A stretch of 64,000 bases of DNA, taken from assembly GCF_022965805.1 (NCBI RefSeq), contig NC_133104.1, positions 19,143,071 to 19,207,070 on the forward strand. The letters are read 5' to 3'. Source of the stretch: Primulina eburnea. Its lineage: Eukaryota; Streptophyta; Magnoliopsida; Lamiales; Gesneriaceae. Shown here piece after piece: positions 1-64,000 of the stretch. Positions within the stretch are counted from its first letter, which is position 1; the number at the start of each line of letters is the position of its first letter. The translations under genes and the position numbers were made by a program. The notes beneath the pieces are model-generated. The model did not search any database, was not told the DNA's origin, and saw nothing but the letters and a program-made list of their open reading frames with translations.

Positions 1-592
1 ATGCAGATAGGTGCTCCTGTAGAGTGCACTGAACAACCCTCCATAAAAGGACTTTCCAAGTGGTTCTCACTTATCGAGTGGAAAAGTCCTGGTTTATGGT
101 TGTACAATTAGTCCTTATGACCCGGGACAACATTGAGACTCTATGTGCTAGCGTTTCACTTTGACTTGTTTACCGACTCTTATGGGGTCATAGGTGGCAA
201 GGTTGGGTGTTACGGCGAAACATATAGGAGTCGATGCATTGTAGTCGGGGATTCACCGCTTACCTACGGGTATGGATATCCTATGTGTTTTTCATGTATG
301 TGTGGGTTGAAATCTCTGATCAGAGTATGGTGGTAATTATGAAAGGGGTTTCATAGATTACACCATCGATGCAACCACAACATGACACATAGTATCGATT
401 CATTGACAACTCTCGATAACCAATAGTTGTCGAATCGGTCGGGATATATGAGTTGAAGGGACCGTACTGTACGCTAACCATAATTGAATGGTTCTTGCAG
501 GCACTATCATGTGATACCTAGGGAATCACGTAAGCGATGCTGCTAGGCGTTTAACGTGATTGGTTGGGTACTATCAGACTTGAGTTCTGACG

Positions 593-623
593 TTCTTACT
601 ATCAAGGAGTTGATAAGTAAGAA
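593..623 (+). other. LTR stem-loop with C-G / U-G / U-A pair between copies
   Basis: The arms TTCTTACTATCAA and TTGATAAGTAAGAA pair around a GGAG loop with one bulged A. C599 pairs with G617. In the 3' LTR (8296-8326) the C is a T, leaving a U-G wobble. In copia-3 (42167-42197, minus) the pair is T-A. The other copies keep C-G. Confidence 0.7.
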
Positions 624-761
624 TGGAGCAATTGGGGTATGCTCGAATAAGGACATGTTTAGTCCGAATCACATGAGATGTGAACCCACGGCTAGTTGTA
701 TCAATGAACCATTGAGGGCCACACAAGTACTTGCTTGTAAATCCCGAAGAGAAGTAAAATA

Positions 762-1168
762 GTTCAATGTGTTGAACGGCTTATAAATGTGTTTATAAGC
801 GTAAAGAAAATAGAAGTATGACTTCTAAGAGAGAAATATAAATTTTAATTTATGGAAGTGTTCCTAAGATTAAAATTTGGCCAAGTAAATAATGTAGTTG
901 AAAATTGTGATTTTCATAAACATTATTGTGGACTAAATTAAATTAATTCAAGTGTTGAATTAATTAAACACTAGTGGACCTAGTAGAGTCTAAATAATTA
1001 AATTAATTCAAGTGTTGAATTAATTAAATAATATTGAGTCTTGTAGAGCTCAATTTAAATAATTATTTAACTAGTGGGACTTGAGTAAATCAAGTAATAT
1101 TTAATTAATCTCAAATGTGTTTGAGATAATAAAATTTAGTCTATGGTTTTTAATGTGTTAAAAACCAT
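762..1168 (+). other. array of consecutive stem-loops in copia LTR (copy 1)
   Basis: Perfect inverted repeats follow one another: 762-777 (GTTCAA, loop TGTG), 779-800 (GCTTATAAA, TGTG), 811-827 (TAGAAGT, ATG), 844-877 (a long arm capped by GGAA-GTG-TTCC), 899-916 (TGAAAAT, TGTG; outer arms 888-894 and 921-927), 941-965 and 1001-1025 (AATTAATTCAA, GTG), 1079-1095 (ACTTGA, GTAAA), 1108-1127 (ATCTCAAA, TGTG) and 1143-1168 (ATGGTTTTTAA, TGTG). The run ends at a TATA-like stretch. All six copia LTR copies in the window keep it. No known feature type accounts for it. Confidence 0.85.
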
Positions 1169-1666
1169 ATATATGTGAGACATGCTAGGGTTTGCATGCT
1201 TGGGAGGTGAAAGGTGTTGATTACTTTTTATTAAAAAATTCAAAAGCATGCAACTTTTGAGAGACAACTTTCACAACACCTAGGCTAGTCTCCCACACTC
1301 CACACTCTCACTTGGCCGAAATCTTAAGTTTTTCTCTCATTTTTCTTTCTTTGTTCTTCATTTTTGGAGAAAAATTCTCTTTGAAAATCCTCAATTTTCT
1401 AGTGCAAACTTGAGGGGATTTACCTTGCTAAGTGGTGGGCTTGATTTTGAGAAGGAGAGGAGCTTGTAGACTTTTCCAAAGAAGAGCTTAGTTGTATCAA
1501 CTAAGTTGGAGCCATCATCAACTTAAGTTGATAGGTAAATTCTAAACATCCTATGCATGTTTTTTTTTTGTAAATATTGCACAAAAATATGGGGCCGAAA
1601 TTTTGCTTAAAATTTAATTTTTGCTTCCGTTGCGTTTCCGGCCTCCGTAACCGGTCCGCTTTCAAG

Positions 1667-1678
1667 TGGTATCCGAGC
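1667..1678 (+). other. primer-binding site, copia-1
   Basis: TGGTATCCGAGC lies 2 bp after the LTR end. It matches the usual plant PBS for initiator tRNA-Met (TGGTATCAGAGC) except for one base, and the same base is found in copia-2 and copia-3, so it is a family trait. Confidence 0.9.
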
Positions 1679-3420
1679 TAAGGTTACGGTTTTTGTGATA
1701 TTTGATAATATTATGTTGAGATCGATTTCTAACGCTTGAGATTTTTGTGCAAAAATCAAGGCCGAAATTTTACAAAACAAAAAAAAAAAAAATTTTCGGG
1801 GCTGCCCGGGGCTGCCCGAAATTTCGGGCAGCGAGGGGCTGCCCGAAATTCAGTTTTAATAAAAAAAAAAAAAATTTTTTTGTTGCCGGAATCCGGCGAC
1901 GGAGCTCCGGCGACGGCGATGACGGCTAGGGTTTCCAAAAGTGTTTTGGAAATCTTAGTGTCATGGGCCTTGAGATGTTGGGCCATTGGATGGCCAACAT
2001 AATTTGTGAAATTTAAATGGGCCAAATATTTTTGGTGAAAAATGAGTTTTGGGCCCTTAAGTTTAAATTTACAATTGTTGCACATATTTTCTCATAAAAT
2101 AAATAATTGAAGTAGGACTTTAATTATTTATAGTAAATTGTGATTTACAAGAAATTCGATTATAAATAAATTAATTTGAAAGTAGACAAAGGTGTTTGTA
2201 TACTTTGTTAATTTAATTTATAATTGTGGCGGTTAGTGATTGGATCAAGATATAATATTGGATCAATTAATTATAGTGATAATTAATTGATGGTGTATGA
2301 TATGTGATATTATGCATGAAGGATGATCAAAAGCCCAAGCCCAATTTGCTAGGTGTATGCTAGGATATTTGTGTTGTATGATTGTAATAATTATCAATTT
2401 TAAAGTGGGCTTGGTTTATGGCCCGTTCCCACCCCATGAGATGTATCCCTATGTGCCATGGATATTTAATTGTAAATATTAGAATAGGGAAGATCAAGAT
2501 TGGAAGATGGTGGCCTTGGTGATTATGAAGATCGAAGACATGTAATATTGGATGCTAATGTAATATTTAGTTGCATTGCATCCCGTGCATTTACCCTAGG
2601 ATTGGACCTAGGCCCGTGTTTGGCTCACACGGGCCATTAGTTTGGGGCAATTGATCATCCTTGTACTGTTTTCTATTTATAATATATGCATGATATGTTA
2701 TAAATAATGAGTATGTGCGTTATTATTATTAATAACAAAGTTGCATGAATCCGGCAAACATACGATCAAACATGGCGAGCTTTTAAAATAAAATTAATGA
2801 TGAGACCTTTCAAAATTAAAAACCCTCATTTTGAATAAGATTCAAAATTAATATCAAGTCCGAAAAGGGGAATTATAAATTTGTTTATAATTTCCTTGTC
2901 TTCCATCGACAATGGATGCATGATGAACGCTACCCGTACTCGGGGCTCGGCTCATATTATTGGGGGGCCCTGGGTGCCGGAAAGCTGTGACATCCATTGA
3001 CATGGTGATGTGAACTACGTGGAACTCCCATGATTTCGGCTCATATTATTGAGGGAACTCATGGCGACCGTCCATTAAGGTTCAATATCGATGGGTTAGG
3101 CTTGACACGTAAAGATGAACGACGTCATAATTGGGTCCTAATCAAACGTGAGACAAAAGTTACGTAGAGGGTTGCATGGCGATGCAATTGGAAACTACCT
3201 TTTAGGATTGTGATGGCCGATAATTCGGGATCACAATTCGCTAATTGGACCTTACGTACCTACTGAGGAAAGTGTTTCCCGTTTTCACTAGAGGGTAGTG
3301 AAAATGTCAAAACAGTGGGAGCGATATTTATAAAGTAAAAGTCCAAACTTTATATCTTATTAAATATTTTAAAATAGTCATTAACATTTATCTGTTTTAC
3401 TTTTCAGTACAATCTTTGAC
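1679..3420 (+). other. copia-1 untranslated leader
   Basis: About 1.74 kb without a conserved ORF separates PBS and gag; the same region is present in copia-2 and copia-3. It holds a GC-rich inverted-repeat cluster (about 1795-1852, core GGCTGCCCGAA/TTCGGGCAGC), two direct copies of CGGCTCATATTATTG (2948-2962 and 3037-3051), and a pyrimidine-rich tract ending in CAG at 3405-3407, just before gag, that resembles a splice acceptor. The ORFs at 1736-2085 overlap the GC-rich repeats and are not genes. Confidence 0.8.
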
Positions 3421-6400
3421 ATGTCATCAATTCGCAACCCGTTTTCGGTCATTCTCGAAAAACACATTCTAACCGGACCAAACTATATCACTTGGCTAAG
3501 AAATTTAAAGATTGTCCTAAACTCGGAGAAATCGCATATACACTGACTGAGTCGCCCCCTGATGAGGCTCCGACTACTGCAGTCCGAGGAATTGCAGACC
3601 TACAAGGATTGGTGCGACCATGACTTGAAGGCAAGTGTTATATGCAGGCTTCGATGAACGATGAGCTGCAAAGGCGATTCGAGGATGCTAAGAATGCTGC
3701 TGACATTCATATGCACCTCAAGGAGCTCTTCGGTGAGCAGACTCGGCCTTTGAGGCATGCCACAGTAAAGGAGCTCATCACTTTACGCATGCGAGATGGG
3801 ACTTCGGTCCATGAGCATGGCCTAAAGTTGATTGGGCTCGTGGACAAGCTCGTAGGCATGGATTTGATCTTGCCATCGGAGTTGACCACGGATGTGTTGC
3901 TGTTGTCACTGCCAGCTCTTTCGATCCTTTTGTCGTGAACTTCAATATGAACAAGCTCGAGCCCAGCCTTGAAGAGTTGGTGAACATGCTTGTGACCTTT
4001 GAGTCCACAATCAAGGAGAAGCGGTTCTTTATGTGGGCTCTTCATCTGGCACGAAGACCGGTCCACCTGGGAAGGGAAAGAAGCGTTCTTTCCAGCGTAC
4101 CAAGAAGAGCGAGCCCTTGAAGAGGCAGACTCCGAGTCCCGTAGTGGCAGCCGCGCCAGAAGGCTGAAAGACTGTTGACATCTGTCACCACTGCAAGAAG
4201 CCTGGACATTGGAGGCGTAACTGCAGGGAATATCTTGCGCAGAAGGGTTCTGCAAAGGTATGTTCTAATTGAAGTAATATCTCGATTAACTCTACTTCTT
4301 GGGTATTGGATACCGGCTGTGGCTCACATCTCTGTAATGATTTGCAGGTGATGGGAAGAAGTAGGAGCTCCGAGAGGGTGAGACCTTCTTGAGGATGGGC
4401 AATGGAGCAAGGTTGCTGCCAAGCCGTGGAGATGTTTATTTATTTTGAACAATGATTTTAAGTGTTTTGAGAGATGTTTTATTTGTACCAGACTTGATTA
4501 AAAACATTATTTCCATTCTATGCTTGATATTGATGGATTGTCTTGTTTATTTGGCCAAAGGTGTTTGCAATATTTACAAGAATGAATGTTTTGTTTGTAC
4601 CGGTGAACTTGAAAACAATCTCTACACCTTAAAATTAAAGATATTCCACTTAACAATGTCCAAACGATAACAACAACAAATAAGCGCAAACAAGATACTC
4701 TTAATTCGGCACAATTATGGCATGCTCGATTAGGACATATTTCCTCAAGAAGGATGAACAAGCTAGTGGGAGTTGGCATGTTTGATATGTCCGATGTTAA
4801 TGCTCTCACGACTTGTGAATCCTGTTCTAAAAGGAAAGATGACCAAAATTCCCCTTTAAGGGCCATGCGGAGCGAGCCAAAGGATTATTGGATTTGATCC
4901 ATACCGATGTGTGCGGTCCGCTTAGCATCACCACTAAGCATGGGACATGCCTACTTCATCACCTTTACGATGACCATTCGAGGTATGGGTAGTGTATTTG
5001 ATGAAATACCAAGTCTGAAGCCTTTGAACGGTTCAAAGAATTCAGAAGTGAAGTAGAGAACAATTGGGACGAAGCATCAAGACACTTCGATCGGATCGAG
5101 GTGGCGAGTACTTGAGTGCCGAGTTCCAGAGTATCTTAGAGAGAATGGGATTCTCTCGCAGTGGACTCCGACCGCTACACCGCAGTTGAATGGTGTTTCG
5201 GAACGTCGTAACCGGACTTTGATGGATATGGTTCGGTCTATGATGGGTTCACGGAGTTGCCGCCATCCTTTTGGGGATATGCGCTTGAGACAGCGGCACT
5301 GTTGTTGAAACCATGTCTATACAAAAGCCGTTGATAAGACACCATATGAGATATGGATGGGTAAGCCACCCAAATATTCTTATTTTAGAATATGGGGGTG
5401 CCCTGCTTATGTGAAGCAGGCAGTGGGAGATAAATTGGACTGTCGATCCATTTTATGCTACTTTGTGGGATATCCAAGGAATTCAGCTGGATATTATTTC
5501 TATCATCTCAAGAAACAAAGGTGTTTGTTTCTAGGAACGCAACCTTTTTGGAAAGGGAATTTCTATTGGATAGAAAAGGCGAGATGATAGAACTCGAAGA
5601 GGTTCGAGAGACACCCCACAGTTGTAGAACCCACACCCGAGAAGCCAAAGTGAGGAGATACAAGCTCCTAGAAGAACCGAGAGAGTCTCGAGACCACCTG
5701 TGAGGTATGGTCTGCTTCTTGAAGAGGGCCATGATGAGCCTAATCTTGGATGTGATCCAAGGACCTTCAAGGAAGCGTTATCGGATGCTGATTCATCCAA
5801 GTGGCTTGAAGCAATGGAATCTGAGATGAATTCCATGTATTCGAACCAGTGTGGAATCTTGTGGATCCACCTGAGGGAACTGTTCCCATAGGGTGTAAAT
5901 GGATTTACAAGAGGAAACTTGGGGCGGGATGGGAAGGTATTGACCTTCAAGGCGCGATTGGTAGCAAAAGGGTATACTCAAAGACAAGGTGTTGACTATG
6001 AGGAAACCTTTTCTCCAGTTGCGATGTTCAAGTCCATTAGGATATTGCTAGCCATAGCTGCATGGTATGACTATGAGATATGGCAGATGGATGTGAAGAC
6101 AGCCTTCCTTAATGGGGATATTAAGGAAGAAATTTACATGTCTCAACCTGAAGGGTTTACATCCATCGGAAGTGAGCATATGGTATGCAAACTTCAAAGA
6201 TCTATTTATGGTCTTAAGCAGGCATCGAGGAGCTGGAACCTCAGATTCGATAGTACAATCAAAGAGTTTGGTTTTACTAAGAATCCTGAGGAACCCTGTG
6301 TGTATAAGAAGGTCAGTGGGAGTGCTGTGACATTCCTTGTTCTTTATGTTGATGACATTCTACTCATTGGGAATGATGTAGGAATGTTGCAATCAACAAA

Positions 6401-7331
6401 GATATGGTTAGCAAGTAAGTTCTCAATGCAGGACTTGGGTGAAGCATCTTTTGTATTGGGAATACAGATCTATAGAGATATATCAAGAAGATTGCTTGGT
6501 CTCACCCAGTCCACATACATTGATACCATCGTGAAGCGGTTCTCGATGGATGAGTCCAAGAGAGGACATCTACCAATGTGTCATGGCGTGTCCCTATCCA
6601 AGTCTATGTCTCCCAAGACTGATGCAGAGATAGCGGCGATGACACGAATTCCGTATGCTTCGGCTATTGGTAGCATCATGTATGGGATGATATCTACACG
6701 TCCTGACGTGGCATTTGCACTAAGTGTAGTGAGTAGATATCAATCCAACCCTGGTCTTCCACACTGGAAAGCTGTGAAAGACATCCTCAAGTATTTGAGA
6801 AGGACCAATAAGTTGTTTTTGGTCTATGGGGGTGGAGAACTAAAATTGGAAGGCTATACCGACTCTAGCTTCCAAAGCGATGTTGATGACTCGAAGTCAA
6901 CCTCCGGATTCATATTCATGCTCAATGGTGGTGCTGTCTCTTGGAAGAGTTCCAAGCAAGACAGTACTGCGGATTCCACCACTGAGGCAGAATACATTGC
7001 TGCATCGGCTGCAGCAAAGGAGGCTGTTTGGATTAGGAATTTCGTCCAAGAGTTGGGCGTCATTCCAAATGGAGTTGCTCCTATCCCGGTGATGTGCGAC
7101 AACACGGGAGCCATAGCTCAGGCAAAGGAGCCAAGGTCTCATCAGAAGTCCAAACACGTATTGAGAAAGTACCACATCCTCAGAGAGATCGTGGAAAGAG
7201 GAGATGTCGTGATTGACAAAGTCGGCTCCGCAGATAATGTTGCTGATCCACTAACTAAGCCTTTACCAGGACCATCATTCGAGAAGCATCGCGAATCAAT
7301 GGGTCTAAAGAATATAGGTAGTTGGCTCTAG
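3421..7331 (+). pseudogene. copia-1 gag-pol polyprotein, frameshifted
   Basis: This codes for the structural and enzymatic polyprotein of a Ty1-copia element. The ATG at 3421 matches the start used in copia-2. Alignment to copia-2 shows a UBN2-type gag, a CCHC zinc knuckle (about 4187-4230), protease DTGCGSH (about 4311), integrase with the GAG-pre-integrase motif, and RT-RNaseH. From about 3500 to 5920 the frame is broken many times, mostly by one-base gains or losses. From 5919 to 7331 it is open for 470 codons: RT with YVDDILL (about 6346), then RNase H with TADSTTEAEY, ending at a natural stop. Not functional as written. See the finding on indel bias for the possibility of sequencing error. 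Confidence 0.93.
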
Positions 7332-7332
7332 T

Positions 7333-7345
7333 GCAAGTGGGAGAT
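7333..7345 (+). other. polypurine tract, copia-1
   Basis: GCAAGTGGGAGAT sits directly 5' of the LTR TG. It is the expected plus-strand primer position. The tract is short and interrupted, as is common in copia elements. Confidence 0.75.
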
Positions 7346-9428
7346 TGTTAGAGTAGGTGCACGTCGAGCCAAGTGTTGGCCGACTGTTCACAATGAAACT
7401 CTTTGTATAAACGATCTTTATTTTAATAATATTTGAATTTATTAATTTGGCGCATCTTTATCTTTATACCCATGCTAGCTGCATAGATAAAGCCCTTGAA
7501 TATACAAATAGTAGAAAGAATATGAGATGCTCATATGATGAGTATCATGAAACTCATATTTGTAATACTGTATATTCTAAACCGTTCCTAGTCGATTCAG
7601 CCGCTACTAAGAAGGATAAAGGCCGCTCGAGTTAGAGACTAGTATCTGCGATGTGAGTACCATGTTTCATTGGTAGGGGACATTGTGATGTCCGAAAATG
7701 CAGATAGGTGCTCCTTGTAGAGTGCACTGAACAAACCCTCCATAAAAGGACTTTCCAAGTGGTTCTCACTTATCGAGTGGAATAGTCCTGGTTTATGGTT
7801 GTACAGAATTAGTCCTTATGACCCGGGACAACATTGAGACTCTATGTGCTAGAATTACACTTTGACTTGTTTACCGACTCTCATGGGGTCATCAGGTGGC
7901 AAGGTTGGGTGTTCTGTCGAAACACATAGGAGTCGATGCATTGTAGTCGGGGATTCACCGCTTACCTACGGGTATGGATATCCTATGTGTTTTTCATGTA
8001 TGTGTGGGTTGAAATCTCTGATCAGAGTATGGTGATAATTATGAAAGGGGTTTCATAGATTACACCATCGATGCAACCACAACATGACACATAGTATCGA
8101 TTCATTGACAACTCTCGATAAACCAATAGTTGTCGAATCGGTCGGGATATATGAGTTGAAGGGACCGTACTGTACGCTAACCATAATTGAATGGTTCTTG
8201 CAGGCACTATCATGTGATACCTAGGGAATCACGTAAGCGATGCTGCTAGGCGTTTAACGTGATTGGTTGGGTACTATCAGACTTGAGTTCTGACGTTCTT
8301 ATTATCAAGGAGTTGATAAGTAAGAATGGAGCAATTGGGGTATGCTCGTATAAGGACATGTTTAGTCCGAATCACATTGAGATGTGAACCCACGGCTAGT
8401 TGTATCAATGAACCATTGAGGGCCACACAAGTACTTGCTTAGTAAATCCCGAAGAGAAGTAAAATAGTTCAATGTGTTGAACGGCTTATAAATGTGTTTA
8501 TAGGCGTAAAGAAAAATTAGAAGTATGACTTCTAAGAGAGAAATATAAATTTTAATTTATGGAAGTGTTCCTAAGATTAAAATTTGGCCAAGTAAATAAT
8601 GTAGTTGAAAATTGTGATTTTCATAAACATTATTGTGGACTAAATTAAATTAATTCAAGTGTTGAATTAATTAAACACTAGTGGACCTAGTAGAGTCTAA
8701 ATAATTAAATTAATTCAAGTGTTGAATTAATTAAATAATATTGAGTCTTGTAGAGCTCAATTTAAATAATTATTTAACTAGTGGGACTTGAGTAAAATCA
8801 AGTAATATTTAATTAATCTCAAAATGTTTGAGATAATTAAAATTTAGTCTATGTTTTTTTTAATGTGTTAAAAAAAACCATATTATATATGTGAGACATG
8901 CTAGGGTTTGCATGCTTGGGAGGTGAAAGGTTGTTGTTTACTTTTTATTAAAAAATTCCAAAAGCATGCAACTTTGAGAGACAACTTTACACAACAACCT
9001 AGGCTAGTCTCCCACACTCCACACTCTCTCACTTTGGCCGAAATCTTGAAGTGTTTCTCTCAAGTTTTTCTTTTCTTTGTTCTTCATTTTTGTTGGAGAA
9101 TAAACCCTTCTCTTTGATAAATCCTCAAACTTTTCTAGTGCAATTTTTGAGGGGGTTTACCTTGCTAGTGGTGGGCTTGATTTAGGAGCAAGGAGGAGGA
9201 GCTTGTAGACTTGTCTTCCATAAGAAGAGCTTAGTTGCTAGTCAACTAAGTTGGAGCCAACATCAACTTTTTAAAGTTGATAGGTAAATTTCTTAAACAT
9301 CCTATGCATGGTGTTTTTGTTTTTGTAAATATTGCACATAAACATCATGGTGGCCGTAAATTATAGCATGAAAAATAAAATTTTTGACTTCCGTTGCGCT
9401 TCCGGCCACCGTAACCGGTCCGCTTTCA
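7346..9428 (+). repeat. 3' LTR of copia-1 (2083 bp)
   Basis: The LTR begins TGTTAGAGTAGG and ends GCTTTCA, the same end as the 5' LTR. It is the only copia LTR here on the plus strand with both ends intact. ORFs within it (7447-7635, 8022-8213, 8908-9117) recur in other LTR copies only as by-products of sequence identity. Confidence 0.95.
8467..8882 (+). other. array of consecutive stem-loops in copia LTR (copy 2)
   Basis: Same series as 762-1168. In the last hairpin both arms are longer together: T8AA (8854-8863), loop TGTG, TTA8 (8868-8877), against T5/A5 in copy 1. The second hairpin keeps pairing through one G-U wobble (TTTATAGGC arm). Confidence 0.8.
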
Positions 9429-11497
9429 AGAGTAGGTGCACGTCGAGCCAAGTGTTGGCCGACTGTTCACGATGAAACTCTTTGTATAAACGATCTTTAT
9501 TTTAATAATATTTGAATTTATTAATTTGGCGCATCTTTATCTTTATACCCATGCTAGTTGCATAGATAAAGTCCTTGAATATACAAATAGTAGAAAGAAT
9601 ATGAGATGCTCATATGATGAGTATCATGAAACTCATATTTGGAATACTGTATATTCTAAACCGTTCCTAGTCGATTCAGCCGCCACTAAGAAGGATAAAG
9701 GCCGCTCGAGTTAGAGACTAGTATCTGCGATGTGAGTACCATGTTTCATTGGTAGGGGACATTGTGATGTCCGAGCATGCAGATAGGTGCTCCTGGTAGA
9801 GTGCACTGAACAACCCTCTATAAAGGACTTTCCAAGTGGTTCTCACTTATCGAGTGGAAAAGTCGTAGTTTATGGTTGTACACCATTAGTCCTTATGACC
9901 CGGGACAACATTGAGACTCTATGTGCTAGCGTTTCACTTTGACTTGTTTACCGACTCTTATGGGGTCATCAGGTGGCAAGATTGGGTGTTACGGCGAAAA
10001 CATATAGGAGTCGATGCATTTTAGCCGGGGATTCACCGCTTACCTACGGGTATGGATATCCTATGTGTTTTTCATGTATGTGCGGGTTGAAATATCTGAT
10101 CAGAGTATGGTGGTAATTATGAAAGGGGTTTCATAGATTACACCATCGATGCAACCACAACATGACACATAGTATCGATTCATTGACAACTCTCGATAAA
10201 CCAATAGTTGTCGAATCGGTCGGGATATATGAGTTGAAGGGACCGTACTGTACGCTAACCATAATTGAATGGTTCTTGCAGGCACTATCATGTGATACCT
10301 AGGGAATCACGTAAGCGATGCTGCTAGGCGTTTAACGTGATTGGTTGGGTACTATCAGACTTGAGTTCTGACGTTCTTACTATCAAGGAGTTGATAAGTA
10401 AGAATGGAGCAATTGGGGTATGCTCGAATAAGGACATGTTTAGTCCGAATCACATAGAGAAGTGAACCCACGGCTAGTTGTATCAATGAACCATTGAGGG
10501 CCACACAAGTATTAGCTTTGTAAATCCCGATGAGAAGTAAAATAGTTCAATGTGTTGAACGGCTTATAAATGTGTTTATGAGCGTAAAGAAAAATAGAAG
10601 TATGACTTCTATGAGAGAAATATAAATTTTAATTTATGGAAGTGTTCCTAGATTAAAATTTGGCCAAGTAAATAATGTAGTTGAAAATTGTGATTTTCAT
10701 AAACATTATTGAGGACTAAATTAAATTAATTCAAGTGTTGAATTAATTAAACACTAGTGGACCTAGTAGAGTCTAAATAATTAAATAATTCAAGTGTTGA
10801 ATTAATTAAATTATATTGAGTCTTGTAGAGCTCAATTAAAATAATTATTTAACTAGTGGGACTTGAATAAATTCAAGTAGTATTTAATTAATCTCAAATG
10901 TGTTTGAGATAATTAAAAATTTAGTCCATGGTTTTTTAATGTGTTAGAAACCATATAATATATGTGAGACATGCTAGGGTTTGCATGCTTGGGAGGTGAA
11001 GAGGTGTGGATTACTTTTTATTAAAAAATTCAAAAAGGATGCAACTTTTGAGAGACAACTTTTTCAACAACCAAGGCTAGTCTCCCACACTCTCCCAACA
11101 CCTCACTTGGCCGAATTCTTGAGGGTTTTTCTCTCCCATTTTTCTTCCATTTTTGTTCTTCATTTTCTTGGAGAATAAAATCTTTTATTTGAAAATCCTT
11201 AAGTTTTTCTAGTGCAAAACTTGAGGGGGTTTGCCTTGCTAGTGGTGGGCCTTATTTCTTGAAGGAAAGAAGGAGGAGCTTGTAGATTTGCCTACCAAAG
11301 AAGAGCTTTGTTGTTTACAACAAAGTTGGTGCCATTCATCAAACTTGAGAGGTTGATAGGTAAATCTCTAAACATCCTATGTTTGATGTTGTTTTGTAAA
11401 TATTGTGCAAAAACCATGGTGGCCGAAATTTCTAGCTTAAAATGTTAAATTTTTGACTTCCGTTGCGCTTCCGGCCACCGTAACCGATCCGCTTTCA
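9429..11497 (+). repeat. 5' LTR of copia-2, first 4 bases lost
   Basis: It begins at AGAGTAGGTGC, lacking TGTT, and follows the end of the copia-1 3' LTR without any spacer. It ends CTTTCA before the PBS. Internal sequence matches the other LTRs closely, with scattered substitutions and one-base indels. Confidence 0.93.
10545..10955 (+). other. array of consecutive stem-loops in copia LTR (copy 3)
   Basis: Same ordered hairpins as at 762-1168. Here ACTTGAA-TAAA-TTCAAGT has a 7-bp stem instead of 6, and the GCTTATAAA hairpin tolerates a G-U pair (TTTATGAGC). Confidence 0.8.
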
Positions 11498-11499
11498 AG

Positions 11500-11511
11500 T
11501 GGTATCCGAGC
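11500..11511 (+). other. primer-binding site, copia-2
   Basis: TGGTATCCGAGC lies 2 bp after the LTR end. It is identical to the copia-1 PBS. Confidence 0.9.
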
Positions 11512-13311
11512 TAAGGTTACGGTTTTTGTGTTATATTTACGTAATATTGTATTGAGATCGATTTCTAACCGCTTGAGAAATATTTTTGCAAGGAAATTCA
11601 AAGGGCCGAAAATTTAAAAAAAAAATATATATATATATATATATTTTTCGGGCAGCCGAGGGGCTGCCCGAAAATTTCGGGCAGCCGAGGGGCAGTCCGA
11701 GGGGCTGCCCGAAATACTACTTTTTAAAATAAAAAAAAATAAAAATTTTTGTGTGTTGCCGGAATCCGGTGACGGAGCTCCGGCGACGGCGATGACGGCT
11801 AGGGTTTCCAAAAATGTTTTGGAGAATCTTAGTGTCATGGGCCTTGAGATGTTGGGTCATTGGATGGACAACATAATTTGTGAAATTTAAATGGGCCAAA
11901 ATATTTTTTGGTGAAAAATGAGTTTTGGGCCCTTAAGTTTAAATTTACAATTGTTGCACATATTTTCTCATAAAATAAATAATTGAAGTAGGACTTTAAT
12001 TATTTATAGTAAATTGTGATTTACAAGAAATTCGATTATAAATAAATTAATTTGAAAGTAGACAAAGGAGTTTGTATACTTTGTTAATTTAATTTATAAT
12101 TGTGGCGGTTAGTGATTGGATCAAGATATATAATATTGGATCAATTAATTATAGTGATAATTAATTGATGGTGTATGATATGTGATATTATGCATGAAGG
12201 ATGATCAAAAGCCCAAGCCCAATTTGCTAGGTGTATGCTAGGATATTTGTGTTGTATGATTGTAATAATTATCAATTTAAAGTGGGCTTGGTTTATGGCC
12301 CGTTCCCACCCCATGAGATGTATCCCTATGTGCCATGGATATTTAATTGTAAATATTAGAATAGTGGAAGATCAAGATTGGAAGATGGTGGCCTTGGTGA
12401 TTATGAAGATCGAAGACATGTAATATTGGATGCTAATGTAATAATTTAGTTGCATTGCATCCCTTGCATTTACCCTAGGATTGGACCTAGGCCCGTGTTT
12501 AGCTCACACGGGCCATTAGTATTGGGGCAATTGATCATCCTTGTACTGTTTTCTATTTATAATATATGCATGATATGTTATAAATAATGAGTATGTGCGT
12601 TATTATTATTATAATAACAAAGTTGCATGAATCCGACAAACATACGATCAAACATGGCGAGCTTTTAAAATAAAATTACTGATGAGACCTTTCAAAATTA
12701 AAAAACCCTCATTTTGAATAAGATTCAAAATTAATATCAAGTCCGAAAAGGGGAATTATAAATTTGTTATAATTTCCTTGTCTTCCATTGACAATGGGTG
12801 CATGATGAACGCTACCCGTACTCGGGGCTCGGCTCATTTTATTGGGGGGGCCCTTAGTGCCGGAAAGCTGTGACATTCATTGACATGGTGATGTGAACTA
12901 CGTGGAACTCCCATGACTTCGGCTCAGATAATTGAGGGAACTCATGGCGACCGTCCATTAAGGTTCAACATCGATGGGTAAGGCTTGACACGTAAAGATG
13001 AACGACGTCTATAATGGGTCCTAATCAAACGTGAGACAAAAGTTTACGAGAAGGGTTGCATTGTGATGCAATTGGGAAACTACCTTTTAGGAATTGTGAT
13101 TGGCTGTATAATCGGGATCATAATTCGCTAATTGGACCTTACGTACCTACTGAGGAAAGGAGTTTCTCGTTTTCACTAGAGGGTAGTGGAAATGTCAAAA
13201 CAGTGGGAGCGATAATTTATAAAGTAAAAGTCCAAACTTTATATCTTATTAAATATTTTAAAATAGTCATTAACATTTATCTGTTTTACTTTTCAGTACA
13301 AATCTTTGACA
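11512..13311 (+). other. copia-2 untranslated leader
   Basis: Homologous to the copia-1 leader. It starts with the GC-rich hairpin cluster (11645-11711) and ends with a pyrimidine-rich tract and CAG at 13294-13296, 15 bp before the gag ATG. The ORFs in it (11614-11899, 12235-12423, 13056-13373) are not shared in frame with the other copies. Confidence 0.8.
11645..11711 (+). other. GC-rich double hairpin downstream of PBS
   Basis: A 13-bp perfect stem, TTTTCGGGCAGCC with GGCTGCCCGAAAA, encloses the loop GAGG. A second copy of the left arm starts at 11678 and a second right arm at 11703. The cluster lies about 140 bp after the PBS, where retroelement RNAs often carry packaging or dimerisation hairpins; that role is inference. 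Confidence 0.7.
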
Positions 13312-16151
13312 ATGTCATCAATTCGCAACCCGTTTTCCGTTATTCTCGAAAAACACGTTCTAACCGGACCTAACTATATCACTTGGCTAAGAAATCTAAA
13401 GATTGTCTTGAACTCGGAGAAAATCGCATACACACTGACTGAGTCGCCCCCTGATGAGGCTCCGACTAACTGCAGTCCCGAGGAACTGCAGACCTACAAG
13501 GATTGGTGCGACCATGACTTGAAGGCCAAGTGTTATATGCAGGCTTCGATAAACGATGAGCTGCAAAGGCGATTCGAGGATGCTAAGAATGCTGCTGACA
13601 TTCATATGCACCTCAAGGAGCTCTTCGGTGAGCAGACTCGGCCTTTGAGGCATGCCACAGTAAAGGAGCTCATCACTTTACGCATGCGAGATGGGACTTC
13701 GGTCCATGAGCATGGCCTAAAGTTGATTGGGCTCGTGGACAAGCTCGTTGGCATGGATTTGATCTTGCCATCGGAGTTGACCACGGATGTGCTACTGTTG
13801 TCACTGTCGAACTCGTTCGATCCTTTTGTGGTGAATTTCAATATGAACAAGCTCGAGCCCAGCCTTGAAGAGTTGGTGAACATGCTTGTGACCTTTGAGT
13901 CCACAATCAAAAAGGAGAAGTCGGTTCTTTATGTGGGCTCTTCATCTGGCACGAAGACCGGTCCACCTGGGAAAGGAAAGAAGCGTTCTTTCAAGCGCCC
14001 CAAGAAGAGCGAGCCCTTGAAGAGGCAGACTCCGAGTCCCGTAGTGGCAGCCGCGCCAGCCAAGGCTGAGAAGACAGTTGACATCTGTCATCACTGCAAG
14101 AAGCCTGGACATTGGAGGCGTAACTGCAGGGAATATCTTGCGCAGAAGGGTTCTGGCAAGGGTATGTTCTATATTGAAGTAAATATCTCGATTAATTCTA
14201 CTTCTTGGGTATTAGATACCGGCTGTGGCTCACATCTCTGTAATGATTTGCAGGTGATGGGAAGAAGTAGGAGGCTCCGAGAGGGTGAGACCTTCCTGAG
14301 GATGGGCAATGGAGCAAGGGTTGCTGCCAAAGCCGTAGGAGATGTTTATTTAATATTGAACAATGATTTTAAGCTTGTTTTGAGAGATGTTTTGTATGTA
14401 CCAGACTTGGTTAAAAACATTATTTCCATTTCTATGCTTGATATTGATGGATTTTCTTGTTTATTTGGCAAAGGTGTTTGCAATATTTACAAGAATGAAT
14501 GTTTAGTTGGTACGGGTGAACTTGAAAACAATCTCTACACCTTAAAATTAAAAGATATTCCACTTAACAATGTCCAAACGATAACAACAACAAATAAGCG
14601 CAAACAAGATACTCTTAATTCGGCACAATTATGGCATGCTCGATTAGGTCATATTTCCCTAAGAAGGATGAACAAGCTAGTGGGAGTTGGCATGTTTGAT
14701 ATGTCCGATATTAATGCTCTCACGACTTGTGAATCCTGTCTAAAAGGAAAGATGACCAAAATTCCCTTTAAGGGCCATGCGGAGCGAGCCAAAGGGTTAT
14801 TGGATTTGATCCATACCGACGTGTGCGGTCCACTTAGCATCACCACTAAGCATGGACATTCCTACTTCATCACCTTTACCGATGACTTTTCGAGGTATGG
14901 GTATGTGTATTTGATGAAATACAAGTCTGAAGCCTTTGAAAGGTTCAAAGAATTCAGAAGTGAAGTAGAGAAACAATTGGGACGAAGCATCAAGACACTT
15001 CGATCGGATCGAGGTGGTGAGTACTTGAGTGCCGAGTTCCAAGAGTATCTTAGAGAGAATGGGATTCTCTCGCAGTGGACTCCGCCCGCTACACCGCAGT
15101 TGAATGGTGTTTCGGAGCGTCGTAACCGAACTTTGATGGACATGGTTCGGTCTATGATGGGGTTCACGGAGTTGCCGCCATCCTTTTGGGGATATGCGCT
15201 TGAGACAGCGGCACTGTTGTTGAACAATGTCCATACAAAAGCAGTTGATAAGACACCATATGAGATATGGATGGGTAAGCCACCTAAATATTCTTATTTT
15301 AGAATATGGGGGTGCCCTGCTTATGTGAAGCAGGTAGTGGGAGATAAATTGGACGGTCGATCCATTTTATGTTACTTTGTGGGATATCCAAAGAATTCAG
15401 CTGGATATTATTTCTATCATCCCAAAGAAACAAAAGTGTTTGTTTCTAGGAATGCAACTTTTTTGGAAAAGGAATTTCTATTGGATAGAAAAGGAGAGAT
15501 GATAGAACTCGAAGAGGTTCGAGAAACACCCACAGTTGTAGAACCCACACCCGAGGAGCCAAGTGAGGAGATACAAGCTCCTAGAAGAACCGAGAGAGTC
15601 TCGAGACCACCTGTGAGGTATGGTCTGCTTCTTGAAGAGGGCCATGATGAGCCTGATCTTGGATGTGATCCAAGGACCTTCAAGGAAGCGTTATCGGATG
15701 CCGATTCATCCAAATGGCTTGAAGCAATGGAATCTGAGATGAATTCCATGCATTCAAACCAAGTGTGGAATCTCGTGGATCCACCTGAGGGAATTGTTCC
15801 CATAGGGTGTAAATGGATTTACAAGAGGAAACTTGAGGCGGATGGGAAGGTGTTGACCTTCAAGGCGCGATTGGTAGCAAAAGGGTATACTCAAAAACAA
15901 GGTATTGACTATGAGGAAACCTTTTCTCCAGTTGCAATGTTCAAGTCCATTAGGATTTTGCTAGCCATAGCTGCATGGTATGACTATGAGATATGGCAGA
16001 TGGATGTTAAGACAGCCTTCCTTAATGGGGATATTAAGGAAGAGATTTACATGTCTCAACCTGAAGGGTTTACATCTATCGGAAGTGAGCATATGGTATG
16101 CAAACTTCAAAGATCTATTTATGGTCTTAAGCAGGCATCTAGGAGTTGGAA
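13312..16151 (+). CDS. copia-2 gag-pol polyprotein, N-terminal 947 codons, cut by gypsy-A
   Basis: The longest intact copia frame here. I take ATG 13312, which is conserved in copia-1, rather than the upstream TTG. Domains: UBN2-type gag (about 5-230); zinc knuckle C259-x2-C-x4-H-x4-C; aspartic protease D302-T-G; integrase zinc motif H442/H447 and C473/C476; integrase core D503, D566 and E602 (35 residues between the last two); then the reverse transcriptase fingers with KARLVAKGYTQ and QMDVKTAFLNG. The frame runs into the gypsy-A LTR at 16152, which adds six foreign codons and a stop (16168-16170). The YVDD box lies beyond the insertion, so no active RT can be made from this copy. Gag, protease and integrase motifs look intact. 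Confidence 0.93.
16147..16151 (+). other. target-site duplication TGGAA, left copy
   Basis: TGGAA directly precedes the gypsy-A LTR and is repeated at 23941-23945 after it. The uninterrupted copia-1 sequence has a single TGGAA here (AGCTGGAACCTCAG). Confidence 0.95.
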
Positions 16152-16278
16152 TGTAATGCCCGAGAATTAATTATTATAATCAGACATTGATTATTGACAT
16201 GATTGAGGTTATAAGAACTCAAATGACGAGGTCGGGCATCGTTATAATATAAGCCAAGATGTTCAACCGAACATCTCA

Positions 16279-16298
16279 AGATGTTCGGCCGAACATCT
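16279..16298 (+). repeat. 20-bp perfect palindrome
   Basis: AGATGTTCGGCCGAACATCT is its own reverse complement. A weaker inverted pair (AGATGTTC-AACC-GAACATCT) lies just before it. It is repeated in the 3' LTR at 21935-21954 and directly precedes the GCGCATATGCGC array. Confidence 0.9.
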
Positions 16299-16300
16299 CG

Positions 16301-16440
16301 GCGCATATGCACGAGATAAGTTGCACATATGCGCGACCTGTCCAGAAGGATCGGCGCATATGCGCGATGTAGAGGGCGCATATGCGCGGGAGGGACAGTA
16401 GGTTCAGCGCATATGCGCGAGAAGAGTGGCGCATATGCGC
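16301..16440 (+). promoter_or_regulatory. phased GCGCATATGCGC array, gypsy-A 5' LTR
   Basis: Six 12-bp motifs start at 16301, 16323, 16354, 16376, 16407 and 16429. Four are perfect palindromes; the first two have one change. Spacings are 22, 31, 22, 31, 22. The 10-bp and 19-bp spacers keep their length but not their sequence. An (AT)n TATA-like run begins about 50 bp downstream. Likely protein-binding sites in U3; the factor is unknown. Confidence 0.85.
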
Positions 16441-16489
16441 GCGGCATGCGGATCGCCAAATTGACACTTGGCCTTAAGTTGGCAACATG

Positions 16490-16523
<34 letters not shown>

Positions 16524-17443
16524 AGCACTTATCCATCAGAATGAAGAAAGGTAAGAGACAAGAGAATCTTAAGAAAGCTTCAATTTCCGTACGAATAATC
16601 GTGAGTTACGTGAAATCCGTCCGTCTGATTTTGAATCTGACTTCAGTACCGAGTTCCTATCAACGTAGGCTACAACTGGGCGTAAGTTTTACTACGTTTT
16701 AATATGATTTGGAATTATGATGTTGTTGAAATTGAATACACGTCATATATGATGTTCTTGACATGTTAGACATCATAGAATCGAAGTCAGATTACGAAAC
16801 GGACTGATTATGGAATTGTTATGAATTTTGAAGTTGAATTGATATCAGAATGGTATTATATCGAGTATGAGATGTTAGAATTAATATCAGATTGATGTGG
16901 TATTGTTGGGTATATCGATATTATACCGTTATGCCATCGATATTGAATTAGGTTAAGTATTGAGCAGAACAGATTTGATTCGAGTGGTGTATTGATATTA
17001 TACTCCTCGATATTGTTCTTGTCAGATTGAGTATTGACAGATTTGAGTTCGAGACTTCGACAAAATCAGAGTATCAGAAAGAAAGGTATAAATTAATGCT
17101 GAGTTGGGATTGCACAACTCGAGTGAGGTTTGACTCGAGTTTCCCTAAATCACATACTTTTATTTATTGCATTGATATTTGCAATTGATGAGACTTATGA
17201 TTGTAGTCTATTGATTTGTAGCTACTGTATGATAAGATTGATATTTGTAGTCTATTGATTTATAGCTACTGCATGTAACGACTGCTGATTCGCTAGTCAT
17301 TGACTGAATTGCTTAGATACTGAATGCATGTATCAGTCTTTGATTTATAGCTACTGCATGTAACGACTGCTGATTCGCTAGTCATTGACTGAATTGCTTA
17401 GATACTGAATGCATGTATTGATTACTGAGTCGTTGAGTCATAG

Positions 17444-17615
17444 GCTGATTCGCCTAGTCACCGGCTGATTCGTCGGGTTATTGGCTGATTCGTCTGGTTA
17501 TTGACTGATTCGTCTAAACTTAAGCTGATTCGCTTAATTACAAGCTGATTCGTCTGGTTATTGGCTGATTCGCCTAATTCTTGACTGATTCGTCAATTCT
17601 GCGGCTGATTCGCCA
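17444..17615 (+). repeat. exact 20-bp minisatellite GCTGATTCG
   Basis: GCTGATTCG or ACTGATTCG starts at 17444, 17464, 17484, 17504, 17524, 17544, 17564, 17584 and 17604, each 20 bp apart, with variable 11-bp tails. The 3' LTR copy (23088 to about 23272) has slipped in places. An 80-bp tandem duplication lies just upstream (about 17266-17420). Confidence 0.9.
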
Positions 17616-17931
17616 AGACATTGAATATATGGATTATATCGATGCCGTTTAGGGATTGATTCATTCGTAGCGACTGAGATTCGGTATATTTATCATTATT
17701 CAGACATCGGGATCCCTAGGATAGAGTTGAATCGAGTCTGAGACGACGCGTCAGTTGAGTCGAGTCTGAGACGACGCGTCAGTGGAGTTGAGTCTGATAT
17801 GACATGGTGATTTACAGTTTTATATCATTCATGTTTGTTGAATTGCTACATGTTAATGATAACTGATATATCTTTTATATATGTTTTTATATGATTGCAT
17901 GTTCGTTGATTTATACTGGGATTCATTCTCA

Positions 17932-17980
17932 CCGGAGTTATCCGGCTGTTGTCTTGTTTTGTATGTGTGCATGACAACAG
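17932..17980 (+). other. conserved double hairpin in gypsy LTR (A, 5')
   Basis: CCGGA-GTTA-TCCGG (17932-17945) is followed at once by CTGTTGTC...GACAACAG (17946-17980) with the loop region TGTATGTGTGCA. It lies 301 bp before the LTR end. Counterparts occur in gypsy-B, -C, -D and the C-type fragments. Confidence 0.8.
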
Positions 17981-18286
17981 GTGGGGCTGGATCAGGGTCA
18001 AGAAGAGGATGAGAGAAGACGAGTTTAGCGTGGTGATTCCGGACTTGATTTAGAGATATGGTTAGACACTTGATATTAGCTGTTAAACCCTAGGGAATAA
18101 ATGTATGTTGTACATGACTTGTACTTTTATACTGAGATGTATATTCATGTTTAATATGTAATTTGAGTAAATTACATTACGTTTCCGCTTTGTATTTTAA
18201 AAAAAAATTTAGACCCTGTTTTATAATTGATTATTAGTCCCAATGATGATTAAGATCGTGATTAGCGTCCGGGTCCCCACAACAGG

Positions 18287-18298
18287 TGGTATCAGAGC
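18287..18298 (+). other. primer-binding site, gypsy-A
   Basis: TGGTATCAGAGC, complementary to the 3' end of plant initiator tRNA-Met, 5 bp after the LTR end. Confidence 0.95.
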
Positions 18299-18567
18299 TG
18301 TAGGTACCAGAACTGTAGATTCTTTAGATTGAGATAGAAGAGGCTAGTGAGCGGGCTAGATTGAGGTTTTCTTTCCTGCTTTTGAATGCTAGCATGTCTT
18401 GCTGCGTTATATAATACATGTTACTTGACTTATCTGATTTGATTTGTAATATGTATTATTGGGAACGAATCTGAATTGATTCTCGATCAGCAGTAAGATG
18501 ATCGGAGGAGAGACTGAATTGAAACAGGTTTGTTGGATTGAGTTACTAATCCTTGTGATATTCAGAT
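18299..18567 (+). other. gypsy-A leader with splice-acceptor-like end
   Basis: There is no ORF in the plus direction. It ends with TACTAAT (18544-18550) and CAG (18563-18565), 2 bp before the gag ATG, which reads like a branch point and 3' splice site. The same arrangement occurs in gypsy-C and -H. Confidence 0.55.
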
Positions 18568-19680
18568 ATGCCTCCCAGACGAATACCAGAACAGGGTAGT
18601 ACATCAAATCCTCCAATGGATGTAACACCGACTCCCATGGAAACCTTGCTGAAGAGGTTTCAGTCATTCAAACCACCCACGCTGAAGGGTACTGAGACAT
18701 CAGTCGAGTGTGAGAATTGGTTAGGTAGCATTGAGTTGCTGTTTGATTCACTGGAGTACAGTGATGAGCGCCGGATTAAATTGATTGGGCACCAGTTGCT
18801 TGATGTTGCACAAAGCTGGTGGGTTACAATGAAGAGGGCCTTGGAGCAGCGAGGTACGATTATTACTTGGGATGTATTTAAAACTGAGTTTTACCAGAGG
18901 TTTTTCCCAATATCGTACAGAAAAGACAAGGGGGCGGAGTTTGCCAATTTGAGACAAGGTCAGCTGAACATTGAAGAATATGTGACCAAGTTCTCTACCT
19001 TGTTGAAGTTTGCTCCTCATGTGTCTGAAAATTACGAAGCCGTTGCTGATCAGTTCATCAATGGCTTGAATCCCGATATTTTTACATTGGTGAACACAGG
19101 ACAACCGAATAACTTTGCTGATGCCATGAATAGAGCAAAGGGCGCTGTAGCGGGCCTGATAAGGCAGAGAGGAGCTGAATTTGTTCCTCCAGTGTCGAGA
19201 CCACCGCAGCCACCTCTCCGATTCGAGAGTGGCAGTATCAGTGGTAGAAGGAAAGATTTTCTTAAGGCTAGAGGAAAGCAATTGAAGAAGTCGGGGCGGC
19301 AGTTCTTCTAGCTCCAGTGGTTCTCAGCAGAGTTATACTGGCGTTTACTGCGGAAATTGTGGAGGGAGACATTCCACTGAGCAATGCCAAGGAGTACTTG
19401 GTAGTTGGCCACTTCTGCAAGCAACAGGGACATTTTGCCAGAGTATGTCCACAGAGGGGTTCCCAAAGATCCCAGGGAGCTGAACCATCTGGATCAGCGG
19501 CCACAGTGGGGTAGACGATCAGCTGCCGTTCCTTCATTTCAGCCAGCACCATCTCAGTCACAGCAGAGGCCAGGAGGAAGCCAGACAGTTGGCCAGCCTC
19601 CTAGACAGCAGGCCAGAATATTTGCTTTGACCGAGGAGCAGGCTCAGGAAGCACCAGATGATGATGTTGCAGGTAACTGA
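18568..19680 (+). pseudogene. gypsy-A gag, two frame breaks
   Basis: Ty3-gypsy capsid protein. ATG 18568 (MPPRRIPEQG) is shared with gypsy-B and -D. The retrotransposon gag domain (about residues 30-190, with QSWWVTMKRAL and FKTEFYQRFFP) is intact. A G4 run near 19290 shifts the frame and ends the ORF at 19311, where relatives continue into a serine-rich linker. A further shift near 19400 breaks the second zinc knuckle (CKQQGHFARVC is readable in another frame). The first break is a one-base homopolymer change and could be a read error. Confidence 0.85.
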
Positions 19681-21793
19681 TTTGTTTGATTATCCTACGT
19701 ATGTATTGAGTAATGCCGGTGCTTCACATACTCTTATTTCTGAAAGATTTGCATTGATGTATGCATTCTCTGTTGAGTCCCTATGTACTGTAGTATTTGT
19801 TTCTTTTCCTTTTGGGAAAGATCTTGTATCAGCGATTTCTGTTAGATCTTGTATACTATAGTAGGATAAGAATGAGATCGAGTTAGATTGTGTGGTAGAT
19901 GATATTTTACTGGTGTTCTATGATTTTTGAACTGCATTACTGATATTGATATGCTGACCAAGTACAGAGCTACCATAGATTAATTCCAGAAGATGGTGAG
20001 AACTGGACCTGAGATAGCTTGGGGATGAATATTGTACGATAAGGATTCTAGACTGAGAATTCCTTTGATATTCGTACTAGCTATGACTCGATTATTACAG
20101 AAGGAGCAGAGTGACTCCTTATGTATTCAGTTGATTTACTGAAGTTGAGTCTATCATTGGCTGATTTACCAATGATATGAAAGTTGTTAATGTTTTCCCA
20201 GATAAGACGTCAGATATGATGTCAGAGAGATTGATTTTAACCTTGAATTGATATTAGAAACGGTTAAAATGGTGAATCTTGATTGAGACAGATTGTGTTC
20301 AGGGATTATTATATCTGAAAATGATGTATCTGTTGATTCTAGCAGAGTTAAACCGTGATAGTCAGCTGAGGTTGACATCAGTGTCAGACAGTTGCGGTTT
20401 ATGAATTTAGCATGTTTTGAATCCGATTGAATATTGATGTTATTCTGAACACGTGGTTGAGACTGATTGTAGACAATGAAGATTATATTGTACCTTCTGA
20501 ACCAGAGCTGATTTTGAAACGTTAGCAGTTCGAAAAGCTGATTAGAATGTTTAGGACTCAACATCGATAATCAGAACAGAGTGTCGATCAGAATAACAGA
20601 TATGTGATTGTGTATGTTGTATGAGATTGATTGTTCTGTGATATCAGATGTGTCAGAATTGTACAGCAAAGCTTGATATTGATAGTCAGAGCCGAATACA
20701 GGTAGGTATTTCCTCTTTAATTTATGTTATTAACTGATTTGTGTAAATCAAATAGTTCGAATCAGAAAGAACAGATATTGTCAGAAGCTTACAGTCATGG
20801 ATTCAGTGTTCAATCTGATGATTGAGACTGTATTATATTCGAACAGATAGTGGTGATATAGACAGATGAGATCAGTATAACAGAATTGTATTGAAATATT
20901 GGCAGAAATTGTACTGATATGTCTAAATTGCTAACAGAAAAGATAGAAAGATAGAAATCAGGAGAATTATTACAGAATTGTAAAGTTCTAAATAGAAATG
21001 AGAGTACATTTCTATAGCCTTCGTATTGAAATTACCGTCATTTTACAGATTGTAATATGATATAATTAAGATTGACTGATTGTTCAATCTATATCTATCA
21101 GATTGTACTAGATAATGTACAAACATGATCAAATGACACCGATTGATGTCAGAGAAGTGGTCAGAAAGATCAGAATGCCACCATAGAATGTAATAGATTG
21201 TGATTTTTTTTATTGATTGTGTACTTATGATAGAGTATATCATGAACTCTCTCTTAAATGGTTTTACAGATTGACAGACCGTTAGAATGTATTATCCAGA
21301 CATTGGAAGACTTGGGTACAGCTTTAGTGCTGGATGTTAGCACCAATTGATATGACTTATTATCACTGTGTGACAATAACTATCATCTTATCAGATGGGT
21401 AATGAGATAGTTATAGACAAGACAGTATACGTTGAATACTACAGATTTCTTTTGAAGAAAATTCGAAGGAAGATGAAGATAGTTCAGAATGGACCGATTT
21501 AAGAAACCAACGTCAGATGATGACGAGTGGTATTTGAAGCTGAAGACTGTAAATGTCTTTGATAACAGCAGATGGTACGGATATGTGATGAACTGTAGAA
21601 TGGTTTATAACGGACATTGTATAGCCAGTAATGCGAGATTGATTCCGTCAGAAGGATTGGAGAAGTATTATGACATTATACTTAGTGAATTCTTATTCCA
21701 GACCGGAATCAGATATTTGAGTTTTGGTTTAAACTCTATATATACATTTCTTCTGAATCGATTACTTGTGAGTTCGAGGACGAACTCAGGTCT
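19681..21793 (+). pseudogene. gypsy-A protease and decayed pol remnant
   Basis: The protease motif reads VLSNAGASHT at about 19700-19740, where gypsy-B has IDTGASHT, so the catalytic Asp is missing. After about 20160 only traces of pol can be found: an RT-onset remnant at about 20180-20240, an integrase zinc-region echo (SEAYSHGFSV) at about 20780-20815, and IIQTLED at about 21290-21312, where gypsy-B has the integrase Glu region. RT and RNase H cores are absent. Similar sequence is found in gypsy-C (49444-51754, minus) and gypsy-H (56400-57816), so the decay predates amplification. A 107-codon ORF at 21489-21812 is probably chance. Confidence 0.75.
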
Positions 21794-21807
21794 AAGAGGG
21801 GGAGAAA
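21775..21807 (+). other. hairpin and polypurine tract, gypsy-A
   Basis: AAGAGGGGGAGAAA (21794-21807) is the PPT directly before the 3' LTR. Just upstream, GTTCG-AGGA-CGAAC forms a short hairpin extended by TGA/TCA. The same pair precedes the LTR in gypsy-B, -C and -D. Confidence 0.85.
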
Positions 21808-23940
21808 TGTAATGCCCGAGAATTAATTATTATAATCAGACATTGATTATTGACATGATTGAGGTTATAAGAACTCAAATGACGAGGTCGGGCATCGTTA
21901 TAATATAAGCCAAGATGTTCAACCGAACATCTCAAGATGTTCGGCCGAACATCTCGGCGCATATGCACGAGATAAGTCGCTCATATGCACGACCTGTCCA
22001 GAAGGATCGGCGCATATGCGTGACGTAGAGGGCGCATATGCGCGGGAGGGGACAGTAGGTTCAGCGCATATGCGCGAGAAGAGTGGCGCATATGCGCGCG
22101 GCATGCGGATTGCCAAATTGACACTTGGCCTTAAGTTGGCAACATGTATATATTTATATATACACACACAAGCACTTATCCATCAGAATGAAGAAAGGTA
22201 AGAGACAAGAGAATCTAAGAAAGCTTCAATTTCCGTACGAATAATCGTGAGTTACGTGAAATCCGTCCGTCTGATTTTGAATCTGACTTCAGTACCGAGT
22301 TCCTATCAACGTAGGCTACAACTGGGCGTAAGTTTTACTACGTTTAATATGATTGGAATTGTGATGTTGTTGAAATTGAATACACGTCATATATGATGTT
22401 CTTGACATGTTAGACATCATAGAATCGAAGTCAGATTACGAAACGGACTGATTATGGAATTGTTATGAATTTTGAAGTTGAATTGATATCAGAATGGTAT
22501 TATATCGAGTATGAGATGTTAGAATTAATATCAGATTGATGTGGTATTGTTGGGTATATCGATATTATACCGTTATGCCATCGATATTGAATTAGGTTAA
22601 GTATTGAGCAGAACAGATTTGATTCGAGTGGTGTATTGATATTATACTCCTCGATATTGTTCTTGTCAGATTGAGTATTGACAGATTTGAGTTCGAGACT
22701 TCGACAGAATCAGAGTATCAGAAAGAAAGGTATAAATTAATGTTGAGTTGGGATTGCACAACTCGAGTGAGGTTTGACTCGAGTTTCCCTAATCACATAC
22801 TTTTATTTATTGCATTGATATTGCAATTGATGAGACTTATGATTGTAGTCTATTGATTTATAGCTACTGTATGATAAGATTGATATTTGTAGTCTATTGA
22901 TTTATAGCTACTGCATGAACGACTGCTGATTCGCTAGTCATTGACTGAATTGCTTAGATACTGAATGCATGTATCAGTCTATTGATTTATACGCTACTGC
23001 ATGTAACGACTGCTGATTCGCTAGTCATTGACTGAATTGCCTTAGATACTGAATGCATGTATTGATTACTGAGTCGTTGAGTCATAGGCTGATTCGCCTA
23101 GTCACCGGCTGATTCGTCGGGTTATTGGCTGATTCGTCTAAACTATTGACTGATTCGTCTAAACTTAAGCTGATTCGCTTAATTACAACATACATACAGC
23201 CTGATTCGTCTGGTTATTGGCTGATTCGCCTATTCTTGACTGATTCGTCAATTCTGCGGCTGATTCGCCAAGACATTGAATATATGGATTATATCGATTC
23301 CGTTTAGGGGATTGATTCATTCCTAGCGACTGAGATTCGGTATATTTATCATTATTCAGACATCGGGATCCCTAGGATAGAGTTGAATCGAGTCTGAGAC
23401 GACGCGTCAGTTGAGTCGAGTCTGAGACGACGCGTCAGTGGAGTTGAGTCTGATATGACATGTTGATTTACAGTTTTATATCATTCATGTTTGTTGAATT
23501 GCTACATGTTAATGATAACTGATATATGCTTTTATATATGTTTTTATATGATTGCATGTTCGTTGATTTATACTGGGATTCATTCTCACCGGAGTTATCC
23601 GGCTGTTGTCTTGTTTTGTATGTGTGCATGACAACAGGTGGGGGCTGGATCAGGGTCAAGAGAGGATGAGAGAAGACGAGTTTAGCGTGGTGATTCCGGA
23701 CTTGATTTAGAGATAGGGTTAGACACTTGATATTAGCTGCTAAACCCTAGGGAATAAATGTATGTTGTACATGACTTGTACTTTTATACTGAGATGTATA
23801 TTCATGTTTAATATGTAATTTGAGTAAATTACATTACGTTTCCGCTTTGGTATTTTAAAAAAAAAATTTAGACCCTGTTTTATAATTGATTATTAGTCCC
23901 AATGATGATTAAGATCGTGATTAGCGTCCGGGTCCCCACA
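21808..23940 (+). repeat. 3' LTR of gypsy-A (2133 bp)
   Basis: Mirrors the 5' LTR. The GCGCATATGCGC-type motifs start at 21957, 21979, 22010, 22032, 22064 and 22086 (22, 31, 22, 32, 22; the 32 comes from one extra G). The double hairpin is at 23589-23637. It ends CCCCACA directly before the right TSD. Confidence 0.96.
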
Positions 23941-23945
23941 TGGAA
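23941..23945 (+). other. target-site duplication TGGAA, right copy
   Basis: Matches 16147-16151. The copia-2 RT sequence resumes here (TGGAACCTCAGATTCG). Confidence 0.95.
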
Positions 23946-24946
23946 CCTCAGATTCGATAGTACAATCAAAGAGTTTGGTTTTACTAAGAATTCTGAGGAA
24001 CCCTGTGTATATAAGAAGGTCAGTGGGAGTGCTGTGACATTCCTTGTTCTTTATGTTGATGACATTCTACTCATTGGGAATGATGTAGGATTGTGCAATC
24101 AACTAAGATATGTTTAGCAAGTAAGTTCTCAATGCAGGACTTGGAAGAAGCATCTTTTGTATTGGGAATACAGATCTATAGAGATAGATCAAAAGATTGT
24201 TTTGGTCTCACCCAGTCCACATACATTGATACCATCGTGAAGCGGTTCTCGATGGATGAGTCCAAGAGAGGAACATCTACCAATGTGTCATGATGGCGTG
24301 TCCCTATCCAAGTCTATGTCTCCCAAGACTGATGCAGAGATAGCGGCGATGACACGAATTCCGTATGCTCCGGCTATTGGTAGTATCATGTATGGGATGA
24401 TATCTACACGTCCTGACGTAGCACTTGCACTAAGTATAGTGAGTAGATATCAATCCAACCCTTGGTCTTCCACACTGGAAAGCTGTGAAAGACATCCTCA
24501 AGTATTTGAGAAGGACCAATAAGTTGTTTTTGGTCTTTGGGGGTGGAGAACTAAAATTGGAAGGCTATACCGACTCTAGCTTCCAAAGCGATGTTGATGA
24601 CTCGAAGTCAACCTCCGGATTCATATTCATGCTCAATGGTGGTGCTGTCTCTTGGAAGAGTTCCAAGCAAGACAGTACTGCGGATTCCACCACTGAGGCA
24701 GAATACATTGTTGCATCGGCTGCAGCAAAGGAGGCTGTTTGGATTAGGAATTTCGTCCAAGAGTTGGGCGTCATTCCAAATGAAGTTGCTCCTATCCCGG
24801 TGATGTGCGACAACACGGAGCCATAGTTCAGGCGAAGGAGCCAAGGTCTCATCAGAAGTCCAAACACGTATTGAGAAAGTACCACATCCTCAGAGAGATC
24901 GTGGAAAGAGGGAGATGTCGTGATTGACAAAGTCGGCTCCGCAGAT
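23946..24946 (+). pseudogene. copia-2 pol, C-terminal part (RT-RNase H), frameshifted
   Basis: Continues the reverse transcriptase from 16151: YVDDILLIGND at about 24050, then RNase H with DSTTEAEYI at about 24680-24710. Compared with the intact copia-1 frame there are shifts near 24095, 24275, 24465 and 24820, each of one or two bases. The sequence stops in the RNase H C-terminus at GCAGATAA, where a deletion joins it to the inside of the LTR, so the natural stop, the PPT and the LTR start are gone. Confidence 0.9.
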
Positions 24947-26747
24947 AAAGGCCGCTCGAGTTACAGACTAGTATCTGCGATGTGAGTACCATGTTTCATT
25001 GGTAGGAGACATTGTGATGTCCGAGCATGCAGATAGGTGCTCCTGGTAGAGTGCACTGAACAACCCTCTATAAAGGACTTTCCAAGTGGTTCTCACTTAT
25101 CGATGGAAAAGTCCTAGTTATGGTTGTACACCATTAGTCCTTATGACCCGGGACAACATTGAGACTCTATGTGCTAGCGTTTCACTTTGACTTGTTTACC
25201 GACTCTTATGGTGTCATCAGGTGGCAAGATTGGGTGTTACGGCGAAAACATATAGGAGTCGATGCATTGTAGCCGGGGATCACCGCTTACCTACGGGTAT
25301 GGATATCCTATGTGTTTTTCATGTATGTGTGGGTTGAAATCTCTGATCAGAGTATGGTGGTAATTATGAAAGGGGTTTCTTAGATTACACCATCGATGCA
25401 ACCACAACATGACACATAGTATCGATTCATTGACAACTCTCGATAAACCAATAGTTGTCGAATCGGTCGGATATATGAGTTGAAGGACCGTACTGTACGC
25501 TAACCATAATTGAATGGTTCTTGCTGGCACTATCATGTGATACCTAGGGAATCACGTAAGCGATGCTGCTAGGCGTTTTAACGTGATTGGTTGGGTACTA
25601 TCAGACTTAGTTCTGACGTTCTTACTATCAAGGAGTTGATAAGTAAGAATGGAGCAATTGGGGTATGCTCGAATAAGGACATGTTTTAGTCCGAATCACA
25701 TAGAGATGTGAAACCCACGGCTAGTTGATCAATGAACCATTGAGGGGCCACACAAGTATTAGACTTTTGTAAATCCGATCAGAAGTAAAATAGTTCAATG
25801 TGTTGAACGGCTTATAATGTGTTTATAAGCGTAAAGAAAAATAGAAGTATGACTTCTATGAGAGAATATAAATTTTAATTTATGGAAGTGTTCCTGAGAT
25901 TAAAATTTGGCCAAGTAAATAATGTAGTTGAAAATTGTGATTTTCATAAATATTATTGAGGACTAAATTAATTAATTCAAGTGTTGAATTAATTAAACAC
26001 TAGTGGACCTAGTAGAGTCTAAATAATTAAATAATTCAAGTGTTGGAATTAATTAAAATTATATTGAGTTTTGTAGAGCTCAATTAAAATAATTATTTAA
26101 CTAGTGGGACTTGAATAAATTCAAGTAGTATTTAATTAATCTCAAATGGTTTGAGATAATTAAAAATTTAGTCCATGGTTTTTTTAATGTGTTAGGAAAC
26201 CATATAATATATGTGAGACATGCAGGGTTTGTATGCTTGGGAGGTGAAGAGGTGTGGATTACTTTTTATTAAAAATTCAAAAGGATGCAACTTTTGAGAG
26301 ACAACTTTTTCAACAACCAGGCTAGTCTCCCACACTCTCCCAACACCTCACTTGGCCGAATTCTTGAGGGTTTTTCTCTCCCATTTTTCTTCCATTTTTG
26401 TTCTTCATTTTCTTGGAGAATAAAATCTTCTCTTTGAAAAATTCCTTAAGTTTTTCTAGTGCAAAACTTGAGGGGGTTTGCCTGCTAGTGGTTGGGCCTT
26501 ATTTCTTGAAGGAAAGAAGGAGGAGCCTTGTGATTTGCCTACCAAAGAAGAGCTTTGTTGTTTACAACAAAGTTGGTGCCATTCATCAACCTTGAGAGGT
26601 TGATAGGTAATCTCTAAACATCCTATGTTTGATGTTGTTTTGTAAATATTGTGTAAAAACCATGGTGTGCCGAACGAATTTTCTAGCTTAAAATGTTAAA
26701 TTTTTTACTTCCGTTGCGCTTCCGGCCACGTAACCGATCCGCTTTCA
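24947..26747 (+). repeat. 3' LTR of copia-2, first ~275 bp deleted
   Basis: Picks up at AGGCCGCTCGAG, inside the LTR, and runs to the normal end GCTTTCA. Several one-base losses relative to the other LTR copies. Confidence 0.93.
25793..26202 (+). other. array of consecutive stem-loops in copia LTR (copy 4)
   Basis: Same series as 762-1168, beginning GTTCAA-TGTG-TTGAAC and ending with the ATGGTTT...AAACCAT hairpin, here with uneven arms. Confidence 0.75.
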
Positions 26748-29137
26748 GTATTAATCATGATTCTTCTGTGATCTCTAGCACTATTTTAATTTCAGGCAGA
26801 GTAGCTACGACTTTGATTGATACTGGTGCTACTCATTCTTTTATGTCTGAATTGTTTTTGAGATCTTTGGGTATAGTTCCTTCTATTCTTCCCCTCCATT
26901 TGAATGTCTTATTGCCTTCGGGGAACGTGTTGTGCCCGACGTTTATTGTGTATGCATGCCCTGTTCGTATTGATGATAGAGAGGTCTTTGCTGATTTGAT
27001 TGTGATCCCGATGGTTGCTTTGATGTTATTCTTGGCATGGATTGGCTATCGACTTATCGTGCAGTGATCGATTGCGTTGCTAAGACGGTGACTTTTGCAG
27101 ATGATAGCAATAAGGGAGGTTCGCTCGCCAGTGCAGGTACTTCGCTGGTCCTTCCTTTTATTTCATGTCTTGAGGCTGAGAGATTGCTGTGTACAGGTTG
27201 CGATGGGTTTCTTGCTTCTATTGTGGATGTGGATGGTGTGGTTAAGTTGAATATTGATGATATTGATGTTGTGAGGGAGTTTGCCGATGTGTTTGAGGAT
27301 GATGTTTCGGGTTTGCCGCCGGACAGAGATGTTGAGTTCGTTATTGATTTAGCTCCAGGTACGGTTCCTATTTCTAAGGCTCCGTACCGAATGGCCCCTA
27401 CCGAGATGAAGGAGTTGAAGACGCAGTTGCAGGATCTTTTGGATAAAGGTTTTATTCGTCCGAGTTCTTCGCCTTGGGGAGCTCCGGTTCTATTTGTCAA
27501 GAAGAAAGATGGGTCTTTGCGGCTGTGTATTGACTATAGGGAGCTCAACAAAGTGACTATCAAGAACAAGTATCCGTTGCCACGGATTAACGATCTATTT
27601 GATCAACTTTAGGGTGCCACTGTATTTCGAAGATTGATCTTCGGTTTGGATACTATCAGTTGAAGGTTAGGGAGTCCGATATCCTTAAGACGGCATTCAG
27701 GACCAGGTATGGTCACTATGAGTTTCTTGTGATGTCTTTTGGTCTGACCAATGCCCCTTCAGTTTTCATGGACCTGATGAACTGTGTGTTCAAGCCGTTC
27801 TTGGATAGCTTCGTCATTGTTTTCATCGACGACATCTTGATCTATTCCAAGACCAGAGAGCTTCATGCAGAGCATCTCAGAGTTGTTCTCCGTTTGTTGA
27901 GGGAGAAGAGGTTGTTTGCCAAGTTGAAGAAGTGTGAGTTTTGGCTGGATCAGATTTCTTTCTTAGGCCATGTTGTTTCGAAAGATGGCATTGCCGTTGA
28001 TCCAGTGAATATTGAGGCAATTCAGAAGCGGCCTCTTCCTACCACAGTCTCAGAGGTACGCAGTTTCCTTGGTTTTGCGGGTTATTATCGTCGTTTCATT
28101 TCAGATTTTTCCAAGATTGCCCTGCCATTGTCCAAATTGACGAGGAAGACTGTGAAGTTCGAGTGGTCCATTGATTGCCAGAGTGGATTTCAGGAGTTGA
28201 AGGATAGATTGACGAAAGCTCATGTTCTTTCATTGCCCAGTGGTTCTGAGGATTTTGTTGTCTATACTGATGCGTCGAAGAAAGGCCTTGGTGCAGTGCT
28301 GATGCAGCGAGGTAAGGTCATTGCTTATGCTTCTCGCCAGTTGAAGGATTACGAGAGGAATTATCCGACGCATGATTTAGAGCTGGCAGCTGTGGTTTTC
28401 GCCCTGAAAATCTGGAGACATTATTTGTATGGCGAAAAATGTGAGATCTTCACGGACCACAAGAGTTTGAAGTATCTGTTTTCTCAGAGAGAGCTCAACA
28501 TGCGGTAGAGGAGGTGGTTAGAACTTGTCAAAGATTATGATGTGACTATCAGTTATTACCCAGGGAAGGCGAATGTTGTGGCTGATGCTTTGAGCCGTAA
28601 GTCGAGTTCTTCCTTGAGTTCTTTGATTCATAGGCCATTGTTGATGGATTTGCAGAGAGAGGAGATTTCTTTGGTAATTCCGAGGAACATTGCTCGCCTT
28701 TCAGCATTGGTTATTCGGGCTACATTGACGGACAGGATCCGTAGAGAGCAGACTGTTGATGTTCAGTTGACAGAGATGAGAGCTAGAGCAGAGGAGAGAG
28801 GTAACTCAGAGTTTGGGCTAAATGGAGAGGGTTTGGTGACTTTCAGAGGCCGTATCTGTGTTCCTATTGGCGATGATATTCGACGAGACATTCTGACAGA
28901 GGCTCATACTACGCCTTATTCGATTCATCCAGGCAGTACCAAGATGTATCATGATCTTCGTCGACTTTACTGGTGGCCAGGTATGAAGAAAGATATTGCC
29001 ATGTTCATTTCTCAGTGTCTTACTTGTCAGCAGGTGAAGATCGAGCATCAGAGACCTGCTGGGACATTGCTATCATTGCCGATTCCTCACTGGAAGTGGG
29101 AGCATATTACTATGGATTTCGTGACTGGTCTTCCCAG
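26748..29137 (+). pseudogene. gypsy-E pol (PR-RT-RNase H-IN), truncated at both ends
   Basis: Ty3-gypsy polymerase region. The protease motif LIDTGATHSF lies at about 26815-26845. A frame shift near 27030 is followed by RT from about 27300 ([16 protein letters not shown], then FIDDILIYS near 27825). A CAG-to-TAG change at 27610 and a shift just after it break the frame, and a second TAG interrupts it at 28506. RNase H ([15 protein letters not shown]) is near 28260 and the integrase zinc region near 28925-29060. The sequence ends a few codons into the integrase core (MDFVTGLPSV), where gypsy-B is inserted. Copia-2 forms its left edge. The protease and RT active residues are present, so the damage is mostly point lesions plus truncation. 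Confidence 0.92.
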
Positions 29138-29257
29138 TGTAATGCCCAAGATTTTATAACACGTTAGTTTGAGATTATCGATGTTGAGTAGATATGAATG
29201 CAATCAGATCATTTTGAGATTTAAAATTTAAATATGTAAACTGTTGGGCGAAAGTGA

Positions 29258-29424
29258 CTCGCCCGGGCGGACATTTTTGACCGCCCGAGCGAGAGTGCCT
29301 CGGAGAAGAGGGCCGGGAGTCACTCGCCCGGGCGGATGTTTTTGACCGCCCGAGCGAGGCTGCTGGAATGGGCGAGGGTCGAGAATTACTCGCCCGGGCG
29401 GCAACTTTTGATCGCCCGAGCGAG
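29258..29424 (+). promoter_or_regulatory. phased CGCCCGGGCGG / CGCCCGAGCG array, gypsy-B
   Basis: Six 13-bp motifs start at 29258, 29281, 29323, 29346, 29389 and 29412: spacings 23, 42, 23, 43, 23. Within each doublet CTCGCCCGGGCGG can pair with CCGCCCGAGCGAG across about 10 bp, giving three possible hairpins. The array ends 48 bp before the TATA box. The truncated 3' LTR keeps the first three motifs (to 36084). Confidence 0.85.
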
Positions 29425-30640
29425 AGTCGTGTACACCCAAGGATGAGCCATGTGTTCTTAGACATGCAAAGTATATATAATGTGTCTTCAATTCATTCCT
29501 TTTCACTCCAGCACTTGACCGAAAGCTCCAGAGCAATACAAGTTCCTTCATGCTTTTAAATGGTGGTTGTGCAAGATTTTATCAACCGATTTTTAAACCG
29601 AGCTTAGATTTGTAATCCTTGTGCTACTAGCTTCAAAGTAATGTAAGTTTCATTTAATTCCAGCATGTTTTGATATTTATGTGTTGGGTAAATGATGAAT
29701 TGAACTATATATTATGTTCTTGAGATAATAGATATTGTAGAATCGCAAACGGATCAAAGAACGGATGTCATATGCTATAGTTTCGATTTCCAGCATGTTT
29801 ATTGAGTTGAGATGGGATATTTCAGTGTGAGACTTTGTATTTTGAGGAGATTAGGAATTGTTGATATTGAGTTTAGTGTTGTTGAATTATCGGTATTGAA
29901 GAAATACGTCGTTATGCCGTCAATTTATACCGAGACCGATAATTGAATTGTACAAGATTTATTGAGTGGTACATTGATAGAATATATCTACACATTGTCA
30001 TTTCAGACTAAACTTGACAGAGTTGACATACTGATCTCGAGACTTTGACACCGACTATTCAACAAGAAAGGTATAAGTCATGTTTTGTTTGGGGAGATGT
30101 AACTCAAATAAGATATTATTTGAGTTTCCCAACCAAAATCACATACTAGTATTATTAGATATATTGTAACATGTTTATGAATTGTGTATAGCATTATATT
30201 CAATCTTTTAACATGTTTATGCTTTGATTTCAGAATTGTATTCAAGCATGTATGATCAGTGTGATATTCAGATATGAATATGATTATACTTTGTTTACAT
30301 ATTGATATTCATTGCATCTAAGATAGGAGAGTCTTTGACAGGCATTGTCAAACAGCTAGACGTTTCGGTGTATCTCAGCATAAGAGTAGGTATTACTCTT
30401 ATTGCCGCCGTTGATACAGCTCAGACCGAAGTCTAGGAATGAGACGTTCATTACCCCGATTGGAGGGTAGGTAGTGACGTCTTATTCACACCGGGATCCC
30501 TAGAGTCCTAGTCGAGTCGAGTCCAGACATGGTTTGATTCGCATTTCATTGCATGTGCATATGATGTCATTCATGATAGCATGTTTCATGTTTAATTGAT
30601 TGTATGCATGTATACATGTTTATACTGGGATTTATTCTCA

Positions 30641-30686
30641 CCGGTTTTCCGGCTGTTGTTATGTCTGTATGTGTGCATAACAACAG
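30641..30686 (+). other. conserved double hairpin in gypsy LTR (B)
   Basis: CCGG-TTTT-CCGG (30641-30652) then an 11-bp perfect stem CTGTTGTTATG / CATAACAACAG (30653-30686). It lies 301 bp before the LTR end. Stem bases differ from those of gypsy-A while pairing is kept. Confidence 0.8.
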
Positions 30687-30992
30687 GTGGGGCAGGATCC
30701 GGGTCACGCAGAGGATGAGAGATGGACATAGCGTGGTGATCTCGGGCATAGCAGAAGAACTAGTAGTTGTACTTTTGGCATGTACTGTATTTAATTACTA
30801 GTTGTCGAATATGGTTTGGAACCAGACATATTTGTATCTTATGTTTGTATATTATGTGGTGAATAACATAGAGACTTCTAATGTTAGCTTTCATTTGAGT
30901 TAATGTAAAAGCAAAAATTTGACCCACTTTTTATATTAATGATCGGTTTTAATCCCAAAGAAAAGAATTAGAGCCCGGGTCCCCACAACAGG

Positions 30993-31004
30993 TGGTATCA
31001 GAGC
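30993..31004 (+). other. primer-binding site, gypsy-B
   Basis: TGGTATCAGAGC, 5 bp after the LTR end; initiator tRNA-Met type. Confidence 0.95.
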
Positions 31005-31245
31005 CATAGGTTCTATAGATTGAGATAGAATAGAATGAGCGGGGTAGATCGAGTCTTCTTCCTTGCTCTATGATGTGCTAGCATGTTTATTGCTTTACTT
31101 GTTACATGTTGTTTGTTATTTGATTTATTACAGCATGTATTGGTTAAGACTGAATCAGAACCGATTCTAGATCAGAGGTAACTGACTAGAGGAGGGCTGA
31201 GACAGTTGTATATCTTGTATTCTAATCAGTTGGATTATTAGATAC

Positions 31246-34200
31246 ATGCCTCCCAGAAGAGCAGCTGTTCCTTTACGACCACCAGCGCCAGAGCAGGGTA
31301 GCACATCCGGAGATACGATGGACGTCACTGCTACGCCCATGGAGACTCTGTTAAAACGATTCCAGTCATTCCGACCCCCGACTTTAAAGGGTACAGAAAA
31401 TGCAATTGAATGTGACAGCTGGTTGGAGGATATCGAAATATTATTCGAGTCTCTGGAATATAGTGACAAGAAACGAGTGAAACTCGTTGGCCATCAACTA
31501 CAAGATGTGGCTAAGTATTGGTGGGTGAATATAAGGAGAGCACTAGAACAGCGTGGCACCGAGGTTACCTGGAAAGCATTCAAGACGGAGTTCTATCAGC
31601 GATTCTTCCCTGTATCCTATCGCAAAGATAAAGGCGCTGAATTTGCAAACCTGAGGCAAGGGCAATTGAACATTGAAGAGTACGTTGCTAAATTTTCTTC
31701 TTTGCTTCGCTTTGCACCTCACGTTTCAGGCAATGATGAGGCCATGGCAGATCAGTTTATAAACGGCTTAAATCCTGATGTCTTTACATTGGTCAATACT
31801 GGGAGACCCAATAGTTTCGCTGAAGCATTGAACCGTGCCAAAGGAGCAGAAGCAGGATTGCTTAGGAAACGGAGTGTTCCGTATGTTGCTCCGAGTCCGA
31901 GACCGCCATTACCTCCATCCCAAACTCCTTCTCCCTGATTCGAAAGTGGTGGTAGCAGCAGCGGACGCAAAGATCAGTTGAAAGCAAAGGGTAAACAGTT
32001 TAAGAGGGCAGGGAGCAGTTCTTCGAGCTCCAGCGGGTCAAGACAGAGAGGTTTTGGCCAGAGTCTAGAGGTGGCAAGTGGATATTGCAGTACTTGTGGA
32101 GGTAAGCATGCCACAGAACAATGTCAAGGTGTAGTGGGCAGGTGTAACGTATGCAAACAACAGGGGCATTATGCCAAGGTCTGTCCTCAGAGGAGTGGTG
32201 CATCGAGATTCCAGGCTGCAGGATCGTCTGCCTCCGTGACTCAGCCTGAGAGGCAAGCTTCATCTGTTCACTCATTTCAGCCGCCACCAGCACAGACCCA
32301 GCCTCGAGCCAGAGGTGGCCAGCCAGGGAGTCAGCCTCAGAGACAACAAGCTCAGGTGTTTGCCTTGACTGAAGAGCAAGCACAGGATGCCCCAGATGAT
32401 GTCATTGCAGGTAACTGTTTCCTTTGCGGTTATCCTGCTTATATATTGATAGATACGGGTGCATCGCATACATTCATATCAGAACGATTTACATTATTGC
32501 ATTCTCTGCCTGTTGAGTCGTTACTAGATGTCGTGTCTATTACTTCTACGTTAGGAAGAGGATTGATATCGGTAACTACGGTTAAACATTGCATTTTACA
32601 GTTTGAGGGGCATATGATTGACCTAGATTGTATAGTATTGGGTCTAGCTGATTTTGATTGTATAGTCGGTATCGACATGCTAACAAAGTACAGAGCCACT
32701 GTAGATTGTTTCCATAAGATTGTCAGATTCAGACCCGAGATGACAGACGAGTGGAAATTCTACGGGAAAGGTTCCAGATCTCGGATTCCCTTGATTTCGG
32801 CTCTTACTATGAACAAATTGTTACAAAAAGGAGCAGATGGTTTCTTTATTTATGCTGTAGATATGCAGAAGTCGAGCCCGGCGTTGGCAGATATACCAGT
32901 AGTGCGGGAATTTGCTGATATTTTACCAGATGAGATCCCAGGATTACCTCCGGTTCGTGAGGTAGATTTTAGTATTGATCTTACACCAGGTACCGTCCCT
33001 ATTTCGAGAGCTCCGTATAGGATGGCACCCATCGAACTAAAAGAACTGAAAGCACAGTTAGAAGATCTTCTGGCTAAGGGATATATCAGACCTAGTGTAT
33101 CTCCTTGGGGCGCTCCGGTGCTGTTTGTGCGGAAGAAAGACGGTTCGATGCGATTGTGTATAGACTACCGGCAACTGAACAAGGCAACGATCAAGAATAA
33201 ATATCCTTTGCCTAGGATCGATGACCTATTTGATCAGTTGCAGGGATCCTCCGTGTATTCTAAGATTGATTTGCGTTCTGGGTACCATCAGCTCAGAGTT
33301 CGAGATATAGACATACCAAAGACAGCATTTCGAACCAGGTATGGACATTACGAATTTATTGTCATGCCTTTCGGTTTAACAAATGCTCCTGCGGTATTTA
33401 TGGGCTTGATGAACCAAGTGTTTCAGAGGTATTTGGATGAATTTGTTATTGTCTTCATCGATGACATTTTGGTGTATTCGAAGAACAGAAATGAGCATGC
33501 AGAGCATCTCAGAATTGTTTTGCAGACGTTGAGAAACGAGCGACTGTATGCTAAATTGTCAAAGTGTGAGTTTTGGCTGAACCGAGTTGTATTCTTGGGG
33601 CATATCATATCTGGAGATGGTATTTCTGTTGATCCGAGTAAAGTGGAAGCGGTGATCAGTTGGTCAAGACCGACTTCTGTACCAGAAATACGCAGTTTCA
33701 TGGGCTTAGCCGGATACTACAGAAGATTTATCAAAGATTTCTCCAGTATTGCAAAGCCAATAACTCAATTGACGCAAAAGAATGCACCATTTGTTTGGTC
33801 AGAGGAGTGCGAGTCTAGCTTTCTAGAGTTGAAGAGAAGGCTGACCAGTGCTCCAGTACTGACGATACCTTCAGGTACGGGTGATTTCGTTGTATATTGT
33901 GATGCTTCTCATAGAGGTTTGGGATGTGTTCTTATGCAGCGAGGCCATGTGATCGCATACGCCTCGAGACAATTGAAGCCACATGAAGTTCGATACCCCA
34001 TTCACGATCTTGAATTGGCGGCTATCGTATTTGCATTAAAGATTTGGCGTCATTATCTCTATGGCGAAAAATTTGAAATATTCTCCGATCACAAGAGCCT
34101 AAAGTACCTATTCTCTCAATCAGAACTGAACATGAGGCAGCGTAGATGGCTAGATCTTCTGAAAGATTTTGACTGTGAAATCAAATATTATCCAAGGAAG

Positions 34201-35784
34201 TCAAATGCAGCAGCAGATGCCTTGAGTCGTAAGGTATGTTCTTTGTCCTTATCGACGATAGGTGTTAACAAGTTAGTTGAAAATTGCTGTACATCTGGAT
34301 TAGAATTTGATACAGATAGTAAGCCACTACGACTGTTTACGATCCAAGTTGAGCCCAATTTGATTATAAGGATCAAGGAAGCACAAAGAACCGATCAGAA
34401 TGTGCAGAAATCAATCCAAATGGTCAGATCAGGGCATGTATCAGAATATCAGGTACGAGATCATGTGTTGTACGTGAATAACCGTCTAGTTGTGCCAGAT
34501 GTTGCAGATTTGAGACAGCAGATTCTGACAGAGGCACATTGTAGTCGGTTCAGCATTCATCCGGGTGGCAGGAAGATGTACAACGACTTGAAGACACAGT
34601 TCTGGTGGAAGCAAATGAAGTCAGACATTGCCGAATTTGTGTCTAAGTGTTTGAACTGCCAACAGGTGAAAGCTGAGAGGAAGAAACCTGGTGGATTACT
34701 TCAAAGTTTAGCCATTCCAGAATGGAAATGGGATCACATTTTCATGGATTTTGTGACGAAGTTACCACGATCATCCAGAGTCTGCGATGCGATTTGGGTT
34801 ATTATTGACAGATTGACCAAATCTGCTTGTTTCATTCCATACAGAATGACGTATAGACAGGATCAGATGGCGGAGATTTATATTCGTGAGGTAGTCAGAT
34901 TGCATGGAGTGCCGAAGTCTATCGTATCAGATCGTGATCCACGATTCACTTCACACTTCTGGCACAGTCTACAGCAGGCCTTAGGTACGACATTACACCT
35001 GAGTACTGCTTACCATCCTCAGACAGATGGACAGTCAGAGCGGACTATCCAGACTTTAGAGGATATGTTGAGAGCCATCGTGCTAGATTTTGGCATTGGT
35101 TGGCAAGATTCCCTACCTCTTTGCGAATTCTCTTACAATAATAGCTATCAGACGAGTATCGAGATGGCACCGTTTGAAGCTTTGTATGGCAAGAAGTGCA
35201 GATCTCCGCTATACTGGGATGACGTTTCAGAGGTACCAGAACTTGGGCCAGATATGATTCGTGACATGACTGAGAAGGTGAAAGTTATTCAGAAAAGAAT
35301 GAAGACAGCACAGGATAGGCAAGCCAAATACGCCAATATCAGACGTAGACCGTTGGTATTTGAACGAGGAGATAGAGTGTTCTTGAAAATTTCCCCCTTC
35401 AGAGGCGTTGTCAGATTTGGCAAGCGTGGAAAGTTATCTCCTAGATACATCGGTCCTTACGAGATTCTAGAGAAGATTGGCGATCGAGCATATCAACTGG
35501 CTCTTCCTCCTTCTCTATCTGGGATACATGACGTCTTTCATGTATCAATGTTGCGTAAATACATGCCTGATGTTTCTCATATCATTCGTCCTGACGAAGC
35601 TGAGCTTGATCAAACCTTGAGCTACGTTGAACAACCGATACAGATTCTTGATCGGAAAGATAAGCAACTCAGAACGAAGACTATTCCACTTGTGAAAGTT
35701 CAGTGGAGTCGTCATGGCATCAAGGAAGCGACTTGGGAAACAGAGGCAGACATGAGACAGAAACACCCCGAGTTATTTATATGA
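31246..35784 (+). pseudogene. gypsy-B gag-pol polyprotein, one in-frame TGA
   Basis: A single 1512-codon frame from ATG 31246 (MPPRRAAVPL), interrupted only by TGA at codon 231 (31936-31938), which stands where related gags have Arg; a C-to-T change in a CpG would explain it. Codon positions: gag domain about 25-190; CCHC-like motif at C281; zinc knuckle C300-C303-H308-C313; protease D403-T-G; RT active site FIDD at 738-740; RNase H D886; integrase zinc region about 1105-1145; integrase core D1168, D1229, E1265 (35 residues between the last two). A C-terminal stretch ([16 protein letters not shown]) resembles the chromodomain-like tail of chromoviruses. All catalytic residues are present. Confidence 0.95.
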
Positions 35785-35851
35785 TGTGAGTATTTATTCG
35801 GTTTTAGATGGTAATGCTGTTTTAAATACTCTAATTGATTTATATCAAGTT

Positions 35852-35884
35852 CGAGGACGAACTTATGTCTTAGAGGGGGAGAAA
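35852..35884 (+). other. hairpin and polypurine tract, gypsy-B
   Basis: AAGTTCG-AGGA-CGAACTT forms a short stem-loop, followed by AGAGGGGGAGAAA directly before the 3' LTR. Confidence 0.85.
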
Positions 35885-36084
35885 TGTAATGCCCAAGATT
35901 TTATAACACGTTAGTTTGAGATTATCGATGTTGAGTAGATATGAATGCAATCAGATCATTTTGAGATTTAAAATTTAAATATGTAAACTGTTGGGCGAAA
36001 GTGACTCGCCCGGGCGGACATTTTTGACCGCCCGAGCGAGAGTGCCTCGGAGAAGAGGGCCGGGAGTCACTCACCCGGGCGGAT
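35885..36084 (+). repeat. 3' LTR of gypsy-B, first 200 bp only
   Basis: Matches 29138-29337 with very few changes, then stops at GGGCGGAT inside the third motif of the GC-rich array, where unrelated sequence begins. Confidence 0.93.
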
Positions 36085-36302
36085 TGTAACGACCCATTAC
36101 AGGCCCAGTGGACCGCCCATACGACCAACTGCCCCAATCGACCCAAGGCTATCCCGATCTTGGGGTCCCTCTATGGGGCCTTGTCTCTCACGGGCTTTCC
36201 ATAGGCGTCGTACGGGTTACTCATAGAACTTCTATAGTCCAGGCTATAGTTTGTGCCCAAGTACCTTATATCCAGGGAGGTCTTGGGTTCCATTCTGGGA
36301 AG
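36085..36302. repeat. unassigned fragment starting TGTAACGACC
   Basis: 218 bp between the broken gypsy-B LTR and the broken copia-3. Its first bases look like the start of a gypsy-type LTR (compare TGTAATGCCC, TGTAAGGCTC), so it may be the left end of another truncated element. No coding sequence and no other copy in the window. Confidence 0.45.
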
Positions 36303-39257
36303 GCACAGCCTCCCTTGCTGCATCTAATGAAGCAATGTATTCGGCCTCTGTGCCGGAATCCGTAGTATTGTCTTGCTTGGAACTCTTCCAAGAGACAGCA
36401 GCACCATTGAGCATGAATACAAACCCAGAGGTTGACTTCGAGTCATCGATATCGCTTTGGAAGCTAGAGTCGGTATAGCCTTCCAATTTTAGTTCTCCTC
36501 CCCAAAGACCAAGAACAATTTATTGGTCCTTCTCAACTCCTTGAGGATGTCTTTCACAGCTTTCCAGTGTGGAAGACCAGGGTTCGATTGATATCTACTC
36601 ACTACACTTAGTGCGAAAACCACGTCAGGACGTATAGATATCATCTCATACATGATGCTACCAATCGCAGATGCATAAGGAATGCTTTGTCATCGCCGCT
36701 ATCTCTTCATCAGTCTTGAAAGACAGACTTGGATAGGGACACGCCATGACACATTGGTAGATGTCCTCTCTTGGACTTATCCATCGAGCACCGCTTCACG
36801 ATGGTATCAATGTATGTGGACTGGGTGAGACCAAGCAATCTTTTCGATCTATCTCTATAGATCTGTATCCCAATACAAAAGATGCTTCACCCAAGTCCTG
36901 GATCGAGAACTTACTCGCTAACCATATCTTAGTTGATTGCAACATTCCTACATCATTCCCAATGATTAGAATGTCATCAACATAAAACACCAGGAATGTC
37001 ACAACACTCCCACTGACCTTCTTATACACACAGGGTTCCTCAGGATTCTTAGTAAATCAACTCTTTGATTGTACTATCGAATCTAAGGTTCCAACTCCTA
37101 GATGCCTGCTTTTGACCATAAATAGATCTCTGAAGTTTGCATACCATATTCTCACTTCCGACAGATGTAAACCCTTCAGGTTGAGACATGTAAATCACTT
37201 TCTTAATATCCCCATTAAGAAAGGCTGTCTTGACATCCATATGTCATATCTCATAGTCATACTATGCAGCTATGGTTGGCAATATCCTTATAGACTTGAA
37301 CATTGCAACTGGTCAAAAGGTTTCCTCAAAGTCAACTCCTTGTTTTGAGTATATCCTTTTGCCACCAATCGCGCCTTGAAGGTCAATACCTTCCCATCCG
37401 CCCCAAGTTTCCTCTTGTAAATCCATTTACACCCTATGGGAACAATTCCCTCAGGTGGATCCACGAGATTCCACACTTGGTTCGAATGCATGGAATTCAT
37501 CTCAGATTCCATTGCTTCAAGCCATTTAGGATGAATCGGCATCAGATAATGCTTCCTTGAAGGTCCTTGGATCACATCCATGGATAGGCTCATCATGGCC
37601 CTCTTCAAGAAGCAGACCATACCTCATAGGTGGTCTCGAGACTCTCTCGGATCTTTTAGGAGCTTGTATCTCCTCACTTAGCTCTTCGGGTGTGGGTTCT
37701 ATAATTGTGGATGTTTCTCGAACATCTTCGAGTTCTATCATCTCCCCTTTTCTATCCAATAGAAATTCCTTTTCCAAAAAGGTTGCATTCCTAGAAACAA
37801 ACACCTTTGTTTCTTGGGGATGATAGAAATGATATCCAACTTAATTCCTTGGATATCCCACAAAGTAACATAAAATGGATCAACTATCCAATTTATCTCC
37901 CACTACCTGCTTCACATAAGCAGGGCTCCCCATATTCTAAGATAAGAATATTTGGGAGACTTACACATCCATATCTCATATGGTGTCTACCTTTGTATGG
38001 ACATTTAGTGGAATATCTTTCAATTTTAAGTTATAGAGATCGTTTTCAAGTTCTCAAGTACCAATTAAACATTCATTCTTGTAAATGTTGCAAACACCTT
38101 TGCAAAATAAACAAGAATATCCATTTTTATCACAATAGAAATGGAAACAATGTTTTTCACCAAAATGGTACAAACAAAACATCTCTTAAAAAATAACTTA
38201 AAATCATTGTTCAACAATAAGTAAACATTTCTTAAGGTCTTGGCAGCAACTCTTGCTCCATAGCCATTCTCAAGAAGGTCACACCTTCCTTAAGCATTCT
38301 ACTTCTTCCCATCACCTGTAACCCATTACAGAGATGTGAGTCATAACCGGTATCTAATACCAAAGAAGTAGAGTTAATTGAAATGTTTACTTCAATTTAG
38401 AACATACCGTTTCCAGAACTCTTCTGGGCCAGATATTCCTTGCAATTTCGCCTCCAATGTCCAGGCTTCTTGCAGTGATGACAAACATCACTAGTCTTGT
38501 CAGCCTTAACTGTTGTGGCTGCCACAACGGGATTCGGAGATTGCCTCATCAAGGGCACGTTCTTCTTGGGATGTTGGAAAGAACTCTTCTTTCTCTTCCC
38601 ATGTGGATCAATCTTCGTACCGGATGAAGAACCCACATAAAGAACCAACTTCTCTTTCTTGATGGTTGATTCAAACGTAACAAGCATATTCACCAACTCT
38701 TCAAGGGTCGGTTCAATTTTGTTCATGTTGAAGTTCACCAAAAAAGGATCAAATGAGCTAGGCAGGGATAAGAGCAACACGTCGGTGGTCAACTCCGAAG
38801 GCAAGATCATATCCATGCCAACGAGCTTATCCACGAGCCCAATCAACTTCAGGCCATGCTCATGGACCGAGGCCCCATCTCGCATGCGCATAGTGATCAG
38901 CTCCTTGACGGTAGCATGCCTAAGAGGCCGAGTCAGCTCACCAAAGAGATCTTTGAGGTGCTTATGAATGTCAGCAGCATTCTTTGCATCCTCAAAACGC
39001 CTCTGCAGCTCATCATTCATAGAAGTCAGCATATAACACCTGGCTATCAAGTCATGGTCACACCATTCCTTGTAAGCCTGCAATTCCACAGGATTGCAGT
39101 CAGTCGGAGCCTCAACAGGGGGCGACTTAGTTAGTGTATATGCTACCCTTTCCGAATTCAAGACGATTTTCAGGTTTCTTAGCCAAGTGAGGTAATTAGG
39201 TCCAGTTAATATGTGTTTGTCGAGTATTACGGATATCGGATTGCGAATCTATGACAT
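36303..39257 (-). pseudogene. copia-3 gag-pol, multiply broken
   Basis: The original ATG is at 39257-39255, but the third codon is a stop (TAG). Gag is open from 39161 to 38397 (254 codons) and includes the zinc knuckle CHHCKKPGHWRRNC. Protease remnants lie near 38345. About 660 bp covering the integrase pre-core and DDE region is missing near 38005, where an 11-bp repeat in the intact sequence (AACAATGTCCA, copia-2 14565 and 15223) marks both edges. RT follows in shifted pieces (37620-36796, with FYVDDILIIGND near 36970) and RNase H (TDSGTEAEYIAS) ends at about 36303 next to foreign sequence. Confidence 0.92.
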
Positions 39258-40978
39258 TGTCAATTTGTACTGAAAAGTAAAAACAGATAAATGTTGATGA
39301 CTATTTTAAAATATTTAGTAAGATATGAAGTTTGGACTTTTACTTCATAAATATTTTCTCCCACTGTTTTGACATCTTTCACTACCCTCTAGTGAAAACG
39401 GGAAACTCCTTTCCTCAGTAGGTACGTAAGGTCCAATTAGCGAATTATGATCCCGAATAATATCAGCCAATCACAATTCCTAAAAGGTAGTTTCCAATTG
39501 CATCACAATGCAACCCTCTACGTAAACTTTTGTCTCACGTTTGATTAGGACCCAATAATATGACGTCGTTCATCTTCACGTGTCAAACCTTACCCATCGA
39601 TGTTGAACCTTAATGGACGGTCGCCATGAGTTCCCCCAATAATATGAGCCGAAATCATGGGAGTTCCACGTAGTTCACATCACCATGTCAATGGATGTCA
39701 CAGCTTTCCGGCACCCAAAGTTCCCCCAATAATATGAGCCGAGCCCCGAGTACGGGTAGCGTTCATCATGCACCCATTGTCGATGGAAGACATGGAAATT
39801 ATAAACAAATTTATAATTCCCCTTTTCGGGCTTGATATTAATTTTGAATCTTATTCAAAATGAGGGTTTTTAATTTTGAAAGATCTCATCATTAATTTTA
39901 TTTTAAAAGCTCGCCATGTTTGATCGTATGTTTGCCGGATTCATGCAACTTTGTTATTATCATAATAATAACGCACATACTCATTATTTATAACATATCA
40001 TGCATATATTATAAACAGTAAACAAACAAGGATGATCAATCGCCCCAAAACTAATGGACCGTGTGAGCTAAACACGGGCCTAGGTCCAATCCTAGGGAAA
40101 TGCACGGGATGCAAATGCAACTATTACATAAGCTTCCAATATTTACATGTCTTCGATCTTCATAATCATCATGGCCACCATCTTCCAATCTTGATCATCC
40201 ACTATACTAATATTTACAAATAAATATCCATGGCAAATATGGATACATCTCATGGGGTGGGAACGGGCCATAAACCAAGCCCACTTTATAAATTGATAAT
40301 TATTACAATCATTCAACACAAAATATCCTAGCATACACCTAGCAAATTGGGCTTGGGCTTTTGATCATCCTTCATGCATAATATCACATATCATACACCA
40401 TCAATTAATTATCATAATAATTAATTGATCCAATATTATATATTTTGATCCAATCACTAACCGCCACGATTATAAACTAAATCAACAAAGTATACAAACA
40501 TCTTTGTCTACTTTCCAATTAATTTATTTATAACCGAATTTCTTGTAAATCACCATTTACTATAAATATTTAAAGTCCAACTTAAAATATTTATTTCATG
40601 AGAAAATATTTGCAACTTTTGTTATTTTAAACTTAAGGGCCCAAAAATTCATTTTTCACCAAAAATGTTTTGGCCCATTTAAAATTCACAAATTTATTAG
40701 CCATCAAATGGCCCAACAACTCAAGGCCCATGACACTTTGATATTCCAAAACACTTTCGGAAACCCTAGCCGTCATCGCCGTCGCCGGAACTCCGTCGCC
40801 GGATTCCGGCAACAAAAAAATATTTTTTTTTATTTTAAAACATGGGGCTGTTCGGGCTGCCCGAAGCCTGAAAAATCCCCATCAAACCTTGAATTTTGTT
40901 GCAAAATTTCATTCTCATGCGGTTAGAAATCGACCTCAATATATTATCTTGTAAATGCTACACAAAAACGTAACCATA
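39258..40978 (-). other. copia-3 untranslated leader
   Basis: Homologous to the leaders of copia-1/2. Both direct copies of the CGGCTCATATTATTG motif are exact here (39637-39651 and 39727-39741 as reverse complements). The GC-rich hairpin cluster is degraded (about 40845-40870). The acceptor-like CAG before gag has become a diverged CAGT context (about 39272). Confidence 0.75.
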
Positions 40979-40990
40979 GCTCGGATACCA
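40979..40990 (-). other. primer-binding site, copia-3
   Basis: Reverse complement of TGGTATCCGAGC, 2 bp from the LTR. Confidence 0.9.
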
Positions 40991-40992
40991 CT

Positions 40993-43145
40993 TGAAGGGG
41001 GATCGGTTACGGTGATCGGAAGCGCAACGGAAGTTTAAAAAATCGAATTTTTTAGGGATAAATTTCGGCCACCTACATTTTGTTGTAGCAAATACATTTA
41101 AACACCATTATCATACATAGGGTGTAAGAAAATCGTTACCTATCAACCTCTTGAGGTTGATGATGGCTCCAACTAAGGTGTAAACACCTTAGCTCTTGAA
41201 TGGAAGATAAATCTACAAGCTCTCCTCCTTTCTTCTTGAATCTTTCCTTCAAATTAGGCCCACCACCAGCTAGGTAGATCCCCTCATATTTTGCACTAGA
41301 AAAATATGAGGATTTTTCAAAGAGAAGTGCAAGATTTCCTCAACAAATTGAAGAACAAAAATGAGAGAAAAATGGGAGAGAAAATGTTGAGAGGAATTCG
41401 GCCATGAGGAGTGCAAGAATGGGGAAGGGAGACTTGTCTTGGTCCTTGAAAAAGTTGAGGCATAAAGTTGCATGCCATGCCTTGAAAACTCAAAAAGTAG
41501 TCTCCCAACCTTTCACCTCCCATGCATGCATATTATAAGGTTTTTATCAAAATAAAAACCATGGACTAAATTTAATTATCTCAAACATATTTGAGACTAA
41601 TTAAACATTACTTTAATTTACCCAAGTCCCACTAGTTAAATAATTAATTTAAATTGAGCTCTACAAGACTCAATATAATTTAATTAATTCAACACTTGAA
41701 TTAATTTAATTATTTGGACTCTACTAGGTCCACTAGTGTTTAATTAATTCAACACTTGAATTAATTTAATTTAGTCCATAATAATGTTTATGAAAATCAC
41801 AATTTTCAAATAAATTATTCACTTGGCCGAATTTAATTTAGGAACACTTCCATAAATTAAAATTTACATTTCTCTCATAGAAGTCATACTTCTATTTTTC
41901 TTTACACTTATAAACTCATTTATAAGTAGTTCAACACATTGAACTATATTCTCCTTTATAGAAGTCATACTTCTAATTTTCCTTACGCTTATAAACTCCT
42001 TTATAAGCCGTTCAACACATTGAACTATTTTTACTTCTCCACGGGATCTAGAAAGCTAGTACTTGTGTGGCCCTCAATGGTTCATTGATACAACTAGCCG
42101 TGGGTTCACATCTTCATGTGATTCGGACTAAACATGTCCTTATATGAGCATACCCCAATTGCTCCATTCTTATTTATCAACACCTTGATAATAAGAACGT
42201 CAGAGCTCAAGTCTGATAGTACCCAACCAATCATGTTAAACGCCTAGCAGCATCGCTTACATGATTCCCTAGGTATCAAATGATAGTGCCTGCAAGAACC
42301 ATTCTATTATGGTTAGCGTACAGTACGGTCCCTTCAACTCATATATCCCGACCGATTCGACAACCATTGGTTTATCGAGAGTTGTCATTGAATCGATACT
42401 ATGTGTCATGTCGTAGTTGCATCGATGGTGTAATCTATGAAACCCCTTTCATAATTACCACCATACTCTGGCCAGAGATTTCAACCTACTAACACATGAT
42501 AACACATAGGATATCCATACCCGAAGGTAAGCGGTGAATCCCCGACTACAATGCATCGACTCCTATGTGTTTCGACAGAACACCCAACCTTGCCACCTGA
42601 TGACCCCATGAGAGTCGGTAAACAAGTCAAAGTGTAATTCTAGCACATAGAGTCTCAATGTTGTCCCGGGTCATAAGCACTAATGGTGTACAACCATAAA
42701 CTAGGACGTTTCCACTCGATAAGTGAGAACCACTTGGAAAGTCCTTTAATGGAGGGTTGTTCAGTGCACTCTACCAGGAGCACCTATCTGCATGCTCGGA
42801 CATCACAATGTCCCCTACCAATGAAACATGGTACTCACATCGCAGATACTAGTCTCTAACTCGAGCGGCATATATCCTTCTTAGTGGCGGCTGAATCGAC
42901 TAGGAACCGTTTAGAATATACAGTATTACAAATATGAGTTTCATGATACTCATCATATGAGCATCTCATATTCTTTCTACTATTTGTATATTCAAGGGCT
43001 TTATCTATGCAACTAGCATGGGTATACAGATAAAGATGTTCCAAAATAATAATATCAAATATTACTAAAATAAAGATTGCTTATACATAGAGTTTCATTG
43101 TGAACACTCGACCAACAATTGGCTCGACGGGCACCTACTCTAACA
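40993..43145 (-). repeat. 5' LTR of copia-3 (2153 bp)
   Basis: Reads TGTTAGAGTAGGTGC from 43145 downwards. About 70 bp longer than copia-1's LTR, mainly because a stem-loop module has been duplicated (41876-42025). Confidence 0.95.
41537..42025 (-). other. array of consecutive stem-loops in copia LTR (copy 5, with duplicated module)
   Basis: The GCTTATAAA and GTTCAA hairpins occur twice: 41906-41927 (ACTTATAAA/TTTATAAGT) and 41987-42008 (GCTTATAAA/TTTATAAGC). The outermost pair changed from G-C to A-T with both arms altered. The last hairpin (41539-41560) reads GGTTTTTAT-TTTG-ATAAAAACC against GGTTTTTAA-TGTG-TTAAAAACC elsewhere, another paired change. Confidence 0.85.
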
Positions 43146-44667
43146 GTTTAGAGTTGGGTTTTGGGCCATAGTATTATTGGTTATTATTGTCTTGAGGTAT
43201 TAGTTGTTGTTGGTTGTTCGTTTCAGAATTTTGGATCGATTTTAGTTGGTTCAGTTTTGATCTTGGCCGTGACCAGAGTGCACCCGCGCTCTTAGAGGAG
43301 TGCCCCCGCGGAGTACTATTCATGATTTTGGAGTTGGGAAGCCGTGGCAGGACCGCACCTGCGGTAGTGCAAGGACCGCACCCGCGGTGATGACCGCACC
43401 AGCGGTGTCTGCAGCGCCGCACCCGCGGTCCTAGTGTTTCAGAATTTTGTGTTGTGCCGTGAGCTAGGCGCACCCGCGGTGCTTGTGGCAGCGCACCCGC
43501 GGTCTAGGTATGGGCGAGATTTTAAGTTAATTTTTGGGAGTGGTTGGCCATACTTTCCCTTTTCCTTTCTTCTCATTTCCAATTTTCTCTCTTCTAGCAA
43601 GGGTTTTCATCCATTTCTTTCACTTCCTATCTTCGATTCAAGCGTTTAGTTTGCGTTTCGACTTGAGATCGTGGTTCTTCTTGGTGCTAGGAAGCTAAGG
43701 TAAGCTTTTGGTGCGATTCTTTTAAGGTTTTGAGTTAAGAGTTGACTTGGGTTTGTTGTTCTTGTGGATTTATGGATTAGTTAGCTTGGATCCTTGGATA
43801 TAGAGTTGATGTTGGTGTTATTTATGGATTATTGTTGTAGGTGGTGTTCAAGAGCTTTGATTGAGGTGTTCTATTGGTTTGTAAGTGGAATTTCATCCCT
43901 TGTGCTCACATGTATATATATGTATTGTGTTTCAAAGGTTTTATTGTGATATTCCCTTCCATTTGATCCATAGTATGTATTGATTCAATTGTTATATATA
44001 TTGGAGGCATTTGATGTCTCAATTGTTCAAAGGGAATACAAAGAGTATAGTTTCTAAAGTGTTGTTTAAATGCCAAAGAGAAAGAGTTTAAATGTTTTAT
44101 TGGATTGATAGATACATAGTCAGAGATTGCATGCAATTAGTTGATCAACGACCATAGGCTTATATCCCTCAGAGTTATGGTTTATATCGATTTGGGATAC
44201 GAGCACCCCAGAGCAGAGATACTATTGATATCAATCCAACCAGAGTAAAGAGAAATACCATCTCATTTATACGCTATTGCTATGATATTCATGTTCAGAG
44301 TTTATGATTCAAAGTTGATGGTATTTTTGATTTCAAAGCTATGTTTTACAGAGTTTATTGTCATTGCTATGTAAGAGTTCCACTTGCTGAGATTTATTCT
44401 CATTTCAGTTATTTCATGTGATGCAGATCAGAGTGGCGGCCCGGGACGTTGACTGTGGACAGGGGGTCATATGCATACACCGTTGGAAGGAAGATTTTGG
44501 CATGATCATATGAATGATGTTTTGTATTTTGTTATGTCATTCAAATGATCATGTATTGTTATTTTGTAAAGATGTTTAAAGAAATGTATTTTGAAACTCC
44601 TTCCGTATTTTAAAGAAAATTTTAATTTCCGCTGTGTATTTTATTTAAAGAGGTCAGAGGTGTCACA
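43146..44667 (+). repeat. F-type LTR, copy 1, left end cut by copia-3
   Basis: From 43489 it aligns with 45016-46195. It ends GGTCAGAGGTGTCA. The left part carries the ACCGCACCCGCGGT array (43280-43502). Towards the end it has TTTCCGC next to A-rich runs, like the gypsy LTRs. No PBS or coding region is attached, so it is a solo or truncated LTR. ORFs at 43174-43649 and 43906-44136 are not genes. Confidence 0.75.
43280..43502 (+). promoter_or_regulatory. phased GCACCCGCGGT array, F-type LTR
   Basis: Eight motifs start at 43280, 43302, 43355, 43378, 43396, 43419, 43470 and 43493: spacings 22, 53, 23, 18, 23, 51, 23. The motif is the same as in gypsy-D (61757-61984, opposite strand), although the LTR bodies are only distantly similar. 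Confidence 0.8.
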
Positions 44668-45015
44668 ACTCGCGCATATGCGCGAGACCTACTGTCTCGG
44701 CAGTTTGGCAAATATGGCACTCGCGCATATGCGCCACTCTTTCTCGCGCATATGCGCCAAGGCTACAGGAGGTGTCGCGCAGATGCGCGCATTGTCTCGC
44801 GCATGTGCGCCGAGGCTACTGGAATTCTCGCGCATGTGCGTGCATTTCTTCGCGCATGTGCACGCTTGCTTCGACTCTCCTCATTTCTTTTGGTTGTCTC
44901 CTCATCTTTATTGTACATTTTCCCTTTCTTTTCTAGTACAATAAAATACATCTACAATCACTTTAATTATCAACAAAACCAGTCTGATTATGATAACTAA
45001 ATCTTCGAGCCTTAC
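44668..45015 (-). repeat. G-type LTR 5' fragment with GCGCATATGCGC array
   Basis: Read on the minus strand it starts TGTAAGGCTCGAAG at 45015 and breaks off within its motif array. Motifs start (plus coordinates) at 44672, 44723, 44746, 44777, 44799, 44830 and 44852: spacings 51, 23, 31, 22, 31, 22. Three are exact; others read GCGCAGATGCGC or GCGCATGTGCGC. It separates the two F-type LTRs. The ORFs at 44591-45000 are translations of the motif array. Confidence 0.75.
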
Positions 45016-46195
45016 AGCACCCGCGGTCGTGCATTATTGAGGTATGGTCGAGATTTAAGTGGGTAGTTGGCTTTACTTTCCTCATTCTTTCCTCTTTCAT
45101 TTCGATTTTTCCTCTCTAGAGCTTAGGGTTTTCTTCATTTCTTTTGCTTCCTATCTTCGATTCAAGCTTTTAGTCGGCGATTCGAGTTGAGATCGAAGTT
45201 CTTCTTGGTGCTAGGAAGCTAAGGTAAGCTTTTGGTGTTATTATTTAATGGTTTTGGAGAAGAGATGATTTGGGTTTGATGTTTATGTTGGTTTTATGGA
45301 TTGATTGACATGGGTTCTTGATTTTCAGTTGATGATGGTGTTATTAATGGATTATTGTTGTAGGTGGTGTATCAAGAGCTTAGATTGAGGTGTTCTTGTG
45401 GTTTGAAAGTGGAATTTCACCCTTGTGCTCACATGATAGTATATGTATTGTATTTCAAGAGTTTTATTGTGATATTCCCTTCCATTTGATTCATAGTATG
45501 TATTGATTCACTTGTTATGTATATTAGAGGCATTTCATGTCTCAATTATTGAAAAGGGAATACAAGAGAAAAGAAAGAGTATTCAAAGTGTTTGTTAATG
45601 CCATAGAGAGAGTTTAAATGTTTTATTTGGATTGATAGATACATAGTCAGAGATTGCATGCAATTAGTTGATCAACGACCATAGGCTTATATCCCTCAGA
45701 GTAATCGATTTATATCGATGGAATATAAGTGAGAGACAGAGATACTATAGATATCAATCCAACCAGAGTAAAGAGTAATACCATCTCATTGCTATGTTAT
45801 TGTTATGATATTCATGATTCAGAGTTTATATATCAGAGTTGATGGTATTTATGATTTCAAAGCTATGTTTCTCAGAGTATGTTATGTCATTGCTATGTAA
45901 GAGTTCCACTTGCTGAGTTTTATACTCATTTCAGTTATTTCATGTGATGCAGATAAGAGCGAAGGACCAGGACGTTGACTGTGGACAGGGGGTCATATGC
46001 ATGCCATGTTGGAAGGAAGATTTTTGGACATGATCATAGGAATGATATTTTGTATTTTTCTTTGTCATTTAAATGATCATGTATATATTTTATTGTAAAG
46101 ATGTTTGAAGAAATGTATTTTGAAACTCCTTCCATATATTTGAAAGAAAATTTTATTTCCGCTGTGTTTTTATTTAATCGGGTCAGAGGTGTCAT
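45016..46195 (+). repeat. F-type LTR, copy 2, partial
   Basis: Begins within the last GCACCCGCGGT motif and ends GGTGTCA at the junction with gypsy LTR sequence. Similar in length to the matching part of copy 1 (about 1180 bp), with moderate divergence. Confidence 0.75.
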
Positions 46196-46474
46196 AGGGC
46201 AGGATCAGGGTCCAGAAGATGAGGAGAGATCGAGATTAGAGTGGTGATCACGGACTTGGATGTAGATAGGTTTTATTACTTGATTGTAGTAGTTGAACCT
46301 AGTTTTAAATTAGATGAATGTTATACAAGATTTGTATTATTATACTACTTTGTATATTAGATTGATTCCATTACCTTCCGCATTTTGAAAGAAAAATTTT
46401 TAGACCCTGTTTATCTAACTGATAATTAAACCCCAAATATGATTAAGAAGATGATTAGCATCCGGGTCCCCACA
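46196..46474 (+). repeat. gypsy-H 5' LTR, last 279 bp
   Basis: Starts GGGCAGGATCAGGG, the region just after the conserved double hairpin in other gypsy LTRs, and ends CCGGGTCCCCACA. Confidence 0.9.
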
Positions 46475-46479
46475 ACAGG

Positions 46480-46491
46480 TGGTATCAGAGC
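46480..46491 (+). other. primer-binding site, gypsy-H
   Basis: TGGTATCAGAGC, 5 bp after the LTR end. Confidence 0.93.
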
Positions 46492-46792
46492 GATAGATCA
46501 TTTAGACTGAGTTAGATTGAGATAGAAGAGAATGAGCGGGGTAGATGAGTTTTCTTTCCTTGCATGTGATTGCTAGCATGTGATTTATTATCGCGTTGAC
46601 TTACACGTGTGCTAGCATCAGACTATGTGTTACTGCTTTGAGATACATGTTTACCTGATTATTTGATTGGAATTGGTATTATGTATCACTGAATATGAAT
46701 TAGATTTGATTCTTGATCAGAAGTAAGATGATCAGAGAAAGATTAGAACAGATTTGTTGTATTTGGTTACTAATGCTTTTGGTAATCAGATA

Positions 46793-47206
46793 TACCTCCC
46801 CGAAGAATTCCGGAAAGAGGTAGTACTTCAATTGAACAGACATATATGTCCGAAACTCAGATGGAAACACAGTTGAAGAGGTTTCAGTCGTTTCAACCGC
46901 CGATTCTGAAGGGTACTGAGACGTCAGCAGATTGTGAGAATTGGCTTGAGGACACATAAATGTTATTTGAATTTCTTGATTTCATAGATGATTGTAGAAT
47001 CAAGTTGATTGAGAATCAGTTGCAAGAGACTGCAAGAAGATGGTGGTTACTAACCAAAGGAGCCTTAGAACAGAGTTGTTCAGTAATTACGTGGAAAATT
47101 TTCAAGGTTGAATTCTATCAAAGATTTTTCCCCGTATCGTATAGAGAGAACAGAAGTGAAGAGTTTTCAAACCTGAGACAGGGTCAGATGAGTATTGATG
47201 AGTTCT
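46793..47206 (+). pseudogene. gypsy-H gag, 5' part
   Basis: Aligns with the gag N-terminal half of gypsy-A/B. The initiator is ATA instead of ATG (46793-46795), as in gypsy-C. A TAA interrupts the frame near 46957; the next stretch (46960 onward) is open and contains RRWWLLTKGALEQ and FKVEFYQRFFP. At 47206 gypsy-C is inserted; the gag resumes at 55334. Confidence 0.88.
47202..47206 (+). other. target-site duplication GTTCT, left copy
   Basis: GTTCT precedes the gypsy-C LTR and is repeated at 55329-55333. Across the pair the gag reading continues from DEF to LAQFFTLLRFAP. Confidence 0.95.
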
Positions 47207-47493
47207 TGTGGGGACCCGGACGCTAATCATCTTCTTAATCATCACTGGGATGTAATTATCTATTCTGATAAACAGGGTCTAAAAATTCTTCTTTTTAAAA
47301 TATAAACGCGGAAGGTAATGGCATCTAATAATATACATATATGTATAAAATACATTTCAGTATTAACATACAATAATCTAATCTAAGGTTCAACTACTAA
47401 ATTCAAGTAATAAAACCCAATCTACTGTAAGTCCGGAATCACCACGCTAACTCGTCTTCTCTCATCGTCATCTCGACCCTGATCCAGCCCCAC

Positions 47494-47542
47494 CTGTTGT
47501 CATGCACACATACAAAACAAGACAACAGCCGGATAACTCCGG
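47494..47542 (-). other. conserved double hairpin in gypsy LTR (C)
   Basis: Reverse complement of CCGGA-GTTA-TCCGG plus CTGTTGTC...GACAACAG, 287 bp from the LTR end. Repeated at 53394-53442, 62676-62724 and 63026-63074. Confidence 0.8.
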
Positions 47543-49129
47543 TGAGAATAAATCCCAGTATAAAACATGGTAAACATGTATATACATAAAATAATTCATG
47601 CAACATGCAGTTACAAATAAAATCGAAACATTAGATTTCATAAGCTATGAAATCTAATCACACAACAAGCATGCACTTCAAATCAACCAACCATGCATAT
47701 AACCAATCTAAATCATAAAAACATGCTAGCACAATTGGAAGCAATAATGATGGGTCCTATGATCTAGGAACCACATCCATATAAGCATGCAGTCCTAATC
47801 AAATCACGTCTAGACTTGACTCAACTAGAACTCTAGGGATCCCGGTGTGAATAAGACGTCACTACCTACCCTCCAATCGGGGTAATGAACGTCTCATTCC
47901 TAGACTTCGGTCTGAGCTGTATCAACGGCGGCAATAAGAGTAATACCTACTCCTATGCTGAGATACACCGAAACATCTAGATATTTGACAATGCCTGTCA
48001 AAGACTTTCCTATCTTAACTGCAATGAATAACAATCTGTAAACAAAGCATAATCATATTCATAACTGAATATCACAATTATCTTACCTGCTTGAATACAG
48101 ATTCTATAATCAAAGCATAATCAGATAACAATATAAACAATAATCTAGTATGTGATTTTATTGGGAAACTCAAATTAATCTAATTTGAGTTATGCGTCCC
48201 GAATATCACATGAATTATACCTTTGTCTTCCTGATCTGATGAAGATGACGTCTCGAAGTCGAATCTGTTCATCCCTGATCTGAAACGACAATAACAAATA
48301 CACTGTATCAATATGTAGTTCAAATCACAATCTGTTCTGAACAATACACAATTCAGTATATAATCTGATCCATATCTGAACAAACCACAATCTGATTCAT
48401 ATCAACAAGATCATAATATAACATAAATCAATACTGAATCTGACCAATCTGCGCCAACTGATGTTTAGACGGCATATCATATCATGTCGATAACCCGACA
48501 ATCTCAACATCACAAATAACCTATCAGAACTCGGAGTCAATACCATAATATCATTCTTCTAATTCCAGCATATGAATGTCAAACAAATGCATCTTCAGAA
48601 ATGCTGAAATATATAACCCAGACATACGGTATTATTTCCTCTATCTGACTTCACATAACTACTGAATAACCTATCCAGACCCATAAGACTAATCCTCTAT
48701 TCACCATTCAATCAAGAATACTACCATTTAGTTTTGAATTCTCAGTAAATATCTTCTAAAATTCATAAAAATTGTATAACCAACTTATTCTTAAATCTGT
48801 CTTCGATTATACAATATCTACGGTAGTATAAACACCATATCTGAATCATATTCAATTCTAACAACATCATAAATTCAAATCTTGTCTAAACGTAATAAAA
48901 CTTACGTCCTTGCGTAGCCTGCGTTGATAGGAACCCAGTACCGAAGTCGGATTTCAATTCAGATATACGGTTTGCTCGTAAATTGAATTCTACCCTCAAG
49001 AATATAAAATCTCTCCTCTAAACTCTCGACTTCCAGGCTGAAAGAATGGAGGAGCATCGAGTTTTGCACACATATATATATCCATCTCGCATGCATGGCA
49101 AGTGGCATACTTCTTCACGCAGCACGTTG

Positions 49130-49295
49130 CTCGCTAGGGCGGTCAAAACCTGCTCGCTAGGGCGAAGCACTCTCGGCCCTCACAATTCTACATGCGCGCT
49201 CGGGCGGACAAAAAGTGCCGCCCGGGCGAAGGACTCTCGGCTTTCTACCATTAAACCCTCTCGCTCGGGCGGTCATAAACTCCCGCCCGGGCGAA
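49130..49295 (-). promoter_or_regulatory. phased CGCCCGGGCG-type array, gypsy-C
   Basis: Motifs start at 49130, 49153, 49195, 49218, 49260 and 49283: spacings 23, 42, 23, 42, 23, the same geometry as gypsy-B. The two nearest the TATA box read CTCGCTAGGGCG. The edge of the array is 50 bp from the TATA box. The copy in the 5' LTR is at 55030-55195. Confidence 0.85.
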
Positions 49296-49428
49296 TGACA
49301 TTCTGCCCAAATCTTGTGTCCCTCATAATTTTTTCCAATTTGATCTCGAACTGGCCCGGCTATAATTACATCAAGTCATAATCAACAAATCATCTCAGAT
49401 TACGTTAATTAAATTCTCGGGCATTACA

Positions 49429-49464
49429 TTTCTCCCCCTCTTAGAACTGAGTTCGTCCTCGAAC
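49429..49464 (-). other. polypurine tract and hairpin, gypsy-C
   Basis: Reverse complement of AAGAGGGGGAGAAA next to the LTR, with GAGTTCG-AGGA-CGAACTC just upstream. Confidence 0.88.
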
Positions 49465-51754
49465 TCACCAATCATCAACCCAAATCTATCAGAAGAACTG
49501 TAGAACAGAGTTTAACATCCAACTCATTTCACTAGCCGAATCAATCCCATATTACTGGCTATATACCACCTGTATACGCCAATTGCAATTTATAACAAAG
49601 CAATACCACCTGTAGTTGCTATTCCATCTTTGGCTCCCAATACCAATCGTCATCATCCGACATTGGTTTCTTACATCTATTCATTCTAATCTAGCTGGAT
49701 AGTTATGGTCATACCGTAAGTCATACCCTGACAACCATTCATAACAGCTAGTACTAACATCTAGTACTACAGTTCTACCCATATCCGCCAATATCTGGTT
49801 ACTACACGCTGACTACCTGTCAATCTGTAACAACTCTGCGAGGGAGAACTCATGATATTTCCGTCACAAGTACCGCTCCATCCAAATCACAATCTGATAT
49901 CATCTAATGCAGCATTCTAGTAAATCTGACAATTCCTTTGACATTGATCTATGTCATCTGGTTCTGTTTGTACGTAATCTGGTACAAACTGATAGATATA
50001 GATTGAATATTCTGTCAATCATAATCATATCATATCATAAGCTGTAGAATTGACGGTACTTTTATCCCGAAAGCCATACTCACATTTTCTTATTCAGAAA
50101 TATACTAAATCGGTAATCATCTTCTGATTCATATCTTTCTGGCTTCTTTTGTTCTCAATTCAAACATATCAGTACCATTTCTACCAATCTTACAACATAA
50201 TTTGCTGTCCCAACTGATCTCATCTATCTATGCCACATTATCTGTTCGAATATCTTACATTCTGAAATAGCTGAATGAAACCTGAATCCACCCCAGTGCA
50301 GTTCTGACACTACCTGTGACTTCAGATTCAAACTAATGCTGTACAAGATCAGTTAATAACATAAAAGAACGAAGAAATACCTACCTGGTATTCGGCTCTG
50401 ACTATCAATACCAAAAGCTGTAAACAATTCTGATAACACACGATAACCAAACCCATATAAAATGCAAATTCATATAGCTGTTAAATTGATCTGATCAACA
50501 AAATACAGGTCTGAAAATTCGGATCACTGTTCGGGACTACTGTATTTTCCACAAACAACTCTGATACAATTGGAACTGCATAGTATCACACACTGAATAA
50601 TAATTACAATAACACCAAATCAAACTCAGAATATAAATATCCTATGCTGATCTAGTGAGTTTAAGAAAACTCATAACATAATAGATTCTGGCTGGCTGAC
50701 CAATCTTCATACTGTCCAGATCAACTGCTATATTTCATCTGCAAATAGAATATACTCCCAACCAATATAAGATGTCTCAAATACTGATTTAGAATCATAA
50801 CAATACTCAGCAGATGTAAAGTAATACAAGAAAAAGATAATCAGAATAAGATAATCTGTCCAAATCAGATAAGGAAGTTCTGACATATCTGACATTCTGT
50901 TAATTCTGACATTCCTGATACCACATAGTCTGAATATAAACCTGTATCAATAACTGCATTTGGATCCATACCTGACCCATTGCTGTATACAATAATCATA
51001 GTTCTCGGAATATTTAACCCAGTCTTCAAATATTCAATATAAACAATCAGATGCTATGGATATATCCCGGAATCATAGATATAACAAGCATAATTCTTCA
51101 AAATACCCCTGAACACATAATCTGTCAATTTAGAAACCAACTAAAATGTCTTCCAGAGAAATACACAATCAACTGGATTCCTTAGCCCATACTTTAATCT
51201 GTCACTTCTTCCTGTTCATTCTGATATAAAACACATCTGACATCCTATCTAGGCCAACACCAGTCAACTATTAGATTACTAGCCCATGTGTTACTGCTAG
51301 ACTCGATTTCAGTGGATCTACTGAATACATAAGGATACTATCTATTCCTTTCTGTACTAATCGAGTCAAGAACAGTACAATGATCTAAGGAATTCTAGAT
51401 CTAGAATCCTCATTTATCAACTATTTCCAGAACACATGCTACAATATTTCTGTACTTGTTTAGCAGTACATATCCATACTGAGATCGAAATCATATAACA
51501 CCAGTACATCATATCTAGCCTAATCCCGGTTTCATTCTACTGTAGTATATAACATGTCACAGAAATCTCTGATATCAACATATTCTTCCAAACAGTAAGG
51601 AAATCAATACTACAGCACAAACACACCCCATAAATATAGCATATCATCATGCTACTCAATCACAGATACTCATGGCGAATGCATTAGTATATATCAATAC
51701 ATCTGCAGTATAATCATAAAGAATAGTACCTGTGGTAGTTTCTGGGTTTGTTTC
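49465..51754 (-). pseudogene. gypsy-C protease and decayed pol remnant
   Basis: Following gag, the protease region reads VLIYTNA (about 51676-51697), so the catalytic Asp is Tyr and the Gly is Asn. The same lesion is in gypsy-H. The rest is AT-rich with stops in every frame but aligns with gypsy-A and gypsy-H (for example the EYQVG remnant near 50375-50390 and the KKP-SDDD-WY region near 49650). No RT or RNase H motif remains. Confidence 0.75.
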
Positions 51755-52690
51755 TCACGCATTGCCACCCGATGGTCCTGCTCTCCAAAATCTTTGGGAA
51801 CCCTTCTGAGGACACACTCTAGCAAAATGCCCATGTTGTCCGCAGACATTGCATCTACCAGTCACTCCCTGGCATTGTTCGGTGGGATGTCTCCCTCCAC
51901 ACCTAGCGCAATAAACTCCAGTATAACTCGGACTGGAACCACTGGAACTGGAGGAACCACTGCCAAACTTCTTGAACTGTTTCTTCCGAGCTTTCAGCAA
52001 ATCTTGCTTTCCACTCGTGCTGCCACGTTCGAATCTCGAAGGGAATTGTGGTGTCTGGGGTTGCTTCACACACAACCTTGCTAATTGCCGAATCAGACTC
52101 TCTTCTGCTCTCTTTGCTTTACTCAAAACATCAGCAAAGTGATAGGGTCGCTGTAGATTCATGAATGCAACTATCTCCGAATTCAATCCTCTAATGAATT
52201 GATTCACTACAGCTTCATCATCCCTAGCCATATGAGGAGCAAAACGCAACAGAGTAGAAAATTTAGCAGCATAATCATCAATATTCAATTGACCTTGACT
52301 TAAATTCTCAAATTCTGCTTTCTTGTCTTCTCGGTACGAGGCGGAGAAAAACCTTTGATAGAATTCAGTCTTGAAGACTTCCCACGTGATCACGGTACCC
52401 CGTAGTGCTAATACTCTTTTGATTGTAATCCACCAACTTCTGGCAACCTCTTGTAATTGGTGAAATACCAATTTAACTCTTTGGTCATCTGTACAATCCA
52501 GTAGATCAAACAATATCTCTATGTCCTCAACCCAGTGCTGACACGTTTCAGGCGTCTCGGTACCACTCAGAATCGGCGGCTGAAATAACTGAAATTCTGC
52601 CAACTTGGTTTCCATCGGAGTCGCTGACACATCTATCTGCGGTTCTGGTATATATGGCTGCTCATACGATGTACTGCCTGTTTCCAACAT
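51755..52690 (-). CDS. gypsy-C gag (311 codons)
   Basis: Open frame for the capsid-nucleocapsid protein. The usual start codon is ATA in this copy (just upstream of 52690), so the first AUG is 52690 (MLETGSTSYE), about six codons later. The gag domain (about 25-190) contains RSWWITIKRVL and FKTEFYQRFF. A serine-rich linker precedes CARCGGRHPTEQC and the zinc knuckle CNVCGQHGHFARVC (about 280-293). It ends at a TGA soon after the knuckle, so it is a stand-alone Gag rather than a gag-pol fusion. It could supply particles together with enzymes from another element; that is inference. Confidence 0.88.
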   Translation of the reverse strand: MLETGSTSYEQPYIPEPQIDVSATPMETKLAEFQLFQPPILSGTETPETCQHWVEDIEILFDLLDCTDDQRVKLVFHQLQEVARSWWITIKRVLALRGTVITWEVFKTEFYQRFFSASYREDKKAEFENLSQGQLNIDDYAAKFSTLLRFAPHMARDDEAVVNQFIRGLNSEIVAFMNLQRPYHFADVLSKAKRAEESLIRQLARLCVKQPQTPQFPSRFERGSTSGKQDLLKARKKQFKKFGSGSSSSSGSSPSYTGVYCARCGGRHPTEQCQGVTGRCNVCGQHGHFARVCPQKGSQRFWRAGPSGGNA

Positions 52691-53089
52691 CCTTCGGGGA
52701 GGTATATCTGATTACCACAAACATTAGTAACCCAATAATACAATGCTGTGCCAATCCTTTCTGATCATGATCATCTTACTGCTGATCATGAATCCGATCT
52801 GATTCATACTCAAGAATATATAATCCCAATTCAAATCATATAATCAGGTAAGCATGTATCTTAAAGCAATAACACATAGTCTCATGCTAGCACACAATGT
52901 CAATCATCATGAAAATCAATCTCATGCTAGCACCGACATGCAAGGAAAGAAAATTCATCTACCCCGCTCATTCTCTTCTATCTTAATCTGAGTCAGTCTA
53001 AAAGATCTATCAGTTCTTACTATCTCAATCTAAAAGATCTATCTCTAAAGGAACTATCGCTAAAGGAACTATCGCTAAAGGAACTATCG
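52691..53089 (-). other. gypsy-C leader
   Basis: No ORF. Next to the PBS is a tandem repeat of CTAAAGGAACTATCG, three units (about 53045-53090). Near gag lies TACTAAT with CAG about 20 bp later, as in gypsy-A. Confidence 0.7.
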
Positions 53090-53101
53090 GCTCTGATACC
53101 A
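53090..53101 (-). other. primer-binding site, gypsy-C
   Basis: Reverse complement of TGGTATCAGAGC, 5 bp from the LTR. Confidence 0.95.
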
Positions 53102-53106
53102 CCTGT

Positions 53107-55328
53107 TGTGGGGACCCGGACGCTAATCATCTTCTTAATCATCACTAGGATGTAATTATCTATTCTGATAAACAGGGTCTAAAAATTCTTCTTTTTAAAA
53201 TATAAACGCGGAAGGTAATGGCATCTAATAATATACATATCTGTATAAAATACATTTCAGTATTAACATACAATAATCTAATCTAAGGTTCAACTACTAA
53301 ATACAAGTAATAAAACCCAATCTACTGTAAGTCCGGAATCACCACGCTAACTCGTCTTCTCTCATCGTTATCTCGACCCTGATCCAGCCCCACCTGTTGT
53401 CATGCACACATACAAAACAAGACAACAGCCGGATAACTCCGGTGAGAATAAATCCCAGTATAAAACATGGTAAACATGTATATACATAAAATAATTCATG
53501 CAACATGCTGTTACAAATAAAATCGAAACATTAGATTTCATAAGCTATGAAATCTAATCACACAACAAGCATGCACTTCAAATCAACCAACCATGCATAT
53601 AACCAATCTAAATCATAAAAACATGCTAGCACAATTGGAAGCAATAATGATGGGTCCTATGATCTAGGAACCACATCCATATAAGCATGCAGTCCTAATC
53701 AAATCACGTCTAGACTTGACTCCACTAGAACTCTAGGGATCCCGGTGTGAATAAGACGTCACTACCTACCCTCCAATCGGGGTAATGAACGTCTCATTCC
53801 TAGACTTCGGTCTGAGCTGTATCAACGGCGGCAATAAGAGTAATACCTACTCCTATGCTGAGATACACCGAAACGTCTAGATATTTGACAATGCCTGTCA
53901 AAGACTTTCCTATCTTAACTGCAATGAATAACAATCTGTAAACAAAGCATAATCATATTCATAACTGAATATCACAATTATCTTACCTGCTTGAATACAG
54001 ATTCTATAATCAAAGCATAATCAGATAACAATATAAACAATAATCTAGTATGTGATTTTATTGGGAAACTCAAATTAATCTAATTTGAGTTATGCGTCCC
54101 GAATATCACATGAATTATACCTTTGTCTTCCTGATCTGATGAAGACGACGTCTCGAAGTCGAATCTGTTCATCCCTGATCTGAAACGACAATAACAAATA
54201 CACTGTATCAATATGTAGTTCAAATCACAATCTGTTCTGAACAATACCCAATTCAGTATATAATCTGATCCATATCTGAACAAACCACAATCTGATTCAT
54301 ATCAACAAGATCATAATATAACATAAATCAATACTGAATCTGACCAATCTGCGCCAACTGATGTTTAGACGGCATATCATATCATGTCGATAACCCGACA
54401 ATCTCAACATCACAAATAACCTATCAGAACTAGGAGTCAATACCATAATATCATTCTTCTAATTCCAGCATATGAATGTCTAACAAATGCATCTTCAGAA
54501 ATGCTGAAATATATAACCCAGACATACGGTATTATTTCCTCTATCTGACTTCACATAACTACTGAATAACCTATCCAGACCCATAAGACTAATCCTCTAT
54601 TCACCATTCAATCAAGAATACTACCATTTAGTTTTGAATTCTCAGTCAATATCTTCTAAAATTCATAACAATTGTATAACCAACTTATTCTTAAATCTGT
54701 CTTCGATTATACAATATCTACGGTAGTATAAACACCATATCTGAATCATATTCAATTCTAACAACATCATAAATTCAAATCTTGTCTAAACGTAATAAAA
54801 CTTACGTCCTTGCGTAGCCTGCGTTGATAGGAACCCAGTACCGAAGTCGGATTTCAATTCAGATATACGGTTTGCTCGTAAATTGAATTCTACCCTCAAG
54901 AATATAAAATCTCTCCTCTAAACTCTCGACTTCCAGGCTGAAAGAATGGAGGAGCATCGAGTTTTGCACACATATATATATCCATCTCGCATGCATGGCA
55001 AGTGGCATACTTCTTCACGCAGCACGTTGCTCGCTAGGGCGGTCAAAACCTGCTCGCTAGGGCGAAGCACTCTCGGCCCTCACAATTCTACATGCGCGCT
55101 CGGGCGGACAAAAAGTGCCGCCCGGGCGAAGGACTCTCGGCTTTCTACCATTAAACCCTCACGCTCGGGCGGTCATAAACTCACGCCCGGGCAAATGACA
55201 TTCTGCCCAAATCTTGTGTCCCTCATAATTTTTTCCAATTTGATCTCGAACTGGCCCGGCTATAATTACATCAAGTCATAATCAACAAATCATCTCAGAT
55301 TACGTTAATTAAATTCTCGGGCATTACA
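53107..55328 (-). repeat. 5' LTR of gypsy-C (2222 bp)
   Basis: Colinear with the 3' LTR without gaps. A few GC-motif bases in the array differ (for example GCACGCCCGGGCAAA-type changes near 55180). The ORFs at 54080-54283 and 54946-55281 are the same LTR by-products as in the 3' copy. Confidence 0.97.
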
Positions 55329-55333
55329 GTTCT
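55329..55333 (+). other. target-site duplication GTTCT, right copy
   Basis: Matches 47202-47206. Confidence 0.95.
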
Positions 55334-57816
55334 TGGCACAGTTCTTCACCTTGCTACGTTTTGCCCCTCTTGTGGCTAGAAATGATGATGCTATATCTAC
55401 TCGGTTCATTCTGGGATTGAATCCAGAGATACGTACATTGGTGAATGTGAAACGATCGATTAGTTTTGCTGATACATTAAATAGGGCCAAAAGAGCAGAA
55501 ATAGTTCTGATGGGACAACAGGGAGCATCGTATGATCTTTCAGTACCAAATCCACAGCAACTGCATTCTAGAGTTGAGATTGGCAGCCGCAGTGGTAAAA
55601 AGAAAGAACCATTGAAAATTTAAAAGAAACAGTTCAAGAAGTTAGGAAGTGGCTCGTCTAGCTCCAGTGGTTCCAGCCCGAGCTATACTGGAGTATATTG
55701 CAGGACTTGTGGAGGGAGACATTCCACAGAGCAATGCCAGGGAGTTACTGGTAGATGCAATATTTGTAAACAGCCGGGACACTTTGCTAGAGTCTGTCCC
55801 CAGAAAGGTTCTCGAAGATTTTAGGGAACAGAATTGTCTGAGGACAACGACTGAGGAACAGACCCAGAACACACCACAGGTACTATTTTTTTATGAGTAC
55901 ATCGCATATGTATTGATATATACTAATGCATTCTTTATGATTATCTGTGACTGAGTTGCATGAAGATATGCTGTATCTGCTGGGTTTGTTCGTACTGTAG
56001 TATTGATTTCCTTGGTTGTTGGGAAAAATGTTGATATCAGAGATTTCTGTGAAATATTATATGTACTACTGTAAGATAAGAATAAGATTGAGTTAGATTG
56101 TGCTGTACTGTGTTATCTGATTTTGGTTGCATTACTGACATCGATATGATGATCAAGTACAGAGATATTGTAGAATTATTTCAGAGATGGTAAGATTCAG
56201 ACCAGATATGGCTGACAAAAGGAGATTCCCTGGTAAGAATTCTAGATCTAGAATTCTTTTGATATTTGTATTGTCTATGACTCGATTGATACAGAAAGGA
56301 GCAGATGGTATCCTTATGTATACAGTAGACGTACTGAAATCGAGCCTGCCGATACTAGGTACTGTTTGTGTTTTAGAATTCAGTACATAATGATATTGAA
56401 TGTACAGAATGATACAGAATGAATTGAAAGAATTGAAAGATCAGTAGAAGAGTACCGACCAAGAGTTACAGCTGATTTAGTGTTTCTCTTTGGCATGTTT
56501 CAGTATGTTCAGAGATATTCTGATGATTTCATCCTCGTTGTATCTATGATATTTTGATATATTGGCAGCATCTGATTGATTAAATAGAATATCTGAAGAT
56601 TGTATTGAATACTCTGAGAACTCTGATCATTGTATACAGAAAATTATTCAGATAGAAATCTTGCTTGAAACGGATTGTATTCAGAATAAGCGATATCTGA
56701 AGTTAGTATACTGTTTGATTTTGACACAGTTGAGATTGTGATCAGTGGCTGAGAATGATACCGATATCAGAAAGATTAGAAATATCAGAAATTTCAGAAA
56801 TGTCAGAAATGTTAGAAATTTACTTTTGTCTGAGTTGGCAGATTATATTATACGATTGTTGTTTTGTGTTTTCTTGAGTATTGTTATATTTCCACAGTCG
56901 TATTTGATACAGATCATTGTGAACCGTTGAGATTATATAAAGTTCAATCCGAATCAGAGTTGAATTCGAGAATTTCATTGATTCAGAAATGTGATCAAAA
57001 TGTTCTTCTGAACTAGGTTTCGATAATCAGAACAGAGCATTGATCAGAGTAACAGATACATGATTCGTGCTGTATGAAAATGAGTATTTGGCGATGTCAA
57101 ATGTCTCAGAATTGTACAGCAGAAATTGATATTGATAGTCAGAACCGAATACCAGGTAGGTATTTTTCTTTCATTTATATTATTAACTGATTTGTTTATA
57201 TCAAATGGTTCGAATTTGAAATGACAGATAGTGTCAGAAACGCACAGTAGTGAATTCAGTTTTCAGTTGATAACTGTGAATGTATGATATTCGAACAGAT
57301 AGTTGTGATATAGACAGATTAAATCAGTTATGGCAGAATTTATACTGAAATATTGGCAGAATTTGTATTGAAATATCTGAATTGCCAATAAATAAAGATA
57401 GAAAGATATAGATCAGAAGATTTATTACAGAATTTGTATATTTCTGACTAGACATAGGAAGTATGTTTCAGTGAATTTTGTAATGAGACCACTGTAATAC
57501 TTTCCAGATTGAGATATGATATGATTGTGACTGACAGATTGTTCAATCTATATCTATTAGTTTGTACCAGATAACATACAAACATGACCAAATGACACCG
57601 ATCAATGTCCGAAAAGTTGTCAGAATAACTAGAATGCAGAAGTAGAATATATCAGAGTGTGATTTTGCTTGAGTTTGTATTTGTGGTAGAATATACCATG
57701 AACTCATTCCTATATTATCCATCGACTGATAGATAGCCAGAGGATAGTACCCAGATATTGGAAGATATCCAGAGAGCTGCAGTGCTGGATGCTAGCACTA
57801 ATTGATATGATATATT
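55334..57816 (+). pseudogene. gypsy-H gag 3' part, dead protease and pol remnants
   Basis: Resumes the gag (LAQFFTLLRFAPLVARNDDA) and is open to a TAA at 55621. In relatives the linker continues there. Both zinc motifs can be read at about 55700-55800 (CRTCGGRHSTEQC and CNICKQPGHFARVC). The protease reads VLIYTNA (about 55909-55930). Pol is decayed: an echo of the RNase H-integrase linker (EPLRLYKVQ) lies near 56920-56950 and EYQVG near 57150. Sequence is cut at 57816 by the copia LTR fragment. Confidence 0.82.
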
Positions 57817-59222
57817 TGAAAGCGGACCGGTTACGGTGGCCGGAAGCGCAACGGAAGTCAAAATTTTTAATTTTCTACAAGAAATTTTCGGCCACCCTAG
57901 GTTTAGTGTAATATTTACAAAACAACATACATAGGATGTTTAGAAGTTTTACCTATCAATCACAAGGATTGATGAATGGCACCAACTTTGTTGTTAAACA
58001 ACAAAGCTCTTCAATGGATGACAATTCTACAAGCTCTCCTCCACCTTCAAAATTAGGCCCACCACTAGCAAGGTAAAACCCCTCTTGATTTGCACTAGAA
58101 AATCAAGAGGATTTTTCAATGAGAAGATTTTATTCTCCAAGAAAATGAAGAACAAAAGAAGGAAAAAAAATTGAGAGAAAATCCCTCACAAATTTCGGCC
58201 AAGTGAGAGTATGAGGGAGAGTGGAGTCTATCCTTGGTATTGTGAAAAGTTGTCTCTCAAAAGTTGCATGCCTTTTGAATTTTTTTAATAAAAAGTAATC
58301 CACACCTCTTCACCTCCCAAGCATGCAAACCCTAGCATGTCATGTATATAATATGGTTTTTAACACATTAAAAACTATGGACTAATATTTTAATTATCTC
58401 AAACATATTTGAGATTAATTAAATACTACTTGAATTTATTCAAGTCCCACTAGTTAAATAATTATTTTAATTGAGCTCTACAAGACTCAATATTATTTAA
58501 TTAATTCAACACTTGAATTAATTTAATTATTTAGACTCTACTAGGTCCACTAGTGTTTAATTAATTCAACACTTGAATTAATTTAATTTAGTCCACAATA
58601 ATGTTTATGAAAATCACAATTTTCAACTACATTATTTACTTGGCCAAATTTTAATCTTATGAACACTTCCATAAATTAAAATTTATATTTCTCTCTTAGA
58701 AGTCATACTTCTATTTTTCTTTACGCTTATAACCACATTTATAAGCCGTTCAACACATTGAACTATTTTACTTCTCATCGTGATTTACAAAGCTAATACT
58801 TGTGTGGCCCTCAATGGTTCATTGATACAACTAGCCGTGGGTTCACATCTCCATGTGATTCGGACTAAACATGTCCTTATACGAGCATACCCCAATTGCC
58901 CCATTCTTACTTATCAACTCCTTGATAGTAAGAACGTCAGAACTCAAGTCTGATAGTACCCAACCAGTCACGTTAAACGCCTAGCAGCATCGCTTACGTG
59001 ATTCCCTAGGTATCACATGATAGTGCCTGCAAGAACCAATCAATTATGGTTTGCGTACAGTACGGTCCCTTCAACTCATATATCCCGACCGATTCGACAA
59101 CTATTGGTTTATCGAGAGTTGTCAATGAATCGATACTATGTGTCATGTTGTGGTTGCATCGATGGTGTAATCTATGAAACCCCTTTCATAAATACCACCA
59201 TACTCTGATCAGAGATTTCAAC
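57817..59222 (-). repeat. copia LTR fragment, 3' two-thirds
   Basis: Starts at the LTR end (TGAAAGCGGACCGG) and continues into the region before ATCAGAG, about 1406 bp, then joins gypsy-D gag at a CCCTG boundary. Same family as copia-1 to -3. No PBS or internal sequence is attached. Confidence 0.9.
58354..58763 (-). other. array of consecutive stem-loops in copia LTR (copy 6)
   Basis: Same order as at 762-1168. The GCTTATAA hairpin here has the loop ATGTGG, and the ATCTCAAA hairpin has the loop TATG, while the arms stay paired. Confidence 0.78.
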
Positions 59223-60021
59223 CCTGACCTCTCTGTCGAGATCCATTCGAACTCGATGAACTACTCCCAGATTTCTTAAACTGCTTGCCCTTAGCTTTCA
59301 AAAATTCCTTCTTGCCACTACTACTAGATCCACTATCGAAGCGAGGAGGAGGTGGTGGAAACTGAGTGGTAGGCTGTGGCTGTCTCTGTCCCTGAACACT
59401 GTAAGAAGCGTCTCGCTGCCTGATCAATCCAGCCTCTACTCCCTTAGCTCTGTTCAGTGCCTCTGAAAAAGTATTAGGCCGTCCCGTGTTCACCAAAGTA
59501 AAGACATCTGGATTCAACCCATTGATGAACTGATCGGCCACTGTCTCGTCGTTCCCTGCCACATGCGGTGCAAATCGTAGCAATGCAGAAAATTTAGCAA
59601 CATACTCCTCGATGTTCCACTGTCCCTGCTTCAAATTCGCAAATTCAGCTCCTTTGTCTTTTCGGTAGGAAACGGGGAAGAAGCGCTGATAAAACTCATC
59701 TTTGAAGACTTTCCATGTGATATCAATGTCTCGGTGCTCCAAGGCTCTCTTTGTAGTCAACCACCAACTCTTGGCAACCTCTTGCATCTGATGCCCTATC
59801 AATTTCACACGTCGCTCATCAGTATACGCCAAAGACTCAAACAACATCTCGATATCATCAAGCCAGCTCTCGCACTCTATTGCACTCTCTGTGCCCTTCA
59901 GGGTAGGCGGATGGAAAGACTGAAATCTCTTCAATAAGGTCTCCATCGGTGTAGCGGTAACATCCATCTGTGCACCGGATGTACTACCCTGCTCTGGCTG
60001 TGGTATACGTCTAGGCGGCAT
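59223..60021 (-). pseudogene. gypsy-D gag, truncated C-terminus
   Basis: ATG at 60021 (MPPRRIPQPEQGSTSG), the conserved family start; the upstream in-frame ATG is in leader sequence. About 266 codons with the gag domain intact (KSWWLTTKRALE, FKDEFYQRFFPVSYRKDKGAEF) and no stop. It ends at GSRQRGQG in the serine-rich linker, where the copia LTR begins, so both zinc motifs and all of pol are missing on this side. Confidence 0.92.
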
Positions 60022-60265
60022 AAATCTGATTATCAAACTAATTAGTACAAAATCAATATCATCTGTCTCAGCCCTCCTCTGATCATAACCTCTGATCGAG
60101 AATCGGTTCTGATTCAGGCTTGACAAGTATATGCTGTAAATCAATTCAGATAATACCACAACATACAATAAGGAAAGCAATAAATCATGCTAGCATCTCA
60201 AAAGCAAGGAAGATGACTCGATCTACCCCGCTCACTCTATTCTATCTCAGTCTACAAAACCTACA
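60022..60265 (-). other. gypsy-D leader
   Basis: Non-coding stretch between PBS and gag, similar to the gypsy-B leader; it contains a run AGGTTCTGTAGACTGAGATAG-like start shared by the family. Confidence 0.6.
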
Positions 60266-60277
60266 GCTCTGATACCA
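60266..60277 (-). other. primer-binding site, gypsy-D
   Basis: Reverse complement of TGGTATCAGAGC, 5 bp from the LTR. Confidence 0.95.
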
Positions 60278-60570
60278 CCTGTTGTTGGGACCCGGGCTCT
60301 AACTCAATTCTTTTGGGATTTATTAGATCTTTGCTCGAAAATGTGGGTCAAAATTTTGATTTTAACATTAATTCAAATGTATAATTATAGCATAACATGT
60401 CTTTGTATTAAATAAACATAACGTACATACACGTCTGTTTTGTACAATCATACACTAGTATTTAAAAGTTTTCAATACACGTCTAGTACAACAACTAGTA
60501 AGCTGCACGCCCGAGATCTCCACGCTATCAACAATCTCTCATCTTCCTCGTGACCCAGATCCTGCCCCAC

Positions 60571-60618
60571 CTGTTGCCATGCACACATACAGACACGACA
60601 ACAGCCGGATAACTCCGG
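60571..60618 (-). other. conserved double hairpin in gypsy LTR (D)
   Basis: On the minus strand CCGGA-GTTA-TCCGG then CTGTTGTCGTG / CATGGCAACAG. All 11 positions pair if two G-U pairs are allowed. It lies 288 bp from the LTR end. Confidence 0.8.
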
Positions 60619-61756
60619 TGAGAACATATCCCAGTATAAAACATGGATGCATGCAATGTAATAATCATGTATAAAGCATAGCATATATCAAGTAACATGA
60701 ATGCAAATCTAAACATGTAGAAGAATACAAATCTGTATTCAACATTTAAATCTTGACTCGACTCATTTCTAATCTAGGGATCCCGGTGTGAATAAGACGG
60801 TCTGTCACCTACCCAACCACTCGAGGTGACGGTACGTCTTATTCCTAGACTTCGGTCAACTCTGTATCGAGGGTCTACACATAGAGAATATCTACTACTA
60901 TGCGTCGATACACCGAAACGTTTAGTTTTAGCCAATCTGCCAATATCTCCTATCTCAGGACTCGAATATAAATCAATAAACAATAAATTACATAATCAAA
61001 TGTAATAACAATCTAGTATGCGATTTAGGGAAACTCGTATCAAATCTGAATCGAGTTGTGCAATCCCGTGACCACATGAATTATACCTTTCTTGCCGAAT
61101 AGTCAGTGTCGTAGTCGAAGTCTCAAGTTCAATGTAGCCAATATAAATATGAAATGGCAATGTGGATACACACAATATCAATCTCTAACTCAAAGCAACA
61201 CCATAATACAGTCAATAATAAATCTCGGTACCAATTGACGGCATAACGGCGTATTCTTGCGATACCGATAACTCAATCTCAACATAACAATATCATAATC
61301 AATCCCAATTACTCATAATCTCATCCAACACAAACATGTATACCAAATTCTGCATAATCTTCACATAATACATGCTGGAAAAATTGAGAACATCTATACG
61401 GTATCCGAAATTCATTCCGATTGTATTTCTACGATACTCAATATACTAAAAACACATATTCTAACTCAAATCTGAATTTCCCCAACATAATTATTCCAAA
61501 ACATGCTGAAATATAACAAAACTTACATTCCTACCTAGCTCTTGTTGCAAGAATCACAAATCCGTGCTCGGAATCAAAATCGGATCTTTAAATCTTGCAC
61601 AATCAAATTTTTAACCTATGAAGACTCTTGAGGAAACTAAGCTTGCTCTCGTTTCTTGCATGCTGAATGAAGGAGAATGAAGTGTCATTGTAAAGTTTAT
61701 ATATAACATGCCATGTGTCAACGTAAAATTCGAAGGTGGCATTTTCACATGCAACA

Positions 61757-61984
61757 CCGCGGGTGCGGTTGCTCAAGAGCGCGGGTGCGCTGTGCTCACG
61801 GCGAGTTCATCTTAAATTGCAGCACTTAGACCGCGGGTGCGGTCCCTGCATGACCGCGGGTGCGGTCTCACCACCGCGGGTGCGGTCTTGTTAGCACCGC
61901 TGGTGCGGTCTTGCTTCGCACAAATCCATCAACTTTCTGTCAATGCACCGCGGGTGCTGTATCTCCTAGCACCGCGGGTGCGGT
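61757..61984 (-). promoter_or_regulatory. phased ACCGCGGGTGCGGT array, gypsy-D
   Basis: Eight motifs start at 61757, 61779, 61831, 61853, 61874, 61897, 61948 and 61972: spacings 22, 52, 22, 21, 23, 51, 24. The edge of the array is about 51 bp from the TATA box. Same motif as in the F-type LTR. The ORF at 61837-62130 is a translation of the array. Confidence 0.82.
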
Positions 61985-62080
61985 GTGGCTTCGGCCCTGC
62001 TCGCTCAAAATCCCATAATTCATGCATTCTTATCTCTACAAGTCTAACATCAATGATACTGATAATTCTTGAGCCTTACA

Positions 62081-62118
62081 TTTCTCCCCCTCTTAGACAG
62101 GAGTTCGTCCTCGAACTC
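62081..62118 (-). other. polypurine tract and hairpin, gypsy-D
   Basis: AAGAGGGGGAGAAA next to the LTR, with GAGTTCG-AGGA-CGAACTC about 8 bp upstream, on the minus strand. Confidence 0.88.
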
Positions 62119-62182
62119 GTACGCAAATAATCATGCAAGTATACCCAAAACAGTATAATCAAAATTGAAAGGAAGACTCACA

Positions 62183-62340
62183 TCATATGAATAACTCGGG
62201 ATGTTTCTGTCTCATATCAGACTCTGTCTCCCAAGTTGCTTCCTCGATGCCATGACGACTCCACTGAACCTTCACAAGCGGAATGGTCTTGGTTCTAAGC
62301 TGTTTCTCCTTCCGATCAAGAATCTGTATCGGTCGTTCAA
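62183..62340 (-). pseudogene. gypsy-D pol C-terminal fragment
   Basis: 52 codons closely matching the end of gypsy-B pol ([24 protein letters not shown]), with the natural TGA at 62185-62183. This is the chromodomain-like tail. The rest of pol is displaced by the C-type LTR inserted at 62341. Confidence 0.92.
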
Positions 62341-62734
62341 TGTGGGGACCCGGACGCTAATAATCTTCTTAATCATCTTTGGGATTTAATTATCTGTTCT
62401 GATAAACAGGGTCTAAAAATTAATTATCTGTTCTGATAAACAGGGTCTAAAAATTTTTCTTTTTAAAATATAGCTGCGGAAGATAATGGCATCTAATTAA
62501 TATACATATCAGTATAAAAATACATTTCCGTATTAAAAGTACAATAATATACAACAATCTAATCTAAGGTTCAGTTAATAATTTCAAGTAATAAAACCAA
62601 GTCTATTGTAAGTCCGGAATCACCACGCTAAATTCGTCTTCTCTCATCATCATCTTGACCCCAATCCTTCCCCACCTGTTGTCATGCACACATACAAAAC
62701 AAGACAACAGCCGGATAACTCCGGTGAGAATAAA
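62341..62734 (-). repeat. C-type LTR, 3' 394 bp, in gypsy-D
   Basis: Starts TGTGGGGACCCGG (the LTR end read in reverse) and includes the double hairpin (62676-62724). A 33-bp segment ending ACAGGGTCTAAAAAT is duplicated in tandem (about 62386-62452). It is interrupted at 62735 by another LTR of the same type. Confidence 0.88.
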
Positions 62735-64000
62735 TGTGGGGACCCGGACGCTAATCATCTTCTTAATCATCACTGGGATGTAATTATCTATTCTGATAAA
62801 CAGGGTCTAAAAATTCTTTTTTTTTAAAAAAATATAAACGCGGAAGGTAATGGCATCTAATAATATACATATCTGTATAAAATACATTTCAGTATTATCA
62901 TACAATAATCTAATCTAAGGTTCAACTACTAAATTCAAGTAATAAAACCCAATCTACTGTAAGTCCGGAATCACCACGCTAACTCGTCTTCTCTCATCGT
63001 CATCTCGACCCTGATCCAGCCCCACCTGTTGTCATGCACACATACAAAACAAGACAACAGCCGGATAACTCCGGTGAGAATAAATCCCAGTATAAAACAT
63101 GGTAAACATGTATATACATAAAATAATTCATGAAACATGCTGTTACGAATAAAATCGAAACATTAGATTTCATAAGCTATGAAATCTAATCACACAACAA
63201 GCATGCACTTCAAATCAACCAACCATGCATATAACCAATCTAAATCATAAAAACATGCTAGCACAATTGGAAGCAATAATGATGGGTCCTATGATCTAGG
63301 AACCACATCCATATAAGCATGCAGTCCTAATCAATCACGTCTAGACTTGACTCGACTAGCACTCTAGGGATCCCGGTGTGAATAAGACGTCACTACCTAC
63401 CCTCCAATCGGGGTAATGAACGTCTCATTCCTAGACTTCGGTCTGAGCTGTATCAACGGCGGCAATAAGAGTAATACCTACTCCTATGCTGAGATACACC
63501 GAAACGTCTAGATATTTGACAATGCCTGTGAAAGACTTTCCTATCTTAACTGCAATGAATAACAATCTGTAAACAAAGCATAATCATATTCATAACTGAA
63601 TATCACAATTATCTTACCTGCTTGAATACAGATTCTATAATCAAAGCATAATCAGATAACAATATAACAAGAGTATAGTATGTGATTTAGTGGGCAACTC
63701 AACGTGATCTCAATTGAGTTGTTCTTCCCAAATATCACATGAATTATACCTTTATCTTCCCCGTCTGAGGAAGACGTAGTCTCGAAATCCAGTCTGTCCA
63801 TCTTCAAACTGAAATGACAAGAATAAATACACTGTATCAATGTGTAGCTCAAAACGCAATCCGTTCTGATCAATACCCAATTCAGTACAAAATCTGATCA
63901 CATCAACAATATCACGAGATAACAGAAACCAATACTGAATCTGATCAATCTGTACCAACTGATGTTTAGACGGCATAACACTACAGTCTTGTAACCCCGT
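62735..64000 (-). repeat. C-type LTR, continues beyond window
   Basis: Nearly identical to the gypsy-C LTRs over 1266 bp, with the double hairpin at 63026-63074. Towards the right edge (after about 63670) it differs more. Its array and internal region lie outside the window. ORFs at 63652-63976 are LTR by-products. Confidence 0.93.

Follow-up and report, generated by a model that had tools for sequence, protein, structure and literature searches.

Short hairpins are distributed along the whole of a single Ty1/copia family of Primulina eburnea in the 64-kb window (the entire stretch of 64,000 nucleotides that was analysed), and the stem-loop run in the LTR merely marks where this pattern, larger than the first-pass annotation had stated, is densest. 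Our analysis demonstrated that these hairpins exceed chance in number, follow a strand-specific loop rule with a near-fixed loop G, change in a pair-coupled manner, occur in coding sequence beyond what protein and codon use would give, and recur in other copia elements. We consider the chances about even that the stem-loops, under selection on the sense RNA, are dispersed packaging signals for the zinc knuckle of Gag, their putative partner.

Three copies and one partial solo LTR of the family are located in the window. The LTR is about 2.08 kb long (TGTTAG...CTTTCA) and is followed by a tRNA-Met-like primer site, and gag, integrase and RT domains were identified by Pfam. Among the best 120 matches, the RT relatives that carry names are mostly from flowering plants. 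A comparison of the 407-bp run with the genome gave 2359 first-look candidates, of which 40 were scored; these were all 99-100% identical, one being the window itself, and many of these 40 places were paired about 7.8 kb apart, as expected of LTR pairs. The family is high-copy and young. Its features in the window are listed here, further loci being given by L numbers:

1..1664, plus strand: 5' LTR of copy 1, cut by the window start and followed by the AGTGG-TATCCGAGC primer-binding site
338..715, plus strand: further U3 hairpins with the loops GGGG, AATTGA, GGAG, GAG and AAC
762..1168, plus strand: densest hairpin run, in the 3' part of U3 of copy 1, ending at a TATA-like stretch; aligned in 15 copies
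1142..1169, plus strand: last hairpin of the run, TATGGTTTTTAA-TGTG-TTAAAAACCATA; both stem sides are re-written in L033/L036 with the pairing kept
1169..1664, plus strand: R-U5 part of copy 1, with a smaller share of G-ended loops; diverges fast
1665..3480, plus strand: untranslated leader of copy 1, with 16 hairpins (loop 3-6), 11 of their loops G-ended
5342..7017, plus strand: coding hairpins of copy 1 with the loops GAG, TATTTT, ATGTG, GGTG, TGG, GAGG, GTG, TGGA, ATTG, GGGGAT, GGG, GAG and TCGGC
5892..7331, plus strand: RT-RNase H open frame of copy 1, with a Pfam match to RT
7346..9428, plus strand: 3' LTR of copy 1 (TGTTAG...CTTTCA), with the hairpin run at 8467-8878
9429..11498, plus strand: 5' LTR of copy 2, with the hairpin run from 10545
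13267..16170, plus strand: gag-to-RT open frame of copy 2, 967 aa, with one CCHC knuckle
24944..26747, plus strand: 3' LTR of copy 2, 5' truncated, with the hairpin run from 25793
40993..43145, minus strand: 5' LTR of copy 3, with the hairpin run at 41955-41537 and an extra block just upstream
57816..59224, minus strand: partial solo LTR carrying the run

At 9426-9431, copies 1 and 2 meet in an LTR-LTR junction, with nothing between the 3' LTR of the former and the 5' LTR of the latter, which is without its first four bases TGTT, as from insertion of a circle or concatemer. LTRs of the copy-3 type contain a duplicated block, about 90 bp long, in which the run's first hairpins are repeated (~41937-42030 on the minus strand, L033-L036, L042 and L047); in copy 3, the extra block has the loop GGAG. 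Between the two LTRs of copy 1, R-U5 (1169-1664 vs 8881-9430) is 86% identical and the hairpin run 98.5%. The window also harbors a pair of 2.2-kb repeats (47206-49433 and 53106-55333, 99.2% identical) that does not belong to the copia family.

The first-pass annotation had reported about ten stem-loops within 410 bp, and accordingly positions 762-1168 contain 11 non-overlapping perfect hairpins (arm at least 6, loop 3-6), compared with a mean of 0.95 and a maximum of 4 in 500 dinucleotide shuffles; with arms of at least 8, five hairpins compare with 0.09 in the shuffles. As it had also stated, the run ends at a TATA-like stretch (CCATATATAT from ~1165) and is kept in six LTR copies: all six LTRs of the window carry it, and so do nine more copies at most 100 kb to either side. 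The loops of the run are TGTG (five), GTG (two), ATG, TTTA, AATT and GTAAA, so that the preponderance of TGTG and GTG described before is present, but what holds steady is the G at the 3' end of the loop and not TGTG. When segments of the 64 kb were ranked by hairpin content, the top 40 listed were all located within copia copies, LTRs first and then leader and coding sequence; in six copies, the upstream part of U3 reaches 4.5-8.4 hairpins per kb when loops of 3-4 nt are counted. RNA folding of the run gave z values of -8.3 for the sense and -10.3 for the antisense strand, and since the antisense strand folds at least as well, folding energy has no power to tell the strand. A search of positions 1-16500 at the Rfam gathering score yielded no matches, and scans of viral contigs and phages led nowhere.

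In copy 1, the hairpins run on through the leader and the coding region, which the first-pass annotation had missed, and a feature of the U3 promoter only can thus be rejected. Coding hairpins were compared with synonymous shuffles that keep protein and codon use (n=200). The gag-RT frame of copy 2 (13267-16170) has 14 hairpins, 11 of them with G-ended loops, compared with 3.04 in the shuffles (0/200), and 10 compared with 0.73 if arms of at least 7 are required; in the copy 1 frame (5892-7331) there are 6 compared with 1.86 (1/200). The same shuffles revealed no hairpin excess in the seven gypsy ORFs of the window, e.g. 4 compared with 3.58 in a 3.8-kb pol. Summed over 11 stretches from window copies 1 and 2, L047, L002 and L004, stems around a 3-nt spacer number 87 (10.2 expected) and around a 4-nt spacer 67 (9.2 expected), while the remaining spacers from 0 to 14 nt show a milder, 1.4- to 3.1-fold excess (12-31 compared with 8-11). 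A peak at the smallest loops open to a single strand suggests hairpins of RNA, or of another single-stranded nucleic acid. Chance in AT-rich sequence was rejected as an explanation, as the hairpin counts are far above the shuffles, including those that preserve the protein, and as the spacer sizes show this peak.

Loops on the sense strand are G-rich, almost devoid of C and mostly G-ended. G-ended loops account for 13/21 in the 3' LTR of copy 1, 11/16 in the leader and 11/14 in the copy-2 ORF, compared with 20-29% among shuffle hairpins; as a mirror control, loops starting with C, which would be G-ended on the antisense strand, occur in 0/14 of the ORF and 1/21 of the LTR hairpins. For loops of 3 and 4 nt, respectively, the G-ended fractions are 16/18 and 18/24 in the window, 25/37 and 25/30 in L004, 27/31 and 4/7 in L002, 3/3 and 4/5 in L005, and 15/16 and 11/12 in the internal part of L047, whose coding stretch has 16/16 G-ended loops of 3-4 nt. 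For R-U5 the values are 12/20 over six copies and 4/5 in L047. Between copies 1 and 3, the last G of G-ended loops changed in 2/36 cases, compared with 6/36 for the first base and 15/61 for the middle, and both last-G losses are hairpins lost in copy 3; loops were swapped from GGCG to TGTG, AGTG to TATG, TGTG to GGTG and TGAG to GAAG. A choice of the loop for stability was rejected, since, averaged over tetraloops closed by A-U or U-A, ending in G brings no gain over ending in A; in the energy model G..G loops gain stability, and triloops are not scored by sequence. In L012 (94-3618), 11 coding hairpins were counted compared with 3.95, and several of the loops are of the GNRA/GNA type (GCAA, GAAA, GAA, GTA) and not G-ended, perhaps another loop rule.

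Pairing within the arms is maintained by coupled change. Copy 1 alone served for choosing the hairpins (54, with 380 pairs), which were then scored in copy 3, with the surrounding rate by base as expectation. One-sided changes were found 19 times compared with 59.5 expected, and both-sided changes with the pair kept 5 times compared with ~1.65; two double changes are unpaired, and all double changes amount to 7 compared with 4.96. The reverse direction agrees (29 one-sided changes compared with 65.8; 6 double changes paired and 2 unpaired), and the two copies diverge by 4-5% in the arms, 9-12% in the surroundings and 11-36% in the loops. Among the single co-changes that had been pointed out earlier, the TTATAA hairpin's switch from G-C to A-T in copia-3 and that of AA-TGTG-TT to AT-TTTG-AT were seen again. 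The change from T5/A5 to T8/A8 is likewise present, but might be due to homopolymer slippage because other copies read ~6/5 and 7/6, and the putative 599/617 pairing would require a one-base bulge at 616 in copy 1.

The six window copies being too small and too uniform a set for a covariation test, more LTR copies were added. In the resulting 15 copies, which are related to each other, 94.7% of 1331 cells pair; compared with shuffles that do not model this ancestry, and with the pairs of the last U3 hairpin partly misaligned, cells changed on both sides number 11 vs 4.6 and the covariation score reaches 0.061 compared with 0.050 (1/500 shuffles in each case). A series of A-U, G-U and G-C is displayed by three pairs. 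Two measures were not significant in the same copies: the number of pairs in which both sides had changed (4 compared with 2.4; 86/500) and that of further pair types (18 compared with 17.7; 279/500). Doubly changed cells amount to 7 and 9 even when the structure is slid by -1 or +3 columns. RNAalifold, applied to the 15 copies with its own structure, identified seven pairs with kept double changes, with a small covariation term of -1.87 out of -84.9 kcal/mol. In L033 and L036, GGGCTTTGTAA-AGG-TTACAAGCCC stands in place of the last hairpin GGTTTTTAA-TGTG-TTAAAAACC. A comparison of wobble with A-C pairs as a test for sense RNA, with the last U3 hairpin excluded for alignment gaps, gave no significant difference (11 vs 6; p=0.33).

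The coding hairpins of copy 2 are largely kept in other copies (9/11 in copy 3, 8/11 in L033, 8/10 in L035 and 7/9 in L047; 17-19% diverged). In the same order, 4, 4, 3 and 5 double changes are paired and 1, 2, 5 and 2 unpaired, with 2.0-2.8 of any kind expected; these counts are not independent because the four share ancestry. Arm divergence of the hairpins in the copy-2 ORF is little under expectation (0.167 vs 0.191 in L033). An odd value was obtained for L041 in the copy-1 RT frame, where arms diverge by 0.143 vs 0.027, probably caused by the stretch end; copy 3, which has a broken frame, was left out of this comparison and of the reading of the RT tree. Selection on the fold, one of two causes which the first-pass annotation had offered for the paired changes, is well supported by the coupled changes, the small number of one-sided changes, the A-U/G-U/G-C series and the excess of 3-4 nt loops, even though some covariation measures are not significant.

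Beyond the window, the analysis covered 20 stretches of the host genome, each of 10 kb. An RT-alignment scan of genome contigs identified 12 loci encoding copia relatives in bacterial/archaeal assemblies; one more came from a 'plasmid' record. Most likely, the copia loci in bacterial/archaeal assemblies are contaminants. The plant-like copia L001-L005, L012 and L027 reside in assemblies named Streptomyces, Solirubrobacter, Bradyrhizobium and Labilibacter and in two actinomycete 'plasmid' records (NZ_CP115302.1 and NZ_CP115454.1), a probable contamination of the reference data. G-ended coding hairpins with loops of 3-4 nt were counted against synonymous shuffles (n=200) and are in excess in L002 (10 vs 0.99), L004 (11 vs 1.04), L027 (8 vs 0.66) and L005 (5 vs 0.43), each with 0/200, and in L041, which belongs to the window's own family (12 vs 0.62; 0/200); in L047, where only a frame of 246 nt is covered, the count is 1 vs 0.06 (12/200). 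No such excess occurs in L001 (1 vs 0.39), L003 (1 vs 0.45) and L012 (1 vs 0.62), and G-ended coding hairpins number 0-1 in the distant L006-L011 and 0 in L021, L023, L024 and gypsy. Counted whatever the loop, hairpins are in excess also in elements negative for the trait (L003, 7 vs 2.29; L012, 7 vs 2.35; L001, 4 vs 1.45; L010, 11 vs 4.79). In the RT tree, L001-L005, L012 and L027 form one clade with the window family (local support 1.000), some of whose branches carry the trait while others do not. In L002 and L004, it extends to non-coding sequence, with 36 hairpins vs 6.6 downstream in L004, 23 of them G-ended. At 35-46% divergence, hairpin positions are kept in 2-5 of 12-13 cases in L002, L003, L004, L012 and L027, in 1/9 in L005 and in 1/4 in L001. 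As positions are mostly unshared between families, number, strand and loop rule persist while the sites turn over. Compared with window copies 1 and 2, L047, L033 and L035 are 93-96% identical in U3 and ~93% in the leader; for the same pairs, RT amino acid identity is 57-67% by segment, coding nucleotide divergence 17-24% and R-U5 identity ~75-81%. The likeness in U3 and leader might reflect either exchange between copia subfamilies or a non-coding constraint stronger than that on the genes.

In the reading that we favor, the hairpins would function as elements of the sense (genomic) RNA of the Ty1/copia retrotransposon, with short A/U-rich stems that would present a loop of 3-5 nt whose last base is usually G (an NNG triloop or NNNG tetraloop, often GNG), at sites spread over U3, leader and gag-pol. 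If transcription begins after the TATA-like stretch, the U3 run would be located in the 3' UTR of the genomic RNA. The CCHC knuckle of the element's own Gag, the simplest reader of such a G, may take up the exposed loop base, and many weak sites could act together in selecting the genomic RNA, nucleating it and condensing it inside the virus-like particle, a role ascribed to dispersed packaging signals in some RNA viruses and HBV. Redundant sites would be kept paired while present, yet be able to turn over in position between families. We propose many weak Gag sites because of several precedents: exposed guanosines of the GGAG loop enter the zinc fingers of HIV NC, as reported together with the finding that swapping that loop had no significant packaging effect (PMC7395439); MMTV Gag is described to bind, and to need, a purine loop (PMC8096270); the packaging signals of HBV are reported as dispersed stem-loops with RGAG loops (PMC7612645); and a general model of dispersed packaging signals has been put forward (PMC6281560). 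More tentatively, and with somewhat more doubt than confidence, we suggest that a group of plant copia possesses a genome-wide hairpin code, in which dozens of G-ended mini-hairpins would act as multiple Gag-docking sites and form a candidate dispersed packaging-signal system, with sites in gag-pol kept via codon choice, those elsewhere via coupled changes, and positions turning over.

A CCHC knuckle was found in window copies 1-3, L002, L033, L035, L041 and L047, and also in the trait-negative L003 and L012 and the distant L006-L011; none was found in the stretches of L001, L004, L005 and L027. In the stretches scanned, one knuckle was recognised per Gag. Those trait-positive knuckles with sequence available read HW(R/K)RNC(R/K)EYL, compared with HWKKDCP in L003 and HWKRACP in L012, too few to count as evidence. 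Against a role of Gag stands that L003 and L012 have a CCHC knuckle yet are without G-ended coding loops. If the Gag reading is true, the loop rule is readable from sequence and packaging becomes directly testable, copia lineages can be scanned for the mark, retroelement assembly is linked to the packaging-signal model of RNA viruses, and a functional reason is provided for Copia to keep hairpins that expose the elements to small RNAs, a question raised by the work on maize (PMC10760457).

The hairpins might instead be structural armour, small and local, that keeps the transcript folded and hidden from siRNA/RISC, RdRP or long-range pairing, the loops being G-rich and C-poor only to avoid pairing with each other or with the stems; this we consider unlikely. 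Armour would be consistent with local structure across the whole element, with loops almost without C, and with those elements of the same clade that have a hairpin excess but not the G rule. Likewise in its favor, a usual Dicer substrate has longer stems than these. However, armour predicts neither a fixation centred on the last loop base, with variation at the other positions, nor the sharp peak at loops of 3-4 nt, and hairpin regions in maize are reported to draw more small RNAs, not fewer (PMC10760457). Quite improbable in our view is a host RNA-binding protein, acting in export, P-bodies or translation control, as the reader of the G-ended loops in place of Gag: the same sequence evidence, with hairpins in leader, coding region and U3, would agree with it, but the trait occurs in some copia and is absent from the gypsy ORFs of the window, while a host factor would be open to all.

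A shade less probable again is an origin without function, in which the palindromes would be created and corrected by palindrome-templated repair or by template switching while the element is replicated or reverse-transcribed. This mechanism has been described and is able to give compensatory changes of several bases (PMC8794818), and in L033/L036 the last U3 hairpin is re-written as a whole. This second cause offered by the first-pass annotation may help to make stems, but by itself does not account for G-ended loops on the sense strand, a near-fixed last base or the coding excess; moreover, A-U/G-U/G-C series exist, and the window gypsy ORFs are spared. We would also expect template switching to have no strand preference in the loops, whereas G-ended compared with C-starting loops number 11 vs 0 of 14 in the copy-2 ORF and 13 vs 1 of 21 in the LTR. 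Very improbable are regulatory palindromes of double-stranded DNA in the U3 promoter, i.e. dimer binding sites akin to the repeated motifs of Sireviruses, which would suit a run just upstream of a TATA-like stretch as in those elements (PMC2829016), but not arms that vary from hairpin to hairpin, an extension into leader and coding sequence, or a spacer preference and loop rule unexpected for dimer sites.

With respect to known systems, the earlier statement that no LTR element of this form has been described was too strong, given the reports of palindrome arrays upstream of TATA in Sireviruses (PMC2829016) and of hairpins in maize Copia LTRs (PMC10760457). The palindrome cluster upstream of the TATA box in the Sirevirus LTR has been reported to be able to form hairpins (Bousios et al. 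2010, PMC2829016), and similarly the window copia has a palindrome cluster in its LTR upstream of a TATA-like stretch. Sirevirus motifs are, however, described as many copies of one palindrome per element, with a CGG-CCG core in 12/13 and forming CpG islands (PMC2829016), whereas the stems of the window copia are diverse, AT-rich and share only the loop rule, none in the run has a CGG-CCG core, and hairpins are also located in leader and coding sequence. Sireviruses have a long linker with several AGGGGGAG PPTs; in the window copia, the RT frame ends at 7331 and the LTR starts at 7346, and the terminal PPT, AGTGGGAG-AT/TG, is of the classic type. The Sirevirus 5' LTR junction, CA/A(T or G)TGG-TATCAGAGC, compares with CA/AGTGG-TATCCGAGC in the window copia, such that the junction fits and the PBS has one mismatch. 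As there is no long linker, the existing one being very short, and the PPT is classic-type, an assignment to the Sireviruses was rejected. In maize, hairpins are reported to be concentrated in Copia LTRs, with more small RNAs there (PMC10760457).

Our literature search, with most subscription journals outside its coverage, returned no paper describing, for LTR retrotransposons, either dispersed packaging signals or hairpins that follow a loop rule across the whole element. BARE of barley is a plant copia in which packaging has been studied, in a paper whose main text names no stem-loops or hairpins (PMC3735527), and the dispersed-signal account only suggests that Gag-like proteins might use such signals (PMC6281560). 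Like the dispersed packaging signals of single-stranded RNA viruses and HBV, the window copia has many predicted stem-loops along its genome, a short shared loop motif (the 3'-terminal G) and stem pairing kept by coupled change. It also resembles retroviral Psi, as described for the GGAG loop of HIV-1 (PMC7395439) and the purine loop of MMTV (PMC8096270), in combining a small G-rich loop on a stem with a zinc-finger Gag. Retroviral Psi is located near the 5' end, while the sites of the window copia occur throughout the element. Genome-scale ordered RNA structure, finally, is pervasive structure in coding RNA; in contrast, the window copia has discrete small hairpins with a near-fixed loop base.
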